DNA from: Lachnospiraceae bacterium
GTDB lineage: Bacteria; Bacillota; Clostridia; Lachnospirales; Lachnospiraceae
Reading direction: 5' to 3'
DNA length: 64,000 bases
Assembly (NCBI GenBank): GCA_910575775.1
Contig: CAJTEY010000017.1
Location: 1-64,000, forward strand
Position 1 is the stretch's first letter; every line of letters starts with the position of its first letter. The position numbers were made by a program, and so were the translations under genes. Positions 1 through 64,000 of the stretch are shown one piece after another. The notes under the pieces are model-generated. The model did no database searches. It was not told the origin of the DNA and saw nothing but the letters and a program-made list of their open reading frames with translations.

Positions 1-122
1 TTTTACTAACCATCCGAAGTCAGTAATCTTATTTTACTCTGAGGTATTTTTTTCTCAACCTTCTTTCTTGGAATTCCCTATACTTGAATTATACAGGAAG
101 CTCCATTATTTTTATTTTTGCA

Positions 123-185
123 GCCCCTCTGTCAGTCAGGGCCGCACCCGCTCCCTCGTAATAAGTTCGAGCAATTACCCCCGGC
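123..185 (-). repeat. Decayed coding scrap, copy 1
   Basis: Read on the minus strand this stretch translates as ARTYYEGAGAALTDRG, and a second stretch near 508-570 translates as ARTYHKGARAVLNDRR. The two DNA copies are clearly related but diverged. Neither is part of an intact reading frame, and I do not recognise the parent protein. The rest of 1-630 holds no gene that I can support. Confidence 0.35.
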
Positions 186-453
186 AGAGGCGCGTAGTTT
201 TTGCGTCTCCGCTGAATACCGGGTATGGATTATTTGCTTTCAGACCGCGTATTTCTCCTTAAACGAGGCAGCCGCACTTAGCCTCTTCTGGTTGAGATTT
301 TCAGGAACTTTGTCTATCCCCCTTGTCCTTTGTTCCTTTTACGTTAATCAGAAAGCATGCAGGAATCATAATTACTGTAATAAGCCATGCCGATAATCTG
401 CTAACATGCATTTTTCATGTCCACCGTCATAAATTGAGGGAACCGGCCATCTG

Positions 454-487
454 TTAATAATACGAACCAATCCTCAAAAAAGTTTCA
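454..487 (-). promoter_or_regulatory. ECF (sigma-W-like) promoter element, orphan copy
   Basis: On the minus strand it reads TGAAAC, 17 bp, CGTATTATTAA. It has the same length and layout as the elements at 3021-3054 and 46414-46447. TGAAAC and CGTA with a 16-17 bp spacer is the classical ECF sigma-W type. No intact gene follows on the minus strand here, so this copy seems to have lost its target. Confidence 0.5.
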
Positions 488-507
488 TTTCTCTTATCTA
501 CTGTGGC

Positions 508-570
508 CACCCTTCTGTCATTTAGAACCGCCCTTGCCCCCTTATGGTAAGTTCGGGCATAATCTTCCTT
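508..570 (-). repeat. Decayed coding scrap, copy 2
   Basis: Second copy of the 123-185 element. The minus-strand translation aligns with copy 1 over about 16 residues (ART, GA, L and DR conserved). It lies between an orphan ECF-type promoter element and the IS30 transposase stub, so both copies are best seen as debris of a mobile or duplicated gene. Confidence 0.35.
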
Positions 571-630
571 ACAGGTTTGCAAAGTAACTTTTATAAAAGA
601 TAAGAAGCCATTGACTGAACTGCCACACAA

Positions 631-1185
631 TTAAACTAAGGCATTTAAACAATTCTTAGTGCACGGACTCGTAGTATCACTCATCCGATTCCCGGCGGAC
701 ATACTCTTTCGTGGAAACTCTGCATTACTATAGTGTTTCTTTTCCAGCCGGTCAAAATCCATATGGACGGCACCTTTTGTACAACGGTTCATAAGGAAAG
801 CCAGAAAGAGCTTTTCCTGTTTTAAGAAAAACTTCCTGTCAGCGAACCTTGCATCATAGCGGTATTTATGGGCGATGGTGCAATGATTTATGACTTTAGG
901 GCATCCATTACAGACATAAGGAGCTTTGTCGAGGCGGCCACAGCGTTCCCTTACAAAATCAGGACAGTTCTGGTTACAGGCAGGACAGGAAGCGTTATAG
1001 AAAGTGCCCTTATGATACCAGTCACTATGACGGTGAGCCCCGATTTCTTTGGAGATGGTGATAGGGCCTTTGCACAGGTACTTGGCGATCTCTTTGAAAG
1101 CGAGGCCTTGGTTTAAGGAACGTTCAATATATCTGCAGTCATCAAGGGTAAGATGTTTCTGACTGCCTGGTATGTATCTGCTCAT
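631..1185 (-). pseudogene. IS30-family transposase, N-terminal remnant
   Basis: A 184-residue frame that starts with a helix-turn-helix of the IS30 type (LTLDDCRYIERSLNQGL, then KEIAKYL and ITISKEI). A cysteine-rich stretch follows (CPACNQNCP, then CNGCPKVINHC), as found in clostridial IS30 transposases. The DDE catalytic domain is absent: an IS30 transposase needs roughly 300 or more residues, and the last 30 or so here no longer look like the family. No terminal inverted repeats could be paired. The start at 1185 follows a GGAGG-type ribosome binding site. It is very likely a dead fragment. Confidence 0.75.
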
Positions 1186-1268
1186 TGGGAACCTCCTTCT
1201 ACTGCTGTCAGGAGGGCATGGAATTTAAAATTTTAATTTTTCGAAAACTCAAAGTCAAATTGTAGGTA

Positions 1269-1297
1269 TTGCTTTTCAATTTGTTTTGGTATATAAT
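1269..1297 (+). promoter_or_regulatory. Sigma-A promoter for the MATE leader
   Basis: TTGCTT at 1269-1274 and TATAAT at 1292-1297 are separated by 17 bp. The transcript would start near 1304, giving a leader of about 115 nt before the MATE start codon. That leader contains a short peptide and a terminator hairpin. Confidence 0.75.
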
Positions 1298-1343
1298 ACC
1301 GTACTGGAAACAACGTTGCTTTTTGCCACCGGGTAAAGAGATT

Positions 1344-1367
1344 ATGCGTCAGACTTTCTATCGTTAG
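1344..1367 (+). CDS. Putative leader peptide MRQTFYR
   Basis: A seven-codon frame, ATG to TAG, encoding MRQTFYR. It lies in the leader of the MATE gene and covers the 5' arm of the terminator hairpin. A weak purine-rich ribosome binding site precedes it. A short peptide of this kind in front of a drug efflux gene suggests ribosome-mediated attenuation: a ribosome stalled on the peptide would stop the terminator from folding. Its translation is inferred, not shown. Confidence 0.5.
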   Translation: MRQTFYR

Positions 1368-1405
1368 GTCAGAGAAGATAGAAGGTTCTGACGCTTTTGT
1401 ATTTT
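1346..1405 (+). terminator. Terminator/attenuator hairpin in the MATE leader
   Basis: GCGTCAGA (1346-1353) pairs with TCTGACGC (1387-1394), and TTCTATC (1356-1362) pairs with GATAGAA (1377-1383). A T-rich tract, TTTTGTATTTT, follows at once. A second GTCAGA at 1368-1373 could compete with the first for TCTGAC, giving an alternative fold. The ribosome binding site of the efflux gene (AGGAG) comes straight after the T-tract, which is the usual layout of a premature terminator that controls read-through. Confidence 0.75.
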
Positions 1406-1417
1406 AAGGAGATGTCT

Positions 1418-2562
1418 ATGGAAACCAAAAAGCTACTGAAAGAATTTTCTCAATATGTAATATTAAATATATGCGGCATGATTGGCTTATCATGTTATAT
1501 ACTCGCTGATACCTTTTTCGTTTCAAACGGTTTAGGTCCAAATGGTCTGACCGCACTTAATTTAGCGATTCCGATATACAGCTTTGTTCACGGAAGCGGT
1601 CTGATGTTTGGAATGGGAGGTGCAACAAAATATTCCATTTACAGAGGGCAAAAAGCATACAAAAATGCAGATAAATCTTTTTCAAACACAATATATATTA
1701 TGTCTGCATTGGCTGTCACTTTTATGCTGACAGGCATTTTCTTTTCCGGACAACTGACAAGATTATTAGGCGCCGATAAAAATGTCTATCATATGACAAA
1801 AACATATATACAGGTTATTTTACTTTTTGCCCCGGCATTTATGGCAAATGATGCACTGATCTGCTTTGTAAGAAATGACGGAAATCCTAAATTGTCTATG
1901 CTTGGTATGTTGACGGGAAGTTTCTCGAATATTATTTTAGATTATATATTTATTTTTCCTCTTAATATGGGGATATTCGGTGCAGTATTGGCAACGGAAT
2001 CAGCACCTGTTATTAGTCTCATGATTTTATCTAAGCATTGGCTTACAAAACAAAACCAGTTTCATTTTGTGCGGATTAAGCCTTCCTTTCGATTGATAGG
2101 AAATATCATTTCGTTAGGTGTTCCGTCCTTTATCACTGAAATGGCTTCGGGAATTGTAATGATCGTTTTTAACACGATTATCCTGCACTTGCAGGGGAAT
2201 ATCGGTGTAGCGGCTTATGGTGTAGTTGCAAATTTATCACTTGTGGTTATTACAATTTATACCGGGATAGCACAGGGAACACAGCCCATATTAAGCAAGG
2301 TATACGGATATGGAGAGCATGAAAGTCAGAAACAGATTTTGAAATATGCCTTAAAAACCATGTTAGTTATATCACTTGGTATTTACCCGTTTTTTTTACT
2401 TACAGCCAATCCAATAGTAAGCATATTTAACAGTGAGCAAAATATGCAGTTGCAGGAAATCGCAACAGAGGGATTAAAATTGTATTTTACTGCTATTCCA
2501 TTTGTTGGGTTTAATATCATTATATCTGCATATTTTGCGTCAATAGAAAAAGCCCTGCCTGC
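1418..2562 (+). pseudogene. MATE-family drug efflux transporter, 3'-truncated
   Basis: An inner-membrane, cation-coupled multidrug exporter of the MATE family. The start is METKKLLKEF with AGGAG six bases upstream. About 380 residues with hydrophobic segments match the family (ADTFFVSNGLG, LGVPSFITEMASG, GIAQGTQPILS). The homology stops at about IEKALPA near 2562. The frame then runs on for about 140 residues through unrelated DNA that is the antisense of an ABC ATPase scrap and another gene fragment. The last one or two membrane helices of the usual 12 (about 450 residues) are missing, so the product is probably non-functional. The promoter and attenuator leader upstream look intact, which suggests recent truncation. 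Confidence 0.8.
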
Positions 2563-2722
2563 ACTATTTCATACACTTCATCGCAAAGCACCTCAATGTC
2601 CTCTTTGTTGTGGCTGGCCAATAGTATCAATTTCCCCATACTCCTTTGATCCGAAAAAAATTTTCTCATTTCCGCAACGCCTTCCCTGTCGAGGCCATTC
2701 ATCGGTTCATCCAAACCGTTTC
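2560..2722 (-). pseudogene. ABC transporter ATPase fragment
   Basis: The minus-strand frame contains a Walker B and D-loop (LDEPMNGLD), and then LILLASHNKEDIEVLCDEVYE, the H-loop region of ABC ATPases. Walker A and the signature motif are missing. It is joined at one side to the truncated MATE gene and at the other to a hypothetical-protein fragment. It is dead DNA from a rearrangement. Confidence 0.75.
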
Positions 2723-2955
2723 CCGTCATTAGATATCCAAAGCCCAAATACCGTTATGATTCCACCTGTTTCCTTCTCCGCCTCCAAAAATGCCTGCCTC
2801 ACTTCTTCCGGGGCGTGTTCCGCAATGGAATCCAAAACGCCGGAAGCTTCTCTGCCCTTTACCTCTTTGTCCGCCTCCGTGCTATTTTCCGCCCTTTCCA
2901 TTACTGTCTGCGCTGTCTCCGCAAAGCTCATGCCCGTTTGCCCTGCACTTGTCAT
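2722..2955 (-). pseudogene. N-terminal fragment of a Lachnospiraceae hypothetical protein (DUF3879-like)
   Basis: About 78 residues, from MTSAGQTGMSFAETAQTV to FGLWISND. The segment with VLDSIAEHAPEEVRQAF is one I associate with a Lachnospiraceae-specific hypothetical family (tentatively DUF3879). The fragment ends abruptly where the ABC ATPase scrap begins. An ECF-type promoter element lies about 70 bases upstream (3021-3054), which shows the original transcription unit. The family assignment is from memory and tentative; the truncation is seen directly. Confidence 0.5.
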
Positions 2956-3020
2956 TCATGCCTCAGTATAGCCTATCAGTAGATGCATCGGTATTTTTAT
3001 CCGATCTGCAATTTTCTTTG

Positions 3021-3054
3021 TCAATAATACGAACCAGCAGGCAAAAAAGTTTCA
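3021..3054 (-). promoter_or_regulatory. ECF (sigma-W-like) promoter element
   Basis: The minus strand reads TGAAAC, 17 bp, CGTATTATTGA. It matches the copies at 454-487 and 46414-46447 in length and in both core boxes. It lies directly upstream of the hypothetical-protein fragment that starts at 2955. Confidence 0.6.
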
Positions 3055-3101
3055 ATATTTGTTAAGAAATCTTTATTCCACACAGTCATCATAAATAGGT
3101 C

Positions 3102-3938
3102 TCACACATTCCCCACATACACCTTTTCCAGATACTTCCCCGCTATCCCGGCAAGGCGGTACAACTGCTCCACGTCCGTAGCCTCCCTGTCCATCATGTG
3201 ATACCGCGGAAAAAAGCGGGTGATATGGAGAGGGATTGACGGACGCAGGTCAACAATCCATTCAGCCTGCGCTTCCATGTCCTCAGGAGAATCGTTTTCG
3301 TCCGGCACAATCAGCGTCGTCAGCTCCACATGACAGCTTTCCTGCGCCCTCGCGATAAAAGCCTTAACCGTCTCCAGATTCCCGCCAAGCTTTCGGTAGT
3401 AGTCCTCACGAAATCCCTTCAAATCAATGTTCATGGCATCTATCCATGGAAGCAGCTCCTCAAGCACTTCCTGCGAGGCAGTTCCGTTTGTCACGAGCAC
3501 ATTTACCATCCCGTATTCCCTCACCAGCCGCGCCGTTTCACGGACAAACTCCCAGCCTACCAGCGGTTCATTGTAAGTATATGCCACACCGATGTTCCCC
3601 GCCTCTTTCCGCTCCTTCCACATAAGCGCCAGATCCGCAAGCTGTTCGGGGGAGACATGCTCTGCGTTAAGGCTCCTGTTGTCAGCCATGGAAATCTCGT
3701 GATTCTGGCAGAAAGGGCAGCGAAGGTTGCACCCATAACTTCCCACGGACAAAACCATACATCCAGGATGGAAATCATACAGAGGCTTCTTTTCAATGGG
3801 ATCCAGAGCCATGGAAGTAATCCTGCCGTAATTTACACAGGCAATTTCCCCACCCTCATTTTTTCTCGCCCTGCACAGCCCCGTCTGTCCGGGTTCCAGC
3901 GCACAGTGGTGCATACACACCTGACAAATTGTTTTCAT
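3102..3938 (-). CDS. amrS: AmmeMemoRadiSam system radical SAM enzyme
   Basis: A 278-residue radical SAM protein of the PflA-like type. The iron-sulfur motif is GCNLRCPFCQNHE (CxxxCxxC), at about residues 70-77. An N-terminal CxxC-containing region (ICQVCMHHCAL, GLCRARKN) precedes it, as in the AmrS family. It is next to the Memo-AMMECR1 fusion gene, transcribed in the same direction about 90 bases upstream. This pairing defines the AmmeMemoRadiSam set. The substrate is unknown; a radical-based modification is inferred from the fold. One copy of the palindromic repeat family fills the gap between the two genes. Confidence 0.9.
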   Translation of the reverse strand: MKTICQVCMHHCALEPGQTGLCRARKNEGGEIACVNYGRITSMALDPIEKKPLYDFHPGCMVLSVGSYGCNLRCPFCQNHEISMADNRSLNAEHVSPEQLADLALMWKERKEAGNIGVAYTYNEPLVGWEFVRETARLVREYGMVNVLVTNGTASQEVLEELLPWIDAMNIDLKGFREDYYRKLGGNLETVKAFIARAQESCHVELTTLIVPDENDSPEDMEAQAEWIVDLRPSIPLHITRFFPRYHMMDREATDVEQLYRLAGIAGKYLEKVYVGNV

Positions 3939-3951
3939 ATCCCCACTCCTA

Positions 3952-4016
3952 TGCGAAATTTAGTACTTCTTGGCGTCTCGTCCTATGGTGAGACGTCTTT
4001 AGAAGTACTTTTCGCA
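3952..4016. repeat. Intergenic palindromic element, copy A
   Basis: A nested palindrome: TGCGAAA / TTCGCA outside, AGTACTTCT / AGAAGTACT in the middle, GTCTC / GAGAC inside. Its reverse complement is nearly identical in the core to copy E at 48210-48271, while the outer stem differs in a base-paired way (GCGAA/TTCGC here, GTGAGA/TCTCAC there). It lies between the Memo-AMMECR1 gene and the radical SAM gene. Conserved pairing with changed sequence points to a selected hairpin. Confidence 0.8.
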
Positions 4017-4028
4017 TTTTTCACTCTA

Positions 4029-5414
4029 TTAATAGTGCCGTATCACTTCAAACCGTTCCAGCTCCACACTCTCATGCTCTCTGATTCCCGCCTTCTGCTT
4101 CGCTATGGCGATCTGCTGCTCTACCGTGTCCACACCCTCCAGATTCGGCAGCAGCAGCCCACGCCTTCCGCCTTTTGTCACGATGACGCCGTACCGGGTC
4201 ACATCCAGCTCCTCCGGCGAGGAAATCTTCTCCGTCTCCCCCAGCACATCGACGCTGATCGTCAGACGATCCACCTCCCAGTCCTCCACAGGAGAGAATC
4301 TGGTATCCTCCGAACAGGCGCTGACAGCATTGTGCATGATCTCTTCCGCAAGCGTTCCTCTGACCGCCCGGATCGTTCCAATACATCCTCTGAGCCTTCC
4401 GTCCTCTTTCATGGACACAAACGCACCCGCCCTGCTTTTGTACAATTCCTCAGGCAGCCCCTCGGGCATCTCGGGCAAAGTCCCCGTCTTCACAAACTTC
4501 TCGACAGTGTACCTCGCCAGCCTGACGTAAGCGTCTTCCCGTTCCCGCCTCGCAAGACTCTCCTTCCGCTCCTTCTCCTCATACTGCTCCAGAAAATTCC
4601 GTGTATTGTCATCGCCGCAGGGTCGATAGGTACAGACGCCATACCCCACCCCGAAAGGTCCTTCATAGGAAAACTGCTCTGCCTCCACATCGGTCCGGTC
4701 AAATGCGCCCGCCATGATGGTAAAGGAACGATGTCCGCACTCTGCCGCCTTCTCGCAGAAATCTTCCGAAAACTGAAACAGCTTCCCAAAATCGCCCCTG
4801 CCCATCACATCCATAATACGCGCATCGTAAATCGGTCCCTCCTCCTGATAACCGTATGGTCCCTCCTCCTTTAACTTATGGGACAGATCGCCGCTGGCAA
4901 TCACCACCGTATTCCGCCCGAGCGTCTGTGACACCGTCTGGATGCACTGTCCCAGCCGGTAATGCGCCGCCAAAGGCAAGCCCGACAGACCGACTCTCAC
5001 CAGACGGTATCCCGTCCAGTATTGATTCACAAAATATAAGGGCACCATGGTGCCATGATCCAGTTTCTTCTCCCGTTCTCCCAACGTTCCCGCCTGTAAA
5101 TCCGAATCAATCGCAGCCTCACACAGCGCACGGACAAACTCCGTGTCATAGGATACTTCCATGGAAGCCTGTCCGGCGCGGAACTGCCCAAAGTCGCCCC
5201 TTGCGCCCTTCCCGGGCGAAATGTGGAAATAGTCCGCATACATGGTCTGGTGCGGGGAGAGGAGCACGATGGTCTCGGGCTGCAGACGACCGACCGCCTC
5301 CGCTGCCTTCTTGTACGCATCAATCGTCTTCTGAATTTTCTTTTCCTCACCTCTGCCCACATCAGGTATGATGAGCGGCGGGTGCGGCACCATAAATCCT
5401 GCTGAAATTCCCAT
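4029..5414 (-). CDS. Memo-like / AMMECR1 fusion protein (AmmeMemoRadiSam proteins B and A)
   Basis: 461 residues in two domains. Residues 1 to about 265 are a Memo / class III extradiol dioxygenase-like domain with the family's conserved histidines (PHPPLIIPDVG, LLSPHQTMY, LDHGTMVPLYF, ASGDLSHK). From about 285 to 461 it is an AMMECR1 domain (SRAGAFVSMKEDGRLRGCIG, with the LRGCIGT hallmark, then TRFSPV). The fusion of these two domains next to the radical SAM gene is known in Firmicutes. The biochemical role is not established; a metal-dependent redox or modification function is only inferred. ATG at 5414 follows an AGGAGG-like site. Confidence 0.88.
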   Translation of the reverse strand: MGISAGFMVPHPPLIIPDVGRGEEKKIQKTIDAYKKAAEAVGRLQPETIVLLSPHQTMYADYFHISPGKGARGDFGQFRAGQASMEVSYDTEFVRALCEAAIDSDLQAGTLGEREKKLDHGTMVPLYFVNQYWTGYRLVRVGLSGLPLAAHYRLGQCIQTVSQTLGRNTVVIASGDLSHKLKEEGPYGYQEEGPIYDARIMDVMGRGDFGKLFQFSEDFCEKAAECGHRSFTIMAGAFDRTDVEAEQFSYEGPFGVGYGVCTYRPCGDDNTRNFLEQYEEKERKESLARREREDAYVRLARYTVEKFVKTGTLPEMPEGLPEELYKSRAGAFVSMKEDGRLRGCIGTIRAVRGTLAEEIMHNAVSACSEDTRFSPVEDWEVDRLTISVDVLGETEKISSPEELDVTRYGVIVTKGGRRGLLLPNLEGVDTVEQQIAIAKQKAGIREHESVELERFEVIRHY

Positions 5415-5443
5415 GTTAATCCTCCTGATTCCGCTACAAATTC

Positions 5444-6013
5444 CTACCGAACATCAGACTGCCCGCAAAAATCCAATGTCCTTTGCATAACATCCTTTAA
5501 GTTCTCAATATTTTTCAAAGTATCGGCGCATTCAAGGGAGTGATTGCATCCCTCATATACTGCTATAGGAATATGATTTTTCTCCGAAAGGCGGACAATT
5601 TCCCCTGTGTCACTCCACGGATCAGCCGTTCCGATAAAAGCAATCGCGTGGTCCGGCGTAAACAGAAAAGTCTGTGCCAGAGGCGTATACAGAACGTGCC
5701 TGACACAGCTTAACCCACATTTCTTCGCATAAGATGCTGCAATGATCGTGCCGATGCTTTTGGAAACAAAAAGCACATCATCATAATCAGCCCAAACCAT
5801 GTCCGCCAATTTTGCCTCCGCCTGCACAAACAGCGCCTCATACGCCTCTTTCATTTTCTCCTCATCGCCTCTGATATTTTCAGCGTGATATGTGTAACTG
5901 ACATTTCTATACTCCTGATACCCCTGCTCGCAGGCAATCTTTCTGCCATAATATAACAACGGTTTGTCACAATGATATCCTATGCCCGGAAAATAGACAG
6001 CTATCTTTGCCAT
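5444..6013 (-). CDS. Small alpha/beta hydrolase
   Basis: About 189 residues from MAKIAVYFPGIGYHC. This start is preferred over one 16 codons upstream because AAAGGA lies 7 bases before it. The fold signs are a nucleophile elbow of unusual form (VSKSIGT, Ser at about residue 90), an acid in FIGTADPWS and a histidine in GCNHSLE near the C-terminus. These give a plausible Ser-Asp-His triad. No lid domain or signal peptide is seen, so it is probably cytoplasmic. The substrate cannot be told. It is about 30 bases downstream of the Memo-AMMECR1 gene but transcribed from its own start. Confidence 0.65.
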   Translation of the reverse strand: MAKIAVYFPGIGYHCDKPLLYYGRKIACEQGYQEYRNVSYTYHAENIRGDEEKMKEAYEALFVQAEAKLADMVWADYDDVLFVSKSIGTIIAASYAKKCGLSCVRHVLYTPLAQTFLFTPDHAIAFIGTADPWSDTGEIVRLSEKNHIPIAVYEGCNHSLECADTLKNIENLKDVMQRTLDFCGQSDVR

Positions 6014-6097
6014 GATCGTTCCTTTCCATTTCCTTACTTCACAATTTTCTGTTATTATCATAGCACATTTTACGCAAATAAGTATTTATTATATTCA

Positions 6098-8494
6098 TCA
6101 TTCCTTTGCGAAACATTCCGACACCGATACCGCATCAAAAACATGCGTATAATAATCATGGCTGAGCACAGACTTGGAAAATGTCATTCTGTTTCTCACC
6201 ATACTGGATATCTGGTTTACATAATCTTCCGGAATGACGGTATTTTCATCTGTCGGCGTAAAGGTATTCTTAGTTGCACTATAATGCCCCAAGTCAGTCT
6301 TCCAGTCATAATTTCCAAAAAACACAAGCGGAAGCGCATCTGAAAGCACATCCCTTCCCACATAAAGCCTGGAATCCCATTCCACGCCAAAGAGATTGCA
6401 CAATGTCGGAAGTATATCTACGGAAGAGGCAGGCGCATCGACAATAGTCGGCTCACTGTCTTCAAGCGTACCACACCAGATAATCGCGCGGCTTCTGTCC
6501 CGCTCCTCATAGGTGTCCACCGAATAACCATATAATTCAGATAAATACGGCATATTTCCCAGGGAAGCATCCGAATCCAGCCCGTAGGGAAAATGATCCG
6601 GCGCAATACAGATGACCGTGTCATCTGCAATCCCTTTTTCTTCCAGAGTCTCCACGAGATAAGCCACTGCCTTTTCAAGCTCAAGATTCGCCGCAATATA
6701 GGCGCGTACAGGCTCCGTGTAGGAAAGATTTCTCTCCTCGCACCACGCGTCTACGGTATCTTTATTTTCCCTTGACATGGCGTTGTTGCCAAAATCGTAC
6801 ACACTGTGACCGCTTACCGTCATGTAATACGCATTAAAAGGCTGCCTGTCAATGTACATTGGCAGGGTTTCCTGCATCAATTCCAAATCGCTTGCCGGCC
6901 ATTTAGGGCTGATCAGCTCCTCAAGACCGTTTCCCACGCCCATATATCCCCCGCTGTAGCCCAGCTTTGTATGCGTCTCATGCCGGTCGTAGTAAGTGTA
7001 GGTGCTGTTGTGGAAAGCCATACCGAAATATCCCTTCTCATTTAAAAGCGCACCTATATTCGTATGCGTTCCATTCTGCGTAATCTCCTTAATAGAGCTT
7101 CCGCCGGAAGTCGGAATCAAACCAAATAAAAGCTGATATTCGCCTCCCGTTGTTCCGGCAATGGACTGCTGGTAATAATCATTGAAATTAATTCCCTTTG
7201 TGGAAAGCCTGTAAAGTGTCGGTGTGAGCTCCGGGTCGATGAGAAAACCCGAAAATGCTTCCGCACAGATCAAAATCAGATTTTTTCCCTCAAAAGCTCC
7301 CGTATAGGCATTTTGGCTTGACGGGGTGAGCGAGGAAACATAAGCGTCAATATCGGCACAGTTCCCATTTGCGGCAGCAAGTGCCGCGAAATCAACGGAA
7401 GACACACTCTGCCCGTATACAGCCGGCGCTGCCTCCTTATCCTCCTGCGCGGTTTTCTTGCTTTGGGCGGAAGTCTCCTCCTGCAGCGTTGCCACCTTCT
7501 GAGCGCTGGCCGCCTCCTTTGCCTGTACGACGATCTTCCCGCCGGATATGATTTCCTCCCTGCCGCTTACACGGATGTCTTCCGAAGATGTATTGACCGC
7601 GCCCTGCGCAAGTTCCGTCCCCGTGCTTTCAAAGGCATGGGCAGACGTTTTGGATGAAACAAGATTACGGATATCCAGACACAGCCCCTCACCCAGCCCA
7701 AACTGCATGACTGCCGACTCAAAATTATATTGATTTGTATAAATGTCCTTGTGCAGACCGCAGCATAAAATAAGAAACAAAGCCGCTCCATAACAGACAG
7801 CTCCCCCAGCCAAATGTGCCGGCAAAAGATAAACGTTCCGCCCTGTACGTCCCCGCCAGATGCCCTTTTGGGGTAACCGCTCTGTTATCTTTTTTCCCAG
7901 TACAAACCACAAGACGAGCGGCAGCAAAAGAAGTGCAATATGGCTGATTCCGTCAAAGCAGAAGATCAGCCGCCTGATATCTGCGCCAAATCCGCCCAGT
8001 GCGTCAGTTGCGGCATTCAATATGGTATTTATGTCATATGCCACCTTAAACTGTCTGTATACCAGAAATTCCACAATGAAAACGAGAGATAAAAATCCCA
8101 GACAGCATGGTGCCAGAACCTGCACTGCTTTTTTCGGCAGCAGCGAAATAATACCTGAAACAATCAGCCCCACACAGAGTGAGAATAAAGCCAGGAATAC
8201 AAATGAACTTCCGGTGTGCAATGTTTCCACTGACAGCTTGAAAACAATCTCCATGTAAAAACACGAAAGAGACAAAAAGGCGGCCAGCCGTATAGAACCG
8301 CACGGTAAAAAGTCTTTCGCATTCGCTGCAGCGGATTTCCTTTTGACAGCCTGTACTGCTCCCTCTGACCGCTTCTGTGCCGGCTGTGCTTTAGATGCCT
8401 GCACCGGCTGTACTACAGATGCCTGTACGGATTGTACCTTCTGCTTCCACTTTTGATTCTTTTTCCTTTTTCTTTTCTTCTTTTGTGAACTCAT
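6098..8494 (-). CDS. LTA synthase-like membrane sulfatase-fold protein
   Basis: 798 residues. A very basic N-terminus with a VQAS/VQPVQAS-type repeat comes first, then about five hydrophobic helices (residues 70-240), an Ala/Ser/Glu-rich linker, and an extracellular alkaline-phosphatase-superfamily domain from about residue 390. Metal and catalytic signs are LILICAEAFSG, the catalytic threonine in SIAGTTGGEY, and CIAPDHFPYG near 620. This matches the LtaS family, which transfers glycerol phosphate from phosphatidylglycerol to build lipoteichoic acid. Other phosphoglycerol transferases look alike, so the exact product is uncertain. It is longer than typical LtaS (about 650) because of the N-terminus and linker. 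Confidence 0.8.
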   Translation of the reverse strand: MSSQKKKRKRKKNQKWKQKVQSVQASVVQPVQASKAQPAQKRSEGAVQAVKRKSAAANAKDFLPCGSIRLAAFLSLSCFYMEIVFKLSVETLHTGSSFVFLALFSLCVGLIVSGIISLLPKKAVQVLAPCCLGFLSLVFIVEFLVYRQFKVAYDINTILNAATDALGGFGADIRRLIFCFDGISHIALLLLPLVLWFVLGKKITERLPQKGIWRGRTGRNVYLLPAHLAGGAVCYGAALFLILCCGLHKDIYTNQYNFESAVMQFGLGEGLCLDIRNLVSSKTSAHAFESTGTELAQGAVNTSSEDIRVSGREEIISGGKIVVQAKEAASAQKVATLQEETSAQSKKTAQEDKEAAPAVYGQSVSSVDFAALAAANGNCADIDAYVSSLTPSSQNAYTGAFEGKNLILICAEAFSGFLIDPELTPTLYRLSTKGINFNDYYQQSIAGTTGGEYQLLFGLIPTSGGSSIKEITQNGTHTNIGALLNEKGYFGMAFHNSTYTYYDRHETHTKLGYSGGYMGVGNGLEELISPKWPASDLELMQETLPMYIDRQPFNAYYMTVSGHSVYDFGNNAMSRENKDTVDAWCEERNLSYTEPVRAYIAANLELEKAVAYLVETLEEKGIADDTVICIAPDHFPYGLDSDASLGNMPYLSELYGYSVDTYEERDRSRAIIWCGTLEDSEPTIVDAPASSVDILPTLCNLFGVEWDSRLYVGRDVLSDALPLVFFGNYDWKTDLGHYSATKNTFTPTDENTVIPEDYVNQISSMVRNRMTFSKSVLSHDYYTHVFDAVSVSECFAKE

Positions 8495-8665
8495 AATGTC
8501 CTGTCATTGCAAGCGCTCTGACTTGCGTCCCCCTTTTACCCAATCAAGGTTTATCGCAAAACCTCTTCTTTTCCATTCCCCACACCCTCCTTTTACACTG
8601 CTATTTTACATGCCAAATGCATCGTTTTTGCATCATTTTTGCATCTATTTTCACAAACAAAAAAC

Positions 8666-9553
8666 TTATCCTCTGCCACAAATCATCCTTGCATATTTAT
8701 TCTCTGAGTCTTCAATGACTTGTATCTTCCCCTGCTCAATATAATATTCAATCCTTCCGGCGTACCACCAATCCCCCACACCAAGCTGTGAATGACCGAT
8801 TATATCACCAATCAGTCTGGCTTCTTTTACGGGAACATCTTTTAGCCATTTCCATATCAGAAAATCATAGAAATCCTCTTGGACACTGAGAACCCGATTA
8901 TTGACCACCGCACGGAGAGGGCTGTTTTCTTCAACCAGAACACCCCATAGCATAGCATACATATGAACTTCTTCTTTTGAAAGCGGCTTCTCATAGGGTA
9001 AAAAAGCGGCAAACTCCTCTGCCGAAACCTCACCCCAGCTATGATAGGAGACAATACTTTTATCCCGGACCACATAATCCGGAATCTTAACCGTCGATAT
9101 CCGATTGTTATACCCCTGCAATATCCGGCACAGACTGTATAGACCGCATCTGGAATAAGGGGCATCGCTATACCATATTCTGACAGATTCCCCGTCATCC
9201 AGAAAATCCTTTAATCGCAGCAATTCTTTTGTATAAAAATCTCCGGCGCTTTTTAGCTCAGCCCCTATCGCCTCATCCTGCGCCCATTGATCCTGTGCAT
9301 ACATGGAACAGATCAGTTCCCTGCGGTATGGGCTGTCCATCGGTTCCCTGATATTGCCTATATCCATGATAAATCCAAGACAAATGACTTCTTCCGACGT
9401 TCCTTCTATCCAGCCGCTGAAAGGTTTTTGTGGCGGTGCTTTTTTCCCTGCCATCCAGACGGAAGTCGGTCCATTGACTGTTCCAACAATTATTTTATTC
9501 TTTGCCACTTTCATAGAAGCGGCTTCACTCTCGCCAAACAGGACTTCGATCAT
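8666..9553 (-). CDS. DUF1835 / DUF3658-type protein
   Basis: About 295 residues starting MIEVLFGESEAASMK. The start was chosen because family members begin in this way and AGGAG lies upstream; an earlier in-frame TTG is less likely. The N-terminal half has the DUF1835 look (IRIWYSDAPYSRCGL at about 120), and the C-terminal part resembles DUF3658 (ARLIGDIIGHSQLGVGDWWYAGRIEYYIEQG). No catalytic function is known. It stands alone, between the LTA-synthase-like gene and the aminotransferase. Confidence 0.7.
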   Translation of the reverse strand: MIEVLFGESEAASMKVAKNKIIVGTVNGPTSVWMAGKKAPPQKPFSGWIEGTSEEVICLGFIMDIGNIREPMDSPYRRELICSMYAQDQWAQDEAIGAELKSAGDFYTKELLRLKDFLDDGESVRIWYSDAPYSRCGLYSLCRILQGYNNRISTVKIPDYVVRDKSIVSYHSWGEVSAEEFAAFLPYEKPLSKEEVHMYAMLWGVLVEENSPLRAVVNNRVLSVQEDFYDFLIWKWLKDVPVKEARLIGDIIGHSQLGVGDWWYAGRIEYYIEQGKIQVIEDSENKYARMICGRG

Positions 9554-9607
9554 AGCAGTCAAATCTCCTTTGTTCAAATTTACAGTGCTTCTGCCACAGC
9601 GACAATT

Positions 9608-10735
9608 TTACTGCTGCCGGAACTGTTTCCGCACGATTTTTATGATACGATCCATATCTTCTTTTGTATTTTTAATATCACTCGGCAGGCAAAGCCCTCT
9701 GTTAAAAATATCTTCACCTACGCTCATACCGTCCTCTACCTGAATAAAATCGTATTCTTCAAATACAGGCTGCAAATGCATCGGCTTCCATATCGGTCTT
9801 GTTTCAATATTCTCAGCCTCTAGGACATCCATAACCTGCGTAGGTGTCACATCGCTGTCAGAGGAAATCGTCATACAGGAAAGCCAGTTATTATCAATAC
9901 CTTCCCTATTTAATGGATTCATTTCTATCTCTTCTATATCCGAAAAGGCTTCTTTATACGCTTTATAAATTTCGTATTTCTTCTGTATATGCTCCTCGAT
10001 ATGCTGCATTTGACCGCATCCGATCCCGGCAACAATATTTGACATCCTATAATTATAGCCGATTGTGGAGTGCTGATAATGCCTGGCAGGATCACGAGCC
10101 TGTCTGGATAAAAACCGGGCTTTCTCTACAGCCTTTTCCTGCCGGGCAACAAGAATACCTCCACCCGAAGTTGTGATAATCTTGTTTCCGTTAAATGAGT
10201 AAATTCCATAATCCCCGAAAGTACCTGTCATTTTCCCTTTATATGTCGTACCTAACGATTCAGCCGCGTCCTCAATCAAGGGAACATTATGTTCCTTACA
10301 AAGAGCGCATATTTCATCCATATTCGCTGATGTGCCGTACAAATGCACTGCCATGACAGCCTTTGGGCGCGGATATTTTTCAAACGCTTTCCTTAATGCT
10401 GCGGCATCCATATTCCATGTATCACGCTCTGAATCAATAAAAACGGGAACTGCTTTCTCATATCTGACTGGATTAACACTTGCTGCAAAAGTCAGGGAAG
10501 GGATAAACACAACATCATTTTCTTTCACTCCCGCTAAAACCACCGACAAATGCAATGCCGCTGTTCCGGACGAAAGCGCAGCGGAAGAAGATGCTCCAAC
10601 ATAGGCTGCCACTTTATCCTCAAACTCATCTACATTCGGTCCCAAAGGTGAAATCCAGTTTGTTTCAAATGCTTTCTGAATATACTGCTGCTCCTCCGTA
10701 TGCATGGTAGGAGTAGCTAACAGAATTTTCTTCAT
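9608..10735 (-). CDS. DegT/DnrJ/EryC1/StrS family sugar aminotransferase
   Basis: 375 residues from MKKILLATPTMHTEEQQ, with AGGAGG 7 bases before this ATG. It is a PLP-dependent aminotransferase acting on nucleotide 4-keto-sugars, used for amino-sugar synthesis in capsule, LPS-like or flagellar glycans. Signs are SSGTAALHLS (phosphate binding), LIEDAAESLG (aspartate near PLP), SFNGNKIITTSGGG (PLP lysine) and NYRMSN. It resembles the UDP-4-amino-4,6-dideoxy-GlcNAc branch (PglE-like), but no other sugar-modifying genes are nearby, so the substrate is open. Confidence 0.87.
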   Translation of the reverse strand: MKKILLATPTMHTEEQQYIQKAFETNWISPLGPNVDEFEDKVAAYVGASSSAALSSGTAALHLSVVLAGVKENDVVFIPSLTFAASVNPVRYEKAVPVFIDSERDTWNMDAAALRKAFEKYPRPKAVMAVHLYGTSANMDEICALCKEHNVPLIEDAAESLGTTYKGKMTGTFGDYGIYSFNGNKIITTSGGGILVARQEKAVEKARFLSRQARDPARHYQHSTIGYNYRMSNIVAGIGCGQMQHIEEHIQKKYEIYKAYKEAFSDIEEIEMNPLNREGIDNNWLSCMTISSDSDVTPTQVMDVLEAENIETRPIWKPMHLQPVFEEYDFIQVEDGMSVGEDIFNRGLCLPSDIKNTKEDMDRIIKIVRKQFRQQ

Positions 10736-10860
10736 CACTCTGCCTCCTCTATATAGCAATAATCATGTACCTTTTCAAAACTCCAGTTTTCATCATCCGG
10801 GTATTTTACTGTAACACCAAGACCTGCCTGTAATTCCCTATGTTTACCACACCCCTTTCG

Positions 10861-11444
10861 CTACTTCAACATGCTATATACACACTCTAATAACGTTAAA
10901 GCAAGAATCATATTAATTATCCTGTAGTATTTTTGATATGCGCTCTGTATCAGTACCCCATTCCAACCCAAGTAAGCGTTGCAATCGTTCCAATCGTAGC
11001 TATAATAATCTCAAACAAGAGCAAAACCCATAAAGAGGCGCTATAATCCGTGATATACCCTGTTAATGCCGTAATTCCGAATAAATAGATTTTTACATTG
11101 ACAAACTGCAATAAAAAACCTTTTAGAAATGACGCCGACTTTTCTACAGCGATTGTAGTTGGTTTGCTTATCGCAATATGAATTGCCAGCCATAAAATAT
11201 AGGCAGCGCCTAAGTATTTCATAATGCCAAGCACATCCGGTAAAAAAGTGCTTACCCCAAACACGAAAATAGCACATATTACCTGAACAACATAATACCC
11301 TGCAAATATCCCCCAATAGAGCGGTCTCCCTTTTTTGTATCCATAGTTCGTTACCGTATTTAACGCCAGTATATTTCCCGGTCCCGGCGTAAAAGCATTG
11401 ATAACAGAATAAATAAAAAAATTACCCAATACATAACTCGGCAT
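10861..11444 (-). pseudogene. LysE-family amino acid exporter with a frameshift
   Basis: The first 164 codons read as a normal LysE/RhtB exporter (INAFTPGPGNILALN, the NxxTPGP family motif, then several hydrophobic helices) up to TWVGMGY and a stop at 10950. One extra G in the GGGG run near 10955-10958 would restore a frame that continues with VLIQSAYQKYYRIINM and ends ...LECVYSMLK with a stop at 10861-10863. That gives about 194 residues, the usual family size. It is either a real single-base deletion or a homopolymer sequencing error. The ATG follows GGAGG at 7 bases. Confidence 0.85.
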
Positions 11445-11544
11445 TTTTATGCCTCCTTTCCGCTTCTATAGCTTAACACGAAATGCCATGTAATAGGTAA
11501 TATCTGTTTTATATGCTGTTACATAGGTTGAGCCTATGTTTCAT

Positions 11545-12333
11545 TTATGTCTGGTATTGTTTCAAAGCCTCAACATAAATCTCCCCTAACTCTGATAGTT
11601 CTTTATCCTTGTTCAGTATGTATCCAATATGCATCACCTCATCTTCCTCCAAAGGAATCGAAACGATAGAATCCCCTTGCAGGTATTTAGGGAAAATACC
11701 ACTTGAAATCGTATAACCATCCAACCCAATCATTAGATTTACAATAGCCGCACGGTCACTCACCTTAATACTTTTCTCGGCAGGTTCATTGCTGAAAAGC
11801 TCTTCCGAAAAATTGGAAGATTCATACGTTCCCTGCACAAAACTAAGACGGGGATATGGTTTCAGATCATCCAGCCTGACAGATTTGCATTTTGCCAACG
11901 GGTGGTCTTTGCCTATAAAAATATGGGGCGTTGCAATAAACAACTCAAAAAAATTCAGATTGTATTCTTCAAACAACTTTCTCAGCACATTTTCATTGCT
12001 GTTACAAAGATACAGGATTCCTAAGTCACTGAACCTGTTCCGCACATCTTCCACAATCTGATGCGTCTGTGTTTCATTCAGTATAAACTCAAATCTTTCC
12101 TGTCCAAAACGCTGTATCAATTCCACAAACGCATTTGTGGTAAAGGTGTAGTGCTGCGTGGAAACACAAAATCTCTGTTTTGCAGGTTTTTTATCAATAT
12201 ATTTTGATTCCAGAAGTTCCATCTGCTGAACTACCTGCCTTGCATATCCTAAAAATTCCATGCCTTCCTTTGTCAGCGCCACTCCCGCTCTGCATCGGCT
12301 GAAAATTGTGATTCCAGCTTCCTTTCTAAGATT
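11545..12333 (-). pseudogene. LysR-family regulator lacking the N-terminal DNA-binding helices
   Basis: The frame shows the end of a LysR HTH (NLRKEAGITIFSRCRAGVALT, here cut at 20 residues or fewer per motif) and then the complete effector domain (about 245 residues, ending EALKQYQT). The first 40 or so residues, with the start codon and the DNA-recognition helix, are replaced at about 12333 by the end of a lipoprotein gene. Translation from the internal ATG at 12282 would give an effector domain alone. It sits upstream of the broken LysE gene, so exporter and regulator are both damaged. Confidence 0.75.
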
Positions 12334-12419
12334 TCATCTTTTGAACACCCTGTAAGTATCAAACTAAATATCAAAACACTTATTGAAAGGAAATGGAAAC
12401 GTATTCTCTTATAGCACAT
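12334..12419 (-). pseudogene. Lipoprotein gene stub at the resistance-locus junction
   Basis: From ATG at 12419 (AAAGG 8 bases upstream) it encodes a basic start, a hydrophobic helix and a lipobox (SLILTGC, Cys at about residue 25). It then runs into the LysR remnant and out of any recognisable family. It follows the YxeA-like gene in the same direction and was probably the last gene of the antimicrobial-peptide resistance locus, cut when the locus was joined to lysR. Confidence 0.6.
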
Positions 12420-12462
12420 GTCATCAGCCTTTCTATTTTTAATTCCAAACCTATAACCGCCC

Positions 12463-12846
12463 TTATTCACCCGTTGGTGCTGTATAGTTGCTCTGCACAG
12501 CGGCAGGAAGTTCATCATATTGCACCTCTTTCCATTCAAGAACACCCCGGATCGGCATTACCGTTAAACGGATAAAAGCTCCCTCTTTCAATTCCTTTGA
12601 TGTTCCGAATGTAATGTCTTTTCCTTTTCCATTCTCATCGTAAGAAAATAAAGTGTATGAGTAATCCATACTTCCACTAAAGTTAATTACACCGCCTTTT
12701 GATTCGGTCTGTTCTATTTTACTGTTATCAATCTGTGAATAGTAGTATGTGCTGCCACTTCCCGAAAGGAACCACATACAAAAACCAATAAAGCCTACAA
12801 TAAGTATTACAACTGCTGCAATCCCGATAGTCAATTTACTCTTCAT
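12463..12846 (-). CDS. YxeA-like (DUF1093) exported protein
   Basis: 127 residues. One N-terminal membrane/signal segment (IGIAAVVILIVGFIGFCMWF) is followed by an extracellular domain of about 95 residues with YYSQIDNSK, YSYTLFSYDENGK and KEGAFIRLTV, the pattern of the YxeA/DUF1093 family. In Bacillus subtilis yxeA lies with a two-component system and ABC transporter that respond to cationic peptides, and the neighbourhood here is the same. The role is unknown, probably accessory to the transporter. It starts 15 bases after the second permease. Confidence 0.75.
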   Translation of the reverse strand: MKSKLTIGIAAVVILIVGFIGFCMWFLSGSGSTYYYSQIDNSKIEQTESKGGVINFSGSMDYSYTLFSYDENGKGKDITFGTSKELKEGAFIRLTVMPIRGVLEWKEVQYDELPAAVQSNYTAPTGE

Positions 12847-12860
12847 TCCTATAACCTCCC

Positions 12861-13640
12861 TTACCAGCCTTTTTTTGTTATTGTTTTTTTGTGCTTTTTT
12901 GCTGCCATGACTGGCACGTTTCCTTTTGCAGTAAATACGAAAACAGCAGTAATCATCAGTACGGAAATCATACTAAACAGACAGATTAACACATTCCAAT
13001 GTACAGCCGGATCGTAGCTTCGGTAGCTGATCAAGCCTAAACTTGCAGTAACAGGATAAATATTTGCTAACGCAGCATTTCCAGAAGCAAACATACCGCC
13101 ATAGCCATAAACAAAAGCAATAATTGTTCCAAGCATATGTCCGTTTGATATACGGGCAGCAAATACAATTACAGGCATGACCGCAAAATACAAAAACAGA
13201 CAGTTTAGAACGATCTGAATAAATGTCTGCAATACTGATGTTACAGACATTCCCGGAAATCCCATTACCAAATTGGCAATTACCGTGAATGTTGCACTTA
13301 TCAGCCCAAAAAACAAAGAAAGCAGCGCACATACAAGCAGTTTCCCCCACAACAGGCTGCTATAAGGAACAGGAATAGTCATAATACTTTTCAGCGTATC
13401 GTCTTTTCCCTCCCTTGCTATGATATATCCGGCAATGAGGGCAATGCACATGGGGAAAATCGTTGTGGCATTATTTTTGATTACCTGTTCTGTAAAAAAG
13501 GCAAATGTCCAGACCGTTCCGTCCAATGCTGTTGTGGAAAAAAGCGTTAAAACGACGGAGAGCAGCATCAGGAAAACACCTGCCCATATCATATGATACC
13601 GCTTTAATTTCCATATTTCGGTCTTAACCATGCGAAACAT
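12861..13640 (-). CDS. Lantibiotic-protection ABC transporter permease (MutG/CprC-like)
   Basis: About 259 residues from MFRMVKTEIWKLKRYH, with AGGGG upstream and its ATG two bases after the stop of the preceding permease. It has six hydrophobic segments and the WKLKRY-type cytoplasmic start typical of lantibiotic-immunity permeases. It works with the sister permease and the ATPase to remove antimicrobial peptides from the membrane. The order ATPase, permease, permease matches SpaFEG, NisFEG and CprABC. Which peptide is handled cannot be told. Confidence 0.8.
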   Translation of the reverse strand: MFRMVKTEIWKLKRYHMIWAGVFLMLLSVVLTLFSTTALDGTVWTFAFFTEQVIKNNATTIFPMCIALIAGYIIAREGKDDTLKSIMTIPVPYSSLLWGKLLVCALLSLFFGLISATFTVIANLVMGFPGMSVTSVLQTFIQIVLNCLFLYFAVMPVIVFAARISNGHMLGTIIAFVYGYGGMFASGNAALANIYPVTASLGLISYRSYDPAVHWNVLICLFSMISVLMITAVFVFTAKGNVPVMAAKKHKKTITKKGW

Positions 13641-13641
13641 A

Positions 13642-14439
13642 TCATTCGTCCCCTCTCTTTTTATACATATAATCAATCACTATAACGGAAAGCAAAGCGA
13701 TAACGGCTAAAATAGTGATTGTCTGAAATGTAGTCGGAATTAAATTTTCCAACATCCCCACACCGTCCATAGTGCCATGCGCGGTTAAATTTCCTGCGCT
13801 CCACAGGGTTGTAAGCGGAATTGGCATCAGCCAGCACATCGCTTTAGGCAGTGCACCAAAAGATGATTCGGCTGTCATACTTAAAACACTGTAAAAAACA
13901 CACAATAAAACAGAAAATATATAATTCTTGCTAAAGAAAACAACAAGGACGATTAACGGCAGCGTCCCGGCTGTAATAAAAATTCCCATTTCCAACGCAA
14001 AAAATAATCTATAAGCAATACTGTTTACTTCTGCAATCAGCCCGCCGCACAGGATTGTTATAAGAGCTGATGTCAAACTAAAAACAATCCCAAAAAAGAA
14101 CAGGACAATAATCTTTGCCAAAATCATCTGTGTGCCTGTTATGGGAATTGTGCGCAGATTTTTGAAAGTATCATTATCCCGTTCCATAAAAAAGAGCATG
14201 GCTGCAATCACCCCGATCATGCACGGTAAAAGCAATTCTACCCCATAGCCCATAACCGACTGAAAGTAATCATTGAAAATCGCTATCTTACTGTCATATC
14301 GTTCTGCTGTCTGCGGCATTGTCATCAATACGGTTAGCGGCACGGGAAATAAAAACGCAGAAAGAACAACCAGCCATATAAATTTTTTGCGCTTTAATTT
14401 TGCAAATTCGCATATAACCAGTTTAAGCAATCCCCTCAC
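13642..14439 (-). CDS. Lantibiotic-protection ABC transporter permease (MutE/CprB-like)
   Basis: 265 residues with six membrane segments. The likely start is GTG at 14439, inside the last codons of the ATPase gene (17-base overlap), which suggests translational coupling. The start LLKLVICEFAKLKRKKFIW parallels that of the second permease, so the two are diverged sisters. Together they form the membrane part of an antimicrobial-peptide exporter. Confidence 0.8.
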   Translation of the reverse strand: MRGLLKLVICEFAKLKRKKFIWLVVLSAFLFPVPLTVLMTMPQTAERYDSKIAIFNDYFQSVMGYGVELLLPCMIGVIAAMLFFMERDNDTFKNLRTIPITGTQMILAKIIVLFFFGIVFSLTSALITILCGGLIAEVNSIAYRLFFALEMGIFITAGTLPLIVLVVFFSKNYIFSVLLCVFYSVLSMTAESSFGALPKAMCWLMPIPLTTLWSAGNLTAHGTMDGVGMLENLIPTTFQTITILAVIALLSVIVIDYMYKKRGDE

Positions 14440-15346
14440 CCCCTGTTACACGTTTGAAGTAATCTTCAAGGCTTTCTTCTAAAGTTGCGGCTTCCGATAC
14501 TTCTAAACCGTTTTCCACAAAAGCAGTAACAATTCTTCCTATTGGTAAATCAAGATTATGCACCTGTATATTGTGGTCGTCCTGTATGGTAAACCGGCTC
14601 TCATGGAAGATACGTTCTAAAATTCTTGCCGCCTGTGCCGTATCAGAAACAATAAACCGGATATGCTTGCTGCTCTTTGCTTCCAGTTCTGCAAGACTTT
14701 CTTCTTCCAGCAATGTACCGTGGTCGATAATGCCTATATCGTCTGCCAAAAGTGCAATCTCGGAAAGGATATGGCTGGAAATCAATATTGTTTTTCCACG
14801 CTCATTGCAGAGACCACGGATAAAGGAACGGACTTCTGCAATTCCAATCGGGTCAAGACCGTTGATTGGTTCGTCTAAAATCAAAAGCTCCGGGTCGTGC
14901 ATAATAGCAAGGGCAATCGCCAGCCGCTGCTTCATACCAAGTGAATATTGGGAAAACAGCTTTTTATCTTTGTAAGGCAGACCAACTAAATTGAGTGCGT
15001 TTTTAATTGCGTCGCGGTTCGGCACTCCCCGCAGAGTAGCAAAAATGCGCAGATTCTCGGTGGCTGTGAGATTAGGATAGAAGCCGGGAGATTCAATCAG
15101 ACTGCCAATACGGGGTAACAGCCTTTTTTCATTTGCCTGTAAGGGCTTCCCCCAAATAGTTACTTCCCCGGAAGTCGGCTGTGTAAGTCCAAGCAGCATC
15201 TTCATGGTCGTTGTCTTTCCGGCTCCATTTCTGCCAAGCAGACCATAGATACGCCCTTTTTGAACATGAATGTTCAGATTGGCAACACTTTTTTGTGTTC
15301 CGTATTGCTTTGTAAGATTTTTCGCTTCAATTACATATTTGCTCAT
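14423..15346 (-). CDS. Lantibiotic-protection ABC transporter ATPase (MutF/CprA-like)
   Basis: 307 residues with the full ABC set: Walker A GLLGRNGAGKTTTMKML (about residue 35), signature YSLGMKQRLAIALA (about 135), Walker B LLILDEPINGLDPIG and H-loop ISSHILSEI. The C-terminal 90 residues are the extension usual in peptide-resistance ATPases. The start ATG follows GGAGG. The gene has its own promoter with four 11-bp-spaced repeats (15373-15427), so it is probably induced by the neighbouring two-component system. Confidence 0.88.
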   Translation of the reverse strand: MSKYVIEAKNLTKQYGTQKSVANLNIHVQKGRIYGLLGRNGAGKTTTMKMLLGLTQPTSGEVTIWGKPLQANEKRLLPRIGSLIESPGFYPNLTATENLRIFATLRGVPNRDAIKNALNLVGLPYKDKKLFSQYSLGMKQRLAIALAIMHDPELLILDEPINGLDPIGIAEVRSFIRGLCNERGKTILISSHILSEIALLADDIGIIDHGTLLEEESLAELEAKSSKHIRFIVSDTAQAARILERIFHESRFTIQDDHNIQVHNLDLPIGRIVTAFVENGLEVSEAATLEESLEDYFKRVTGGEGIA

Positions 15347-15372
15347 TGCGAAACCTCCTTTTCATGTCTACC

Positions 15373-15427
15373 ATTCTACCACGCCAACCTTGCATTAACC
15401 TTGCACCAATCTTGCATTAACCTTGCA
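15373..15427 (-). promoter_or_regulatory. Response-regulator-controlled promoter with four 11-bp-spaced direct repeats
   Basis: On the plus strand, AACCTTGCA occurs at 15386, 15397 and 15419 and AATCTTGCA at 15408, each exactly 11 bp from the next. On the minus (coding) strand a -10 box TAGAAT lies at 15378-15373, and the repeats take the place of a normal -35 box. Direct repeats one helical turn apart next to the -10 are the usual target of OmpR-type regulators of lantibiotic systems (SpaR and NisR sites have the same 11-bp period). The ABC start codon follows about 27 bases further on. Confidence 0.75.
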
Positions 15428-15459
15428 ATTTGCAAAAGGCAGATTTTTACAAATAATTA

Positions 15460-15486
15460 CTCCCGCCATAAGGGGGGGGGCGGGAG
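15460..15486 (-). terminator. GC-rich hairpin after the histidine kinase gene
   Basis: CTCCCGCC (15460-15467) pairs with GGCGGGAG (15479-15486); the loop contains a run of nine G. It begins just after the histidine kinase stop and would separate the regulator transcript from the inducible ABC promoter. The T-tract is weak (TAATTATTTG), so termination may be partial. Confidence 0.55.
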
Positions 15487-15490
15487 CTGA

Positions 15491-16414
15491 TTAGTCTATC
15501 AAAGGGAAAAACAAGGTGAAAATTGTTCCTTTTCCCGGTGTGCTGTCTGCCGTTATTGTTCCGTTTAATTTTTCAACAAGCTCATGTACGATAGACAGAC
15601 CAAGACCGCTGCCTTTTTCAGACCGTCCTTTATCGCATTTATACAGCCGATCAAATATATGCTTTAAGTCCTCCTTGTCAATCCCTATTCCATTATCAGA
15701 CAGGAGAATTTTTATATTCCCGTTCTGTTCCGATAAAGCGATTTCAATTTTATCTGCATGGCTATGGGAGATTACATTTTGTATCAGGTTGTTTAATATC
15801 CGCATATATCCGTCCGGGTCAATCTGCACCCGGAAAGGCTGTTCTGGAATGTCAATCGTGAAACCTACCTGTGTATCTTCAAATATCGGTATCCAGTCAA
15901 TTAGTATATTCCGTGTCAGCTCTGTTAAATCAATCTCCGCTATGTTCATGGAAAATTCATCAGAACCTAACTTAAACCAATCAAAAAGCACGTCTATATA
16001 TTCTTTCAAGTCATGCGCTTTCCGGCGGGCAGTTTCTATATAGTCGTCACGTTCTTTTCCGTCTACAATCCCTTTGTGTGCAGCGTCCAAATACCCAATC
16101 AGTGTGGTAAGCGGTGTCCTTACATCATGGGAAAGGCTCGTCATAAGCTGCCTGTTTGTTTCGTCCGTCTGGTGACAGGCAGAAAGCCTTTTTTCATAAG
16201 ACAGGATAATATCGTTGATTGCATAAGCAAGAGGGGCAACAAGCTCATGTGTTTCTGCTAAAATACGCCTGTTTCCATTCCCGTTTTTTATATCTTCCAA
16301 AGCGTCAGATATTTCCGAAATCTGCTTTTTTACACGTCGGACGGTCAGCGCAGAACTGCAAACAGAAAAAAGGACAATCACAATTCCAATCACAATGACA
16401 GCTTCTGTAAACAA
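15491..16414 (-). CDS. Sensor histidine kinase of the peptide-resistance locus (CprK/SpaK-like)
   Basis: 307 residues. There is one N-terminal membrane helix (residues 4-24) and no visible extracellular loop. A linker follows, then HisKA with the phospho-acceptor in SLSHDVRTPLTTLIG (His 96), and a HATPase with NLIQNVISHSHAD, DNGIGIDKEDL and GSGLGLSIVHELV. The start is TTG, chosen because GGAGG inside the end of the regulator gene lies 8 bases upstream and no better ATG exists. The lack of a sensor domain suggests that it senses within the membrane or through the transporter. Confidence 0.85.
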   Translation of the reverse strand: MFTEAVIVIGIVIVLFSVCSSALTVRRVKKQISEISDALEDIKNGNGNRRILAETHELVAPLAYAINDIILSYEKRLSACHQTDETNRQLMTSLSHDVRTPLTTLIGYLDAAHKGIVDGKERDDYIETARRKAHDLKEYIDVLFDWFKLGSDEFSMNIAEIDLTELTRNILIDWIPIFEDTQVGFTIDIPEQPFRVQIDPDGYMRILNNLIQNVISHSHADKIEIALSEQNGNIKILLSDNGIGIDKEDLKHIFDRLYKCDKGRSEKGSGLGLSIVHELVEKLNGTITADSTPGKGTIFTLFFPLID

Positions 16415-16417
16415 CGG

Positions 16418-17110
16418 TCATACCTCCTTACTGAAACGATAGCCAATCCCTTTTACCGTCTGTATATATTTAGGGCTGCCGGGATTTTCTTCTATTTTTT
16501 TCCGCAAACGGCTGATGATTGCCATAATATTACTATCATCATACACATATTCCTCGCCCCATACTTTTTCATATATTTGCTGTTTTGTCAGTATTTTTCC
16601 TTGATTTTTAGCAAGGAACAGAAGAAGATCAAATTCTTTCGGGGGAAGTTCATATTCTCCATTTATTGTGACAATGGAACGGCTATTAAAATCTATCGTC
16701 AACCCGTCAAACTCAAATTTCTGTGTCTGTCCGTCTTTTGGGTTGAAACGGGTATAGCGTCTAATCAATGAAACAATACGGGCAACCAGCTCGTCCATAT
16801 CAAAAGGTTTTGTTAAATAATCATCGGCTCCCGCCCGCAAGCCACGCACTTTTGAAGCACTGTCATTTTTTGATGTAAACATTAAAATAGGCAGACTGCT
16901 TTCCTGTCTAATCTGTTCTAATGTTTCAAAGCCATCGAAACCGGGCATCATTACGTCCAGTATGACAAGCTGGTATTCCTTTTCTTTTAGTTGCAGCAAG
17001 CCGGATTTCCCGGAATAGCAGCAGTCAGCTTCTATATTCTCTTGTAAAATACTTTGTTTAATCAATGCACAAAGCTCTTTATCATCATCAATAATTAAAA
17101 CTTTATTCAT
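16418..17110 (-). CDS. OmpR-type response regulator of the peptide-resistance locus (CprR/SpaR-like)
   Basis: 230 residues. The receiver domain has the acidic pocket IIDDDKE, phospho-acceptor Asp 52 in LVILDVMMPGFDG, MFTSKN and the lysine in YLTKPFD. The C-terminal winged helix runs from about residue 130 (LPPKEFDLLLFLAKNQG, then GYRF near the end). It overlaps the upstream HTH gene by 8 bases and is followed after 3 bases by the kinase. The likely target is the 11-bp repeat promoter of the ABC genes. Confidence 0.88.
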   Translation of the reverse strand: MNKVLIIDDDKELCALIKQSILQENIEADCCYSGKSGLLQLKEKEYQLVILDVMMPGFDGFETLEQIRQESSLPILMFTSKNDSASKVRGLRAGADDYLTKPFDMDELVARIVSLIRRYTRFNPKDGQTQKFEFDGLTIDFNSRSIVTINGEYELPPKEFDLLLFLAKNQGKILTKQQIYEKVWGEEYVYDDSNIMAIISRLRKKIEENPGSPKYIQTVKGIGYRFSKEV

Positions 17111-17294
17111 GTTTTTTCTTCCTTTCTGCTTTCAACCGGGCATCTGTTGGTTTTTCAGCGTCTTTTGGTATCAGCCATAGCCGACTAAATTTTGCTACAC
17201 CCGGTATGCGGTTTTCCTCACATAGCTTTTGCACCCGTCTTTCTGAAATGCCCCATTTCTTCGCCGCTTCCGGGGCAGAAATAAACTCTAACAT
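17103..17294 (-). CDS. Small HTH (excisionase/MerR-like) protein
   Basis: 63 residues: FISAPEAAKKWGISERRVQK, a helix-turn-helix of the excisionase type, then GVAKFSRLWLIPKDA and a lysine-rich tail. It is the first gene of the regulator operon and overlaps the response regulator start by 8 bases. Such proteins often precede two-component and ABC resistance loci in clostridia. The role may be autoregulation or a relic of mobility; this is inference. Confidence 0.7.
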   Translation of the reverse strand: MLEFISAPEAAKKWGISERRVQKLCEENRIPGVAKFSRLWLIPKDAEKPTDARLKAERKKKHE

Positions 17295-17332
17295 TTTCGG
17301 TCTCCCTCGCTTTCCTAAGTTCTATCACTATA

Positions 17333-17361
17333 ATTATATACGGTTGGCCGAATAAATTCAA
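17333..17361 (-). promoter_or_regulatory. Sigma-A promoter of the HTH-regulator-kinase operon
   Basis: On the minus strand, TTGAAT (17361-17356), 17 bp, TATAAT (17338-17333). This is close to consensus and about 35 bases upstream of the HTH gene start. It suggests constitutive expression of the sensor pair, whereas the ABC promoter lacks a -35 box and depends on the regulator. Confidence 0.75.
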
Positions 17362-17601
17362 GAAATTAAATAATGCTTGGCATTTTAATCGTCTTGTGCG
17401 GTGCTGCCGGTAGTGAGAGAACTATCAAGAGGGTTTGGGATATTTCCCAATTTGACTGGTTATTAAAATAGGAAACGAAAATCTATGATGGAGCCTGCGC
17501 TGGTCATTCGCGGGTATATATGGTAGCCATAACACCACTCTATATCTGCTAATACCCGCGCTTTAATTATATAACCAACCTATTACTACCACGATATGCA
17601 A
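17362..17601. other. Intergenic stretch with one long hairpin
   Basis: No gene seen. CGCGGGTAT (17509-17517) pairs with ATACCCGCG (17552-17560) around a 34-base loop; the loop is AT-rich and partly self-complementary. CTTTAATTAT follows on the plus strand. It could act as a weak terminator or mark the edge of the inserted resistance locus. Confidence 0.4.
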
Positions 17602-17895
17602 TTACTGTGGAGAGCACATGACCTTCTCCATCTCCATCCGCGCCCTGATCCCATCCTCCATTCCGAATCGATAAGCTACTGCGCCATATGCCGCACCACA
17701 TTCATTATATGCCGTAATGACACGGTCAACGGCTTTTTTCTGCTCAGACGTAAGGTTCAGGCTGTCCATAATGTCCGATGCCGACTGTTCTTCTGCCAAT
17801 GCCTCCTGATAAGATTTATCCCTTTTTAAGAGTTCGTCCAGATCTTTCACTGTCCTGTGTGCCGCTATGATCTCCAACAATCCATTTTTCCTCAT
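17602..17895 (-). CDS. Small hypothetical protein (DUF6809-like)
   Basis: 97 residues, all-helical in look, with no signal peptide. It contains SASDIMDSLNLTSEQKKAVD followed by AYNECGAAYGAVAYRFGMEDG. A shorter near-copy lies at 21449-21683, and a distant relative at 22946-23188 (FNQLDLTEKQRAV, CRDKQDFKYGTHAY). The family is common in Lachnospiraceae accessory regions; I recall it as DUF6809 but am not certain. The function is unknown. Confidence 0.55.
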   Translation of the reverse strand: MRKNGLLEIIAAHRTVKDLDELLKRDKSYQEALAEEQSASDIMDSLNLTSEQKKAVDRVITAYNECGAAYGAVAYRFGMEDGIRARMEMEKVMCSPQ

Positions 17896-17997
17896 TCATG
17901 TCACCTCATTTGCAGATATTAAAAGAGCAGGGCATCTTATCAATGCTAAGACTTCCTGCTCCCATACCTTTTTTCATATTATTTTTTCGGGCTCACC

Positions 17998-18408
17998 TCA
18001 TAGTAATTTCATAAATCCATCAGGCTCGACTACCTTAACCCTCGACTGCTTAAAATCAGCCGGATTCCGCGTAACAATGTAATCCACAGTTTCCGCTACT
18101 GCACACTCTTCCTGCAGGTAATCCTCAAAGTCCAAAAACTGCTCATTATCAATAGCCGACATGATCTTCTCCGCGTTCAAATCCGATATCCGAAATATTT
18201 CACAGAGATTTCTGATAAACTTCCGCCTCTCTTTCTGAGAATAGTCCTTACGCAGCACATAAAATATATCAGGGATGCTGTGTGCCGCCAGATATCCCGT
18301 AATCTCCCGATCCGCACACTTTGTCATAATGATCTGGGCTGCCTTGATATGTGGCTCTCTCTTTAAAAGAACATCCAGTATGATATTTGTATCAGCCAAG
18401 ATTCTCAT
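17998..18408 (-). CDS. PIN-domain toxin (VapC-like)
   Basis: 136 residues from MRILADTNIILDVLLKR. PIN acidic residues are Asp in LADTN, Glu in the region FLDFEDYLQE, Asp in TVDYIVTRNPADF. Such proteins are endoribonucleases that arrest translation when the antitoxin is lost. Its start overlaps the end of the antitoxin gene by 17 bases, the typical operon form. The C-terminus VKVVEPDGFMKLL is normal, so the toxin looks intact. Confidence 0.8.
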   Translation of the reverse strand: MRILADTNIILDVLLKREPHIKAAQIIMTKCADREITGYLAAHSIPDIFYVLRKDYSQKERRKFIRNLCEIFRISDLNAEKIMSAIDNEQFLDFEDYLQEECAVAETVDYIVTRNPADFKQSRVKVVEPDGFMKLL

Positions 18409-18634
18409 ACTTTTCTGCCCTCGCTTCCTCCAGTTCCTTTTTAGGATCAAAGTCATCCGGCAACCGCTTCTCCATACTCAAGATTTCCGCAAGCGCGCTT
18501 TTTTCCCTTTTTCTATCTGCATCCTTGTCAACAGACATTGCTTCCAGATTTTGTAGGATATTGATTACATACGTCATATTGTCTTCCGGCATACGCCGTA
18601 TCATCTCCACCGCTTTTTCTTTCATCAGAGTCAT
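18392..18634 (-). CDS. Antitoxin partner of the PIN toxin
   Basis: 80 residues, with the charged, helical make-up of small antitoxins (EKAVEMIRRMPEDNMTYVIN at the N-terminus, FDPKKELEEARAEKYENLG at the C-terminus, which would wrap the toxin). The N-terminal part looks like the helical antitoxin family that often accompanies PIN toxins in clostridia. The identification rests mostly on position and the 17-base overlap with the toxin. Confidence 0.7.
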   Translation of the reverse strand: MTLMKEKAVEMIRRMPEDNMTYVINILQNLEAMSVDKDADRKREKSALAEILSMEKRLPDDFDPKKELEEARAEKYENLG

Positions 18635-18804
18635 GTCACAGTCATCCTTTCTTTGTCCGAAGACTTGCTTATGTGTTTATGGTAGCACAAAGCAGCCATT
18701 CATACAATGAGATTCCTTCGCACTGGCTAATACAGTTTGATATTGTCAGTTTATCTCCTGCCGCCTTTTTATTTTTCCCATTCCTACACCATAAATATCC
18801 GTTA

Positions 18805-19086
18805 TCATGCAACGATCTTCAACGCTTCTTCATCCCTGCTGTACATGTATACGTGATAAGACAGCCGCTCTTCAATATCTACCTGTGTATCATTAATCTC
18901 CCGCACCATTTCCTTTAGCATTCCATACTCCTTTTCATCCTTTGGCGGCAACACAATTGTCTCATGTATAGAACCCGGAAGTATAATAAATCTGTCCCCC
19001 ACCTCATCCGCAATCATCCGCAGGGTTTTCTTATCCAGAATCTCTGCTGCCCCAAAGCGTTTGCGGCAGTTTTTCAGTATGTACAT
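18805..19086 (-). pseudogene. C-terminal fragment of a DUF5688 protein
   Basis: 93 residues, starting MYILKNCRKRFGAAEILD and containing FIILPGSIHETIVLPP and MVREINDTQVDIEERLSYHV. These look like the last third of DUF5688 proteins, which are usually about 300 residues. The N-terminal two thirds are absent upstream, where instead a divergent AT-rich gene begins. The ATG with AAAGGG before it could still allow expression. The function is unknown. Confidence 0.55.
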
Positions 19087-19151
19087 GCTTATATCCCTTT
19101 GATATCCTCCTATATATAGATCAAAAATCTTTTATAAGGAGTGAATGATAA

Positions 19152-20396
19152 ATGCTACGATCATCTTTAGGTTGCCATACAATGACATTAGATATGTCTT
19201 TGACAGAATCAGACACATACAAATTATTATCGGATTTTATAGAGTATAGTAAAACTACCGCACTTAAAATGTATCGATTAAAAGAAGGTAACTACATAAC
19301 GTACTTTCCCTCTCCAAGCTATCTTCCCATAGATTTCAAAATCTATTTTGATGGCAAGGATAAGGGTATTCACTGGCACATCTACAGTGATGATCGTTAT
19401 TCTGGCATGGTATACATTATTAAAGCAACAATAAATCCAAAAATTCTTATCGGTATCATTGATTATCTGACAGCAGCCACTTATAGCGATATGAACATTG
19501 CAATAGTTAATTTTGAATCCAAAAAAATCTCATCACTTTTAGGAACATTTAATGATTATAAAATCAAGCGGGTGGATTATTGCATTAATATCTGTTTAAA
19601 TGATTTTATTCCCGCATATGATCCTGCACTAATAATGAATCTTATCAAGAGAAGCGATATACCACAACATTACGAAGAATGGATGGTGTATGATTACGAT
19701 TCACACAGAAAGAAAAGCCGACCTGAAAGTTTTTACCTGTACAGTAAATCTGTCAATATAAATTGTTACAGCAAATATCTACAATTACTAAATCGCTCAC
19801 AAGAAAACGTTGAAAAAAGATATGCTCCAATTTCCCCAGAAATTATTGATGCCTCTCGCAACATCATCCGTTTTGAGGTGCAATGTAAATACCATAAAAC
19901 TTATTCCCTTTCACAGCAAGTTGAAAATTTAGAAAATAACAGCCTCAATAAATATAAAAGTCTTCTCCATCCTGTCAAATGTATTGAAATTGTCAGCAGT
20001 TATTACAAAAAAATAATCGAAAAAGGCGATTGGTATACCCTGCCGGAAGCTGTCCGTATCATACAGTCAAAAAATTTCAACAGCCAAAAGGAACAGCGTT
20101 TGATCAGCGCAGTAAAAGATGTCAGCCAGTGCCGCAGTCTGGCTAAGGCAAAAGCCTCCTGTCAAGATAAAGAACTGATCGCTTTTAAGAATACCCTCAA
20201 AGAATTAGCCGTTCTCAATATCAATCCTGTTACGATTCCCAGAGAATGGAATATTAAACATATACCAAATTTTCTAAGAGCTTATTTTACAGAAGTAATG
20301 AAGGAATTTTCAGAATTTAGTAATCTGGATGTGAATTTATGTACGGCACAGGGATATCTGGATTATTGTAAAATATTCAAATGTCCCCCTATATAA
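19152..20396 (+). CDS. Putative replication-initiation-like protein (gene II/X type)
   Basis: 414 residues. It is markedly AT-rich compared with its neighbours and the only plus-strand gene of this region apart from the IS. Stretches such as KIKRVDYCINICL (about 138-150), ESFYLYSKSVNINCYSKYLQ (about 192-211) and NIIRFEVQCKYHK (about 237-249) resemble replication initiators of filamentous phage gene II/X type and related clostridial plasmid proteins. The histidine pair in GIHWHIYSD (about 72-80) could be a metal site but is not a clear HUH motif. The match is from pattern memory, so function is uncertain. AAGGAG lies upstream of the ATG. Confidence 0.4.
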   Translation: MLRSSLGCHTMTLDMSLTESDTYKLLSDFIEYSKTTALKMYRLKEGNYITYFPSPSYLPIDFKIYFDGKDKGIHWHIYSDDRYSGMVYIIKATINPKILIGIIDYLTAATYSDMNIAIVNFESKKISSLLGTFNDYKIKRVDYCINICLNDFIPAYDPALIMNLIKRSDIPQHYEEWMVYDYDSHRKKSRPESFYLYSKSVNINCYSKYLQLLNRSQENVEKRYAPISPEIIDASRNIIRFEVQCKYHKTYSLSQQVENLENNSLNKYKSLLHPVKCIEIVSSYYKKIIEKGDWYTLPEAVRIIQSKNFNSQKEQRLISAVKDVSQCRSLAKAKASCQDKELIAFKNTLKELAVLNINPVTIPREWNIKHIPNFLRAYFTEVMKEFSEFSNLDVNLCTAQGYLDYCKIFKCPPI

Positions 20397-20581
20397 TATT
20401 TTCGGTCCCCTTAAATTGAGGTAGAACAATGACTCCACAGATATCCAGATACTGCTGATTTCACAAATGGCGCAAGACTGAACCCTCTTGCGCCAAACGT
20501 GAGTTACTCTTCCTTCCATTTTCTCTGACCACTATCTCGCTATTTTTATAAAATTGTCTTCGTACACGTTTCTACTATAAA

Positions 20582-20788
20582 TTAATGGTCGTCTGCATTC
20601 TTTAATAGCAAATCTATCTCTTCCAGACTCATATCCGGCTGTTCCTGTTTTTCCTTGGTATAATCCCCATATCCCATATCATACTGCTGCATAAATTTTA
20701 CCATTCCGACAGGTCCCAGTGCCTCCTGCAGCGCTTTCACTCCTGCATTCCTCACATCAATCGGACTGCTTAAATTAACATCTACCAT
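20582..20788 (-). CDS. Putative antitoxin of the second PIN pair
   Basis: 68 residues, acidic C-terminus (MSLEEIDLLLKNADDH). The ATG lies directly after the stop of the PIN toxin gene with GGAGG 8 bases upstream, inside the toxin end. Here the toxin precedes the antitoxin, the reverse of the pair at 18000. No DNA-binding motif is obvious. Antitoxin status is inferred from position and size. Confidence 0.6.
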   Translation of the reverse strand: MVDVNLSSPIDVRNAGVKALQEALGPVGMVKFMQQYDMGYGDYTKEKQEQPDMSLEEIDLLLKNADDH

Positions 20789-21226
20789 TCAGATTACCTC
20801 CCATGCAAACCTAAGTGGGTTGATTACCCTCGTTCCCAGCTTCAATTTTTCTGCCATTTTTTCAAGTTTATTGTCAGTAGTTAGAAATACATCTGCATTA
20901 ACTTCTTCCGCAGATGCAATGTGCAGGCTGTCAAACGCCCGTATCCTTGAAACTGACATGATTTCTGCAGACCGTTTCTTGATATTTTCTGTATATGGTA
21001 TATGCATACCCGCCACGCGATACAGATCAAATACTTTCTGTTTCTTATTTTCATCCTGCATACGGTTCATCTCAAGTTCCAGTACTTCGCTTCCGGCTAT
21101 AACCACCTGTTTCATCTGTCCCATTTTTAGGACTGTCAAAATAACTTCACTTTCCAAGTGGATACGCTCTTGTGTCTGGTCATCAAATGGTCTGTTATAG
21201 CAGCAATTGTCCAGATAAATTATCAT
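20789..21226 (-). CDS. PIN-domain toxin, second pair
   Basis: 145 residues. It begins MIIYLDNCCYNRPFDDQTQ, a form of PIN protein with the first catalytic aspartate in YLDNC. Other acidic residues are in VLELEMNRM and in RAFDSLHIASAEEVNADVF, and the C-terminal motif is FLTTDNKLEK. It is a probable RNase toxin and belongs to a different PIN subfamily from the toxin at 17998. It looks intact. Confidence 0.78.
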   Translation of the reverse strand: MIIYLDNCCYNRPFDDQTQERIHLESEVILTVLKMGQMKQVVIAGSEVLELEMNRMQDENKKQKVFDLYRVAGMHIPYTENIKKRSAEIMSVSRIRAFDSLHIASAEEVNADVFLTTDNKLEKMAEKLKLGTRVINPLRFAWEVI

Positions 21227-21448
21227 CTACGGCATCCTCCTGCTTCTTTTCTTTCTTTTTACATTGTACTTTATTTCAGGTATTTATTCAATCACTCTTA
21301 TTTTTAACATGCATCAGCTTTTAATTTTAAACAATATATTTGCTGTGGTATCAGATGGTATAATGACATACATGCCACCCTTGCTATTGCTTATGTGTTA
21401 ATATCGAGTTCATAAGATAATGAAGGGAACAATAAGTCGCACAATATA

Positions 21449-21683
21449 TCAATACTTTAGGAAGCGCATAATCTCTTCCATCTCCATCCGCACCCTAATC
21501 CCATCCTCCATTCCGAATCGGTAAGCCACAGCGCCATATGCCGCGCCACACTCATTATATGCTGTAATAACACGGTCAACCGCTTTTTTCTGCTCAGACG
21601 TAAAATTCAGGCTGTCCATTATGTCTGATGCTGACCGTTCTTCTTCCAACGCATTCTGATAATATTTATCTCTTTTTACACCA
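21449..21683 (-). pseudogene. Truncated copy of the DUF6809-like gene
   Basis: The minus strand repeats most of the gene at 17602-17895: KRDKYYQNALEEERSASDIM is followed by a sequence nearly identical up to the C-terminus, which differs (EEIMRFLKY). The first 20 or so codons are missing beyond about 21683, where the hairpin array begins. The DNA identity to the other copy is high, so the duplication is recent. Confidence 0.7.
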
Positions 21684-21757
21684 CTTTACAACTTTTAGAC
21701 AAAAAGTGTTGCCTGCAGTGTTATATTGAAAGATACAGCACTGTGAGGATTGTTATG

Positions 21758-21959
21758 ATAGCAGGTATCAAACTTTGGTCGGTGGGATACCTGCTATTCT
21801 AGTAACTTTGATATGATAACACAAGAAGGTACTGGTTCAAACACTCTGCTGTAAAATACATCAGAATATATGAGCCAGTACCTTCATTTAATTATGGGTC
21901 GGATAGACCCTGTTGAGTGCATTGGAGTTTCTCAGCAGAGAAACGGAAATGTGCTCAAC
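21758..21959. repeat. Array of consecutive inverted repeats upstream of the IS200 element
   Basis: Four hairpins follow each other with short gaps. 21758-21769 pairs with 21786-21797 (ATAGCAGGTATC, perfect). 21825-21838 pairs with 21872-21885 (GAAGGTACTGG core, perfect over 11). 21896-21900 pairs with 21906-21910 (GGGTC/GACCC). 21912-21959 forms a long stem with two internal loops (GTTGAG, CATT and GTTTCTC arms). No reading frame covers this stretch. It adjoins the left end of the IS200 element and may be a folded RNA or DNA structure. Confidence 0.65.
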
Positions 21960-22001
21960 GTTAAACCACCCGCTATGCGGGTGCGCGACGATTGTTATAC
22001 A

Positions 22002-22063
22002 AAAATCACCTTTCCATTATAATAGGGGTGTTCAGGCCACTATTATAATGGAAAGGTGATTTT
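22002..22063 (+). promoter_or_regulatory. Perfect 24-bp hairpin over the tnpA ribosome binding site
   Basis: 22002-22025 is the exact reverse complement of 22040-22063, with a 14-base loop. The 3' arm contains GAAAGGTGAT, the ribosome binding site, and ends directly at the tnpA ATG. IS200 elements are known to block both incoming transcription and translation of tnpA with such a stem. Here it would silence the transposase. Confidence 0.85.
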
Positions 22064-22498
22064 ATGGCAAAGCAAACAAATTCGCTCGCACATACGAAGT
22101 GGATGTGTAAATATCACATCATCTTCACCCCAAAGTATAGACGAAAAATTGTCTATAATCAATATAAAACAGATTTGCGTGATATTTTAAAGCAGTTGTG
22201 CAGTTACAAGGGAGTGGAGATCATAGAAGGGCATCTTATGCCTGGCCATGTGCATATGCTTGTAAGTATACCACCGAAGATAAGTGTTTCATCATTTATG
22301 GGATATCTGAAGGGAAAAAGCGCCCTGATGATGTTTGACAGGCATGCAAACCTGAAGTATTAGTTTGGAAACCGTCACTTTTGGTCAGAAGGGTATTATG
22401 TTAGTACCGTAGGATTGAATGAAGCTACGATAAAGAAGTATATTCAGGATCAGGAGAGAGCGGATATCATGCAGGATAAGCTCAGCGTGAAAGAATAG
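22064..22498 (+). pseudogene. tnpA: IS200-type transposase TnpA with an in-frame amber stop
   Basis: The frame codes for about 144 residues: MAKQTNSLAHTKWMCKYHII, HUH-type motif in MPGHVHMLVSIPP and, after a TAG at 22361-22363, FGNRHFWSEGYYVSTVGLNE and the region ATIKKYIQDQE holding the catalytic tyrosine. The TAG replaces a residue after HANLKY, in phase with the rest, so a single base change (for example from AAG) explains it. Without read-through the catalytic tyrosine is lost and the element cannot move by itself. Confidence 0.85.
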
Positions 22499-22715
22499 GA
22501 AGACCCTTTTAAGGGTCAGGGCTGAGTAGTACAAACGCCCCTTTAGGGGCAGCAACGAGTCAAAAGCAATGTGGCTTGAACGGAGCCGTGGGAAGACTGC
22601 AATGGGCAGGCTTCCCACGGTTTTAAAGAGAAAGCCAGCGTCTTGAGACGTAGCCAAGTAGGGCGGGCTTAGAGCCCGCGTCCCTAGCCACCCGTTTTAC
22701 GGGTGGGGGCGACTT

Positions 22716-22945
22716 GACGAGTATCAGAAAGATCTGGAGCACCTAGGGTGCTGGATAACATATATTTACGCATGAGCAGATAGCATCTGTGATCAAAGCC
22801 GCTGATGAAACAGAAACTACACCAATCGGCTATGTAAAAGTCTATTCTGTTTTTATCTGCTCTTATATGATAAGGCTTTCCTTATTCTTTCTGTATCCCA
22901 TTTTTCTGGAAACAACACCGCCATAATATGAAACGCATCTATCAG
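22716..22945. other. Intergenic stretch without a gene
   Basis: Lies between the right end of the IS200 element and the small hypothetical gene at 22946. No reading frame, promoter or repeat that I can support is seen here. Confidence 0.4.
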
Positions 22946-23188
22946 TCATGCAATATACGCATGAGTTCCGTATTTAAAATCCTGCTTATCCCTGCAATCT
23001 AAAAGGCGTTGGCAAACAGCCCTCTGTTTCTCCGTTAAATCAAGCTGATTAAAAGCATCCTCTGCACTCCCCTCATTATTACTGTCCTTTTGATAACTCG
23101 CATCAGCTTGTAACAGTTTCAAGACAGATTCGTCTTTCAATTTCTCTACCGCTATCTTCACCAGTTCCTTAAATTCCTTATCGCACAT
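22946..23188 (-). CDS. Small hypothetical protein, DUF6809-like relative
   Basis: 80 residues from MCDKEFKELVKIAVEKLKDE; ATG at 23188 with GGAGG 5 bases upstream. The C-terminal half (AFNQLDLTEKQRAVCQRLLD and FKYGTHAYIA) parallels that of the gene at 17602. It overlaps the preceding gene by 11 bases. It is likely cytoplasmic and helical; function unknown. Confidence 0.6.
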   Translation of the reverse strand: MCDKEFKELVKIAVEKLKDESVLKLLQADASYQKDSNNEGSAEDAFNQLDLTEKQRAVCQRLLDCRDKQDFKYGTHAYIA

Positions 23189-23375
23189 CACTTCCTCCTG
23201 CCAGTTCTACTCTTAACTTTTTTACAGGTGCATGGATAACTTTAAAAATAAGTTCATCAACACAATCTGTATATCTGCCCTGCTGAATGAGCTGATTTTT
23301 CAGTTCCACAAGGCTATGTAATAAAATGCTCCGTTCCTCACTATCCACATATAAATGATTTTTCTTTTCTCTCAT
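23178..23375 (-). CDS. Small hypothetical protein
   Basis: 65 residues from MREKKNHLYVDSEERSILLH, ending VKKLRVELAGGSDVR. It is rich in charged residues and predicted helical, with no signal peptide. It forms a two-gene operon with the DUF6809-like gene, an arrangement I associate with Lachnospiraceae accessory regions. Function unknown. Upstream (23388-23628 toward ppdK) I see only a short hairpin near 23457-23485. Confidence 0.5.
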   Translation of the reverse strand: MREKKNHLYVDSEERSILLHSLVELKNQLIQQGRYTDCVDELIFKVIHAPVKKLRVELAGGSDVR

Positions 23376-23628
23376 AATCAGCACCAACCTTTTTTGATTT
23401 CATTATATAGAGAAATGCCAAACCAATCAAAGGTGCGATTCAGACAATAAAATAAGCGTACCACTATTTCTAATGATACGCCTATCATAATTCGTTCTCT
23501 AATCAAGGTCGATATAAACGGTTACATTCGTTTCTCTCCATTGATTTTTCCTTACATACTGTCCGTTAGCCTTTCGGTAAGCTGCCGCCTGCTCGAAAGA
23601 TAGCGGTAATTCAAAGGAAAGAGAACTC

Positions 23629-26250
23629 CTACCTACTTTGTATAGCCGCCTGCGCAGCCGCGAGCCGGGCTATCGGCACTCTAAACGGTGAGCAGGAAAC
23701 ATAGGTCAGTCCCACCTTATGGCAGAACTCCACGGAGGACGGATCACCGCCGTGCTCGCCGCAGATACCCAGCTTGATGTCAGGTCTGGTTGTACGTCCC
23801 TTCTCCGCCGCCATCTGTACAAGCTGTCCCACGCCGCTCTGATCCAGTCTTGCGAAGGGATCAGACTCGTAAATCTTATTCTTATAGTAATCGCTTAAGA
23901 ACTTGCCTGCATCGTCACGGGAGAAGCCGAAGGTCATCTGGGTCAGATCGTTGGTACCGAAGGAGAAGAACTCTGCCTCCTCAGCGATCTCGTTTGCCAG
24001 AAGCGCCGCACGGGGAATCTCAATCATTGTGCCGATGTGGTACTGGATGTCGGAATTTTTCTCTTTCTTCACGGCCTCAGCCACTTCTACAACCACATCC
24101 TTGACGAACTTAAGCTCTCTCTTCTCGCCTACTAAGGGAATCATAATCTCAGGTACGACATCATATCCTTTCTCATTCTTCACCTCAATTGCAGCCTCCA
24201 TCACGGCTCTGGTCTGCATCCTTGCGATTTCGGGATAGGTAACCGCCAGACGGCATCCTCTGTGTCCCATCATGGGGTTAAATTCGTGGAGGGAATCGCA
24301 GATCTCCTGCACTTCCTCTGCCGTCATCATCATCTCAACCGCCAGATCGTCGATGTCCGCCTGCTCGGTAGGCACAAACTCATGTAACGGCGGGTCGAGA
24401 AAACGGATGGTCACAGGTCTGCCTTCCATCACCTCATACAACGCCTTAAAGTCACCCTTCTGGAACGGGATCAAGGCATTGAGCGCCTTCTCTCTCTGCT
24501 CCTGGGTTCTCGCCAGAATCATCTGTCTGATCTTCGGAATCCTGTCGGGATCGAAGAACATATGCTCGGTACGGCAGAGGCCGATGCCCTCCGCACCATA
24601 CTTCACTGCATTTGCCGCATCAGCCGGGGTGTCCGCGTTGGTGCGCACCTGCAGTCTGCGGTACTTGTCCGCCCACTCCATAATCCGCCCGAAGTTTCCG
24701 CTGACGGAAGCTTCCACAGTCTTAATGTCTCCTTTATAAATCTTACCGGTGGAGCCGTCCAGGGAAATATAATCACCCTCGTGGAACACCTCGCCGCCAA
24801 GTTCAAATACTTTGTCCTCCTCGTTGATGGCAATTTCACCACAGCCCGATACGCAGGCCGTGCCCATACCGCGAGCCACAACAGCCGCGTGAGAGGTCAT
24901 GCCGCCGCGCACGGTCAGAATGCCTTCCGCCGCATGCATGCCCTCGATATCCTCAGGAGAGGTCTCCAGACGTACCAGTACCACTCTCTCGCCCTTCTCA
25001 TGGGCATCCTTCGCCTCGTTCGCGGTAAAGTATACCTTACCTGCCGCTGCGCCGGGAGACGCGGGAAGCGCCTGTCCGATTACCTGGCCTGCCTTCAAAG
25101 CGTCGGGATCAAAGGTCGGATGTAAGAGCTGATCCAGAGATTTCGCCTCGATGCGCAGAACTGCCTCCTCGGGCGTGATCTTGCCCTCATCCACCAGATC
25201 GCAGGCAATCTGCAGAGCCGCAGGTGCGGTGCGCTTGCCGTTTCTTGTCTGTAAGAAGAAGAGCTTGCCCTCCTCAATGGTAAACTCCATATCCTGCATG
25301 TCGCGGTAATGATCCTCGAGGCGGTTCGCAATCTCCATAAACTGCTTATAGCACTCGGGCAGATCCTGTTCCAGTCTGGTGATGGGCTGCGGCGTGCGGA
25401 TGCCTGCCACAACGTCCTCACCCTGGGCATTGATCAGATACTCGCCGTAAATACCCTTGGCGCCCGTGGAAGGATTTCTGGTAAAGGCAACGCCTGTGCC
25501 GGAAGTTTCTCCCATATTACCAAATACCATCGCCTGCACGTTTACCGCCGTGCCCCAATCGCCTGGTATATCGTTCATGCGTCTGTATACAATCGCCCTC
25601 TCGTTATCCCAGGAACGGAACACCGCCTTAACGGCCTCCATAAGCTGTACTTTGGGATCCTGCGGGAACTCTTCACCTTTGTTCTCTTTATAAATATTCT
25701 TGAATCGGACGATGATCTCTTTCATGTCCTCGGCAGTCAGATCCGTGTCAAATTTAACGCCCTTGGACTCTTTGATTTCGTCTAAGATTCTCTCAAAGTA
25801 AGATTTGGGTATCTCCATAACAACATCGGAGAACATCTGGATAAATCTGCGGTAGGAATCATATGCAAACCTGGGGTTCCCGGTCTTTGCCGCAAAACCC
25901 TCCACGGCTACATCCGTCAGGCCAAGATTCAGAATGGTATCCATCATACCAGGCATAGATGCCCTCGCACCCGAACGCACCGACACAAGAAGGGGATTCT
26001 CGGTATCGCCAAACTTCTTCCCCTGTTTCCCCTCCAATTCTGCAAGTGCGGTAAAGATCTGCTCCGTGATCTCATCCGATATCTGTCTGCCATTATTATA
26101 GTAGTCTGTACAAGCCTCCGTCGTCACGGTAAAGCCCTGCGGAATCGGCAGCCCCAGATTCGTCATCTCTGCAAGATTGGCTCCTTTGCCACCCAGAAGA
26201 TTACGCATGTCCGCGTTTCCTTCTTCAAATAAATATACCCATTTCGCCAT
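23629..26250 (-). CDS. ppdK: Pyruvate, phosphate dikinase
   Basis: 873 residues from MAKWVYLFEEGNADM, the family start; the frame is open 34 codons further upstream but without homology. It interconverts pyruvate, ATP and phosphate with PEP, AMP and pyrophosphate, a central glycolytic step in many clostridia. Signs are GGKGANLAEMT and SVRSGARASMPGMMDT (nucleotide-binding domain), GGMTSHAAVVARGMG with the phospho-histidine (about residue 455), and the PEP domain with GLCRTEHMFF and SFGTNDLTQMTFGFSRDD. GICGEHGGDP holds the catalytic cysteine. The length is normal. It appears monocistronic. Confidence 0.97.
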   Translation of the reverse strand: MAKWVYLFEEGNADMRNLLGGKGANLAEMTNLGLPIPQGFTVTTEACTDYYNNGRQISDEITEQIFTALAELEGKQGKKFGDTENPLLVSVRSGARASMPGMMDTILNLGLTDVAVEGFAAKTGNPRFAYDSYRRFIQMFSDVVMEIPKSYFERILDEIKESKGVKFDTDLTAEDMKEIIVRFKNIYKENKGEEFPQDPKVQLMEAVKAVFRSWDNERAIVYRRMNDIPGDWGTAVNVQAMVFGNMGETSGTGVAFTRNPSTGAKGIYGEYLINAQGEDVVAGIRTPQPITRLEQDLPECYKQFMEIANRLEDHYRDMQDMEFTIEEGKLFFLQTRNGKRTAPAALQIACDLVDEGKITPEEAVLRIEAKSLDQLLHPTFDPDALKAGQVIGQALPASPGAAAGKVYFTANEAKDAHEKGERVVLVRLETSPEDIEGMHAAEGILTVRGGMTSHAAVVARGMGTACVSGCGEIAINEEDKVFELGGEVFHEGDYISLDGSTGKIYKGDIKTVEASVSGNFGRIMEWADKYRRLQVRTNADTPADAANAVKYGAEGIGLCRTEHMFFDPDRIPKIRQMILARTQEQREKALNALIPFQKGDFKALYEVMEGRPVTIRFLDPPLHEFVPTEQADIDDLAVEMMMTAEEVQEICDSLHEFNPMMGHRGCRLAVTYPEIARMQTRAVMEAAIEVKNEKGYDVVPEIMIPLVGEKRELKFVKDVVVEVAEAVKKEKNSDIQYHIGTMIEIPRAALLANEIAEEAEFFSFGTNDLTQMTFGFSRDDAGKFLSDYYKNKIYESDPFARLDQSGVGQLVQMAAEKGRTTRPDIKLGICGEHGGDPSSVEFCHKVGLTYVSCSPFRVPIARLAAAQAAIQSR

Positions 26251-26416
26251 TTTATTTGCTATCCTCCATTCCGTTAAAATTAAAGCCTCTCGGCTAGCAT
26301 CTATTTTACCATATATTTGCAATTTTAACACTGGTTTTTTGAAAAATTTCACAAAAAGAAAGACAAATATTACAAAATATTTGTCGGATTAGCGTGCGAA
26401 AGCGCCGCAGTATTTT

Positions 26417-26456
26417 CGAAAAGAGCCAAAAGATTACAAGCTGCTGGCTCTTTTCG
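26417..26456 (-). terminator. Hairpin overlapping the end of the glycerophosphodiesterase gene
   Basis: CGAAAAGAGCCA (26417-26428) pairs with TGGCTCTTTTCG (26445-26456). The stop codon of the gene lies in the loop, so the stem forms the last coding codons and the first untranslated bases. It is probably the transcription terminator of the gene. Confidence 0.65.
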
Positions 26457-27276
26457 GAAGAAAGCTGTCAAAAATAAACACATCATACTCCCCCTGAAGC
26501 GCCTCCAGATCCTGTTCGCTGCGAACCGTCCATGCCGCCGCAGGATGTCTGAAGAGATGCCTGCATATCCGCCTTCCCGGCTCCTCGCTGAATTTATGGT
26601 TGTAGGCAATAAAATCCGGCTTGGTCAGAAAATTGAACAGAAGATGCGTCATGGCAAAATAGAGAATATTCCAGTACTCTCCCTCCCTGCGGAAATTTGA
26701 GGAGAGCTGTCCCCGCACCACATCCCTGCGGTTTAAGCGGAACCACCAGAGCACCATAGGATTAAAGGATTCGATGCAGTACGGCCCACGATAAGCGCGC
26801 AACAGCCGGTCTATGGCCCTGCAGCAGGATACATCCGCCGTCTCCGCCTTGATCTCCACGATCAGGGGCACCCGGCCGTCCACCATCTCAAGCAAATCTG
26901 CCAGTCTGGGAATCCGCTCGCCGGACTGACAGAGGGTATAAGCCTGCAGCTGATCGTAAGTGTAGTTCACAACCTTGCCCGCTACGCCGCAGATTCTCTC
27001 CAGACTAAAATCATGAAAAATAACCGGCACGCCATCACTGCTCACCTGCACATCGAGCTCCATGCCAAATCCGGCCTCCACCGCCCTCCTGAAAGCCGCC
27101 AGAGAATTTTCCGGCGCATCCCCCGTATTGTCGTGAAGCCCCCTGTGGGCAAAGTACACCTTTTTAAAGAGCGAAGTGTCGGGTCTTTTTATCATGCGCG
27201 GCATGATCGCCAGAAAATATAAAACGGCAAGCGCCCCCATACTGCTCAGTGTAATTTTGATAGCCGCCAGAATCAT
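26434..27276 (-). CDS. Glycerophosphodiester phosphodiesterase
   Basis: About 280 residues from MILAAIKITLSSMG, with AAGGA upstream. One N-terminal membrane helix, then a GDPD TIM barrel: FAHRGLHDN with catalytic histidine, APENSLAAFRRAVEAG, MELDVQVSSDG (metal ligands), FHDFSLERICG with the second histidine. It hydrolyses glycerophosphodiesters to glycerol-3-phosphate and an alcohol. The membrane anchor suggests action at the membrane, perhaps in phospholipid turnover. A stem-loop closes the gene. Confidence 0.88.
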   Translation of the reverse strand: MILAAIKITLSSMGALAVLYFLAIMPRMIKRPDTSLFKKVYFAHRGLHDNTGDAPENSLAAFRRAVEAGFGMELDVQVSSDGVPVIFHDFSLERICGVAGKVVNYTYDQLQAYTLCQSGERIPRLADLLEMVDGRVPLIVEIKAETADVSCCRAIDRLLRAYRGPYCIESFNPMVLWWFRLNRRDVVRGQLSSNFRREGEYWNILYFAMTHLLFNFLTKPDFIAYNHKFSEEPGRRICRHLFRHPAAAWTVRSEQDLEALQGEYDVFIFDSFLPKRASSL

Positions 27277-27402
27277 AGCATTGTCCGTCCTTATTTGCAA
27301 AGTTTCAAATATCCGAAACCATTCTACAACCATGCCCGGCACTTTTCAATATCTTTCACCTATAATTTCCCCTGTTTTCATTGTTTCCCGGTATATCCCA
27401 CA

Positions 27403-28800
27403 TCACCCGTCCGACAGTCTTACCACATCCCCCTTTTTAATCTCCTTCGTGGAGGACTCTATGATCCGGCTCTCATCGTTCACTGCCCCTTCTATCGCTA
27501 TCAGTTTGTCGTTCTTGTCAACGACGCTGACGGTGATCTCCTCCACATAATATTCCGTGCCAAGAATCCCCTCCCGCTCATTCACCACATACACAAAATT
27601 CCTGTCGTTCTCCGCATGCAGCGCCATAGGGGAAACGCAAACGGGATACTTATCTCCCACCTTGGAACAGGTCATCTTTCCGGAAAGACCAGGCATTCCC
27701 GTCTCCTCTGGCAGCCTCAAAAGAGCCGTATAACTGCCCGGCATATTCTCGTTTTCCTCGATATAATCCACCGTGGCATCCATCTTTTTGCTCCCGTCGA
27801 GCTGCAGTTTCACATCGTCGTTTAGATTTACATAACTCTTCTGTTCTTTGGTGAGGGGAACCCGGAACTGGCAGGGCACCTCACTGTCCGCAAGCAAAAA
27901 AGAGGCGGTATCCGGCACCCGGCCGCCTGTCTGCACATAGACGTCCGTCACCATCCCACTCATGGGGCTTGCGATTTTTCCTTCCTGCTCCTGAATGGCC
28001 TTGTATGATGCAAGCTTTTCCTGTATCGCCGCCAGCTCCGTCCGATAGACGGCCAAGGCCGCATCGGCATTGTCCTCCTGCAGAATATCCTCCACCTTGC
28101 GGCCCGCATCCTTTATGGTGTTGTCTCTGTTCCACTTGGCGTCCGCCTCCGCATAGGCGGCGGCCTGCAGCTCCTGCTTCAGCCGCTCCTCCTCCTGTTC
28201 TCTGGCCTGCCTTTCCGCCTCCATCTCCTCCTCGGTCTTCGACTCTCCATTCTCCTTTTCCCAGTCGCCCTCATGCTCTCTGTTCTGGGCCTGTAATTCT
28301 TCCAGCGCCTCCTCGGCCTGGACCACACCCTCGGCCGCCCTGCCCACCAGCGTATCCTGATATCTGGAAAGGGCGTCATAATCCTCTCTGGCTCTGGCTT
28401 CCTCCCGTTCTCTCCTGCTTTGTGCCAGCTCCTTATTGTGGGCGATGGCATCGATCTCAAGCTGTACTTTTGCCGCAGCCAGCTCCTGCTCCTCCATGAT
28501 CTGCTCCATATCATCAAGATCCACAGTAAACAGCAGATCTCCCTCTTCCACTTTATCCCCGGCATGCACCGCAAGCTCCTTCACCCGCAGTCCGCTCAGC
28601 GCCGTCACCGGCAGTTTGGCCCCTGCCTCCACGATGCCCTCCGCCTCCACGATATGCTCGATATACTTGGATTCTGTCCGGGTTGTCGAAACCATAGGCA
28701 GCTTTGAAGCATATATGCTTTTTGACACCAGCGTGCACAGCCACATAAAAGCCATAAAAACCGCCAGCCCCGCTACAATCCTCTTCCTCCGCTTATCCAT
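27403..28800 (-). CDS. HlyD/RND-type membrane fusion (adaptor) protein
   Basis: 465 residues. A membrane anchor (IVAGLAVFMAFMWLCTLV) is followed by a lipoyl-like half (VTALSGLRVKELAVHAGDKV), a long Glu/Ala/Lys coiled coil (about 95-270, rich in EEE and REREEAR), the second half of the barrel (GKIASPMSGMVTDVYVQTGG) and beta domains. Such adaptors normally work with a MacB-type ABC or RND pump. None is adjacent: upstream are two sugar-type ABC permeases, ending 40 bases before this start. Its partner is therefore unknown. Confidence 0.8.
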   Translation of the reverse strand: MDKRRKRIVAGLAVFMAFMWLCTLVSKSIYASKLPMVSTTRTESKYIEHIVEAEGIVEAGAKLPVTALSGLRVKELAVHAGDKVEEGDLLFTVDLDDMEQIMEEQELAAAKVQLEIDAIAHNKELAQSRREREEARAREDYDALSRYQDTLVGRAAEGVVQAEEALEELQAQNREHEGDWEKENGESKTEEEMEAERQAREQEEERLKQELQAAAYAEADAKWNRDNTIKDAGRKVEDILQEDNADAALAVYRTELAAIQEKLASYKAIQEQEGKIASPMSGMVTDVYVQTGGRVPDTASFLLADSEVPCQFRVPLTKEQKSYVNLNDDVKLQLDGSKKMDATVDYIEENENMPGSYTALLRLPEETGMPGLSGKMTCSKVGDKYPVCVSPMALHAENDRNFVYVVNEREGILGTEYYVEEITVSVVDKNDKLIAIEGAVNDESRIIESSTKEIKKGDVVRLSDG

Positions 28801-28840
28801 GATTCCGTCCTCCTCACAGTCCTTCTATCTTTAAAACACG

Positions 28841-29713
28841 CTATTCTTTTAAGCCTGAATACACAATTCCCTGCTCCAGATAATCCTGCCCCAGCACAAA
28901 TACAAAAGCCGCCGGAATCAAAGTAACAAACGAGGCGCAGAGCGCAAAGCCAGCCTGCAGCCACGAGATCTCCGGCAGATACAATGACAGCGGCCACAGC
29001 GCCTTCTCTTCCAGAAACGCCAGCGGCTGCTCCATCAAATTCCAATACTCCAAAAAACCTAACACCATGGCAGATAACAATCCACTTTTCCCTAAAGGAA
29101 GCCCCATTGTCAGAAATATCCGCAGTTCACTCGCCCCGTCAATCCGCGCCGCCTCAAACAGCTGCGGAGGAATCGCCCGGAAACCGCCGTAGGTCAAAAA
29201 GATTGGCAAGGTGGAAAACACCGCCGGTAAAATAATGGCAGCATGGGTATTCATCATCCCCAGGCGGTCAAGCACCAGATAACTGGAAAGCATCGTCACC
29301 TGGAACGGCAGAAGCATCAGCACCACATAGAGGGCAAACAAAGCCCTGCTCCCACGCACAGAATAGGCAGCAAACGCCCACGCCGCAGGAACCCCCACCA
29401 GAAGCTGCCCCGCCAAAATACAGAGCACCAGCTTCACAGAGTTCCAAAAGAGAACAAAGAACGAAGGCGTCATAAACAGAAGCCTCCCGTAATGTTCAAA
29501 AGTGGGATAATCCGGCATCAGTTTCCAGCGGATATACCCCTCCCCGTCACCGAACACCGGAAGCAGATACTGTTTCATTTCCAGACTGTCCATCACCGAT
29601 CCTGTCAAAATCAGAAGCACAGGAAGGCAAATCAGAACAGCCGGCACAAGCAAAGCTCCCGCCGCAATATATTTTTTTATCACACTATATATTTCTTTTC
29701 TAAACTTCGGCAT
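28841..29713 (-). CDS. Carbohydrate ABC transporter permease (MalG-like)
   Basis: 290 residues from MPKFRKEIYSVIKKYI, with AAGGAAGG 7 bases upstream of this ATG. It has six membrane segments. The EAA loop is FEAARIDGASELRIFLTMGLP, shown by EAARIDGA with G 9 residues on, which contacts the ATPase. It is the second permease of a CUT1-type sugar importer. The ATPase is not encoded in this window; clostridia often use a shared MsmX-like ATPase. Confidence 0.87.
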   Translation of the reverse strand: MPKFRKEIYSVIKKYIAAGALLVPAVLICLPVLLILTGSVMDSLEMKQYLLPVFGDGEGYIRWKLMPDYPTFEHYGRLLFMTPSFFVLFWNSVKLVLCILAGQLLVGVPAAWAFAAYSVRGSRALFALYVVLMLLPFQVTMLSSYLVLDRLGMMNTHAAIILPAVFSTLPIFLTYGGFRAIPPQLFEAARIDGASELRIFLTMGLPLGKSGLLSAMVLGFLEYWNLMEQPLAFLEEKALWPLSLYLPEISWLQAGFALCASFVTLIPAAFVFVLGQDYLEQGIVYSGLKE

Positions 29714-29812
29714 CCCACGGCCTTCCTTCTTTTTGTCTAGTATGTACATTGCGAAGCTCGTCTCAACGTTATATCTATTGTGCAGATAGCACAACCATAA
29801 ACAGACCCTGCC

Positions 29813-30751
29813 TCACTCCGCCCGGTCCCAGACCCTCTGCAGCGCCATAATCGCCACAAAAAGCACCGCCCCCACGCAGACTGCCGCAGCAGCCATCTTG
29901 TCAAACTCCAGATTGACGAACCAGTTGTTGAACAGATGCTGGAGCAGGTAAATATCCTCCTGCGGATAAGACCCTGCCACCAGATAAGCCTCCCTGTAAA
30001 TCTTAAACGAATTGAGGAAGGACAAAATCACAATCGTATAAAAACTGCCTTTCAGATTCGGCAGGATGATATAACGGATGCATTTCCCTCTTCCCGCCCC
30101 GTCCACTCTGGCCGCCTCGACAAACTCATTGGGTATGGACAGAATCCCCGCCAGCCATAGCACCACCGTGTAACCTGTGTTTTTCCACAGATAACTGGCC
30201 ACCAGCACCCAGAAGGAAGCACCCGTCCCCAGATAATCCATCGTCACATTCTCCCACAGACCTGTAAACTCCCCGATCTTTGTGAGAAACAGGTTTAGAA
30301 ACCCCTGCCTGTAAAAGACCATTTTCCAGACGAGAACGATGGTCGCCGTCGGCATGGCAAGCGGAAACAGATACACCGATTTGATCAGCGAAGCGTTTTG
30401 AAAACGGCTCAGCGTAAGTGCCACCAGAAGCCCCGCCAGCACCAGAAGCGGAATGCATACCATCGTAAACCGCGCGGTATTTTTTACCGCCAGCACAAAC
30501 GCCTGATTTCGGAATATAACGCCATAATTTTTCACGCCTGTAAACTCGCCCGTAACCGCCGTCTGAAAAGACCGCTTCACCACGTCCAGAAAAGGCAAAA
30601 GCACAAAAAGCATCACCCCCGCAAGACTCGGCAGAAGAAATAACAGGAAAGCGCGCCTTCTGCGCCTGTATTTTTTCCCGTTCCCCCACGCCTGCCTATT
30701 TCGGATTCGTAATTTATGTAAACTGTATTGCATTCCTCGTGTTTCTGTCAT
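29813..30751 (-). CDS. Carbohydrate ABC transporter permease (MalF-like)
   Basis: 312 residues. A basic cytoplasmic start (RRRRRAFLLFLLPSLAGV), six membrane segments and the EAA loop FVEAARVDGAGRGKCIRYI. It is the first permease of the CUT1-type importer, between the second solute-binding lipoprotein and the MalG-like gene. The space between the two permease genes (about 100 bases) carries no strong terminator. Confidence 0.87.
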   Translation of the reverse strand: MTETRGMQYSLHKLRIRNRQAWGNGKKYRRRRRAFLLFLLPSLAGVMLFVLLPFLDVVKRSFQTAVTGEFTGVKNYGVIFRNQAFVLAVKNTARFTMVCIPLLVLAGLLVALTLSRFQNASLIKSVYLFPLAMPTATIVLVWKMVFYRQGFLNLFLTKIGEFTGLWENVTMDYLGTGASFWVLVASYLWKNTGYTVVLWLAGILSIPNEFVEAARVDGAGRGKCIRYIILPNLKGSFYTIVILSFLNSFKIYREAYLVAGSYPQEDIYLLQHLFNNWFVNLEFDKMAAAAVCVGAVLFVAIMALQRVWDRAE

Positions 30752-30853
30752 TCCTTCACAAACTCTCCCGTTACAGTATGGTATTATTCATTTTTCCACT
30801 ATTTTCTATTATTATCTACACAATTATTTCATATCACAGCCCATAATCTCTAT

Positions 30854-30888
30854 GCGGAGAATGCCGTCCTTTTGCATTCTTCTCACGC
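30854..30888. repeat. Intergenic palindromic element, partial copy B
   Basis: GCGGAGAATGCCG and GCATTC and then CTTCTCACGC, a shortened copy of the module seen at 33519-33632. It lies between the stop of the second solute-binding gene and the MalF-like permease start, and the flanks after CTCACGCTGTTATTC match those at the end of the first solute-binding gene. So gene and repeat were probably duplicated together. Confidence 0.6.
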
Positions 30889-30890
30889 TG

Positions 30891-33479
30891 TTATTCGGAC
30901 ATATAAATCCCCAGTTTCTTCTGCACAGCCTCCACAGCCTCCTCCAGACTGCATTGCTCTTCCATGTAATACTTCCCGGCTTCCCGCACCGCATCTTCTA
31001 CAACCGCGTCATACAGATAGGGGGTGCGGACAGAGGAGAGCAGATCGAACAGTTCCTTCGTCTCCTGCTCCGTTGGCACATAGACGCTCATTTGAACCAC
31101 CAGACCATTCTCGTCCCCAAAGCCGTATCCGCTGAAAGGCTCTCCCGGCTTGCCCCATTCGGGGAGCTGACCGCCCAACGTCTCAAGATATGTCTCTAAA
31201 CCCGCCTCATTGACGGGAAAACCGACTGGATAAATCATACGCTGCATATCCTCGGAAAGCGCTTCCCGCAAAAGCCCGCCGGCAAGCTCCGTCCGGGCGG
31301 ATGCTGCGTTCATGCCCATCAGCGCATAAGGGCGGAAGGAATCCTTCGCGTTTCCCGGCGTCAGCGCCATCTGACAATTTGTGCCATTCTCCTCGTTGTC
31401 CGACCGCTTCACAGACTGTAAAAAGGCGTAATTGTATGCGTTTTTTAATTCTCCCAGAGCCACCTTCTCATTGCCGGCAACGATCTGCACGCCGCCGCCC
31501 TGCAGGTCATTGTAGGCGCTGAACTCATCGCTGCTGCCAACTGTGTTCTCGGCTCTCCCCTGATAGACTTGCAGCAGTTCCTCGGGCAGCCCCTCCATGC
31601 AGGCATCATAAATACGCTTCGTCTGCTCCAGATAGTCGGACAGCTCCGCCGCATCGAGCTGCCCCGCATCGGTAAACCAGAGCGGCGCGGACACCGGCAT
31701 CAGCGCGTTCAGTATCATGTCCTCGCTGTAAGTCTCCAGAATGCCCTCGCCCGGATGCTCACTTCTGAGTTTCTCTATCATATCCGCCAGAGCGGAAAGA
31801 TCCGACACTTCCGTCATATTTTCTTTGTCAGTCATATACATGGACACGGTCAGCGCCGCCGGAAGCATACAGATTTTTCCGTCCGCCGTAAAACTTTCCT
31901 TGATATTCGGAAGAATCTTTTCCTCCTTCTCCAGTTCTGCCAGATACGGCGTCAAGTCCGCCAGCACCCCTTTTTCCACATAGGAGTTTACGGGAAGCCC
32001 GTCCAGAATAAGAAAATCGGGACCCTTACCCGCCATGATTTCCGTGTTCAGCTTTTTCACCGCGTCTTCTCTGGTGACGCCGCCCTCCTCGTCCATGCCC
32101 ACCTTGTATTCCACATAGACGTCGGGATGCGCCCCCTGATAGCGGATGATCGCCTGTCTCAAAATATCGTTCTCTGTCAGACTGTACGCCGTGAGCGTCT
32201 GCGACGGCACGGTACTGATTTCGGGATCGTAGGCGAAGGATGACACCTTACCCTCGGAAAATGCCGCCATAAAGCTTTCCTCCTCCGTCCGTATCATCTT
32301 CACTACATGCTTCATGGGGTCGCTCAGACTGCACAGACCACCGTTGATCACCTGCTCCATGACCGTGCCGCCGATCACATGACGGTACACGCCCTTGCTG
32401 CAGACCAGATAAACGCCCTCTTCCTCCGCCGGAAAAATACTGTAGGTGGATTCTGCGACATGCTTGTTGATCACACAGTTTTTATTCACAAAATCCGTGA
32501 TCACATCATCCTCGATCTGCTCCGCCGTGTCAAGTGCGTACAGGACAACGCCGCCACTCTCGCTCTTGACCGCCATATAGTTGTCCCAGACACAGAACAT
32601 GTCTGGTATAATATCCACCGCCAGAAACAGCTTTGCCGTCCCCGTTTCCTGATCGATCTCATAAATGTTCGGCTCCATCGACGCCACAAAAAGCCTGCTG
32701 CCATCCTCCGAAAAACCGAGACTTGCGGCAATATCAAACTCATCTGCGGGCACATCAAACCACTTCGTCTCGCCCTGCGCGGAAATCAGACAAATCTTAT
32801 TTCTGCTTCCCTCATCCGTTTCCTCTTCTTCGTCTGTTTCGGCTTCCTTTTCATCTGTCGCCCCTTCGCTGTCCCCGGATTCCTCGCCGTCCGCCGCTTC
32901 GCCGTCCCCAGATTCCTTGCCGTCTACCGTTTCTTCTCCGTTCCCGGATTCTTCAGCGTCCTCTTCCGCTCCTTCTCCGTCCCTGGATTCCCCGACGTCC
33001 TCTTCCGCCCCTTCTCCGTCCCCGGATTCCCCGGCATCCTCTTCCGCCGCCCCGGTCAACCCGCGAAAGCTCCTGCAGAGCATAGCCACGCTTCCGTCGG
33101 GAGCCGCCTTCATGTCATATATATAATAATTCATCGCCAGATCATTCCAACCCGGCAGGGCATCCGGCTTCCACGTCACACCTTTGTCATCGGAGACCCA
33201 TCGCCCCTCCGCGCCGTTTTCCAGAAGGACGAGCTTCCCGTCGGAAAGCTCTTTCAGATCCATAAGTTCCCCGGTATCCACATCCAGCATGGTCTCCACA
33301 TACCGTCCCATCGCCACAGTGTCGCCGGACAGTTCACCCGTCTTTGTCTCTGTGCTGTCTGTCCCTCCGTCCCCGCCTTTGCCGCCGCACCCTGCAAGGG
33401 ACAAAGCCATCACCCCCGCCAGCCACAAAGCCGCCGCCCGTCTCCTGCCATTTTGCTGTCTCATCCCGTTCACCTGCAT
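30891..33479 (-). CDS. Lipoprotein: propeller-like domain fused to an ABC solute-binding domain (copy 2)
   Basis: 862 residues. Twin-basic start, helix and lipobox (VMALSLAGCGG, Cys near 31). The N-terminal half has repeated beta-sheet motifs of propeller type (SDDKGVTWKPDALPGW, MAAAPDGSVAMLC-like, LFVASMEPNIYEID), interrupted by a Glu/Gly/Asp-rich tandem repeat (about 145-230). From about 425 it is an extracellular solute-binding domain (ENDILRQAIIRYQGAHPDV, LNTEIMAGKGPDFLI). It is a paralogue of the upstream gene and probably feeds the two sugar permeases downstream. The start at 33479 has GGAGG 9 bases upstream; ATG at 33464 is also possible. Confidence 0.75.
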   Translation of the reverse strand: MQVNGMRQQNGRRRAAALWLAGVMALSLAGCGGKGGDGGTDSTETKTGELSGDTVAMGRYVETMLDVDTGELMDLKELSDGKLVLLENGAEGRWVSDDKGVTWKPDALPGWNDLAMNYYIYDMKAAPDGSVAMLCRSFRGLTGAAEEDAGESGDGEGAEEDVGESRDGEGAEEDAEESGNGEETVDGKESGDGEAADGEESGDSEGATDEKEAETDEEEETDEGSRNKICLISAQGETKWFDVPADEFDIAASLGFSEDGSRLFVASMEPNIYEIDQETGTAKLFLAVDIIPDMFCVWDNYMAVKSESGGVVLYALDTAEQIEDDVITDFVNKNCVINKHVAESTYSIFPAEEEGVYLVCSKGVYRHVIGGTVMEQVINGGLCSLSDPMKHVVKMIRTEEESFMAAFSEGKVSSFAYDPEISTVPSQTLTAYSLTENDILRQAIIRYQGAHPDVYVEYKVGMDEEGGVTREDAVKKLNTEIMAGKGPDFLILDGLPVNSYVEKGVLADLTPYLAELEKEEKILPNIKESFTADGKICMLPAALTVSMYMTDKENMTEVSDLSALADMIEKLRSEHPGEGILETYSEDMILNALMPVSAPLWFTDAGQLDAAELSDYLEQTKRIYDACMEGLPEELLQVYQGRAENTVGSSDEFSAYNDLQGGGVQIVAGNEKVALGELKNAYNYAFLQSVKRSDNEENGTNCQMALTPGNAKDSFRPYALMGMNAASARTELAGGLLREALSEDMQRMIYPVGFPVNEAGLETYLETLGGQLPEWGKPGEPFSGYGFGDENGLVVQMSVYVPTEQETKELFDLLSSVRTPYLYDAVVEDAVREAGKYYMEEQCSLEEAVEAVQKKLGIYMSE

Positions 33480-33518
33480 CTGAATTGCCCTCCATACTCT
33501 CTAAAATCATACCTACAC

Positions 33519-33632
33519 GGAGAATGCCCGCACTTCGGGCATTCTCCCGCGTGAGAAGGAGTTGCACCGCAACTCTTAGAACTTCTTCGCGAAACAGCCT
33601 TTGCTGTGAGCGATTAGAAGTTCTTCTCACGC
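33519..33632. repeat. Intergenic palindromic element, copy C (two modules)
   Basis: Module 1: GGAGAATGCCCG / GGGCATTCTCC at 33519-33547. Module 2: GCGTGAGAAG (33549) with CTTCTCACGC (33623-33632) as outer stem; inside are GTTGC/GCAAC, AGAACTTCT/AGAAGTTCT and ACAGC/GCTGT stems. It lies between the two solute-binding genes. Module 2 shares its inner parts with copies G and H. Confidence 0.8.
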
Positions 33633-33634
33633 TG

Positions 33635-36094
33635 TTATTCAGCCATATACAATTCCACCCGAGACTTTATCTTCTGCACCGCCTCATCCAGCGACATCTG
33701 CCCCTGCAGATACTGTGCGCCTATCTCGATCACCGCATTCTCCACCACGGTATCCGCCACATAGGGCGTCTTCACCTGACTGCAGAGCGTGTAAAGCTTC
33801 TGAAACTCCTCCTGCGTCGGCATATAGATATCCATATGGAACTCCCTGCCATCAGCGTAACTTCCACCCACCGAGCTGCTCGGCTCGCCGTACTCTTTGT
33901 CCGTGCCGCCGTTCTTAAAAATCTTCCACTGGTTGCTGAGCTGCTCCTTCAGCGCCGTCTGGTTTACCATGAAACCGTCGTAGAGCAGGCTCTGCACCTG
34001 CGTGCCCATAATGATGTCAAAGAACCGCTCCGCCTCCTCCTGATGGGCGGACGATGCGGAAAGCCCAACCAGAACCGACGGCTCGAAAGCGCCCTCACTC
34101 ATCCCGTCAAAGAACTTCATGTCCACATCCTCAAACCCCTCGCAGTATTTTAAGGATAATCCGCTCTGATAGCTATAGACATTTTTAAGCATGCCAAAGT
34201 TGAGCTCCATACCCTGCATCATAAAGTCGTCATAATCCAATCCCACGCTGTTGAAATGCTCATACGCGTACTTCTCTTCCTTATAATAATCCTTCTGCCA
34301 CCCGTAAGATTCCTCAACATACTCGGGGATTCCTTCCAGGGCGGCCGTTGAAATCTGATTCATGGCTGATAAATATTCCGAAAGCGCCGCGCTGTCAATG
34401 CCGCCCGACTCCCCGATAAATGCCGTAGCCGCCACGGGAAGGAGCCACCGCACTGTCGCCTCCTCGGAAAAGAACCGGCTGATCTCCGCCTCCGGCTTCT
34501 CGGCTTTGATTTTTTCCACGGTGTCAACCAGAGACGCAAGATCCGTAATGCCCGCAAGATCGTCCTGTCTGCCAATCACCATGGGAATCTGGAAAGAAAC
34601 CGGCATCATGTACACGCTTCCCCCATGGTTGAACGCCTCCACAATATTGGAAAGGAGAACCGCGTCCCCGGACAGACTGTCAATGTGGGGTTTTAAATCT
34701 TTTAAAATTCCCTTCTCCTCATAGGATTTCACGGGGAGCCCGTCCATAATGATCACGTCCGGTCCCTTGCCAGCCATCAGCTCCGTATTTAACTTCTTGA
34801 TCGCGTCCTCCGCCGCCTTGGCGTCCGTGCCGCTCACCCCCACTTCATATCGAACAAAGGTATCCGGGTTTTCCGTCTGAAATTGTGCGATCGCCTGCCG
34901 CACCGCGTCCTGCTCCTCCAGGGAGTACACCGAAATCATATTCTCGGGCACTGTCGGTACGCTGGCATCATACTTGTAAAGCGCCACCGTTCCGCCGGAA
35001 AACAGCGCCGCAAACTCATTCTCCCCGTATGCGGTGACGCCGATCATGTTCATGGAAGGGTTGCTGAAACTGGTGAGCGCGCCGTCTATGATCAGCTCCA
35101 TCACGCTGCCGCCTATCACATGGCGGTACATCCCGTCCTTGCCCGCCAGATAAATCGCGCCATCCTCGCCCGGCGTCATATACACCGAGTAGCTGTCGTT
35201 GGCATAATACTCATTCTTATAGTTTTCCTCCATGAAGTCGGCGAGAACGCTGTCCTCCACCCACTTTTCTTCCTTTCGGTCGTAGATGGAAATGCCGTCT
35301 CTGGAAGTGAGGAAAAACATGTTGTCACCCTGACATTTCACCAGATCCGGGCGCCACTCCATGGTCACCTCTTTCGTCAGCGTACCACTCTCCACGTCCA
35401 CCCGGTAAATCATACCTCCGCCCACCGTTGTGGCAAACAGCTCCCCCTCCGGGGAATAAAAAATGCTGTAAACGTAGCTTTCGTTCTCCTGTACCGGCAG
35501 TGAATCGATCCTCTTCACCGTGCCGTCCGGCTTCGCCACATGGAGCCACGGGTTAAATTCTTCCGTCTGATCGTACGCTGCATTGTCCGAAGAGAGCACC
35601 GCCACCGTCCCGTCCGGTGCCGCCGCCATACTGAATATATAATTGTTCTCCGTGAAGACCTTCATATTGTCAATCCCGGGGATCGAAACCACCTCCCAGT
35701 TTATGCCGCCATCAGCGGAGATCAGCTGCCCAGCCGTCTCGTCCAGAATGACCAGCCGTCCGTCCGTCAGCACCGTAATATTGTAGGAGCGGGAAGTGTT
35801 TTCCAAGACATCCACCGTCGTCTCCACGTAGCGCCCCATGGCGGCCGGCTCATTGTCCGAGTTTTCCTCGCCCGTCCCTGTCTCTCCACTACGCACATCA
35901 TTTTCTGCTCCCGTTTCATCCACGGACGACACCCCCGTCTCGTCCGTGGAAGCCGCCGGTCTGCCGCCTCCACAGCCGCCAAGCACCCCCGCCGTCATAA
36001 TAAGCATAAGCAAAACCGCTGATGCCCGCTTGATGCTTCTGTATTTCCTTTTTTGCTTTCTATGAATGTCGTTATCTAAAAATTGTCTCATCAT
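33635..36094 (-). CDS. Lipoprotein: propeller-like domain fused to an ABC solute-binding domain (copy 1)
   Basis: 819 residues. Lipobox LGGCGGG near residue 41. Propeller-like N-terminal half (LISADGGINWEVVSIPG, FSMAAAPDGTVAVLSSDN, IFYSPEGELFATTVGGG). From about 390 it is a solute-binding domain (EEQDAVRQAIAQFQTENPDT, LNTELMAGKGPDVIIMDGLP). It aligns with the downstream gene over its whole length except for the acidic repeat. Two copies in tandem before one permease pair suggest different ligands. The ATG has GGAGG upstream. No close functional precedent is known to me. Confidence 0.75.
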   Translation of the reverse strand: MMRQFLDNDIHRKQKRKYRSIKRASAVLLMLIMTAGVLGGCGGGRPAASTDETGVSSVDETGAENDVRSGETGTGEENSDNEPAAMGRYVETTVDVLENTSRSYNITVLTDGRLVILDETAGQLISADGGINWEVVSIPGIDNMKVFTENNYIFSMAAAPDGTVAVLSSDNAAYDQTEEFNPWLHVAKPDGTVKRIDSLPVQENESYVYSIFYSPEGELFATTVGGGMIYRVDVESGTLTKEVTMEWRPDLVKCQGDNMFFLTSRDGISIYDRKEEKWVEDSVLADFMEENYKNEYYANDSYSVYMTPGEDGAIYLAGKDGMYRHVIGGSVMELIIDGALTSFSNPSMNMIGVTAYGENEFAALFSGGTVALYKYDASVPTVPENMISVYSLEEQDAVRQAIAQFQTENPDTFVRYEVGVSGTDAKAAEDAIKKLNTELMAGKGPDVIIMDGLPVKSYEEKGILKDLKPHIDSLSGDAVLLSNIVEAFNHGGSVYMMPVSFQIPMVIGRQDDLAGITDLASLVDTVEKIKAEKPEAEISRFFSEEATVRWLLPVAATAFIGESGGIDSAALSEYLSAMNQISTAALEGIPEYVEESYGWQKDYYKEEKYAYEHFNSVGLDYDDFMMQGMELNFGMLKNVYSYQSGLSLKYCEGFEDVDMKFFDGMSEGAFEPSVLVGLSASSAHQEEAERFFDIIMGTQVQSLLYDGFMVNQTALKEQLSNQWKIFKNGGTDKEYGEPSSSVGGSYADGREFHMDIYMPTQEEFQKLYTLCSQVKTPYVADTVVENAVIEIGAQYLQGQMSLDEAVQKIKSRVELYMAE

Positions 36095-36130
36095 ACGAAC
36101 TAATCCTCCATCTCAGAGCCATTTACTGTG

Positions 36131-36718
36131 CTACATAAACGTCGTCATCACGATGCTTTCCGCAAGGAAGCTCCCGTCTTCCTGCCAGCTTCCTTCCATA
36201 TGAATGGCCATTCCCTCCTTCAGCTCATCAGCCAGCCCCTCTCTGGATGAGATATCTTCGGGGTTAACGCCGCCGTTTTTAACCGTCTTATACTGCCAGC
36301 CGCAGTTCTGACTTACATGTACCGTGATCAGATCCTCTTCCTCCTCATACCCGGGCGCCGCAGCCACTGCAACATCAGCGCCTTCCTCGGACCATACTTC
36401 CGTCCTGGTGACCACGAAGCTGCCCTGACTCACGCTATGGACATTCCCTTCCAGCTCTGCGACCCCCGCAGCCTCTCCCGGTTGATTTTCGGTGTCCGCT
36501 GCCTGCTGTCCGTTATTGGCATCCGCCGCTTCCTCTGCATCGGCGCCGCCGTCTTCCTCATATGTCTCCTCCATATCCCCCGAAGATAACTGCACAGGCA
36601 CCGGCTCCTCCACCTGCCCACATGCTGCCATCAGAACCGCCAGCAGGAGACAGGCTGCAGCCGCCATCCCCCTGCTTCTTTTTCCAAGCCTTACTTCTTT
36701 CTTCTGCATGTCTGTCAT
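36131..36718 (-). CDS. Small lipoprotein, DUF5666-like
   Basis: 195 residues. Basic start, hydrophobic helix, lipobox (LLAVLMAACGQ). An acidic, Ala-rich linker (about 40-85) leads to a beta domain (LEGNVHSVSQGSFVVTRTEV, then LKEGMAIHMEGSWQEDGSFL), a pattern that resembles DUF5666. The start has GGAGG 8 bases upstream. It stands about 35 bases before the first solute-binding gene and may be co-transcribed with it. Function unknown. Confidence 0.6.
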   Translation of the reverse strand: MTDMQKKEVRLGKRSRGMAAAACLLLAVLMAACGQVEEPVPVQLSSGDMEETYEEDGGADAEEAADANNGQQAADTENQPGEAAGVAELEGNVHSVSQGSFVVTRTEVWSEEGADVAVAAAPGYEEEEDLITVHVSQNCGWQYKTVKNGGVNPEDISSREGLADELKEGMAIHMEGSWQEDGSFLAESIVMTTFM

Positions 36719-36843
36719 TTTATTATCCTCCTATTCTATCAGTTTTTTCTCTAAAGAATCTCTAAGAATCTTTAAGTATTTCTGAATCTGTCTTCATAAA
36801 GTATTCACTAATTATTTTGCCGTTTTTGATGCCGGAGCGAAAA

Positions 36844-37473
36844 CTACACATATTCTTCCATGATCACCCGTGTCGCCATGAAGGTATCACCGTCGTAATA
36901 TCCTTCCAGCTCCACACCCATACCTTCCTCCAGATCCGAAACATCGGCATCCCGCATGTCAATCCCCGCGCCGCCTCCCGAAATGGTCCAGTGCTCCACC
37001 TTTGTATCGGCGGTAAACCTTACGGGAATTTTTTCCGCATCCTTGTCATCCAGCAGGGTAACCGTATTATCTTCATTCATCAGTGTGGTCCGGGCCAGCG
37101 TCATGCCGTCTGTCTGCGGACTCTGTACCTTGCCGCCAAGATATTGTGTCCCTTCCGAAGCACGCACTGACTGCTCCGCATCCCCCGGTTCTTCCGATTC
37201 CCCGGCGTCCTTTTCTGCATGTTCCTTCTCCGGCTCCTTCGCGGAAACCGGCTCCTCTCTTTTCCACTCACCCGCCTGCGTCTCAGTCGTATCCGTGCCG
37301 TCACTCCCTTCCTTCACGTCCTTCGATTCACCGTCCGCCTCCGTCTCTGTTCCAGTCTCCGTCGAAGCATCCTCATGCACTTCCGCTGATATCTCCTCTG
37401 TGCCTGCGCATCCCGTCAGCCCCAGAATAACCGCCAGACCAAGCGCAACCCCGATTCCTTTTTCATTTCTCAT
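36844..37473 (-). CDS. Lipoprotein, DUF5666-like, with charged linker
   Basis: 209 residues from MRNEKGIGVALGLAVILGLT, lipobox ILGLTGCAG. A long Glu/Thr/Asp/Lys-rich linker (about 25-110) is followed by a beta domain (LGGKVQSPQTDGMTLA, VSDLEEGMGVELEGYYDGDT, then FMATRVIMEEY). The domain matches that of the lipoprotein at 36131 in layout, so they are paralogues. The start is preferred because of AAAGGA upstream; an earlier one 18 codons upstream is unlikely. It is probably a surface-exposed partner of the transport block. Confidence 0.6.
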   Translation of the reverse strand: MRNEKGIGVALGLAVILGLTGCAGTEEISAEVHEDASTETGTETEADGESKDVKEGSDGTDTTETQAGEWKREEPVSAKEPEKEHAEKDAGESEEPGDAEQSVRASEGTQYLGGKVQSPQTDGMTLARTTLMNEDNTVTLLDDKDAEKIPVRFTADTKVEHWTISGGGAGIDMRDADVSDLEEGMGVELEGYYDGDTFMATRVIMEEYV

Positions 37474-37626
37474 ATCGTACACATCCTTTCTGCGGGCTGT
37501 CGTTCTTTTCTTTATGTAACCCGCCATTTTTCATTTCCCAATCTTAGCAGACCTTCCTCTAAAGTATCTCTAAAATTTCTTAAGGTTTTCTTGTATTAGG
37601 CGGATTTCCAGAATTTCTACCAACGC

Positions 37627-37657
37627 AAAAAACTCACCCTTTATGGGAGAGTTTTTT
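37627..37657 (-). terminator. Intrinsic terminator after the hybrid kinase gene
   Basis: AAAAAACTCACCC pairs with GGGAGAGTTTTTT around a 5-base loop (37627-37657). It lies just beyond the stop of the 37686 kinase on the minus strand and ends its transcript. Confidence 0.85.
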
Positions 37658-37685
37658 GATCTTTTTATATTTTACATCGTCTCCA

Positions 37686-40600
37686 CTATCGGTTCAGATG
37701 TTTTCTCAGTACCTCGATAAACAACTCAATATCAAGGGGCTTGGCGATATGGTCGTCCATGCCGCTCTTTAATGCCGCCGCCTTATCCTCTTCCAGCGCA
37801 TTCGCCGTCATTGCAATGATCGGCAGCGTCCTCACATCCTTTCTCGGCAAGGATCGGATTGTCCTGGTCGCCTCGTAGCCGTTCATAATCGGCATCTGCA
37901 CATCCATCAGCACCACGTCATAGTAGTTTTCTTCCGACCGCTTCACCATATCCACCGCATCGGTTCCGTCAGGTGCAGACTCCACTTCAAATCCGCTCTC
38001 TGTCAATATAACTTCCGCGATCTCGCGGTTCATCTCGATATCCTCCACAAGAAGGACGCGCTTGCCGCTGAAGTCAATCTGCTGCCACGCCGCCCCCGCA
38101 GCCTCCTCCTTGACGTCCATACTGTTTGCCGAAAGAAGCGCAGACTTCAAGTCAGACATGAACAGCGGTTTTGCACAGAAAGCCGTAACACCCGCAGTTT
38201 TCGCCTCCTCCTCAATATCCGTCCAGTCATAGGCCGTCAGAATGATGATTGGCGACTCCTCACCGACAGCGCTCCGAATCTTTCTTGCGGTCTCGATTCC
38301 GCTTGTCTCCGGCATCTGCCAGTCGATAATATAAGTATGATAGGAATCCCCGTCATCCCGTGCGACTTTGGCGCGGTACACTGCCTCACGGCCCGAAGTC
38401 GTCCATTCTGCACGCAGGCCGATTGTTTTCAGCATCTTGCTTACGCTGTCGCAGACATTTAAGTCATCATCCACTACAAGCGCACGCAGGCCTTCCAGCT
38501 CTTTGATCTGCTCCGCATTCTTTTCCACATCCTGCAGTTTCAGGGTAAGCTTTACGGTAAAGGTACTGCCTTTACCCACCTCGCTCTCAACTGTCACCGT
38601 ACCGTTCATCATCTCCACGATGTTCTTGGTGATGGCCATGCCAAGTCCTGTGCCCTGAATACCGCTTCTTGTAGTCGTTGTCTCTCTCTCAAAAGGCTCG
38701 AATACATGCTTCACAAATTCTTCCGACATGCCGATGCCGTTATCCTTGATGATGAAAACATAATCGCCATATCCGTGCTTGAACGTGGTGTGCTGCATGA
38801 TTCGGAAAGAAATCATGCCACCGGCCGGCGTGTACTTCACCGCATTGCTCATCAGATTGATGAAAATCTGGTTCAGCTTGAGCGGATCGGTAATCACATC
38901 CTCATTTACCACCTCGAACGTATCGATGAAAAGCTCCAGCTGCTTCGCTTTCACCTGCGGCTGTATGATATTGACCAGATTGTGCATCAGTTCGGAAATG
39001 TTGCACTCCTGCTCGTGGATCTGCATCTTACCGCTCTCGATGCGGCTCATGTCAAGAATATCGTTAATCAGGCTGAGCAGATGGTTACTGGAGGAAAGTA
39101 CCTTCTGCAGGCATTCCCTCACCTGATCCTTATTGTCAATACGGCTCGCTGCAATCGTTGCAAAACCGATAATGGCGTTCATGGGTGTGCGGATGTCATG
39201 GCTCATATTCGAGAGGAACGTAGTCTTCGCCTCATTGGCCTGTCTTGCATGCATCAAGGCATCCTGCAGCGCCTCCGTCTGTTCCTTCTGTTTGATTACC
39301 TGGTCTGTAATATCCTTGGAGACAACCATCGCAATCAAGTCATTGGTCATATCGTCCCTTGTCATAATAAAGGACTGGCGTACACACATTCTGCCTTTCT
39401 CGTCATCTATCCTGCTCCAGTAGTCCACCTCAACTTCCAATTCACCCTGTTCAAAGCGGCTCTTCAGGTAATCCACGTCCAGGATATTGGTATACTCTTC
39501 CATAGATTCTGGGAGAATGAACTGTTTCCACTTTTCAAAATACTCCGAAGCACTGCAGGGCGCCTGCAGCCCGACTTTACCGAGAAATGAAACGGTCTCG
39601 TCATCCTTTGCACACGTCACATCCTGCTCGATCAGGTTCTTGGTCAGATTCAGTTCAAAGGTGCAGAATGCGCTGGAGGTGATCGCGATTCTGTACTGCC
39701 GCTCCTTGCGGTTCATCACAGACATCTCCTCTTCCCCTCTAAGCTCCCGCATCTTCATCTCCGTAATATTCTGGCGTACATAAAGAATCTTGCTCGCTTT
39801 TTCCTCGTTCCGCTCCAGACAGACGGTAATTAACTGCTCCCACTCCTCTTTTCCGGCCCGCATCACATGACATTCATAGGTAAAGGTATCCTGCCCGTCC
39901 AGATTTTCTATAATGGAATCCACTTTCAGGGTCTGCCGGAATTCTTCCTGCGCTTCCTCCCCGATAATCTCCTTGCTGTGGTTTTCCAGCACATTGGCAT
40001 AATCTCCCTCTCGCACCATCTGATTGTCCTGCAGATTTACGTCGGCAGTATAGGCATAGACTCCCGTCTCCAGGTCTACCGTCAGATATCTGGAAGAAAA
40101 CAACGTGTTCAATCCCTGCAGCACGTAATTAATCTGACTGTTTTCCACCTCCAGCTTTTTCCTCTGTTTAGCCGCCTGTACGATAGCGAACGTGAAGTAA
40201 ATTACAAAGAGCATAAGCAGCGCAATCTCAAGACGGACGCCCGCCGCGTTCGCACCCTTTATCATCTTCTGGGTCACGCTTGGCGGAAAAAGCTGCACCA
40301 TAACATAATCACTATCCGTAATATAAGTCACACACAGATTGTCCGCTCTGCTGTTCTCCCCGCAGATAAAAGCACCTTCCCCGCCGTTTTCAAAAACAGC
40401 CTTCGCCGCTTCCTCCGTTCCCTGGTCGATCTCACCCGAGCTTACGAGAAAATCCAACAGATTTTCCTCGCCATAATCCTGATCGTCAGAACTGGCTATC
40501 ACCCTGCCATCCGGCATACACAGCCAGGTAGTCGCTGGTTCCCCGAAATAGGTGGTGCGGAGAATCTCCTTCATATACTGCTCCGCCAGATAAGATCCCC

Positions 40601-41093
40601 GAACAATGCCGACAATCTTTCCGTTCATCCGCACCGGCGCAAAAAAGACAAGTCTCGTTTCCTCATCGGTCAGACGCTCGTCAAAGAGAATGGAGATGCC
40701 GCTCTCTCCCTGCATCCCGCGCGCATAGTAATCCCGATCCGCCGAATTGACCGTTCTGCCGTCGGAAAAATGGGTTATTCCTTCCGCATCCGTAAACCGT
40801 ATGGTGTCAAACACAGAATTTCTCTCTATTTCCGCAAGCGTCTGCGTCGGAATAGAATCGTCCGTCAGAGAATCGTTGAAGAAATAGGCATAGGCATTGA
40901 TAATACGCACGCCGTTTTCCAGTTCACCAACCACCTGCTTGGCTTTCTGGCGCATCGCATCCTCCGCATAATTTTTATTCTGTTCCGCAATTCTTTCTTT
41001 ATTCTGCACCGTGTAAGAATTGAATAAAAGAAACACAATCAAAACCAGCGGAACGGAAAACACAAACAACTGTAATACTTTCTTTCCACGCAT
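37686..41093 (-). CDS. Hybrid sensor histidine kinase with extracellular sensor domain and two receivers
   Basis: 1135 residues from MRGKKVLQLFVFSVP, with GGAGG 10 bases upstream. Order: membrane helix; extracellular sensor domain of Cache look (about 35-280, with GRTVNSADRDYYARGMQG); second helix (LLMLFVIYFTFAIV); two PAS-like regions; HisKA with NMSHDIRTPMNAIIG (His about 629); HATPase with NLMSNAVKYTP and GTGLGMAITKN; receiver 1 (VVDDDLNV, Asp about 922 in IIDWQMPE); receiver 2 (LVEDIEMNR, Asp about 1062 in LMDVQMP). It probably senses a small molecule outside the cell. No output regulator of the hybrid type is nearby. Confidence 0.88.
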   Translation of the reverse strand: MRGKKVLQLFVFSVPLVLIVFLLFNSYTVQNKERIAEQNKNYAEDAMRQKAKQVVGELENGVRIINAYAYFFNDSLTDDSIPTQTLAEIERNSVFDTIRFTDAEGITHFSDGRTVNSADRDYYARGMQGESGISILFDERLTDEETRLVFFAPVRMNGKIVGIVRGSYLAEQYMKEILRTTYFGEPATTWLCMPDGRVIASSDDQDYGEENLLDFLVSSGEIDQGTEEAAKAVFENGGEGAFICGENSRADNLCVTYITDSDYVMVQLFPPSVTQKMIKGANAAGVRLEIALLMLFVIYFTFAIVQAAKQRKKLEVENSQINYVLQGLNTLFSSRYLTVDLETGVYAYTADVNLQDNQMVREGDYANVLENHSKEIIGEEAQEEFRQTLKVDSIIENLDGQDTFTYECHVMRAGKEEWEQLITVCLERNEEKASKILYVRQNITEMKMRELRGEEEMSVMNRKERQYRIAITSSAFCTFELNLTKNLIEQDVTCAKDDETVSFLGKVGLQAPCSASEYFEKWKQFILPESMEEYTNILDVDYLKSRFEQGELEVEVDYWSRIDDEKGRMCVRQSFIMTRDDMTNDLIAMVVSKDITDQVIKQKEQTEALQDALMHARQANEAKTTFLSNMSHDIRTPMNAIIGFATIAASRIDNKDQVRECLQKVLSSSNHLLSLINDILDMSRIESGKMQIHEQECNISELMHNLVNIIQPQVKAKQLELFIDTFEVVNEDVITDPLKLNQIFINLMSNAVKYTPAGGMISFRIMQHTTFKHGYGDYVFIIKDNGIGMSEEFVKHVFEPFERETTTTRSGIQGTGLGMAITKNIVEMMNGTVTVESEVGKGSTFTVKLTLKLQDVEKNAEQIKELEGLRALVVDDDLNVCDSVSKMLKTIGLRAEWTTSGREAVYRAKVARDDGDSYHTYIIDWQMPETSGIETARKIRSAVGEESPIIILTAYDWTDIEEEAKTAGVTAFCAKPLFMSDLKSALLSANSMDVKEEAAGAAWQQIDFSGKRVLLVEDIEMNREIAEVILTESGFEVESAPDGTDAVDMVKRSEENYYDVVLMDVQMPIMNGYEATRTIRSLPRKDVRTLPIIAMTANALEEDKAAALKSGMDDHIAKPLDIELFIEVLRKHLNR

Positions 41094-41137
41094 ATTTATA
41101 TATTCCCTCCAAAGCATATCGGGCTGCCTCTGCCCTC

Positions 41138-43231
41138 TTATTTATACTCTTTCTCTTTTAGAATCCTGTCAATCAGTTCCTGCAGCGCGTCTATGTCAAA
41201 AGGCTTTGACATATGTTCGTCCATTCCCGCCTTCAGGGATTTCCGCCGGTCCTCCTCCATGGCATCTGAGGAAAGCGCTATGATCGGTATGCTGGAAATC
41301 GCCGCCTGTTCCAGTCTCCGAATTGCCCGGGCCGTCTCATACCCATCCATACCAGGCATCTGTATATCCATCAGCACCAGCGCATATTGCCCCGGTTCGG
41401 CACTTTTCAGCATCTCATAGGCGCTCACGCCGTCACATGCCGTATCTACCCGGTAACCCAGATTTTTGAGAAGCTCCTCCTCGATTTCCCTGTTGATGCC
41501 GTTGTCTTCCACCAGAAGAATGCGGGTTTTCTTTCCCGCCGCCTCCGGGCTGTCAGCTGCCGCACTTTCATGTTCCATAAAAGATGCGGTCACAGGATAT
41601 TTGATGGGAAGACTCACGGTAAAGACGCTGCCCTCTCCGATCCTGCTCTCCACACTGATGCTGCCTCCCATTGTCTCAACATAACTTTTCACCACGGCCA
41701 GTCCCACGCCCGGCATTCCGTTATAGACCGCGCTCTTTTCCTGTCTGGCCGGCTGGAAGATCGTCTCATACTGATCTTCCGGAATCCCACAGCCGCTGTC
41801 CTCGATCAGAAAACGGTACATCCCCCGTCCCTTGATGTCACTTGCACTTTCTCTGACTGTCAGACTCACCGTTCCCCTGGACTGGGTATATTTGATGGCA
41901 TTGTCCAGCAGCTGATTCAGGATTTCACGCAGCCTTATGTAATCCACCTCCACCGTCAGATGGGTGATTTCCGATTTGTCTATCCGCAGGCTGATATTTT
42001 TCGCTTTCACCGGCCGCTCTGCGCTTTTCTCCACTTCTCTGAGCAGTTCGCCCAGATGGTATTCCCTCTCCGTAAGCTCTGCCCTGGCCGGCTCATTCAG
42101 ATTATCTTTCAAAAACTCATTGAAAACCGCCAGAAGCTCCTCCCCGGAAAGATGGATTTTCTCTATGCATTCGCCCACTTTTCCCGGATCTCCGACACAG
42201 CCCTTTAAAAGCTCGGCATACCCGATAATCGCGTTCAGCGGTGTCCTGATATCATGGGACATGTTTGCAAAAAAGGTATTTCTGGCAAGACGCTCGATCT
42301 CCGCCTGCCGCAGCGCAGATTTTAAAAGTGACTGCCGCTCGATCTGTTCCGTAATGTCCCTGGATACGGAGAGTGCGATCACATCCCCCGTATGTTCGTT
42401 TTTCTCCAGAAAAAACAGATAATGACTCAGCCGCTTCCTGCCGTACATATCCGTCACCCAGCTGTCATAAATCTGCTCTCTCTCCCCGTTCTCATAGCAG
42501 CGGATCAGCCTTTCGATATCGAAAAAACTTCTATACTCCTCCAGTTCCCTTGTCTCAGTAAAATCTGCCCAGAACCGGGTAAAATCAGAATATTTTTCAA
42601 AGGGAGTGATTCCCATATATGTGAAGAGGTTCTGCACCTGCCCTTCCTCATTCAATACGGAGGCTGAGATAAACTCATCCCTTGTCAGGTTAATCTCCAC
42701 AAAGGAAACCGCATTGTAGAGAATCGCCCTCTTAAAATAATCCTCCCGCAGATGCGCCGTATAAAGCGCCTCGTTCACCCGCTCAATTTCTGCCATCCGC
42801 CTGTTGATCCGCTCTGTAGCATCCTCTATGAAAACATAGAAAAGATCTCCGTAAGCATCGGTATGCACCACATGGCCGTAATCCTCCACCCAGCGCACCG
42901 TGCCGTCCTTACGGATTATCCGATACTCCACATAATCCAGATCCTCTCCGCTGTCTGCGATCTGGGACCTGATGCTTGCCTCAACCTTGTCAATATCCTT
43001 CGGATGCACAATCCCCCTGAAGGTGTAACCGGTCAGTTCCCGAAACTCCTCCCTTGTATCACAGCCAAAGATCCGCAGCATGGCGTCGTTTATATAGATC
43101 AGTTCCTCATCCCCGTCCGCATGGTAAATAAAAAAACCGCCGGGCAAGCCCTCTGAGATCTGCTCTATAACGGGCAGCGTATGCTCATCAAAGCTAATTG
43201 TAAATTTCGACTTATCCGTGTATGCTTTCAC
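41138..43231 (-). CDS. Hybrid sensor histidine kinase, PAS-HisKA-HATPase-receiver
   Basis: 697 residues and no membrane helix, so cytoplasmic. PAS domain at about 30-140 (FFIYHADGDEELIYINDAML, IIRKDGTVRWVEDYG), a second PAS-like region, HisKA with NMSHDIRTPLNAIIGYAELL (His about 325), HATPase (NQLLDNAIKYTQSRG, DSGCGIPEDQYET) and one receiver (LLVEDNGINREIEEELL; Asp about 620 in LVLMDIQMPGMDG). It lies 45 bases upstream of the 37686 kinase in the same direction and was probably formed by duplication with it. Confidence 0.88.
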   Translation of the reverse strand: MKAYTDKSKFTISFDEHTLPVIEQISEGLPGGFFIYHADGDEELIYINDAMLRIFGCDTREEFRELTGYTFRGIVHPKDIDKVEASIRSQIADSGEDLDYVEYRIIRKDGTVRWVEDYGHVVHTDAYGDLFYVFIEDATERINRRMAEIERVNEALYTAHLREDYFKRAILYNAVSFVEINLTRDEFISASVLNEEGQVQNLFTYMGITPFEKYSDFTRFWADFTETRELEEYRSFFDIERLIRCYENGEREQIYDSWVTDMYGRKRLSHYLFFLEKNEHTGDVIALSVSRDITEQIERQSLLKSALRQAEIERLARNTFFANMSHDIRTPLNAIIGYAELLKGCVGDPGKVGECIEKIHLSGEELLAVFNEFLKDNLNEPARAELTEREYHLGELLREVEKSAERPVKAKNISLRIDKSEITHLTVEVDYIRLREILNQLLDNAIKYTQSRGTVSLTVRESASDIKGRGMYRFLIEDSGCGIPEDQYETIFQPARQEKSAVYNGMPGVGLAVVKSYVETMGGSISVESRIGEGSVFTVSLPIKYPVTASFMEHESAAADSPEAAGKKTRILLVEDNGINREIEEELLKNLGYRVDTACDGVSAYEMLKSAEPGQYALVLMDIQMPGMDGYETARAIRRLEQAAISSIPIIALSSDAMEEDRRKSLKAGMDEHMSKPFDIDALQELIDRILKEKEYK

Positions 43232-43339
43232 TGCCTCTCCTCCCAGAACGATTATACAATTTAATTGTAAAAAAGAAAAGAGCTTAGAGATTTTTTAAAG
43301 AATTATGTGATAGAATAGTGATATAAGGTGGAACGAATC

Positions 43340-44017
43340 ATGCGTATACTGCTTGCAGAAGATGATGAAAAACTGAATGAGACACTTGTTTATGGCCTGA
43401 CACAGGCCGGCTTTATCGTTGACGCCTGTTTTGACGGGGAGGATGCGCTCTTCTACGGAGAACAAAATATTTACGACGTCATTCTTTTAGACCGCATGCT
43501 GCCCTGTATGGAAGGCACGGATGTGCTTGCCTCCCTGCGCAAAAAGGGCATCTCCACGCCTGTGATCCTGATTACCGCTCTGGGAACGCTTTCCGACAAG
43601 GTGGAAGGACTGGATCTTGGCGCGGACGATTATCTGGTCAAGCCATTTGCCATAGAGGAGCTTTTAGCCAGAATCCGCTGTGTGGCCAGAAGACCGCACC
43701 GCATCGTGGCCGAGGAGACGCTCACCCTTTCAGACATCTCCTGGCTGCCCGCAGAAAACCGACTCGACGGTCCTTCCGGGCACTGTACACTATCAAAGCG
43801 GGAGGCCTCGCTTCTGGAAGCTTTTCTGAAAAGCGGCGGTGCCACCCTGTCCAGAAACCATCTGCTGCTAAAGGTCTGGGGACCAGACAGCGATGTGGAG
43901 GAAGGCAATCTGGACAACTATATCCATTTTCTGCGCAGACGTCTGAAAGCGGTTGGCAGCCGCCTGTGCCTGAAAACCGTCCGCGGCGTGGGCTACGCCA
44001 TAGCGGAATCACAGTAA
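43340..44017 (+). CDS. OmpR-family response regulator
   Basis: 225 residues from MRILLAEDDEKLNE; GGTGG lies just before this ATG, and a GTG 12 bases upstream is less likely. The receiver has phospho-acceptor Asp 51 in VILLDRMLPCMEG, ITALG and DYLVKPFAIEE; the winged helix follows (SKREASLLEAFLKSGG, VRGVGYAI at the end). It is divergent from the hybrid kinases and 25 bases upstream of its partner kinase. A -10-like TAGAAT lies near 43311. Confidence 0.9.
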   Translation: MRILLAEDDEKLNETLVYGLTQAGFIVDACFDGEDALFYGEQNIYDVILLDRMLPCMEGTDVLASLRKKGISTPVILITALGTLSDKVEGLDLGADDYLVKPFAIEELLARIRCVARRPHRIVAEETLTLSDISWLPAENRLDGPSGHCTLSKREASLLEAFLKSGGATLSRNHLLLKVWGPDSDVEEGNLDNYIHFLRRRLKAVGSRLCLKTVRGVGYAIAESQ

Positions 44018-44042
44018 AGTAACGTAGAAATGGGGACCAGAC

Positions 44043-45365
44043 ATGTTTCGAAAAGTACACCTGTATCTCACGGCGCTCTGCGCCGGCATTACCGCCTCCA
44101 TCCTGATCGTGATGTCCCTGCTCTATCTGTACCTCTCTGAAAAAGAACTGTACGAAAACCAGTTCCGCTCTTTCCAAAGCGATATCATTACCATTTCCAC
44201 CAGCTTAGAGCAGCAATCCGTGATCTCTATGGAATGGCTTTCCAAGATGGAAACCCGGGGCGGCTACACTTTTTATGCCCTGGACAACGGCATCCCCTTT
44301 CTCTACAACAGGCTCACCAGTTTTTCCGAATCCTCCGAAATCCGCAGTCTCCTCGATGCCTGCCTGGAATACTATGAGTCCCACTATGAAACCGGCTCTT
44401 TGGAGGAAGGCGGCGACATTCCTTACAATACCTGTCTGCATGTGGAATTTTCTTTCCACCCTGCCGGAACAGCGCAGGAATTTTATATCAGCGTCATTGA
44501 ACTGACGCGGGGCACGTCCTCCCTGCAGCTTCTGGTGCTCTTCCCTCTGGATTTTCTCCGGGAACAGATCACCAGACAGAGAGTGCGCTTCTTTCTGATT
44601 GATATCGCCGCCATCTTACTCTTATCCCTTTTTTCCTTTTTCTTTACCGGGAAACTGCTTCATCCTGTGATTGAAAGCCGCAGGAAGCAGACGGAATTTG
44701 TGGCTGCCGCCTCCCACGAGCTGCGCACCCCCCTTGCCGTAATTCTCTCTGCCGCTGAATGCTGCCGAGACGCAGATGCGGAAAAACAGTCACGCTTTCT
44801 CGACACCATCAAGCAGGAAGGTGATATCTTGACTTCTTTAGTCAATGATATGCTCACTTTGAGCGCCTCCGACTCCCAGCGCTTCTCTTTCCGCCCGGCT
44901 CCCGTGGAGCTGGACACACTGGTTATCAACACTTACGAAGCCTTTGAGCCGTTAGCCGCCGAAAAAAAGCTGTCCCTCACCGTTACCCTGCCGGAAGAAT
45001 CCCTGCCCCTTTGTACGGCGGACGCGGAACGTATCATACAGCTTCTCTCCATCCTGCTTCACAACGCAGTCAGCTACACCCCGGAGGGCGGACGCATTGA
45101 CCTGTCCCTCCTCCGCAAAAAGAACCGCTTTTATCTGACCGTCTCCGATACCGGCATCGGGATTCCTCCCGAGGACAGGAAAAAGATTTTCGACCGCTTT
45201 TACCGGGCAGAAAAATCCCGAAGCGCCAAAGGGCACTTCGGGCTTGGTCTCTCCATCGCCTCCGAAATTGTAAAGCTCCACCACGGTACGCTGAGTGTCA
45301 CCGGCCGCCCCGGCGGCGGAAGCGCATTCACGGTCATGCTGCCATCGTGTGAGAAGTACTTCTAA
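44043..45365 (+). CDS. Sensor histidine kinase, partner of the upstream regulator
   Basis: 440 residues. Helix 1 (ITASILIVMSLLYLYL), an extracellular domain (about 35-175), helix 2 (IDIAAILLLSLFSFFF), HisKA with FVAAASHELRTPLAVILSAAE (His about 225) and HATPase (LSILLHNAVSYTPEGG, DTGIGIPPEDRKKIFDRFYR, GLGLSIASEIVKLH). No HAMP domain is obvious. The last codons and stop (CEKYF, TAA) come from palindromic element copy D, so the C-terminus is not native to the family. Confidence 0.9.
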   Translation: MFRKVHLYLTALCAGITASILIVMSLLYLYLSEKELYENQFRSFQSDIITISTSLEQQSVISMEWLSKMETRGGYTFYALDNGIPFLYNRLTSFSESSEIRSLLDACLEYYESHYETGSLEEGGDIPYNTCLHVEFSFHPAGTAQEFYISVIELTRGTSSLQLLVLFPLDFLREQITRQRVRFFLIDIAAILLLSLFSFFFTGKLLHPVIESRRKQTEFVAAASHELRTPLAVILSAAECCRDADAEKQSRFLDTIKQEGDILTSLVNDMLTLSASDSQRFSFRPAPVELDTLVINTYEAFEPLAAEKKLSLTVTLPEESLPLCTADAERIIQLLSILLHNAVSYTPEGGRIDLSLLRKKNRFYLTVSDTGIGIPPEDRKKIFDRFYRAEKSRSAKGHFGLGLSIASEIVKLHHGTLSVTGRPGGGSAFTVMLPSCEKYF

Positions 45366-45474
45366 TCACTCGCAGCAAAGGCTGCATCGCAAAGTCAGCA
45401 AAGATGACTTGGAAGTACTAAGTCTGTTTTTCTGACTTTTCTCACACAGGAGGCCCAAAATACGGGCATTCTCC
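45347..45474. repeat. Intergenic palindromic element, copy D
   Basis: Outer stem GTGTGAGAA (45347) with CTCACAC (45441-45447). Inside are AGTACTT/AAGTACT, GCAGC/GCTGC and AAGTCA/TGACTT stems, then a GCCC/GGGC stem at 45453-45470. It lies between convergent genes and covers the end of the kinase gene, giving it its stop codon. Confidence 0.75.
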
Positions 45475-45487
45475 ACACCTACGCGTA

Positions 45488-46366
45488 TCACTTCCCCGCT
45501 TTCGGCTTTGGGTTGGTCAGCGCGCTCGGTATCTTGAAAAACACATAATTCTGCGCAAGCTCCGTGGCCGCTTCCGACAGCACATCTGGGTTCACGCCAA
45601 GCGCAACCTTTTCCCCCGTGGCGCGTTCTATCGCCTGCTGCCGCAGTAGTGCGCTGCTCACTTCTTTCCTGCCAAGAGCAATCTTCTGCTGGTATTCCCG
45701 CTCGTTCTCCCGTTTATAGTATGCCTTCGTAGCCAGATCCATGTACATCTTATGTCGCTCGGCTCTCTTCTCCCAGAAGCTTTTCTGCTTCTTTTTCTTC
45801 GCGGAATCCGTATGCTTTCCGCCATTACGAAACCCCATCTGGAAACTTTCTCCCCGATACTCCTCCCTCGTCGCCCCGAAAAAGTGTACCCGGTAGCTGC
45901 CTCCCGTATAGGCGCTCCACGGATTATAAAAGGCAAAATCCTGCCGCAGCGTATCGAGCACCCACTTCTCATAAGCCGGATCTGCCTTCATGGCCGCAAA
46001 ACCCTCCTCAGAGATCTGGACAGACACAGCGTCCCACTTCTGGGTAGCACTGGTTGGCAGGGCCGATATCTTCTGATAAATATACATCTTATACTGATCC
46101 ATGGACATAGCCTGCACCGCCTGTTCATCGCGGTATCCCGCCGGCGGTATACTGCCCGCCGCATACGAACCAAAGGATTTCCCCGCCTCCTGCTCTTTTC
46201 TGGCAAGCTGATCCAGCACGGTTCCTGCAAAGCTGCCTGACGTTCCGTTCGTATCTGCCGCCCCGTTTGTTCCCTCTGCGTCTGCTGCCTTACCGCCCGC
46301 ATGTTTCATATATGCCAGAGCCTCTGCATAAAACCGCGTCATCGGCGTAAATAGAAATCCGCTCAT
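45488..46366 (-). CDS. Hypothetical protein of a Lachnospiraceae-restricted family, ECF-promoter driven
   Basis: 292 residues; no signal peptide or helix is seen. N-terminal third is Ala/Gly/Thr-rich and of low complexity. The core holds MSMDQYKMYIYQKISALPTS, VQISEEGFAAMKADPAYEKW, VHFFGATREEYRGESFQMGF, and a basic helical stretch follows (KKKKQKSFWEKRAERHKMY). I know this pattern only from Lachnospiraceae hypothetical proteins, without function. The ECF-type element at 46414-46447 lies about 50 bases upstream, the same arrangement as for the fragment at 2722-2955. Confidence 0.65.
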   Translation of the reverse strand: MSGFLFTPMTRFYAEALAYMKHAGGKAADAEGTNGAADTNGTSGSFAGTVLDQLARKEQEAGKSFGSYAAGSIPPAGYRDEQAVQAMSMDQYKMYIYQKISALPTSATQKWDAVSVQISEEGFAAMKADPAYEKWVLDTLRQDFAFYNPWSAYTGGSYRVHFFGATREEYRGESFQMGFRNGGKHTDSAKKKKQKSFWEKRAERHKMYMDLATKAYYKRENEREYQQKIALGRKEVSSALLRQQAIERATGEKVALGVNPDVLSEAATELAQNYVFFKIPSALTNPKPKAGK

Positions 46367-46413
46367 AGAATCCGCTCCTCCCCATCATGCTGTTTGTTAC
46401 CGTTTCTTCTATA

Positions 46414-46447
46414 TTAATAATACGAATCAGTGTAGTGAAAAGTTTCA
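46414..46447 (-). promoter_or_regulatory. ECF (sigma-W-like) promoter element
   Basis: On the minus strand TGAAAC, 17 bp, CGTATTATTAA, about 50 bases upstream of the 46366 start codon. It is the same 34-bp layout as at 454-487 and 3021-3054. It suggests control of the downstream hypothetical by an ECF sigma factor, which is not encoded in this window. Confidence 0.65.
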
Positions 46448-46492
46448 AAAAACCTGACGAATGGATAAAATGCGCGTATTCCCCGATTTTCA

Positions 46493-46520
46493 TTGCAAAA
46501 ACCTGCTCTTTGTGTATAAT
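46493..46520 (+). promoter_or_regulatory. Sigma-A promoter of the ABC-F gene
   Basis: TTGCAA (46493-46498), 16 bp, TATAAT (46515-46520), about 48 bases upstream of the ABC-F start. It lies back to back with the ECF-type promoter of the divergent gene. Confidence 0.75.
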
Positions 46521-46567
46521 GATATGAGTAACCGAAACAAGTAAAATAAGAAAAATGAGGATTCCAC

Positions 46568-48208
46568 ATGATACAGGCAAACAACGTAACCTTACGCGTA
46601 GGAAAAAAGGCCCTCTTTGAGGACGTTAATATCAAATTCACCGAAGGCAACTGCTACGGACTGATCGGCGCAAATGGCGCTGGCAAGTCCACCTTTTTAA
46701 AAATTCTCTCAGGTGTACTGGAAACCACCAGCGGCGATGTTTCCATCACGCCCGGCCAGCGTCTCTCCGTTCTGGAGCAGGATCACTTTAAATACGACGC
46801 CTACTCCGCTATGGATACGGTCATCATGGGCAACGAGCGTCTCTATCAGATCATGAAGGAGAAGGACGCCATCTACGCCAAAGAGGATTTCTCCGATGAG
46901 GACGGCATCCGTGCAAGCGAACTGGAAGCAGAATTTGCAGAGATGGACGGCTGGGACGCAGAGTCCAATGCCGCTATGCTTCTGAACGGTCTTGGTGTCG
47001 GAACGGAGCTGCACTACAGCCAGATGGCAAATTTAAACGGTAACGAAAAAGTCAAAGTGCTTCTGGCGAAGGCGCTTTTTGGCAACCCGGATATCCTTCT
47101 TCTGGACGAGCCTACCAACCATCTGGATTTGGACGCCATCGCATGGCTGGAAGAATTTCTGATCAACTTTGAAAACACAGTGATCGTGGTTTCCCACGAC
47201 CGTTACTTCCTCAATAAAGTCTGCACGCACACGGCTGATATCGACTATGGAAAAATCCAGCTCTATGCGGGCAACTACGATTTCTGGTACGAGTCCAGCC
47301 AGTTAATCGTCAAACAGCGCAAGGAAGCCAACAAAAAGAAAGAGGAACAGATCAAGGAGCTGCAGGAATTTATCTCCCGGTTCTCCGCCAACGCAAGTAA
47401 ATCCAAGCAGGCGACATCCAGAAAGCGCGCCCTTGAAAAGATTGAGCTGGACGACATCCGTCCTTCCAGCCGTAAATATCCTTACATTGATTTCCGGCCC
47501 GAGCGTGAGATCGGCAATGAAGTACTCACCGTAGAGGGCTTAAGCAAAACCATAAACGGCGAAAAGGTACTGGACAATCTCTCCTTCATCGTGGGTCATG
47601 ACGACAAAATCGCCCTTGTGGGCGGCAACGAGCTGGCCAAGACCACCCTGCTTCAGATTCTGACCGGGGAGATGGAGCCGGACGAAGGCACTTACAAATG
47701 GGGTGTCACCACCTCTCAGGCCTATTTCCCGAAGGATAACACGGCAGAATTCGACAACGATTACACCATCACCGACTGGCTCATGGGCTACTCTTCCGTG
47801 AAGGACGTGACGTATGTGCGCGGCTTCCTTGGACGTATGCTCTTTGCGGGCGAGGACGGCGTGAAGAAGGTAAAGGTGCTCTCCGGCGGAGAAAAGGTGC
47901 GGTGTCTCCTCTCCAAAATGATGATCAGCGGTGCCAACTGTCTGCTCTTCGACGAGCCGACGAACCACCTTGATATGGAAGCGATCACTGCGCTGAACGA
48001 GGGGATGAAGAAATTTAAGGGTGTGGAAATTTTCTCCTGCCACGACCATCAGGTGGTACAGACCACAGCCAACCGCATCATGGAAATCCTGCCGGACGGC
48101 ACTCTGATCGACAAGATCACCACCTACGACGAGTATCTGGAAAGCGATGAGATGGCGAGAAAACGTACCGTCTACACAAGCACCGCCAGTCAGGAAGAGG
48201 ACGACTAA
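46568..48208 (+). CDS. ABC-F family ATPase (YbiT-like)
   Basis: 546 residues, two ABC domains and no membrane part. Domain 1: Walker A GLIGANGAGKSTFLKIL, signature MANLNGNEKVKVLLAK, Walker B LLLDEPTNHLDLDAI. Charged linker at about 250-300. Domain 2: Walker A ALVGGNELAKTTLLQIL, which lacks the glycine of GxGK and reads LAKTT, signature VLSGGEKVRCLL, Walker B LLFDEPTNHLDMEAI. The changed second P-loop is, as far as I recall, usual in this clostridial subgroup. It acts on ribosomes; whether for translation or antibiotic protection cannot be decided. Confidence 0.87.
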   Translation: MIQANNVTLRVGKKALFEDVNIKFTEGNCYGLIGANGAGKSTFLKILSGVLETTSGDVSITPGQRLSVLEQDHFKYDAYSAMDTVIMGNERLYQIMKEKDAIYAKEDFSDEDGIRASELEAEFAEMDGWDAESNAAMLLNGLGVGTELHYSQMANLNGNEKVKVLLAKALFGNPDILLLDEPTNHLDLDAIAWLEEFLINFENTVIVVSHDRYFLNKVCTHTADIDYGKIQLYAGNYDFWYESSQLIVKQRKEANKKKEEQIKELQEFISRFSANASKSKQATSRKRALEKIELDDIRPSSRKYPYIDFRPEREIGNEVLTVEGLSKTINGEKVLDNLSFIVGHDDKIALVGGNELAKTTLLQILTGEMEPDEGTYKWGVTTSQAYFPKDNTAEFDNDYTITDWLMGYSSVKDVTYVRGFLGRMLFAGEDGVKKVKVLSGGEKVRCLLSKMMISGANCLLFDEPTNHLDMEAITALNEGMKKFKGVEIFSCHDHQVVQTTANRIMEILPDGTLIDKITTYDEYLESDEMARKRTVYTSTASQEEDD

Positions 48209-48209
48209 A

Positions 48210-48303
48210 GTGAGAAGTACTTCTAAAGACGTCCCGCCATTGGACGAGACGCCAAGAAGTACTAAATCTCACTTAGGAGAATGCCTAAGATACGGCATTC
48301 TCC
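48210..48303. repeat. Intergenic palindromic element, copy E
   Basis: Module 1 (48210-48271): GTGAGA / TCTCAC outer stem, AGTACTTCT / AGAAGTACT middle stem, core almost identical to the reverse complement of copy A. Module 2 (48276-48303): GGAGAATGCC / GGCATTCTCC with a short loop. It begins two bases after the ABC-F stop and fills the gap to the PHP gene. Confidence 0.8.
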
Positions 48304-48330
48304 GCACGAATATATAGATAATAGAGGAAA

Positions 48331-49191
48331 ATGATGAAAGCTATCGACCTGCACACCCACACCTGCAAATCTGATGGCAGCTACACGCCTACGGAACTGG
48401 TGGACTATGCCATAGAGAAAAATCTGGCCGCAGTGGCTATCACAGATCATGACAGCATAGAGGGTCTGGATGAGGCGCTGGCCCATGCTTCTGATCTGAA
48501 AAAGCGTGGTCTTCCTTCCGTGGAAGTAGTGCCGGGAATTGAGTTTTCCACAAAATACCAGAAACAGGACGTGCACATTGTAGGGCTTTATATCTCCTAT
48601 GGGGAAGAAGCCTTCCAGGATGCGCTTTGCGGTTTCGTGGACTCCCGCATCAGCCGCAATATGAAAATGTGTGAAAATCTGCAGGGTGCAGGCATCGATA
48701 TCACCTATAATAAGCTGCTTCACATGTATCCCGAAGCGGTCATCACCAGAGCGCATTACGCATCCTACCTGCTCGCACACGGATATGTGAAAAGCCGGCA
48801 GGACGCGTTCGCCAGATACCTTGGCGATCACACGAAATACTTTGTGCCCAGGGAAAAGGTAACACCCTCCCAGGCAGTGGAACTGATCATAAAGGCGGGC
48901 GGCATTCCCATTCTGGCACACCCGCCCCTTTATCATATGGGAAACAGCAGACTGGAGTCCCTGGTTTCCTCTCTGAAAGAGGACGGCCTTATGGGCATCG
49001 AAGTCTTCTACAGCACCTACACCAATCAGGATGTGCGGGATATGCGCAGACTGGCGGATAAGTACGATCTTCTCATAAGCGGCGGCTCCGATTTCCACGG
49101 TGCGAACAAACCCGGCCTGGATCTCGGCTGCGGCTACGGAAAATTATATGTTCCTGAAGAAGCGCTCTTCAAAATCAAGGAGGCACTATGA
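48331..49191 (+). CDS. PHP-domain phosphoesterase
   Basis: 286 residues of the RNase AM / 3',5'-nucleoside bisphosphate phosphatase type. The metal-binding set is DLHTHTCKSDGSYTP (residues 6-20), ITDHDSIEG, PGIEFSTKY, HPPLYH and GGSDFHGANK. It probably hydrolyses phosphate esters of nucleotides. It overlaps the HAD gene by 4 bases (ATGA), so the two are translationally coupled. A second ATG one codon downstream is equally possible. Confidence 0.87.
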   Translation: MMKAIDLHTHTCKSDGSYTPTELVDYAIEKNLAAVAITDHDSIEGLDEALAHASDLKKRGLPSVEVVPGIEFSTKYQKQDVHIVGLYISYGEEAFQDALCGFVDSRISRNMKMCENLQGAGIDITYNKLLHMYPEAVITRAHYASYLLAHGYVKSRQDAFARYLGDHTKYFVPREKVTPSQAVELIIKAGGIPILAHPPLYHMGNSRLESLVSSLKEDGLMGIEVFYSTYTNQDVRDMRRLADKYDLLISGGSDFHGANKPGLDLGCGYGKLYVPEEALFKIKEAL

Positions 49192-50009
49192 AAATACTGT
49201 TCACGGATTTGGACGATACACTCTTAAACAACCAGAGTCAGGTTTCTGCTGAAACCAAAGCTTTTCTGGATGAATTTCTTGCGGCCGGCAACCGGCTTGT
49301 CCTTTCCTCCGGCCGGCCCCTAATGAGTGTGATGGAGGTAAAGGAGCTGGCTGGTCTGACCCAGCCCGGCATTTTTTTGAGCGCCTCCAACGGCACCCGC
49401 GTTTACGACTGCGACCAGCAGCGGACCATCAGGAAAGTCAGCCTTCCCCTCTCCTATATCTCCTATCTGCAGGAGCAGGCAAAGGCGCTCTCCCTCCACA
49501 TCCAGACTTACCGGGACTGCGATGTGGATGACGCCGTCGTTTCTCCGGCAGACGATGAAGAAGTCCGGTTTTACAGAAGAAAAGTACATCTGCCGCTTGT
49601 GGTCTCTGAAAATCTCTGTGACGCCCTCACGGAAGAGCCATGCAAAATGCTGGCTATCAGTTTACATAACTCAGGAAAACTGGAGACATTCCGCCGCAAC
49701 ATTGCAGACTGGGCGGAAGGCAAAGTCCGCATGATCTATTCCAGCGATAAATATCTGGAACTTTTTGACTGGAACGCCGGCAAGGGCAGTTCTCTGCTCT
49801 TTCTGTGCGATTATCTGGGCATCCCCGTCTCTGACTCCTACGCGGCGGGGGACGCAGACAACGATATTTCCATGCTGGATGCTGCAGGCTGCGGCATTGC
49901 CATGCAAAATGCCACGGACAAAGTGAAAGCCCACGCCGATGTTGTCACGGATTTTGACAACGACCAGAATGGGCTTGCCGATATGATGCGTAAATTGTTA
50001 GAACGATAA
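49188..50009 (+). CDS. HAD-superfamily (Cof-type) sugar-phosphate phosphatase
   Basis: 273 residues. Motif I FTDLDDTLLNN (nucleophile Asp 7), motif II LSSGRPLMS, motif III and IV in NAGKGSSLL and AAGDADNDISMLDAAG. A type IIb cap lies between motifs II and III (about 85-190). Cof-type enzymes act on small phosphorylated metabolites. It is the second gene of the operon with the PHP phosphoesterase. Confidence 0.9.
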   Translation: MKILFTDLDDTLLNNQSQVSAETKAFLDEFLAAGNRLVLSSGRPLMSVMEVKELAGLTQPGIFLSASNGTRVYDCDQQRTIRKVSLPLSYISYLQEQAKALSLHIQTYRDCDVDDAVVSPADDEEVRFYRRKVHLPLVVSENLCDALTEEPCKMLAISLHNSGKLETFRRNIADWAEGKVRMIYSSDKYLELFDWNAGKGSSLLFLCDYLGIPVSDSYAAGDADNDISMLDAAGCGIAMQNATDKVKAHADVVTDFDNDQNGLADMMRKLLER

Positions 50010-50012
50010 TCT

Positions 50013-50044
50013 GCGGAGAATGCCTGTTTTTAGGCAACTCCGTC
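50013..50044. repeat. Intergenic palindromic element, short copy F
   Basis: GCGGAGAATGCCT, a T-rich loop and AGGCAACTCCG: only module 2 of the family. It lies between the convergent HAD gene and the small hypothetical, so it can terminate both. Confidence 0.65.
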
Positions 50045-50049
50045 TCACA

Positions 50050-50304
50050 CTATTCTATGATCAGGTACCTTCCGTCACCGATTTCAAACACTTCATCGGC
50101 TTCCAGGATCTCCTCTTCGCCGGCTCCTTCCATGTCCACGCCTTCCTCCTCGAAGAACTCCCACACTTCCCTGACGGAATCCACCACAACCGCCATACAC
50201 TCCTCCAGGAAGTTTTCTGCCTCCTCGTATGTTTCAGCTACTTTCTCTGGATAAAGCTGTAGCTGATTCTCCAAAAAACACCGTACTGTTTTCTCGTCAA
50301 ACAC
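50050..50304 (-). CDS. Small acidic hypothetical protein
   Basis: 84 residues, very acidic (EEEGVDMEGAGEEEILEADE), and helical in the first half (EEAENFLEECMAVVVDSVRE). It ends FEIGDGRYLIIE. No signal peptide, no known motif. It stands downstream of maf in the same direction, with about 70 bases between. I do not recognise the family. Confidence 0.55.
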   Translation of the reverse strand: MFDEKTVRCFLENQLQLYPEKVAETYEEAENFLEECMAVVVDSVREVWEFFEEEGVDMEGAGEEEILEADEVFEIGDGRYLIIE

Positions 50305-50371
50305 AGACCATTCCTCCCTACATCTTATTGTTTACATCATATAATCATTCACACCTTGAGGGACAAAGTCT

Positions 50372-50959
50372 TTAAAGCAGTCCCCGTCTCTTAAGTTCCT
50401 GACAGAGCCGTCCAACAGGCAGTCCCACCACATTGTTATAATCCCCGCAGATTCCCTGAATATGCGCCGCACATAGTCCCTGGATCGCGTACGCGCCCGC
50501 CTTGTCCATCGGTTCCCCGCTGTCCACGTATCCCTGGATTTCCTCGTCCGTCATGGCATACATGGTCACATCCGTACACTCGGAAAAAGTCATAAACATC
50601 GGCTGCATATCCTTATACTTCCACGCCAGGGTAACGCCTGTGTAAACCTGATGGCTGCCGCCCTGCAGATCTTTTAACATGCGCGATGCGTCCTCCTTAT
50701 CGACAGGTTTTCCAAGAATTTTTCCCCAGGCGCTCACCACCGTGTCCGCGCCGATCACGACAAAGTCTTCTTTCCCTTCCGCCGCAAGCTTTCCGCAGAC
50801 ATCCACCGCCTTCTGATAGGACAGCTCCTCCACCACTTCATCCGGCTTCTCCTTTGTGATGTTCTCCTCCACCGTGCTCGGCATGACTTTGAAGGAGATG
50901 CCCACCTGCTTCAGAAGTTCCTTCCGTCTCGGCGACGCCGAGGCAAGATAAATTTTCAT
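50372..50959 (-). CDS. maf: Maf-family nucleotide pyrophosphatase
   Basis: 195 residues. The family motif is LASASPRRKELLKQVGISF at the N-terminus, followed by EELSYQKA, VIGADTVVSAWGKILGKP and the region VDSGEPMDKAGAYAIQG. Maf proteins hydrolyse non-canonical or modified nucleoside triphosphates and affect septum formation in Bacillus. The length is normal. It lies upstream of the small acidic protein and downstream of a palindromic element. Confidence 0.92.
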   Translation of the reverse strand: MKIYLASASPRRKELLKQVGISFKVMPSTVEENITKEKPDEVVEELSYQKAVDVCGKLAAEGKEDFVVIGADTVVSAWGKILGKPVDKEDASRMLKDLQGGSHQVYTGVTLAWKYKDMQPMFMTFSECTDVTMYAMTDEEIQGYVDSGEPMDKAGAYAIQGLCAAHIQGICGDYNNVVGLPVGRLCQELKRRGLL

Positions 50960-50995
50960 ATTTGTTCATTCCTTTCAAACACCTGGCTTTCTCAC

Positions 50996-51079
50996 AAGTG
51001 AGGCGGAGTTGCCCTGCAACTCCTGAAATTTCTTAGCGGGACTGCCTCTGCTGCCGAGCTTTAGAAGTTCTTCTCACTT
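50996..51079. repeat. Intergenic palindromic element, copy G
   Basis: Outer stem AAGTGAG (50996-51002) with CTCACTT (51073-51079); inner perfect stem GGAGTTGC/GCAACTCC (51005-51023); the AAATTTCTTAGC and GCTTTAGAAGTTC arms resemble module 2 of copies C and H. It overlaps the end of the polyphosphate kinase gene and supplies its stop codon. Confidence 0.75.
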
Positions 51080-53205
51080 TGGTCATGGTGCATTTTCGGG
51101 ATAAAGACCCGCTTATGCACTGTCCCCGCCTTCTCCTTCGCGGCCGCCTTGGCTGACTGGCAGAACGCAAGCTGGGCGTTGTACACTTCCTTCCCGCGCT
51201 TATCCACCTTCACATAACTTCCGTCAGACTGCAGAACCGAAGCCTTCACCGTATCCTTGAGCTGGCAGTCCAGAATGGTATGCAGCTTCTCCTGCAGGGC
51301 AGGCTTTTCAATGGGGAATAGGATTTCCACCCTGCGCTCCAGGTTTCTCGGCATCCAGTCAGCGCTGGCACAGTAGTATTCCGGCTTGCCGTCATTTTCA
51401 AAATAAAAGATCCGGGCATGCTCCAGAAAATTTCCGACGATGGAGCGGACCGTTATGTTTTCGCTGACACCCTCGATGCCCACACGCAGACAGCAGATGC
51501 CCCGTATAATCAGATCAATCTTTACCCCCGCCGTACTGGCATCGTAAATCGCATCAATCACATCCTTATCACAGAGGGCGTTCATTTTTGCAATAATTCT
51601 GGCCGGTCTTCCCGACTCTGCATGGGATTTCTCCCTGGCAATCAGATGAATAAACCGGTCTTTCAGCCAATGCGGCGCCAGGGACAGCCTGTTCCAGCTT
51701 CTCGGCTCCGAATAGCCCGAAAGCATGTTAAACACTGCCGTGGCATCCTCCCCGATCATCTCCGAGCAGGTAAAATACCCGATATCCGTGTACAGCTTCG
51801 CCGTGGAGTCATTATAATTGCCTGTTCCCAGATGGACATACCGTCGGATACCATTCTCCTCTTTTCTGACAACAAGTGTTATTTTACTGTGGGTTTTAAG
51901 TCCTACCAGGCCGTAAATCACATGACAGCCCGCTTTCTCCAGCTTTTTCGCCCAGACGATATTGTTTTCCTCGTCAAATCTGGCTTTCAGCTCCACAAGC
52001 ACGGAAACCTGTTTCCCGTTTTCCGCCGCCTGCTCCAGGGCCGCAATGATGGGCGAATTGCCGCTTACCCGATAAAGGGTCTGCTTGATGGCCAGCACCT
52101 CCGGATCCCTGGCCGCCTGTCTGATAAACCGTACCACCGGCTCGAAGCTCTGGTACGGATGATGCATCAGGATATCCCCCTCCCGGATCTTCTCAAACAC
52201 ATCCGCGTCCTCCGGCAGCTCCGGCACAACCTGGGGCGGCAGATAACTGTGCTCCTTCAGATGGTCAAAACCTTCCACACCGTAGAGTTTCATCAGAAAA
52301 GTCAGATCCAGCGGTCCGCCGATGGCATAGATATCCTCCTTCGGAATTGCCAGTTCCTCCCGGATCAGTCTGAGGAGGCGGCTGTCAATGCCCTCCTCCA
52401 CCTCCAGACGGATCACCTGTCCCCACTGTCTCTTTTTGAGCTGCTTCTCGATCTCCTGCAGGAGATCCTCCGCCTCCTCCTCCTCAATCGTCAGATCCGC
52501 ATTCCGCATGATGCGGAAAGGATAGGTGCAGACAATATCATAGTTCAAAAACAGCTTGTGTATGTTGCGCTCGATCACTTCTTCCAGAAGGATCAGCTTC
52601 CGGCCCTCCTCCGAAGGAATTTCCACCAGACGGGAAAGGACGCTTGGCACCTGCACCGTGGCAAACTCCAGCTCCCCGTCTCCGTTTTTCTTCGTCATCA
52701 GAGCCCCCAGATTTAAGGACTTATTGCGGATCAGCGGAAACGGGCGGGAAGAATCCACCGCCATCGGGGTGAGCACCGGGTAGACATTATCCGTAAAATA
52801 GCTGTCCACATAGGCCGCCTCCCCCTTCGTCAGATCCTCATGATGGGTAATGATGCGGAGTCCGTTCGCCGAAAGCTGCGGCAGGAGGGATCGGTTGTAC
52901 GTGTTGTACTGCTGGTTCACAAGCTGATGGGTTTTCTCATTTACCCGCACAAGCTGTTCCGTCGCCGTCATTCCTGCAATATCCCGCTTCTTATAACCCG
53001 CGTTCACCATATCCTTGAGGGACGCCACACGCACCATGAAAAACTCGTCCAGATTCGATGCGGTGATGCTCAAAAATTTCAGCCGCTCAAACAGCGGCAG
53101 CTGCTTATCCCTCGCCTCCGCCAGCACCCTCTCATTGAAAAGAAGCCAGCTCAGCTCCCTGTTCGTGTAGTAAGATTCATCTGCAAAAAATTTCCCTTGC
53201 GCCAT
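51061..53205 (-). CDS. ppk1: Polyphosphate kinase 1
   Basis: 714 residues from MAQGKFFADESYYTNRELSW; GGAGG lies 8 bases before this ATG, while the ATG two codons upstream is too close. It makes polyphosphate from ATP. Domains: N (FNERVLAEARDKQLP), H, C1 with KTHSKITLVVRK and VHLGTGNYN (catalytic histidine region), and C2 with ADWMPRNLERRVEI. The last codons (SEKNF, TAA) belong to palindromic element G, so the native C-terminus has been replaced or extended. It is 30 bases downstream of the Ppx gene and probably in one operon with it. Confidence 0.95.
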   Translation of the reverse strand: MAQGKFFADESYYTNRELSWLLFNERVLAEARDKQLPLFERLKFLSITASNLDEFFMVRVASLKDMVNAGYKKRDIAGMTATEQLVRVNEKTHQLVNQQYNTYNRSLLPQLSANGLRIITHHEDLTKGEAAYVDSYFTDNVYPVLTPMAVDSSRPFPLIRNKSLNLGALMTKKNGDGELEFATVQVPSVLSRLVEIPSEEGRKLILLEEVIERNIHKLFLNYDIVCTYPFRIMRNADLTIEEEEAEDLLQEIEKQLKKRQWGQVIRLEVEEGIDSRLLRLIREELAIPKEDIYAIGGPLDLTFLMKLYGVEGFDHLKEHSYLPPQVVPELPEDADVFEKIREGDILMHHPYQSFEPVVRFIRQAARDPEVLAIKQTLYRVSGNSPIIAALEQAAENGKQVSVLVELKARFDEENNIVWAKKLEKAGCHVIYGLVGLKTHSKITLVVRKEENGIRRYVHLGTGNYNDSTAKLYTDIGYFTCSEMIGEDATAVFNMLSGYSEPRSWNRLSLAPHWLKDRFIHLIAREKSHAESGRPARIIAKMNALCDKDVIDAIYDASTAGVKIDLIIRGICCLRVGIEGVSENITVRSIVGNFLEHARIFYFENDGKPEYYCASADWMPRNLERRVEILFPIEKPALQEKLHTILDCQLKDTVKASVLQSDGSYVKVDKRGKEVYNAQLAFCQSAKAAAKEKAGTVHKRVFIPKMHHDQSEKNF

Positions 53206-53235
53206 ATCCATGGCCTCCTTCTTCTTTTCACTCTA

Positions 53236-54762
53236 CTATCCGCGCTGGCGGATCACCGGCCGGACGCTGTAAACCTCCTCAAAGAAATCGGAGCGTCTCG
53301 TAAACAGTCCCTTCTCCAGTGTAATATCCACCGACTCCTCCACGGTAATGACAAGCTCCCGCTCCTTTAAGACTGCTTTTACATCCTTAAATTTCTGCTT
53401 ATGGCTCCGGTCCAGCCCGTTGGCAACCTTTAATATGGCTGTCAGTTTTGCGATGGTCAGATAGGCATCCCTGTCAATGGTGCTGTTTCCTCCCATCACC
53501 TGCCAGTAATCAAAATCCATGTGATTGTACTTCACCACATTGGCCACAATCTCCCGCTCCATATGGGAAAGGCCGATGATCTCTGTGGAGATAATAATAT
53601 TGTAGGAACATTCACCGAGATTCACCAGGCTGATGTACTTGCCGCAGTCATGTAAAAGCGTGGCAATCCGCAAAAGCAGCCGCTCCCGCTTCCCGAGACC
53701 GTGCACCTTCTTCATACTGTCAAAGATGGTCAAAGCAATCTTCTCAAGCGTCTCGCCCCGGCGCTTACTGCCCATATACCGTTTGCTGATATTCTGCGCG
53801 CAGGCAATGATGTCCTGCTCAAAATCATGTTCTTCCCTGATGATCTTATGCTTTTGCGCGTATTCGTATGCCATGCCGTCGCAGAGTGTCACCCCCGGCG
53901 CCCAGATCAGATTTGCGCCCATCATCTTGGCAATCCGGTTAATCAGAATACCCGAAATATAGAGAAGCGGTATGTTCTCCTCCGGCATATCCAGCGCCTT
54001 TGCCGCCTGCTGGTTCGATTTCGCGCGAATCTGTTCCAGAAACTTTTCCACGACGGGCGCTTCCACACTGCTCTCCTCCAGTCCCAAAACATTTTTCCCT
54101 ACAATGGCGGAAATGTAATCGTCCACCACAATAATGTTTTCAATCTGCCCGTCCTTCAGATACAGCTTTTTAAACAATTGAATCTGGGAATTTACCATCT
54201 CGTCCAGGATTACCTCGTACTGTCTGGGGCTGATATTCAGCCGCCCGAGCTGATCCTGCAGCCGCAGTACGCCAAGACGCATATTCTGGGTCGTGACGAG
54301 CGTATCCTTGTCAAAAAGGGAAATCTGGATGCTGCCGCCACCGATATCTACAATCGCGGTTCCCTTCTCCACGATCTTGTTGAAACGTCCTCTGGAAGCA
54401 ATCGCCTTGTAATTCAGGAAGCGCTGCTCCGAATTGCTGAGCACCTCAATGCGGATGCCCGTGCGCTGGGCGATCTGATCCAGAACGATCATGGTATTTT
54501 CCGTCTCCCGGATCGCGCTGGTACCGTAAGCAGTGTAATCGTCCACCTTATAACTTTTCATAATATCATTGTAATCCCGCAGTACCCGGGAAAGCTCGTC
54601 CACACGGTCATAACTGATCTTCCCCGTGGCAAACGTATCCGTCCCCAGGTCAATCCGATGCCTGATATGGTCGATCTCCCGCAAGCCGTTCTTGGACGAA
54701 ATCTCAAATATTTTCATGCCGAGTTCATAGGAACCCACATCTATCGCTGCAAATGTTTTCAT
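53236..54762 (-). CDS. Exopolyphosphatase / guanosine pentaphosphatase with HD domain
   Basis: 508 residues. ASKHA-fold part: AAIDVGSYELGMKIFEIS, GTSAIRETEN, IVDIGGGSIQISLF. The C-terminal half is an HD-type domain (LLRIATLLHDCGKYISL, then SHMEREIVANVVKYNHM). It would degrade polyphosphate or pppGpp and so balance the kinase next to it. Ppx/GppA proteins of this length with the HD domain are usual in Firmicutes. The upstream DUF815 gene is 30 bases away. Confidence 0.92.
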   Translation of the reverse strand: MKTFAAIDVGSYELGMKIFEISSKNGLREIDHIRHRIDLGTDTFATGKISYDRVDELSRVLRDYNDIMKSYKVDDYTAYGTSAIRETENTMIVLDQIAQRTGIRIEVLSNSEQRFLNYKAIASRGRFNKIVEKGTAIVDIGGGSIQISLFDKDTLVTTQNMRLGVLRLQDQLGRLNISPRQYEVILDEMVNSQIQLFKKLYLKDGQIENIIVVDDYISAIVGKNVLGLEESSVEAPVVEKFLEQIRAKSNQQAAKALDMPEENIPLLYISGILINRIAKMMGANLIWAPGVTLCDGMAYEYAQKHKIIREEHDFEQDIIACAQNISKRYMGSKRRGETLEKIALTIFDSMKKVHGLGKRERLLLRIATLLHDCGKYISLVNLGECSYNIIISTEIIGLSHMEREIVANVVKYNHMDFDYWQVMGGNSTIDRDAYLTIAKLTAILKVANGLDRSHKQKFKDVKAVLKERELVITVEESVDITLEKGLFTRRSDFFEEVYSVRPVIRQRG

Positions 54763-54794
54763 TCTTCCCCCGCAACTCCTTTTTCCTGCATTTC

Positions 54795-56102
54795 TTATGT
54801 GAGCGATTCGTTTTTCTTCTCGCTTGTTCCCAACAGAAAATCAATGAACTGCTGCGCTGTCCTGCCGGAAAGACCGCCGTGGGAAAGCTCCCATTTGTTC
54901 GCCAGAAGGAATAAATCCTCATCCGGCACCTTCAGTCCGTTCCGCACCGCCAGTGTTTTCACAATCTCCTGGAACTGCTTTTTATCCGGCGATCCGAAAA
55001 AGATGGTCACGCCGAAACGGTAGACAAGCGACAGCTTCTCCTGCACGGTGTCTCCCGCATGCATATCCTCGTCCCGCCTGTCCGCCTTGTCGCTGTAGTT
55101 CTCCCGGATCAGATGCCGCCTGTTGGAAGTGGCGTAAATCAGCACATTGGCCGGCTTTTTCTCAAGGCCGCCCTCAATCAGCGCCTTCAGGTATTTGTAT
55201 TCCACCTCAAAATCCTCGAAACTCAGGTCATCCATATAAATGATAAACTTGTAATTCCGGTTTTTGAGCTGGGCGATCACCGCGTTCAGATCCTGAAACT
55301 GATGCTTGTACAGTTCAATAATACGCAGGCCTTTCTCGTAATATTCGTTGGCGATAGCCTTCACGCAGGAGGATTTGCCCGTCCCCGCGTCCCCGAACAG
55401 CAGACAGTTGTTGGCGCGTCTCCCGGCCACAAAAGCCTCCGTATTCTCACAAAGCTTCTGCTTGGGAATCTCATATCCCACCAGATCATCCAGATACACA
55501 TGGGCAATGTTGCGGATCGGCACGATCCGCGCTCCCTCCTCCGTATGCTCCACACGGAAGGCTTTGTGCAGTCCCAGATCTCCCACACCGTACTCTCTGT
55601 AAAACTGGGTGAGCGTCGCTTTCATGGCCGCAGCGTTCTCATTCTCCACAAAATGCTGCGCCAGCGTACAGATTCGGTCACGGATACGCCTGTTATAGAT
55701 CTTACTGTCCGCCGAAGCGCCTCTGTAAGCCAGCACCACGGCAAACTCCGGCGCCTTTAAGACCTCCATCATCTCCGTGAAATCATAATCAAAAAATTCC
55801 TTGAAGATCGCGATATCATGCAGCACCAGTTCATTGATACTGCCTTCTACCTCGCCCCGCATCTCGCAGGCGCAGCTATAGCTGTTTTCGTTGTTTACCA
55901 GCAGGTTCGTCAGATAACAGTGCCAGAGATTCCCGTAAAAGCCGTGATCCGCCGCCTGCTCGGAGAGCCTGTGCATACACCTGTAAAAGAGCGGCCTCGC
56001 CCTGCCGTCCCCGGAGCGGTAGTGCTCCATCAGCCACACCACATCCCGCAGGATATCCCCGTCCGCAAATTCCTTATATATGATCAATTCCTCTTCTCTC
56101 AT
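54795..56102 (-). CDS. DUF815-family AAA-type ATPase
   Basis: 435 residues. The N-terminal 190 are helical and without known motif. ATPase part: LLFGDAGTGKSSCVKAIANE (Walker A, about residue 240), FIIYMDDLSFEDFEVEYKYL (Walker B), VLIYATSNRRHLIREN (sensor), VYRFGVTIFF and a C-terminal lid region with GGLSGRTAQQFIDFLL. The pattern is DUF815. The function is not known. It seems to be the first gene of a DUF815-ppx-ppk1 operon, so a link to polyphosphate is possible. Confidence 0.87.
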   Translation of the reverse strand: MREEELIIYKEFADGDILRDVVWLMEHYRSGDGRARPLFYRCMHRLSEQAADHGFYGNLWHCYLTNLLVNNENSYSCACEMRGEVEGSINELVLHDIAIFKEFFDYDFTEMMEVLKAPEFAVVLAYRGASADSKIYNRRIRDRICTLAQHFVENENAAAMKATLTQFYREYGVGDLGLHKAFRVEHTEEGARIVPIRNIAHVYLDDLVGYEIPKQKLCENTEAFVAGRRANNCLLFGDAGTGKSSCVKAIANEYYEKGLRIIELYKHQFQDLNAVIAQLKNRNYKFIIYMDDLSFEDFEVEYKYLKALIEGGLEKKPANVLIYATSNRRHLIRENYSDKADRRDEDMHAGDTVQEKLSLVYRFGVTIFFGSPDKKQFQEIVKTLAVRNGLKVPDEDLFLLANKWELSHGGLSGRTAQQFIDFLLGTSEKKNESLT

Positions 56103-56129
56103 CCTCTTCTATCCTCCGCCAGTCTTTTC

Positions 56130-56223
56130 AGAGAATACCGCATTTCAGGCATTCTCTGGTGCGAAACATAGAAGTTCTTTGCGAAGCAGCCTTTGCTGCG
56201 AGCATTAGAACTTCTTTTCGCAC
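56130..56223. repeat. Intergenic palindromic element, copy H
   Basis: Module 2 type at 56130-56157 (AGAGAAT / ATTCTCT) and module 1 type at 56159-56223: outer stem GTGCGAAA with TTTTCGCAC, AGAAGTTCT / AGAACTTCT, GCAGC / GCTGC. It lies between pheA and the DUF815 gene. The order of modules is the same as in copy C. Confidence 0.8.
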
Positions 56224-56233
56224 GTTTCACGCT

Positions 56234-57361
56234 TTAGTAGTTGCCCAGTATTCTCAAGTTGCGCGCCTCATCCCGCAGTCCGCGCAGGGCGTTTTTCACC
56301 GCACCGTCCGCAAAATTCCCCTCAAAATCGATAAAGAAGCGGTACTCCCAGTTGCGGTCCTCAATGGGACGGCTCTCAATCTTTGTCATATTGAGATTAT
56401 TATAGATAAAATGGGACAGCATATGGTAAAGTGAGCCGCTCTCATGGGGCACCTCCAGACAAATGCTGATCTTCCCCGCATCCTTTCTGAATATCTTCTG
56501 GTTGGTGACAATGATAAACCGAGTGGAGTTGGTATCCGACTGGTTCACGCCCTGCGCCAGAATATCCAGACCGTAGATCTTGGCCGCCTGTTCGCTGGCG
56601 ATGGCCGCCTGGGTCCTGTCACCCTCCTCGCTCACCTTGCGGGCCGCGAAGGCGTTATTTTTCAGGCTGACCTGTCTCCAGTCCTCGTGTTCGTTTAAGT
56701 ACCGTGCGCTCTGCATCAGCGACTGCGGATGGGAGTACACCGTCTTGATCTGCGAAAGCGCCGTCCCCGGCAGACCCATCAGACAGTGCTCGATTTCGAT
56801 AATCTGCTCGCCCACGATATAATTCTCAAATTCCACAAGCAGATCATAAATCTCACTGACAATTCCAGCCGTGGAATTTTCGATGGGCAGCACCGCAAAA
56901 TCCGCGCTTCCCTCCTCTATGGACATCATAGCTTCCCTGAAGGTTTCCACATGGAAGCTCTTCACCTGTTCCCCGAAATATCGCAGCATCGCCATCTGGG
57001 AATAAGCCCCCTCCGCTCCCTGAAAAACAACCCTGGCACGCTCAGTCTCCAGCCTGTCCACTCCGATAAACGGAAGCCGCCCAAGCGATCCCGCCTCCAC
57101 CAGCTTCTGATACTGGAGTTTTCTGCTCATGGACATAATCTGCTCAAAAAGCTCCTGCACGCCGTGGGCATTAAAAGGGTCATGGGTGAGGGAGCGCACC
57201 TTCTTGAGCTTCTCCTCCTCCCTGACCTTGTCAAATACTTTCTTCCCCGTCTCAATCTTGTAATCGGCCACTTGCGAGGAAATTGCCATGCGCTCCTCGT
57301 AGAGCGCCACAATTTTCTCGTCAATCACGTCAAGCCGGCCCCGCAATTCCAGTAAATCCAT
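56234..57361 (-). CDS. pheA: Bifunctional chorismate mutase / prephenate dehydratase
   Basis: 375 residues from MDLLELRGRLDVIDEKIVAL; AAAGGA lies 8 bases upstream. Chorismate mutase (AroQ) at about 1-85 with LRGRLDVIDEKIVALYEER and QVADYKIETGK. Prephenate dehydratase at about 105-285 with VFQGAEGAYSQMAMLRYFG, PIENSTAGIVSEIYDLL and NSTRFIIVTNQ (catalytic TRF). ACT domain at about 297-370 with VPHESGSLYHMLSHF and ESRPIEDRNWEYRFF, where phenylalanine would bind for feedback. It makes phenylpyruvate from chorismate. It appears monocistronic. Confidence 0.95.
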   Translation of the reverse strand: MDLLELRGRLDVIDEKIVALYEERMAISSQVADYKIETGKKVFDKVREEEKLKKVRSLTHDPFNAHGVQELFEQIMSMSRKLQYQKLVEAGSLGRLPFIGVDRLETERARVVFQGAEGAYSQMAMLRYFGEQVKSFHVETFREAMMSIEEGSADFAVLPIENSTAGIVSEIYDLLVEFENYIVGEQIIEIEHCLMGLPGTALSQIKTVYSHPQSLMQSARYLNEHEDWRQVSLKNNAFAARKVSEEGDRTQAAIASEQAAKIYGLDILAQGVNQSDTNSTRFIIVTNQKIFRKDAGKISICLEVPHESGSLYHMLSHFIYNNLNMTKIESRPIEDRNWEYRFFIDFEGNFADGAVKNALRGLRDEARNLRILGNY

Positions 57362-57567
57362 TTTCCCTGTCCTTTCAATCATCTCGTTCAGCCCGCGCCA
57401 TTCGCAAAATCGCGCCTTTGGCGCTCTCCGCTGCTTCGCGGCTATTTTTGCTCATAAGAAGGCGCTCCCTCAGAACTGTATCCATCTGTCAAATTCGTGC
57501 AAGCACAATTTGCCCGACGGATGCAGCTCTGGCTGAACTGATAAGTAAAGTTTACCGCAATTTGTTC

Positions 57568-57596
57568 TTGATAGCAAGCGGCTTTCCAGATATAAT
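57568..57596 (+). promoter_or_regulatory. Sigma-A promoter of the DUF5050 gene
   Basis: TTGATA (57568-57573), 17 bp, TATAAT (57591-57596). The transcript would start about 30 bases before the start codon at 57635. It lies in the divergent region with pheA. Confidence 0.82.
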
Positions 57597-57634
57597 AGTA
57601 ATGTTACGAAGGCACTTTCCGGGGAGGGAATCTC

Positions 57635-58672
57635 ATGACAACCAAGCAAAAAAATATCCTCATCCTTTCTATAGCAGGAGTTATTTTAATAGTTCTGCTG
57701 CTGTTTGTGTTACTGAGCAGCCGCATTCCCATGAATGACGAATATACGACTGGAAACACCACTGGAAACCTAAACAACGGCGGGTATTTCTGCGAGATGG
57801 ACGGACGGGTGTATTTCGCCAACGCATACGACAATTTCGCCCTCTACTCCATGAATCCGGACGAGACGGATCTGGTCAAATTTAACGAAGGTGCCGTCTC
57901 TTCCATCAATGCTGCAGGAAACTATCTCTATTACGCCCAGATCAGCGGCGGCACAGAGGCAGGCGGCATCGGCAGCGCCGTGCGGATGGCCGGTATCTAC
58001 CGGAGCAACCTGAAAGGAAAATCCGTGGTCGGATTGGACCGCTGCGACATCGTCAGTATGCAGCTTTGCGGTAACTATCTCTACTACGAAAAGTACGATA
58101 AACAGATCGGCACCTCCCTTGACAAAGTACGCATTGACAAAAAAGACAGACAGACTGTTGCGGAAGCGATTATCAATCCCAACTGCTATGTAAACGGCAA
58201 AATCTATTACAACGGCGCAGCGGAGGATCATTACCTTCACGCCCTCGACGTAACCACGGACAAAGATTCCGTCGTCTGGCAGGGAAACATCTGGAATCCC
58301 ATCGTGCAGGACGGCTACGTCTATTACATGGATGTGGCGGAAAACTATCGCCTGTGCCGCTACAGTTTATCCAACAATGTGGTGGAGGTTCTGACCAACG
58401 ACCGCATTGATATGTTCAATGTCTACGGCAACTACATATACTATCAGGTAAGCTCGGCAGACTCCCCTGCCCTCAAGCGCATGATGACTGACGGCAGTCT
58501 GCAGGAGGTCGTGCGGGAAGGCGTGTACCAGAACATCAATATTACCTCCGAGTATGTATACTTTAACTCCTTCAACGAATCCACGCCGGTATACAAGACA
58601 TACACCTATGGCCCGATCAACGTGACCACCTTCGATGCCGCAAGGGAAGCGGCCATGGCAAACTTAAAGTGA
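57635..58672 (+). CDS. Membrane-anchored DUF5050 propeller-like protein
   Basis: 345 residues. One N-terminal helix (ILSIAGVILIVLLLFVLLSS) anchors an extracellular domain made of repeated YFANAYDN-, LYYAQIS-, YLYYEKYD-, KIYYNGA-, YVYYMD-, YIYYQVS- and YVYFNSF-like units, the DUF5050 pattern of about seven YYxx blades. The role is unknown, probably a surface or sensing protein. Its promoter and terminator flank it, so it is a single-gene unit. Confidence 0.8.
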   Translation: MTTKQKNILILSIAGVILIVLLLFVLLSSRIPMNDEYTTGNTTGNLNNGGYFCEMDGRVYFANAYDNFALYSMNPDETDLVKFNEGAVSSINAAGNYLYYAQISGGTEAGGIGSAVRMAGIYRSNLKGKSVVGLDRCDIVSMQLCGNYLYYEKYDKQIGTSLDKVRIDKKDRQTVAEAIINPNCYVNGKIYYNGAAEDHYLHALDVTTDKDSVVWQGNIWNPIVQDGYVYYMDVAENYRLCRYSLSNNVVEVLTNDRIDMFNVYGNYIYYQVSSADSPALKRMMTDGSLQEVVREGVYQNINITSEYVYFNSFNESTPVYKTYTYGPINVTTFDAAREAAMANLK

Positions 58673-58686
58673 CTTAAAGCAGCATA

Positions 58687-58716
58687 AAAGGGACTGCCTT
58701 TGCAGTCCCTTTCCTT
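58687..58716 (+). terminator. Intrinsic terminator of the DUF5050 gene
   Basis: AAAGGGACTGC (58687-58697) pairs with GCAGTCCCTTT (58702-58712) and a pyrimidine-rich tail follows. Being symmetrical, it may also serve the convergent folBK gene. Confidence 0.85.
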
Positions 58717-58745
58717 TGTCCATCTACTCTGATTCTGTGTGCGGT

Positions 58746-59591
58746 TCAATCTAATAACACATGTTTTTCTCCGTTCCGCTCCACATCCGAAAGAAGCTCC
58801 AGCACTGATTTATTAAAAACGGGATGCCTCTCGTACGGGGCGATCTGCGCAAGCGGCTTCAGCACAAAATCACGGTTCTGCATATCCCGATGGGGAATCG
58901 TCAATTTCTTCGTATCCATCACCCTTCCCTCATAGAGAAGAATATCCAGATCCAGTGTTCTCGGTCCCCAGCGTTCCTTCCGTTCTCTGGCCTCTGCTCT
59001 CTCAATCCTCTGCAGCACCTCCAGTAGCTCTTCCGGCGTGTAGAGCGTCTCAACAGACATTGCACCGTTCAGATAATCCGCCTGCTCCACACCGCCGTAG
59101 GGCGTCGTCTCCACCCAGTCCGAAACGCGCAGCACCTTGCACTTCTTATCGTCAAGCAGGGCATCCACCGCCGCACTCAGATGCGCCCTTTTGTCTCCGA
59201 TATTGGAACCACAGGCGATATAGACCAGCCGCCAGCCTCTCGTGATCTTTACGGAAACCGAACCGAAAGGCACTGTAATCGGCGCTTCCGGCTTTTTCAC
59301 CTCCATAGTAACCTGTCTGACATAGGGAAACTGCAAAAGCAGCGCCTCCGCAGCCCGCTCTGCGGCCGTCTCAATCAGTTTGTATGTATGCTCCGTGAGA
59401 AAGGTGTGCAGAAAGCGGCATACCACGCCGTAGTTCGTGGACAGTGCCAGATCATCCGCCATGCCTGCCGCCCGGGTATCCGTATCCAGAACCACACTCA
59501 CATAAAAATTCTGCCCCTTTTCATTTTCCTGCTGATACACGCCGTGATAGGCGTATACCTGCAGATCCTCCACTATAATCTGATCCGCCAT
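58746..59591 (-). CDS. folBK: Bifunctional dihydroneopterin aldolase / HPPK
   Basis: 281 residues. FolB part at about 1-118 (DLQVYAYHGVYQQENEKGQN with the catalytic-lysine region MEVKKPEAP). FolK part from about 125 (VYIACGSNIGDKRAHL, then ERWGPRTLDLDILLYEGR, IPHRDMQNRDFVLKPL). It converts dihydroneopterin to 6-hydroxymethyl-dihydropterin and activates it with ATP. It is the last gene of the folate cluster. Confidence 0.94.
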   Translation of the reverse strand: MADQIIVEDLQVYAYHGVYQQENEKGQNFYVSVVLDTDTRAAGMADDLALSTNYGVVCRFLHTFLTEHTYKLIETAAERAAEALLLQFPYVRQVTMEVKKPEAPITVPFGSVSVKITRGWRLVYIACGSNIGDKRAHLSAAVDALLDDKKCKVLRVSDWVETTPYGGVEQADYLNGAMSVETLYTPEELLEVLQRIERAEARERKERWGPRTLDLDILLYEGRVMDTKKLTIPHRDMQNRDFVLKPLAQIAPYERHPVFNKSVLELLSDVERNGEKHVLLD

Positions 59592-59657
59592 CACCGGCTC
59601 CCTTCCCGCCCGGATAAAGAGCGTTATATATCATCTGCTATTCATCTTTGTCCTGCA

Positions 59658-60473
59658 CTAGTTCCTGTAGCCGTAGCGAATCGCCTCCGTCATCTTGACA
59701 GCGCGGGCATTCTCCTTCACGTCATGTACCCGCACAAACATAACGCCCCGCTGGACACCGTAAACCGTAGTTACCAGCGTTCCTTCCATGCGGTCATTCA
59801 CCGGAAGATCCATTCCCATACCCACTACAGATTTACGGCTTGCGCCAAGAAGCAGCGGATAGCCAAGGGAATGGAACTTCTGCAGATTATCAATGATTTC
59901 CAGATTGTTCTCGTAGCTCTTGCCGTAACCGATACCGGGGTCAAGGATAATCTTGTCATATGCGATCCCCTTACTGCTTGCAAGCTCCAGGGAAGCCTCC
60001 AGATCCCAGAACATCTCCTCAATCAGATTCTTATACTTCATTTCCTTGCGGTTATGTGACAGACAGCAGGGCAGTCCCGACTCCGCAATCACCTGCGCCA
60101 TATTTTCATCATACTTCAGTCCCCAGATATCGTTGATCATATCCACGCCCGCCGCAATGCCTGCCTTCGCCACTTCGGACTTATAGGTGTCCAGAGAAAT
60201 CGGAACATTAAATCTGGATTTAATCGCTTCGATTACAGGAGTCACCCGTTCAATCTCCTCCTGCGCAGAAATCTGTGTGTAACCCGGTCTTGTGGACTCA
60301 CCGCCCACATCCACAATATCCATACCATCTGTTATCATCTTTTCTACGTGATATAATGCCTGATCCAGATCGTTATACTTTCCTCCGTCAGAAAAAGAAT
60401 CGGGTGTTACGTTGAGTATTCCCATCACATAAGCATGCCCTTTTGTTCTGAAATCTCTCTGTCCTATCCTCAT
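59658..60473 (-). CDS. folP: Dihydropteroate synthase
   Basis: 271 residues. Motifs are YVMGILNVTPDSFSDGGKY, DVGGESTRPGYTQIS, INDIWGLK, LDPGIGYGKSYENN and YPLLLGASRKSV. It joins the pterin to p-aminobenzoate and is the sulfonamide target. It lies between folE and folBK with short gaps, so probably one operon. Confidence 0.96.
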   Translation of the reverse strand: MRIGQRDFRTKGHAYVMGILNVTPDSFSDGGKYNDLDQALYHVEKMITDGMDIVDVGGESTRPGYTQISAQEEIERVTPVIEAIKSRFNVPISLDTYKSEVAKAGIAAGVDMINDIWGLKYDENMAQVIAESGLPCCLSHNRKEMKYKNLIEEMFWDLEASLELASSKGIAYDKIILDPGIGYGKSYENNLEIIDNLQKFHSLGYPLLLGASRKSVVGMGMDLPVNDRMEGTLVTTVYGVQRGVMFVRVHDVKENARAVKMTEAIRYGYRN

Positions 60474-60522
60474 TTTCCTATCCTCCGTATTCTTTGTTAT
60501 ATGATTACTTATCCACAGGATC

Positions 60523-61110
60523 TTATTTTGTTAAATCCCGATTATATACTTTGTTCTCTCCGATCATACGAAAAAACAGTTCCTGCCACTTCGGATCTTC
60601 CCGAAAACAGCCTCTGGACGCCAGTGTCATTGTCCTGCTCCCCGGTTTCTCCACCCCCCGCATGGTCATACAGAGATGCTCCGCCTCCACCATGACAATC
60701 GCACCCTGCGGCTTTAAGTGCTCCATAACAGCTTCTACAATCTGAATGGTCATCTGCTCCTGAATCTGCGGCCTTCTGGCATAAACCTCCACCGTTCTGG
60801 CCAGCTTGCTTAAGCCCACCACCTTTCCGTCCGGGAGATAAGCGATATGCACCTTCCCGTAAAACGGCATCAGATGATGTTCACAAATAGAATAAAAGGT
60901 GATATCTTTTACCAGAACGATCTCGTTGCTCGCAACGGCAAATGTCTTTGCCAGATGCTCCCCGGCATTCTCATCCATTCCCGAAAAAATTTCCCCGTAC
61001 ATGCGGGCAATCCTGTCCGGCGTATCCCGCAGCCCCTCTCTGTTCACATCCTCGCCAATGCCCTCTAAGAGCAGCCTGACCGCCTCTTCAATTTTTGTCT
61101 GATCTACCAT
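60523..61110 (-). CDS. folE: GTP cyclohydrolase I
   Basis: 195 residues. Signs are [39 protein letters not shown] with the zinc cysteine and histidines, and [15 protein letters not shown] with the second zinc cysteine. It opens the folate pathway from GTP. The start has AGGAG 8 bases upstream and lies inside the folC end (about 23-base overlap), so translation is coupled. Confidence 0.96.
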
Positions 61111-62419
61111 GGGTATCTCTCCTGATCGTATCTCTGTGCGCGACTGTATCCATCAGTTCTCCCAGATAGGAGAGAGAGCCGAAGGCGACAATAACGGCAT
61201 CCTTATCTTTTCCCGTCAGCAGATACGCGATTTCCACCGCCTCCTGCACACTGTCCGCCGCCGTCACGGCCCTGTGGTACTCCCTGGCCGCCTCCGCCAG
61301 CTCCAGCGCTGACAGCGCGCGCTCCTTTAAGGGCGGCGTAACGGTAATGATATGGGATGCCAGTTCAAAGGTATGTCGAATCACCTTGTCATATTCTTTG
61401 TCCCGTAACATTCCCATTATATAAATAATTTTCCTGTTTGTAAAATAAAAACGGATACTTTCCGCCAATTTTTTGGCCGCATCCTCATTGTGCGCACCAT
61501 CCGCGATAAAGAGCGGTCTCTTCGCGATCACATCAAACCTTCCATGCCATCTCGTCTGCAAAAGCCCCTGTCTCAGCTTCTCCTCCGGCACCTTAAAGCC
61601 GCACCTGACAAGCGCAAGAACCGTCTCCACAGCTAAAACCGCATTCTCAATCTGAAACTTTCCCAGCATGGAGATCTCCAGATCCTTATACTTATCGTAG
61701 TCAAACTTCTGCTTCGTCACGCCGTATCTGATCCGCTTCGCGCGGGATATATCCGCCGTGAAAAACTTTGCCTTTTTGATCAGGGCGGACTGCCGCAAAA
61801 TCTTCATCACTTCCGGATCCTGTTTCAGCGATATAACATAACACTTGCTTTTTATTATACCTGCTTTCGTCAGCGCGATCTCTTTCAGGCTCTCCCCCAG
61901 AATATCCATATGATCCATGCTGATAGAGGCAAAAACCGCCGCCACCGTTGTATTCACCACGTTTGTGGCATCCAGCGCACCGCCAAGCCCTGTCTCCAGC
62001 ACCACCAGATCGCATTTCTTGTCCAGAAAATACAGAAAGGCAACCGCCGTTTCTATCTCAAAAAGAGTGGGATGCGCCAGTCCCTGTGCCGCCATCTGCT
62101 CCGCCGCCGCCTTTACAGGCTCCAGATACTTGCACAGCCCCGACTGCGTGATTTCACGGCCGTTGATCTGAAACCGCTCCCGGTACCCTTTCACGGCAGG
62201 TGAAAGATACCTGCCGACCCGGTATCCCGCTTCCTGCATGACTGTGGAAATATAGGCGAGCGTTGAACCCTTTCCGTTGGTGCCGGCGATATGTACGAAT
62301 TTCAGCTGATCCTGCGGATCACCGAGCGCGGCACACAGATGACGCATGGTTTCCAGCCCCATAACACTGCCAAGAGGCTGCACCTCTTCTATATACTGCA
62401 TGGCTTCCCGATAGTTCAT
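61088..62419 (-). CDS. folC: Folylpolyglutamate synthase / dihydrofolate synthase
   Basis: 443 residues from [18 protein letters not shown], the normal family start; upstream in-frame codons (to 62515) have no homology. Motifs are [19 protein letters not shown] (P-loop), [34 protein letters not shown] and [15 protein letters not shown]. It adds glutamate residues to folates. It is the first gene of the folC-folE-folP-folBK cluster. Confidence 0.94.
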
Positions 62420-62623
62420 GGCTCTCCTCTTCCCTCCCGAATTTATCCCCGACCGAGCAGGGAAGAGCCTTCTTCCCCTACTCGCCGAGCGGCCCGCGCA
62501 CCTCCTTGGCGGCATACTTCCTCTGCACGGGTCTGCACATAAAAAATGGCGTCACGATTCCTAACCCCCGGCAATCAACCCTAACCGTGTATAAATGTGC
62601 CGAAACCCGGCAACACTGTCAGC

Positions 62624-63037
62624 ATGAGAAAATTTTTGCACAACTTCATTCACTGCGGCCTGCTTGGGTGGTTTCTGGAAATCACCTTCACGGCCTTCCA
62701 CGCCTTCCGCAGGCGCGACTGTAAACTGCCCGGCACAACTTCCGTCTGGATGTTTCCCATCTACGGACTGGCAGCGTTTCTCTCCCCCGTCTGCCGCCTG
62801 CTTCGGAACCGTTCCGTGCTTTTCCGCGGCCTGACATACATGGGGCTGATTTTTACCGGGGAATTTTTCACGGGCATGTTTCTGAACCGGCGCGAACTGT
62901 GCCCGTGGAACTACGAGCGCTGCCGCTGGAACCTGGCCAGGGTAATCCGCCTCGATTTCGCCCCCTGCTGGTTTGTCACCGGGCTCCTCTTCGAGCGTCT
63001 TCTGCGGGAAAACGATCCCTCCCTGCGCCCGGACTGA
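62624..63037 (+). CDS. Small membrane protein, CmpB-type putative ABC permease
   Basis: 137 residues from MRKFLHNFIHCGLLGWFLEI. It has about four hydrophobic segments and the pattern of PF06541-type proteins (WMFPIYGLAAF, GEFFTGMFLN, then WNYERCRWNLARVI). Despite the family name no transport role is shown. It is divergent from folC and shows only a weak ribosome binding site; the start is therefore uncertain. Confidence 0.7.
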   Translation: MRKFLHNFIHCGLLGWFLEITFTAFHAFRRRDCKLPGTTSVWMFPIYGLAAFLSPVCRLLRNRSVLFRGLTYMGLIFTGEFFTGMFLNRRELCPWNYERCRWNLARVIRLDFAPCWFVTGLLFERLLRENDPSLRPD

Positions 63038-63085
63038 GCCGGCATCCCGGACACTCCGGTCTGCCGGCGCCTTCATGGTCTGCAG

Positions 63086-63514
63086 TCAGTCTGCGTCCAT
63101 ATCAATATCGTCCGCGTCAATATTTAAGGTGTTCAACGTACGCCGTTTTCTTCTGGCCATCTCGGAAGCGTGCAGGATGTAATCCTTGACTTCCTTCGCG
63201 TGTCTGATGTGCTCCAGATAAAGCTGGGGATGCGTATTATCCCCTGTATAGCAGGCAACCGTGCCCAGCCCGAATATGCGCTCCGCCAGACTGGTCTTTA
63301 ACTCCACATCCTGCACTTTATACAAATAACAGTCGTTTTCTGTCGTGTTAAGAAGCCCCGAGTTAATGGTAATCACACGCTCGTTCACCTTGTACTTCGT
63401 AAAAGTAAACGGAAGACCGAAAAACAGCAGACGCTTGCGCTCCACATACTCCCGTATGTCCTCCCGTTCCTCTTTTTCCTCCATGTCCTTCGTTTCGTCT
63501 CTGTATTCTTCCAT
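63086..63514 (-). CDS. PH-domain (bacterial PH) protein
   Basis: 142 residues from MEEYRDETKDMEEKEERED; GGAGGT lies just before this ATG. A charged N-terminus is followed by a PH-like domain (RKRLLFFGLPFTFTKYKVNE, VITINSGLLNTTENDCYLYK, VQDVELKTSLAERIFGLGTV) and a basic then acidic tail (ARRKRRTL, DADDIDMDAD). No membrane helix. The function of such proteins is unknown. Confidence 0.72.
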   Translation of the reverse strand: MEEYRDETKDMEEKEEREDIREYVERKRLLFFGLPFTFTKYKVNERVITINSGLLNTTENDCYLYKVQDVELKTSLAERIFGLGTVACYTGDNTHPQLYLEHIRHAKEVKDYILHASEMARRKRRTLNTLNIDADDIDMDAD

Positions 63515-63681
63515 ACTTACCTCCATGCCGGCGTTTTTTGTGATGACGATTTTACAATCTTTTTCACTTTTCCGTCCGTTTCGCAATGTCTACGCATAGT
63601 GTATCACATTCCCCCTTATTTCACAATCTTCACATTTCTACCGTTCTGCCGGATTTCCCCGCCATCGTCCTTTTATCCCAC

Positions 63682-63710
63682 TTGCGTCCCCCCTTCCTTT
63701 ATGCTATGAT
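63682..63710 (+). promoter_or_regulatory. Sigma-A promoter of the nitroreductase gene
   Basis: TTGCGT (63682-63687), 17 bp, TATGAT (63705-63710), about 55 bases upstream of the start codon at 63766. Confidence 0.7.
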
Positions 63711-63765
63711 ATACAAAATATAGTAAGCAGGCAGTAACCACGCCACATCATAAGGAGGACTCCAT

Positions 63766-64000
63766 ATGACCGCAAAAGACTGTATCGTAGGGCGCAGAAG
63801 CATCCGCAAGTTTAAATCTGACGCTGTTTCCCACGAACTGTTGTCTGAGATCGTTGAAACCGCTTCCTACGCACCGAGCTGGAAGCATACACAGATCACC
63901 CGCTACATAGCTGTGGAGGGTGCCTTGAAAGATAAGATTGCAAAGGAATGCACTTCCATGTATCCCCCCAACGGCGATATCATCGCGGCGGCTCCTGTAT
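63766..64000 (+). CDS. Nitroreductase-family protein, 5' part (window edge)
   Basis: The first 78 codons: MTAKDCIVGRRSIRKFKSD, with the RRSIRKF motif that binds FMN in nitroreductases, then ETASYAPSWKHTQITRYIAV. AAGGAGG lies 7 bases before the ATG. The gene continues past the window end. The family uses FMN and NAD(P)H; the substrate is unknown. Confidence 0.88.
   Translation, partial: MTAKDCIVGRRSIRKFKSDAVSHELLSEIVETASYAPSWKHTQITRYIAVEGALKDKIAKECTSMYPPNGDIIAAAPV

Follow-up and report, generated by a model that had tools for sequence, protein, structure and literature searches.

Two palindromes on a Lachnospiraceae contig, copies A and E (Table 1), raise the question of what kind of element keeps a hairpin while its sequence changes. 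A sequence-only reading of the window, as we call the whole 64,000-nt stretch that was analyzed, had placed the copies 44 kb apart in opposite orientation, had described the differences between their outer arms as compensating, and had taken them for a selected RNA or DNA structure rather than a chance repeat. A repeat search of the window bears out the arrangement, returning an inverted pair (3946-4018 and 48207-48279) of 73 nt and 88% complementarity with 44,188 nt between its arms. Three pairs of the outer stem differ between A and E, and all three are compensated as claimed (T-A/A-T, C-G/T-A, and A-T/G-C). Chance can be set aside as well: blastn with copy A finds 35 places in the 4.88-Mb genome (176 contigs) at E ≤ 1, copy A included, and a covariance model built from 19 copies (R1) finds 97 at E < 0.01, or 93 under stricter filters. 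Copies A and E are therefore shown to be members of an interspersed family that reaches about 100 copies per genome. Later counts refer to 98 copies, namely the 97 R1 matches and the copy at window 45346-45477, which scores E = 7.12 with R1 and 8.6e-06 with a second model, R2.

The family is widespread in its genus, with 1 to 93 matches in each of 21 among 25 same-genus genomes, and none of 16 genomes from other families matches. Sequence-diverged matches occur in other genera of the same family, in 17 of 297 genomes at E ≤ 1e-4 with model R2, a figure that is a floor because only 13 candidates per genome were scored; it supersedes an earlier R1 search of 200 family genomes, which found matches in 6 of 198 from other genera. 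One exact degenerate pattern recovered 32 stretches in named genomes, whose hosts are Lachnospiraceae MAGs (some titled "uncultured bacterium"), one Clostridium sp. MAG, and isolate 1xD42-87.

When oriented like its upstream gene, the element consists of a foot, an 8-bp outer stem, a 9-bp second stem (AGTACTTCT/AGAAGTACT) whose 3′ side bulges by 3 nt (AAG or a variant), an apex hairpin, usually a second hairpin, and a spacer. The second hairpin, GGAGAATGCC...GGCATTCTCC in copy E, lies beyond what the sequence-only reading described; it is absent from A and present in 85 of 98 copies. Hairpin 2 is unlike hairpin 1, and the order of the two is fixed. The foot sits on a stop codon or supplies one (T+AA/AG, GTGA, or CTTCTAA). 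Apices are of type I in 33 copies, type II in 49, type III in 3, and other or none in 13, and side hairpins of four kinds occur (GTCAGC, 15 copies; GAGTTGC, 16; GTCTGC, 7; GATTTGC, 5); these module counts are loose, coming from fuzzy patterns with one to three mismatches allowed. By eye, the side hairpins occupy the bulge positions of simple copies. All four combinations of outer pairs 5 and 8 are present (44, 18, 18, and 12 copies), and the two pairs have thus changed or recombined independently; linkage between outer stem and apex type is weak (p 0.03), and two other tests of module assortment gave p 0.25 and 0.17. A few copies stand in tandem, such as C16:71835 and 71897.

Several further details of the copies were seen. 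In L092, L107, and L125, several copies of the window's own genome carry a GATTTGAGTCACAGCGAAGCTGTGACATGGCGGTTAG-like stretch past hairpin 2 that forms a third hairpin, after which some show the apparent foot of another element, and GATTTG or GATTTA lies within 14 nt after hairpin 2 in 15 of 72 copies. In folds inspected by eye, two sense-strand mismatches of apex type I read as G-U on the antisense strand, and the antisense strand of apex type II shows a GA/GA internal loop; such features are a possible hint at a recognized strand.

The window holds four more copies, besides remnants, on both strands, each following the direction of its gene (Table 1). The histidine kinase gene (44043-45365) and the polyphosphate kinase gene (51061-53211) end inside the copies at 45346 and 50981, both at CTTCTAA, and the TAA of the gene upstream of copy E, which we read as ABC-F type, is completed by the first two bases of copy E. 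Older elements appear to have left traces. The stretch TAGAGTGAAA before copy A can be read as an older element's foot, and at the same site in relatives G050 and G055 the sequence TAGAGTGAAAAG begins a complete element, with a similar one in G003; AGCGTGAAA before the copy at 56127 likewise looks like an older foot. Three other kinds of repeat were also noted in the window: another small interspersed repeat, 36 nt long (452-487, 3019-3054, and 46412-46447, the latter two 83% and 75% identical to the first), four 47-nt units at 32854-33047 inside ORF 30891-33479 (66-81% identity to a reference; spacings of 69, 39, and 39 nt), and a 239-nt direct repeat (17590-17828 and 21440-21678; 85% identical, 3,850 nt apart).

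Table 1. Copies of the element, their remnants, and neighboring genes in the window
Feature	Position	Strand	Remarks
Copy A	3950..4018	-	Hairpin 1: outer stem ATGCGAAA/TTTCGCAT, second stem AGTACTTCT/AGAAGTACT, apex type I; without second hairpin
TAGAGTGAAA	4019..4028	-	Between TAA of LigB/AMMECR1 gene and copy A
Gene upstream of copy A	4029..5414	-	LigB and AMMECR1 domains; TAA at 4029-4031
Gene downstream of copy A	3102..3938	-	Radical SAM
Copy E	48207..48306	+	Complete element: hairpin 1 and hairpin 2
Gene upstream of copy E	46568..48208	+	Two ABC ATPase domains
Gene downstream of copy E	48331..49191	+	PHP domain
Further copy	33516..33633	-	Extra GAGTTGC..GCAACTC hairpin at 3′ bulge; starts 1 nt after stop of 33635-36094
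Further copy	45346..45477	+	Two extra hairpins (GTCAGC and GTCTG modules)
Further copy	50981..51080	-	Hairpin 2 absent; weak match to model (E 0.011)
Further copy	56127..56224	-	Preceded by AGCGTGAAA after TAA of prephenate dehydratase gene
Remnant	30853..30890	-	Foot AGCGTGAGAAG fused to hairpin 2, without hairpin 1; directly after stop of 30891-33479; model match E 0.23
Footprint TAGAGTGAAAAGAAG	53221..53235	-	Directly after TAG of 53236-54762; absent from three relatives compared
Remnant TAGTGTGAGACGGAGTTGCC...GGCATTCTCCGCA	50012..50052	-	Relative G055 has complete element at same site

The position of the elements on stop codons is likewise new relative to the sequence-only reading. A same-strand ORF ends at the 5′ foot of 82 of 98 copies under a rule that requires an ORF of 70 codons or more and a stop ending no further than 14 nt ahead of the foot or 40 nt past it, and 16 copies do not dock. 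As controls, the far end read on the antisense strand gave 24/98, including 19 copies that dock in sense too, and shifted positions gave 190/1,960 (9.7%). The distance from stop to foot peaks at +1 (24 copies), −2 (20), −7 (15), and −20 (7), with 66 of the 98 at exactly these values; the last three peaks are sharp because the element itself supplies the stop codon wholly or partly, an explanation that does not extend to the +1 peak. By a crude codon-model gene caller, the nearest gene lies on the same strand upstream of 91 copies and downstream of 86. Docking recurs in other genera, at 17 of 21 uncut loci against 4 of 21 for the antisense strand; five of the 26 loci are cut by contig ends, which misplaces their positions, and with them the count is 19/26. 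Most elements lie at the 3′ ends of genes, for the most part at tight junctions of co-directional genes, and with few exceptions they point the same way as the gene upstream.

A covariance-model search of related genomes for compensatory pairs, the check that the sequence-only reading had proposed, found covariation far above that of shuffled alignments. In an alignment of 19 copies (A1), 95.4% of cells are paired and 18 of 37 pairs have changed on both sides, values reached by 0 of 500 shuffles; the covariation score is 0.284 against 0.126, and four measures in all stand at 0/500, the number of further pair types being unexceptional (91/500). The 99 distinct matches of alignment A2 gave 93.0% paired cells, 35/37 pairs changed on both sides, and a score of 0.306 against 0.118, with 0/500 on all five measures, and the 28 matches from other genera (A3; two of them overlap on opposite strands of L307) gave 94.0%, 35/37, and 0.522 against 0.166, again with 0/500 throughout. 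Sliding the partners by one to three columns lowers the paired cells to 33-52%. These figures lean toward structure in alignments A2 to A4, which were fitted to the model, and the cells are not independent because the copies are related.

Such a pattern invites the account of a selected cis-acting RNA, with intercistronic or 3′-end mRNA hairpins kept by selection on the sense transcript, and the sense orientation, the docking on stop codons, and the strength of the covariation within and across genera all agree with it, as do folding z-scores against shuffles of −7.2 for copy A and −9.7 for copy E including hairpin 2. On the antisense strand, however, copy E reaches a z-score of −9.6 and the better folding energy (−57.7 vs. 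−47.2 kcal/mol), the element is absent from many orthologous junctions (see below), and Rfam 15 has no match in the window at gathering score, with only weak matches to copy E at E ≤ 5. The kinds of base pair divide by stem. Among 4,679 cells of the main stems (outer, second, and hairpin 2 in A2, A3, and A4), 4,458 are Watson-Crick, 81 G-U, 74 A-C, and 66 other. G-U is commoner than A-C in the second stem (32 vs. 11) and in the apex (60 vs. 26), as RNA selection would have it, but is not favored in the outer stem (19 vs. 16) and falls below A-C in hairpin 2 (30 vs. 47). Single pairs account for part of these cells in A2: one pair contributes 11 of the G-U cells in the second stem, and one contributes 16 of the A-C cells in hairpin 2. 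The apex is badly aligned, with 172 other cells because unlike apex types share one alignment. No consistent preference for sense RNA is seen in the pairing, although such a preference is hinted at in the second stem and apex; the balance differs from stem to stem, so that the sum hides differences and RNA selection may still act on part of hairpin 1. What stands of the claim of a selected RNA or DNA structure is that the hairpin is kept while its sequence changes, genome-wide and across genera; with G-U and A-C about equally rare in sum (81 vs. 74) and unequal by stem, selection on one RNA strand is not established, and we regard the cis-acting RNA account as unlikely.

The exchange of bases at individual pairs can be read in another way. 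Outer pairs 5-180 and 8-177, each covered by more than 90 copies, occur in two Watson-Crick states (62/32 and 58/36), T-A/C-G at the one and G-C/A-T at the other, with no G-U or A-C between them. Copying of DNA from arm to arm, or copying of whole elements, would equally give Watson-Crick switches without intermediates, and PMC8794818 describes template switching as making compensatory changes in a single step. We infer that the hairpins are kept up at the level of DNA.

Orthologous junctions show what becomes of the element over time. The classes that follow are our reading of the junction sequences, and G000 denotes the genome of the window. At the ABC-F|PHP junction, the site of copy E, we compared the 30 best loci of 72 matching genomes among 77: three are full (G000, G055, and G275), one is half-deleted (G003), one retains a 9-nt foot as a footprint (G050), two are doubtful (G022 and G075), and 23 lack the element. 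Compact junctions, with the stop and the PHP start about 2 nt apart, typically GAC-GAC-TGA-GC-ATG, make up 16 of these 23; in G000, 122 nt separate the two codons, with GAGGAAA ahead of the start. The 30 loci of the PDT|DUF815 junction divide into two full (G000 and G075), five clear remnants (G050, G074, G282, G286, and G015), four doubtful (G274, G281, G006, and G051), and 19 without the element. Site A could be read at 20 junctions of 29 match rows, the other rows not reaching the gene end; hairpin 1 is present in five (G000, G050, G003, G055, and G058), a remnant in G002, three are doubtful (G049, G022, and G061), and 11 have none. In G000 the foot TAGAGTGAAA is followed at this site by an element unlike those of G050, G003, and G055. 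At the polyphosphate kinase gene, the C terminus, as we read the residues, is HHDE* in G003 and lies inside the element in G000. Presence, absence, partial deletion, and replacement are thus all seen at orthologous junctions. The sequence-only reading had set its structure against a mobile element that could be matched in full; a dispersed element that comes and goes moves some way toward the latter, although no matching known mobile element was found. To call the element mobile is to rely on a comparison of species, the closest relatives having 81-91% DNA identity and the others less, and mobility is accordingly put forward as probable.

The same junctions bear on a second alternative, that of an old, fixed punctuation of gene junctions, homogenized among copies by gene conversion and eroded by deletion, without transposition. 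Site C (window 45346) fits it, in that all four species compared carry an element there, with three different module sets, and so do the nearly identical site A elements of G050, G003, and G055. The 16 compact ABC-F|PHP loci without an element, and the site A element of G058 where G052 has a compact junction, tell against it, and we give it a low probability.

A family driven by a RAYT transposase, as in classical REP/BIME repeats, is very improbable. Its high copy number, palindromes, mosaic composition, and position downstream of genes are what such a family would show, and as a high-copy short palindrome found mostly at gene ends (97 matches, E < 0.01) the element has one of the traits that define REP/BIME repeats. 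However, the RAYT-REP foot tag is mostly absent (GT(A/G)G in 6/98 copies and a CGTC-like tag in 2/98), the element measures about 70 + 30 nt against the 20-40 bp of REPs (PMC3733652), and no RAYT gene was found, either in the window's own genome or in the 7 of 12 genus members without a Y1 transposase match, which include G002 (34 element matches), G016 (33), and G006 (22); some of the assemblies are 80-83% complete. The Y1 hits in the own genome are two long ones and a fragment, and we read the two long hits as IS200-like. By anatomy the element is a REP-like variant; of the marks that define RAYT-associated REPs, the tag is mostly absent and the RAYT gene was not found. Separately, window 22002-22500 is IS200-like by our reading, with a hairpin at 22002-22063 and a Y1 transposase frame interrupted by one internal TAG, and an open copy of that frame lies at G000:C17:85413-85769.

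A family of intrinsic terminators can nearly be dismissed: the hairpins do stand at gene ends and TTTT follows the GTCTGC side hairpins in some copies, but by eye no T run comes directly after hairpin 2, a terminator scan of 44000-57500, which holds four elements, placed one terminator-like site inside an element (the 45346 copy), and a same-strand ORF of at least 80 codons starts within 150 nt downstream of 88 of 98 copies, a count taken without a control.

We therefore somewhat favor the reading that A and E belong to a palindromic repeat of Lachnospiraceae, interspersed and built of modules, whose gain and loss take place in DNA and whose sites are the 3′ ends of genes; it would be copied at the DNA level and would act in mRNA as a hairpin. 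Against mobility stand the lack of any transposase found, in searches for Y1 transposases and integron integrases, and of any target-site duplication found: the bases at the two ends of 72 usable copies (51 in the table) show no association (Fisher p 0.55), and a possible TAG repeat surrounds the G058 element at site A. The near-perfect hairpins would arise if elements were copied whole and their arms corrected against each other, by template switching or in a folded single-strand intermediate. Within an operon, the element would be transcribed together with its genes, and, given the geometry of the ABC-F|PHP junction, a hairpin directly behind the stop would uncouple the cistrons. By analogy with E. 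coli REPs lying 15 nt or less from a stop codon, it may also stall terminating ribosomes. REPs protect upstream mRNA from 3′ decay, and the hairpin may do the same here.

The DNA-copying model leaves the fixed orientation to genes unexplained. A more specific and speculative picture, which we hold to be improbable as it stands, has a folded single-strand hairpin recognized by its shape, as attC sites are, and inserted at translation stops in one orientation, bringing its own stops and a spacer; the element would then be portable punctuation that separates coupled cistrons, and its covariation would come from the copying of DNA arms and not from RNA selection.

On the favored reading of a repeat copied as DNA, a large bacterial genus harbors an element that rewrites its gene junctions, turning a 2-nt junction into a 120-nt hairpin spacer, and an effect of the element on translation or on the lifetime of mRNA, if there is one, would change how much dozens of gene pairs produce, all at once. 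Covariation of this strength is commonly accepted as proving a selected RNA; here wobble intermediates are few, and DNA copying may account for much of it. About a hundred paralogues in one genome make the choice between template switching and selection directly testable.

Several known systems resemble the element in part. Integron attC sites stand behind stop codons in fixed orientation, keep their structure while their sequence varies, and have bulged bases on one strand. All of these traits are shared by the Lachnospiraceae element, but no integron integrase scored above the TIGR02249 cut-off in any of 10 genomes, the weaker hits being general tyrosine recombinases by our reading, and the host genes compared stand in conserved order, not as cassettes. 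ERIC, BOX, bcr1, and Correia/NEMIS are intergenic MITE-like repeats of about 100 nt, BOX being modular. With these families, and with RU, described as an intergenic repeat of the same kind (PMC2759123), the element was compared by description, not by sequence, and it differs in that no target duplication was found. The palindromic candidate structured RNAs of the human microbiome, found by covariation, are also about 100 nt long (e.g., HMP2_1032, 106 bp; PMC8040213); the comparison covers two palindromic examples of that paper, for which the taxa named are Bacteroidetes. Among the literature matches listed, which lie outside subscription journals and the tables of PMC8040213, there is no Lachnospiraceae or Clostridiales repeat of this kind, and we do not claim that the element is unpublished.

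A further likeness is to the GTAG- and CGTC-tagged REP/BIME repeats, described as abundant, short, mosaic palindromes that lie predominantly past the ends of coding regions, whether the genes on either side are unidirectional or convergent, and are plausibly transcribed (PMC2817692, PMC3733652). REPs in that position are considered plausible RNA elements, and the CGTC REPs, like the Lachnospiraceae element, have no known transposase (PMC3733652, in whose text neither Firmicutes nor Clostridi occurs). The element departs from REP/BIME repeats in its mostly absent tags, its length of about 100 nt, its two unlike hairpins, its exchangeable side hairpins, its nearly fixed orientation to the upstream gene, and the placement of its foot on stop codons. 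E. coli REPs that lie no more than 15 nt from a stop codon, which share with it a hairpin directly behind the stop, are reported, from earlier work, to stall ribosomes and lower translation (PMC12306157); there they make up about 11% (446/4,072) of REPs, whereas here, by a different rule, 82 of 98 copies dock.
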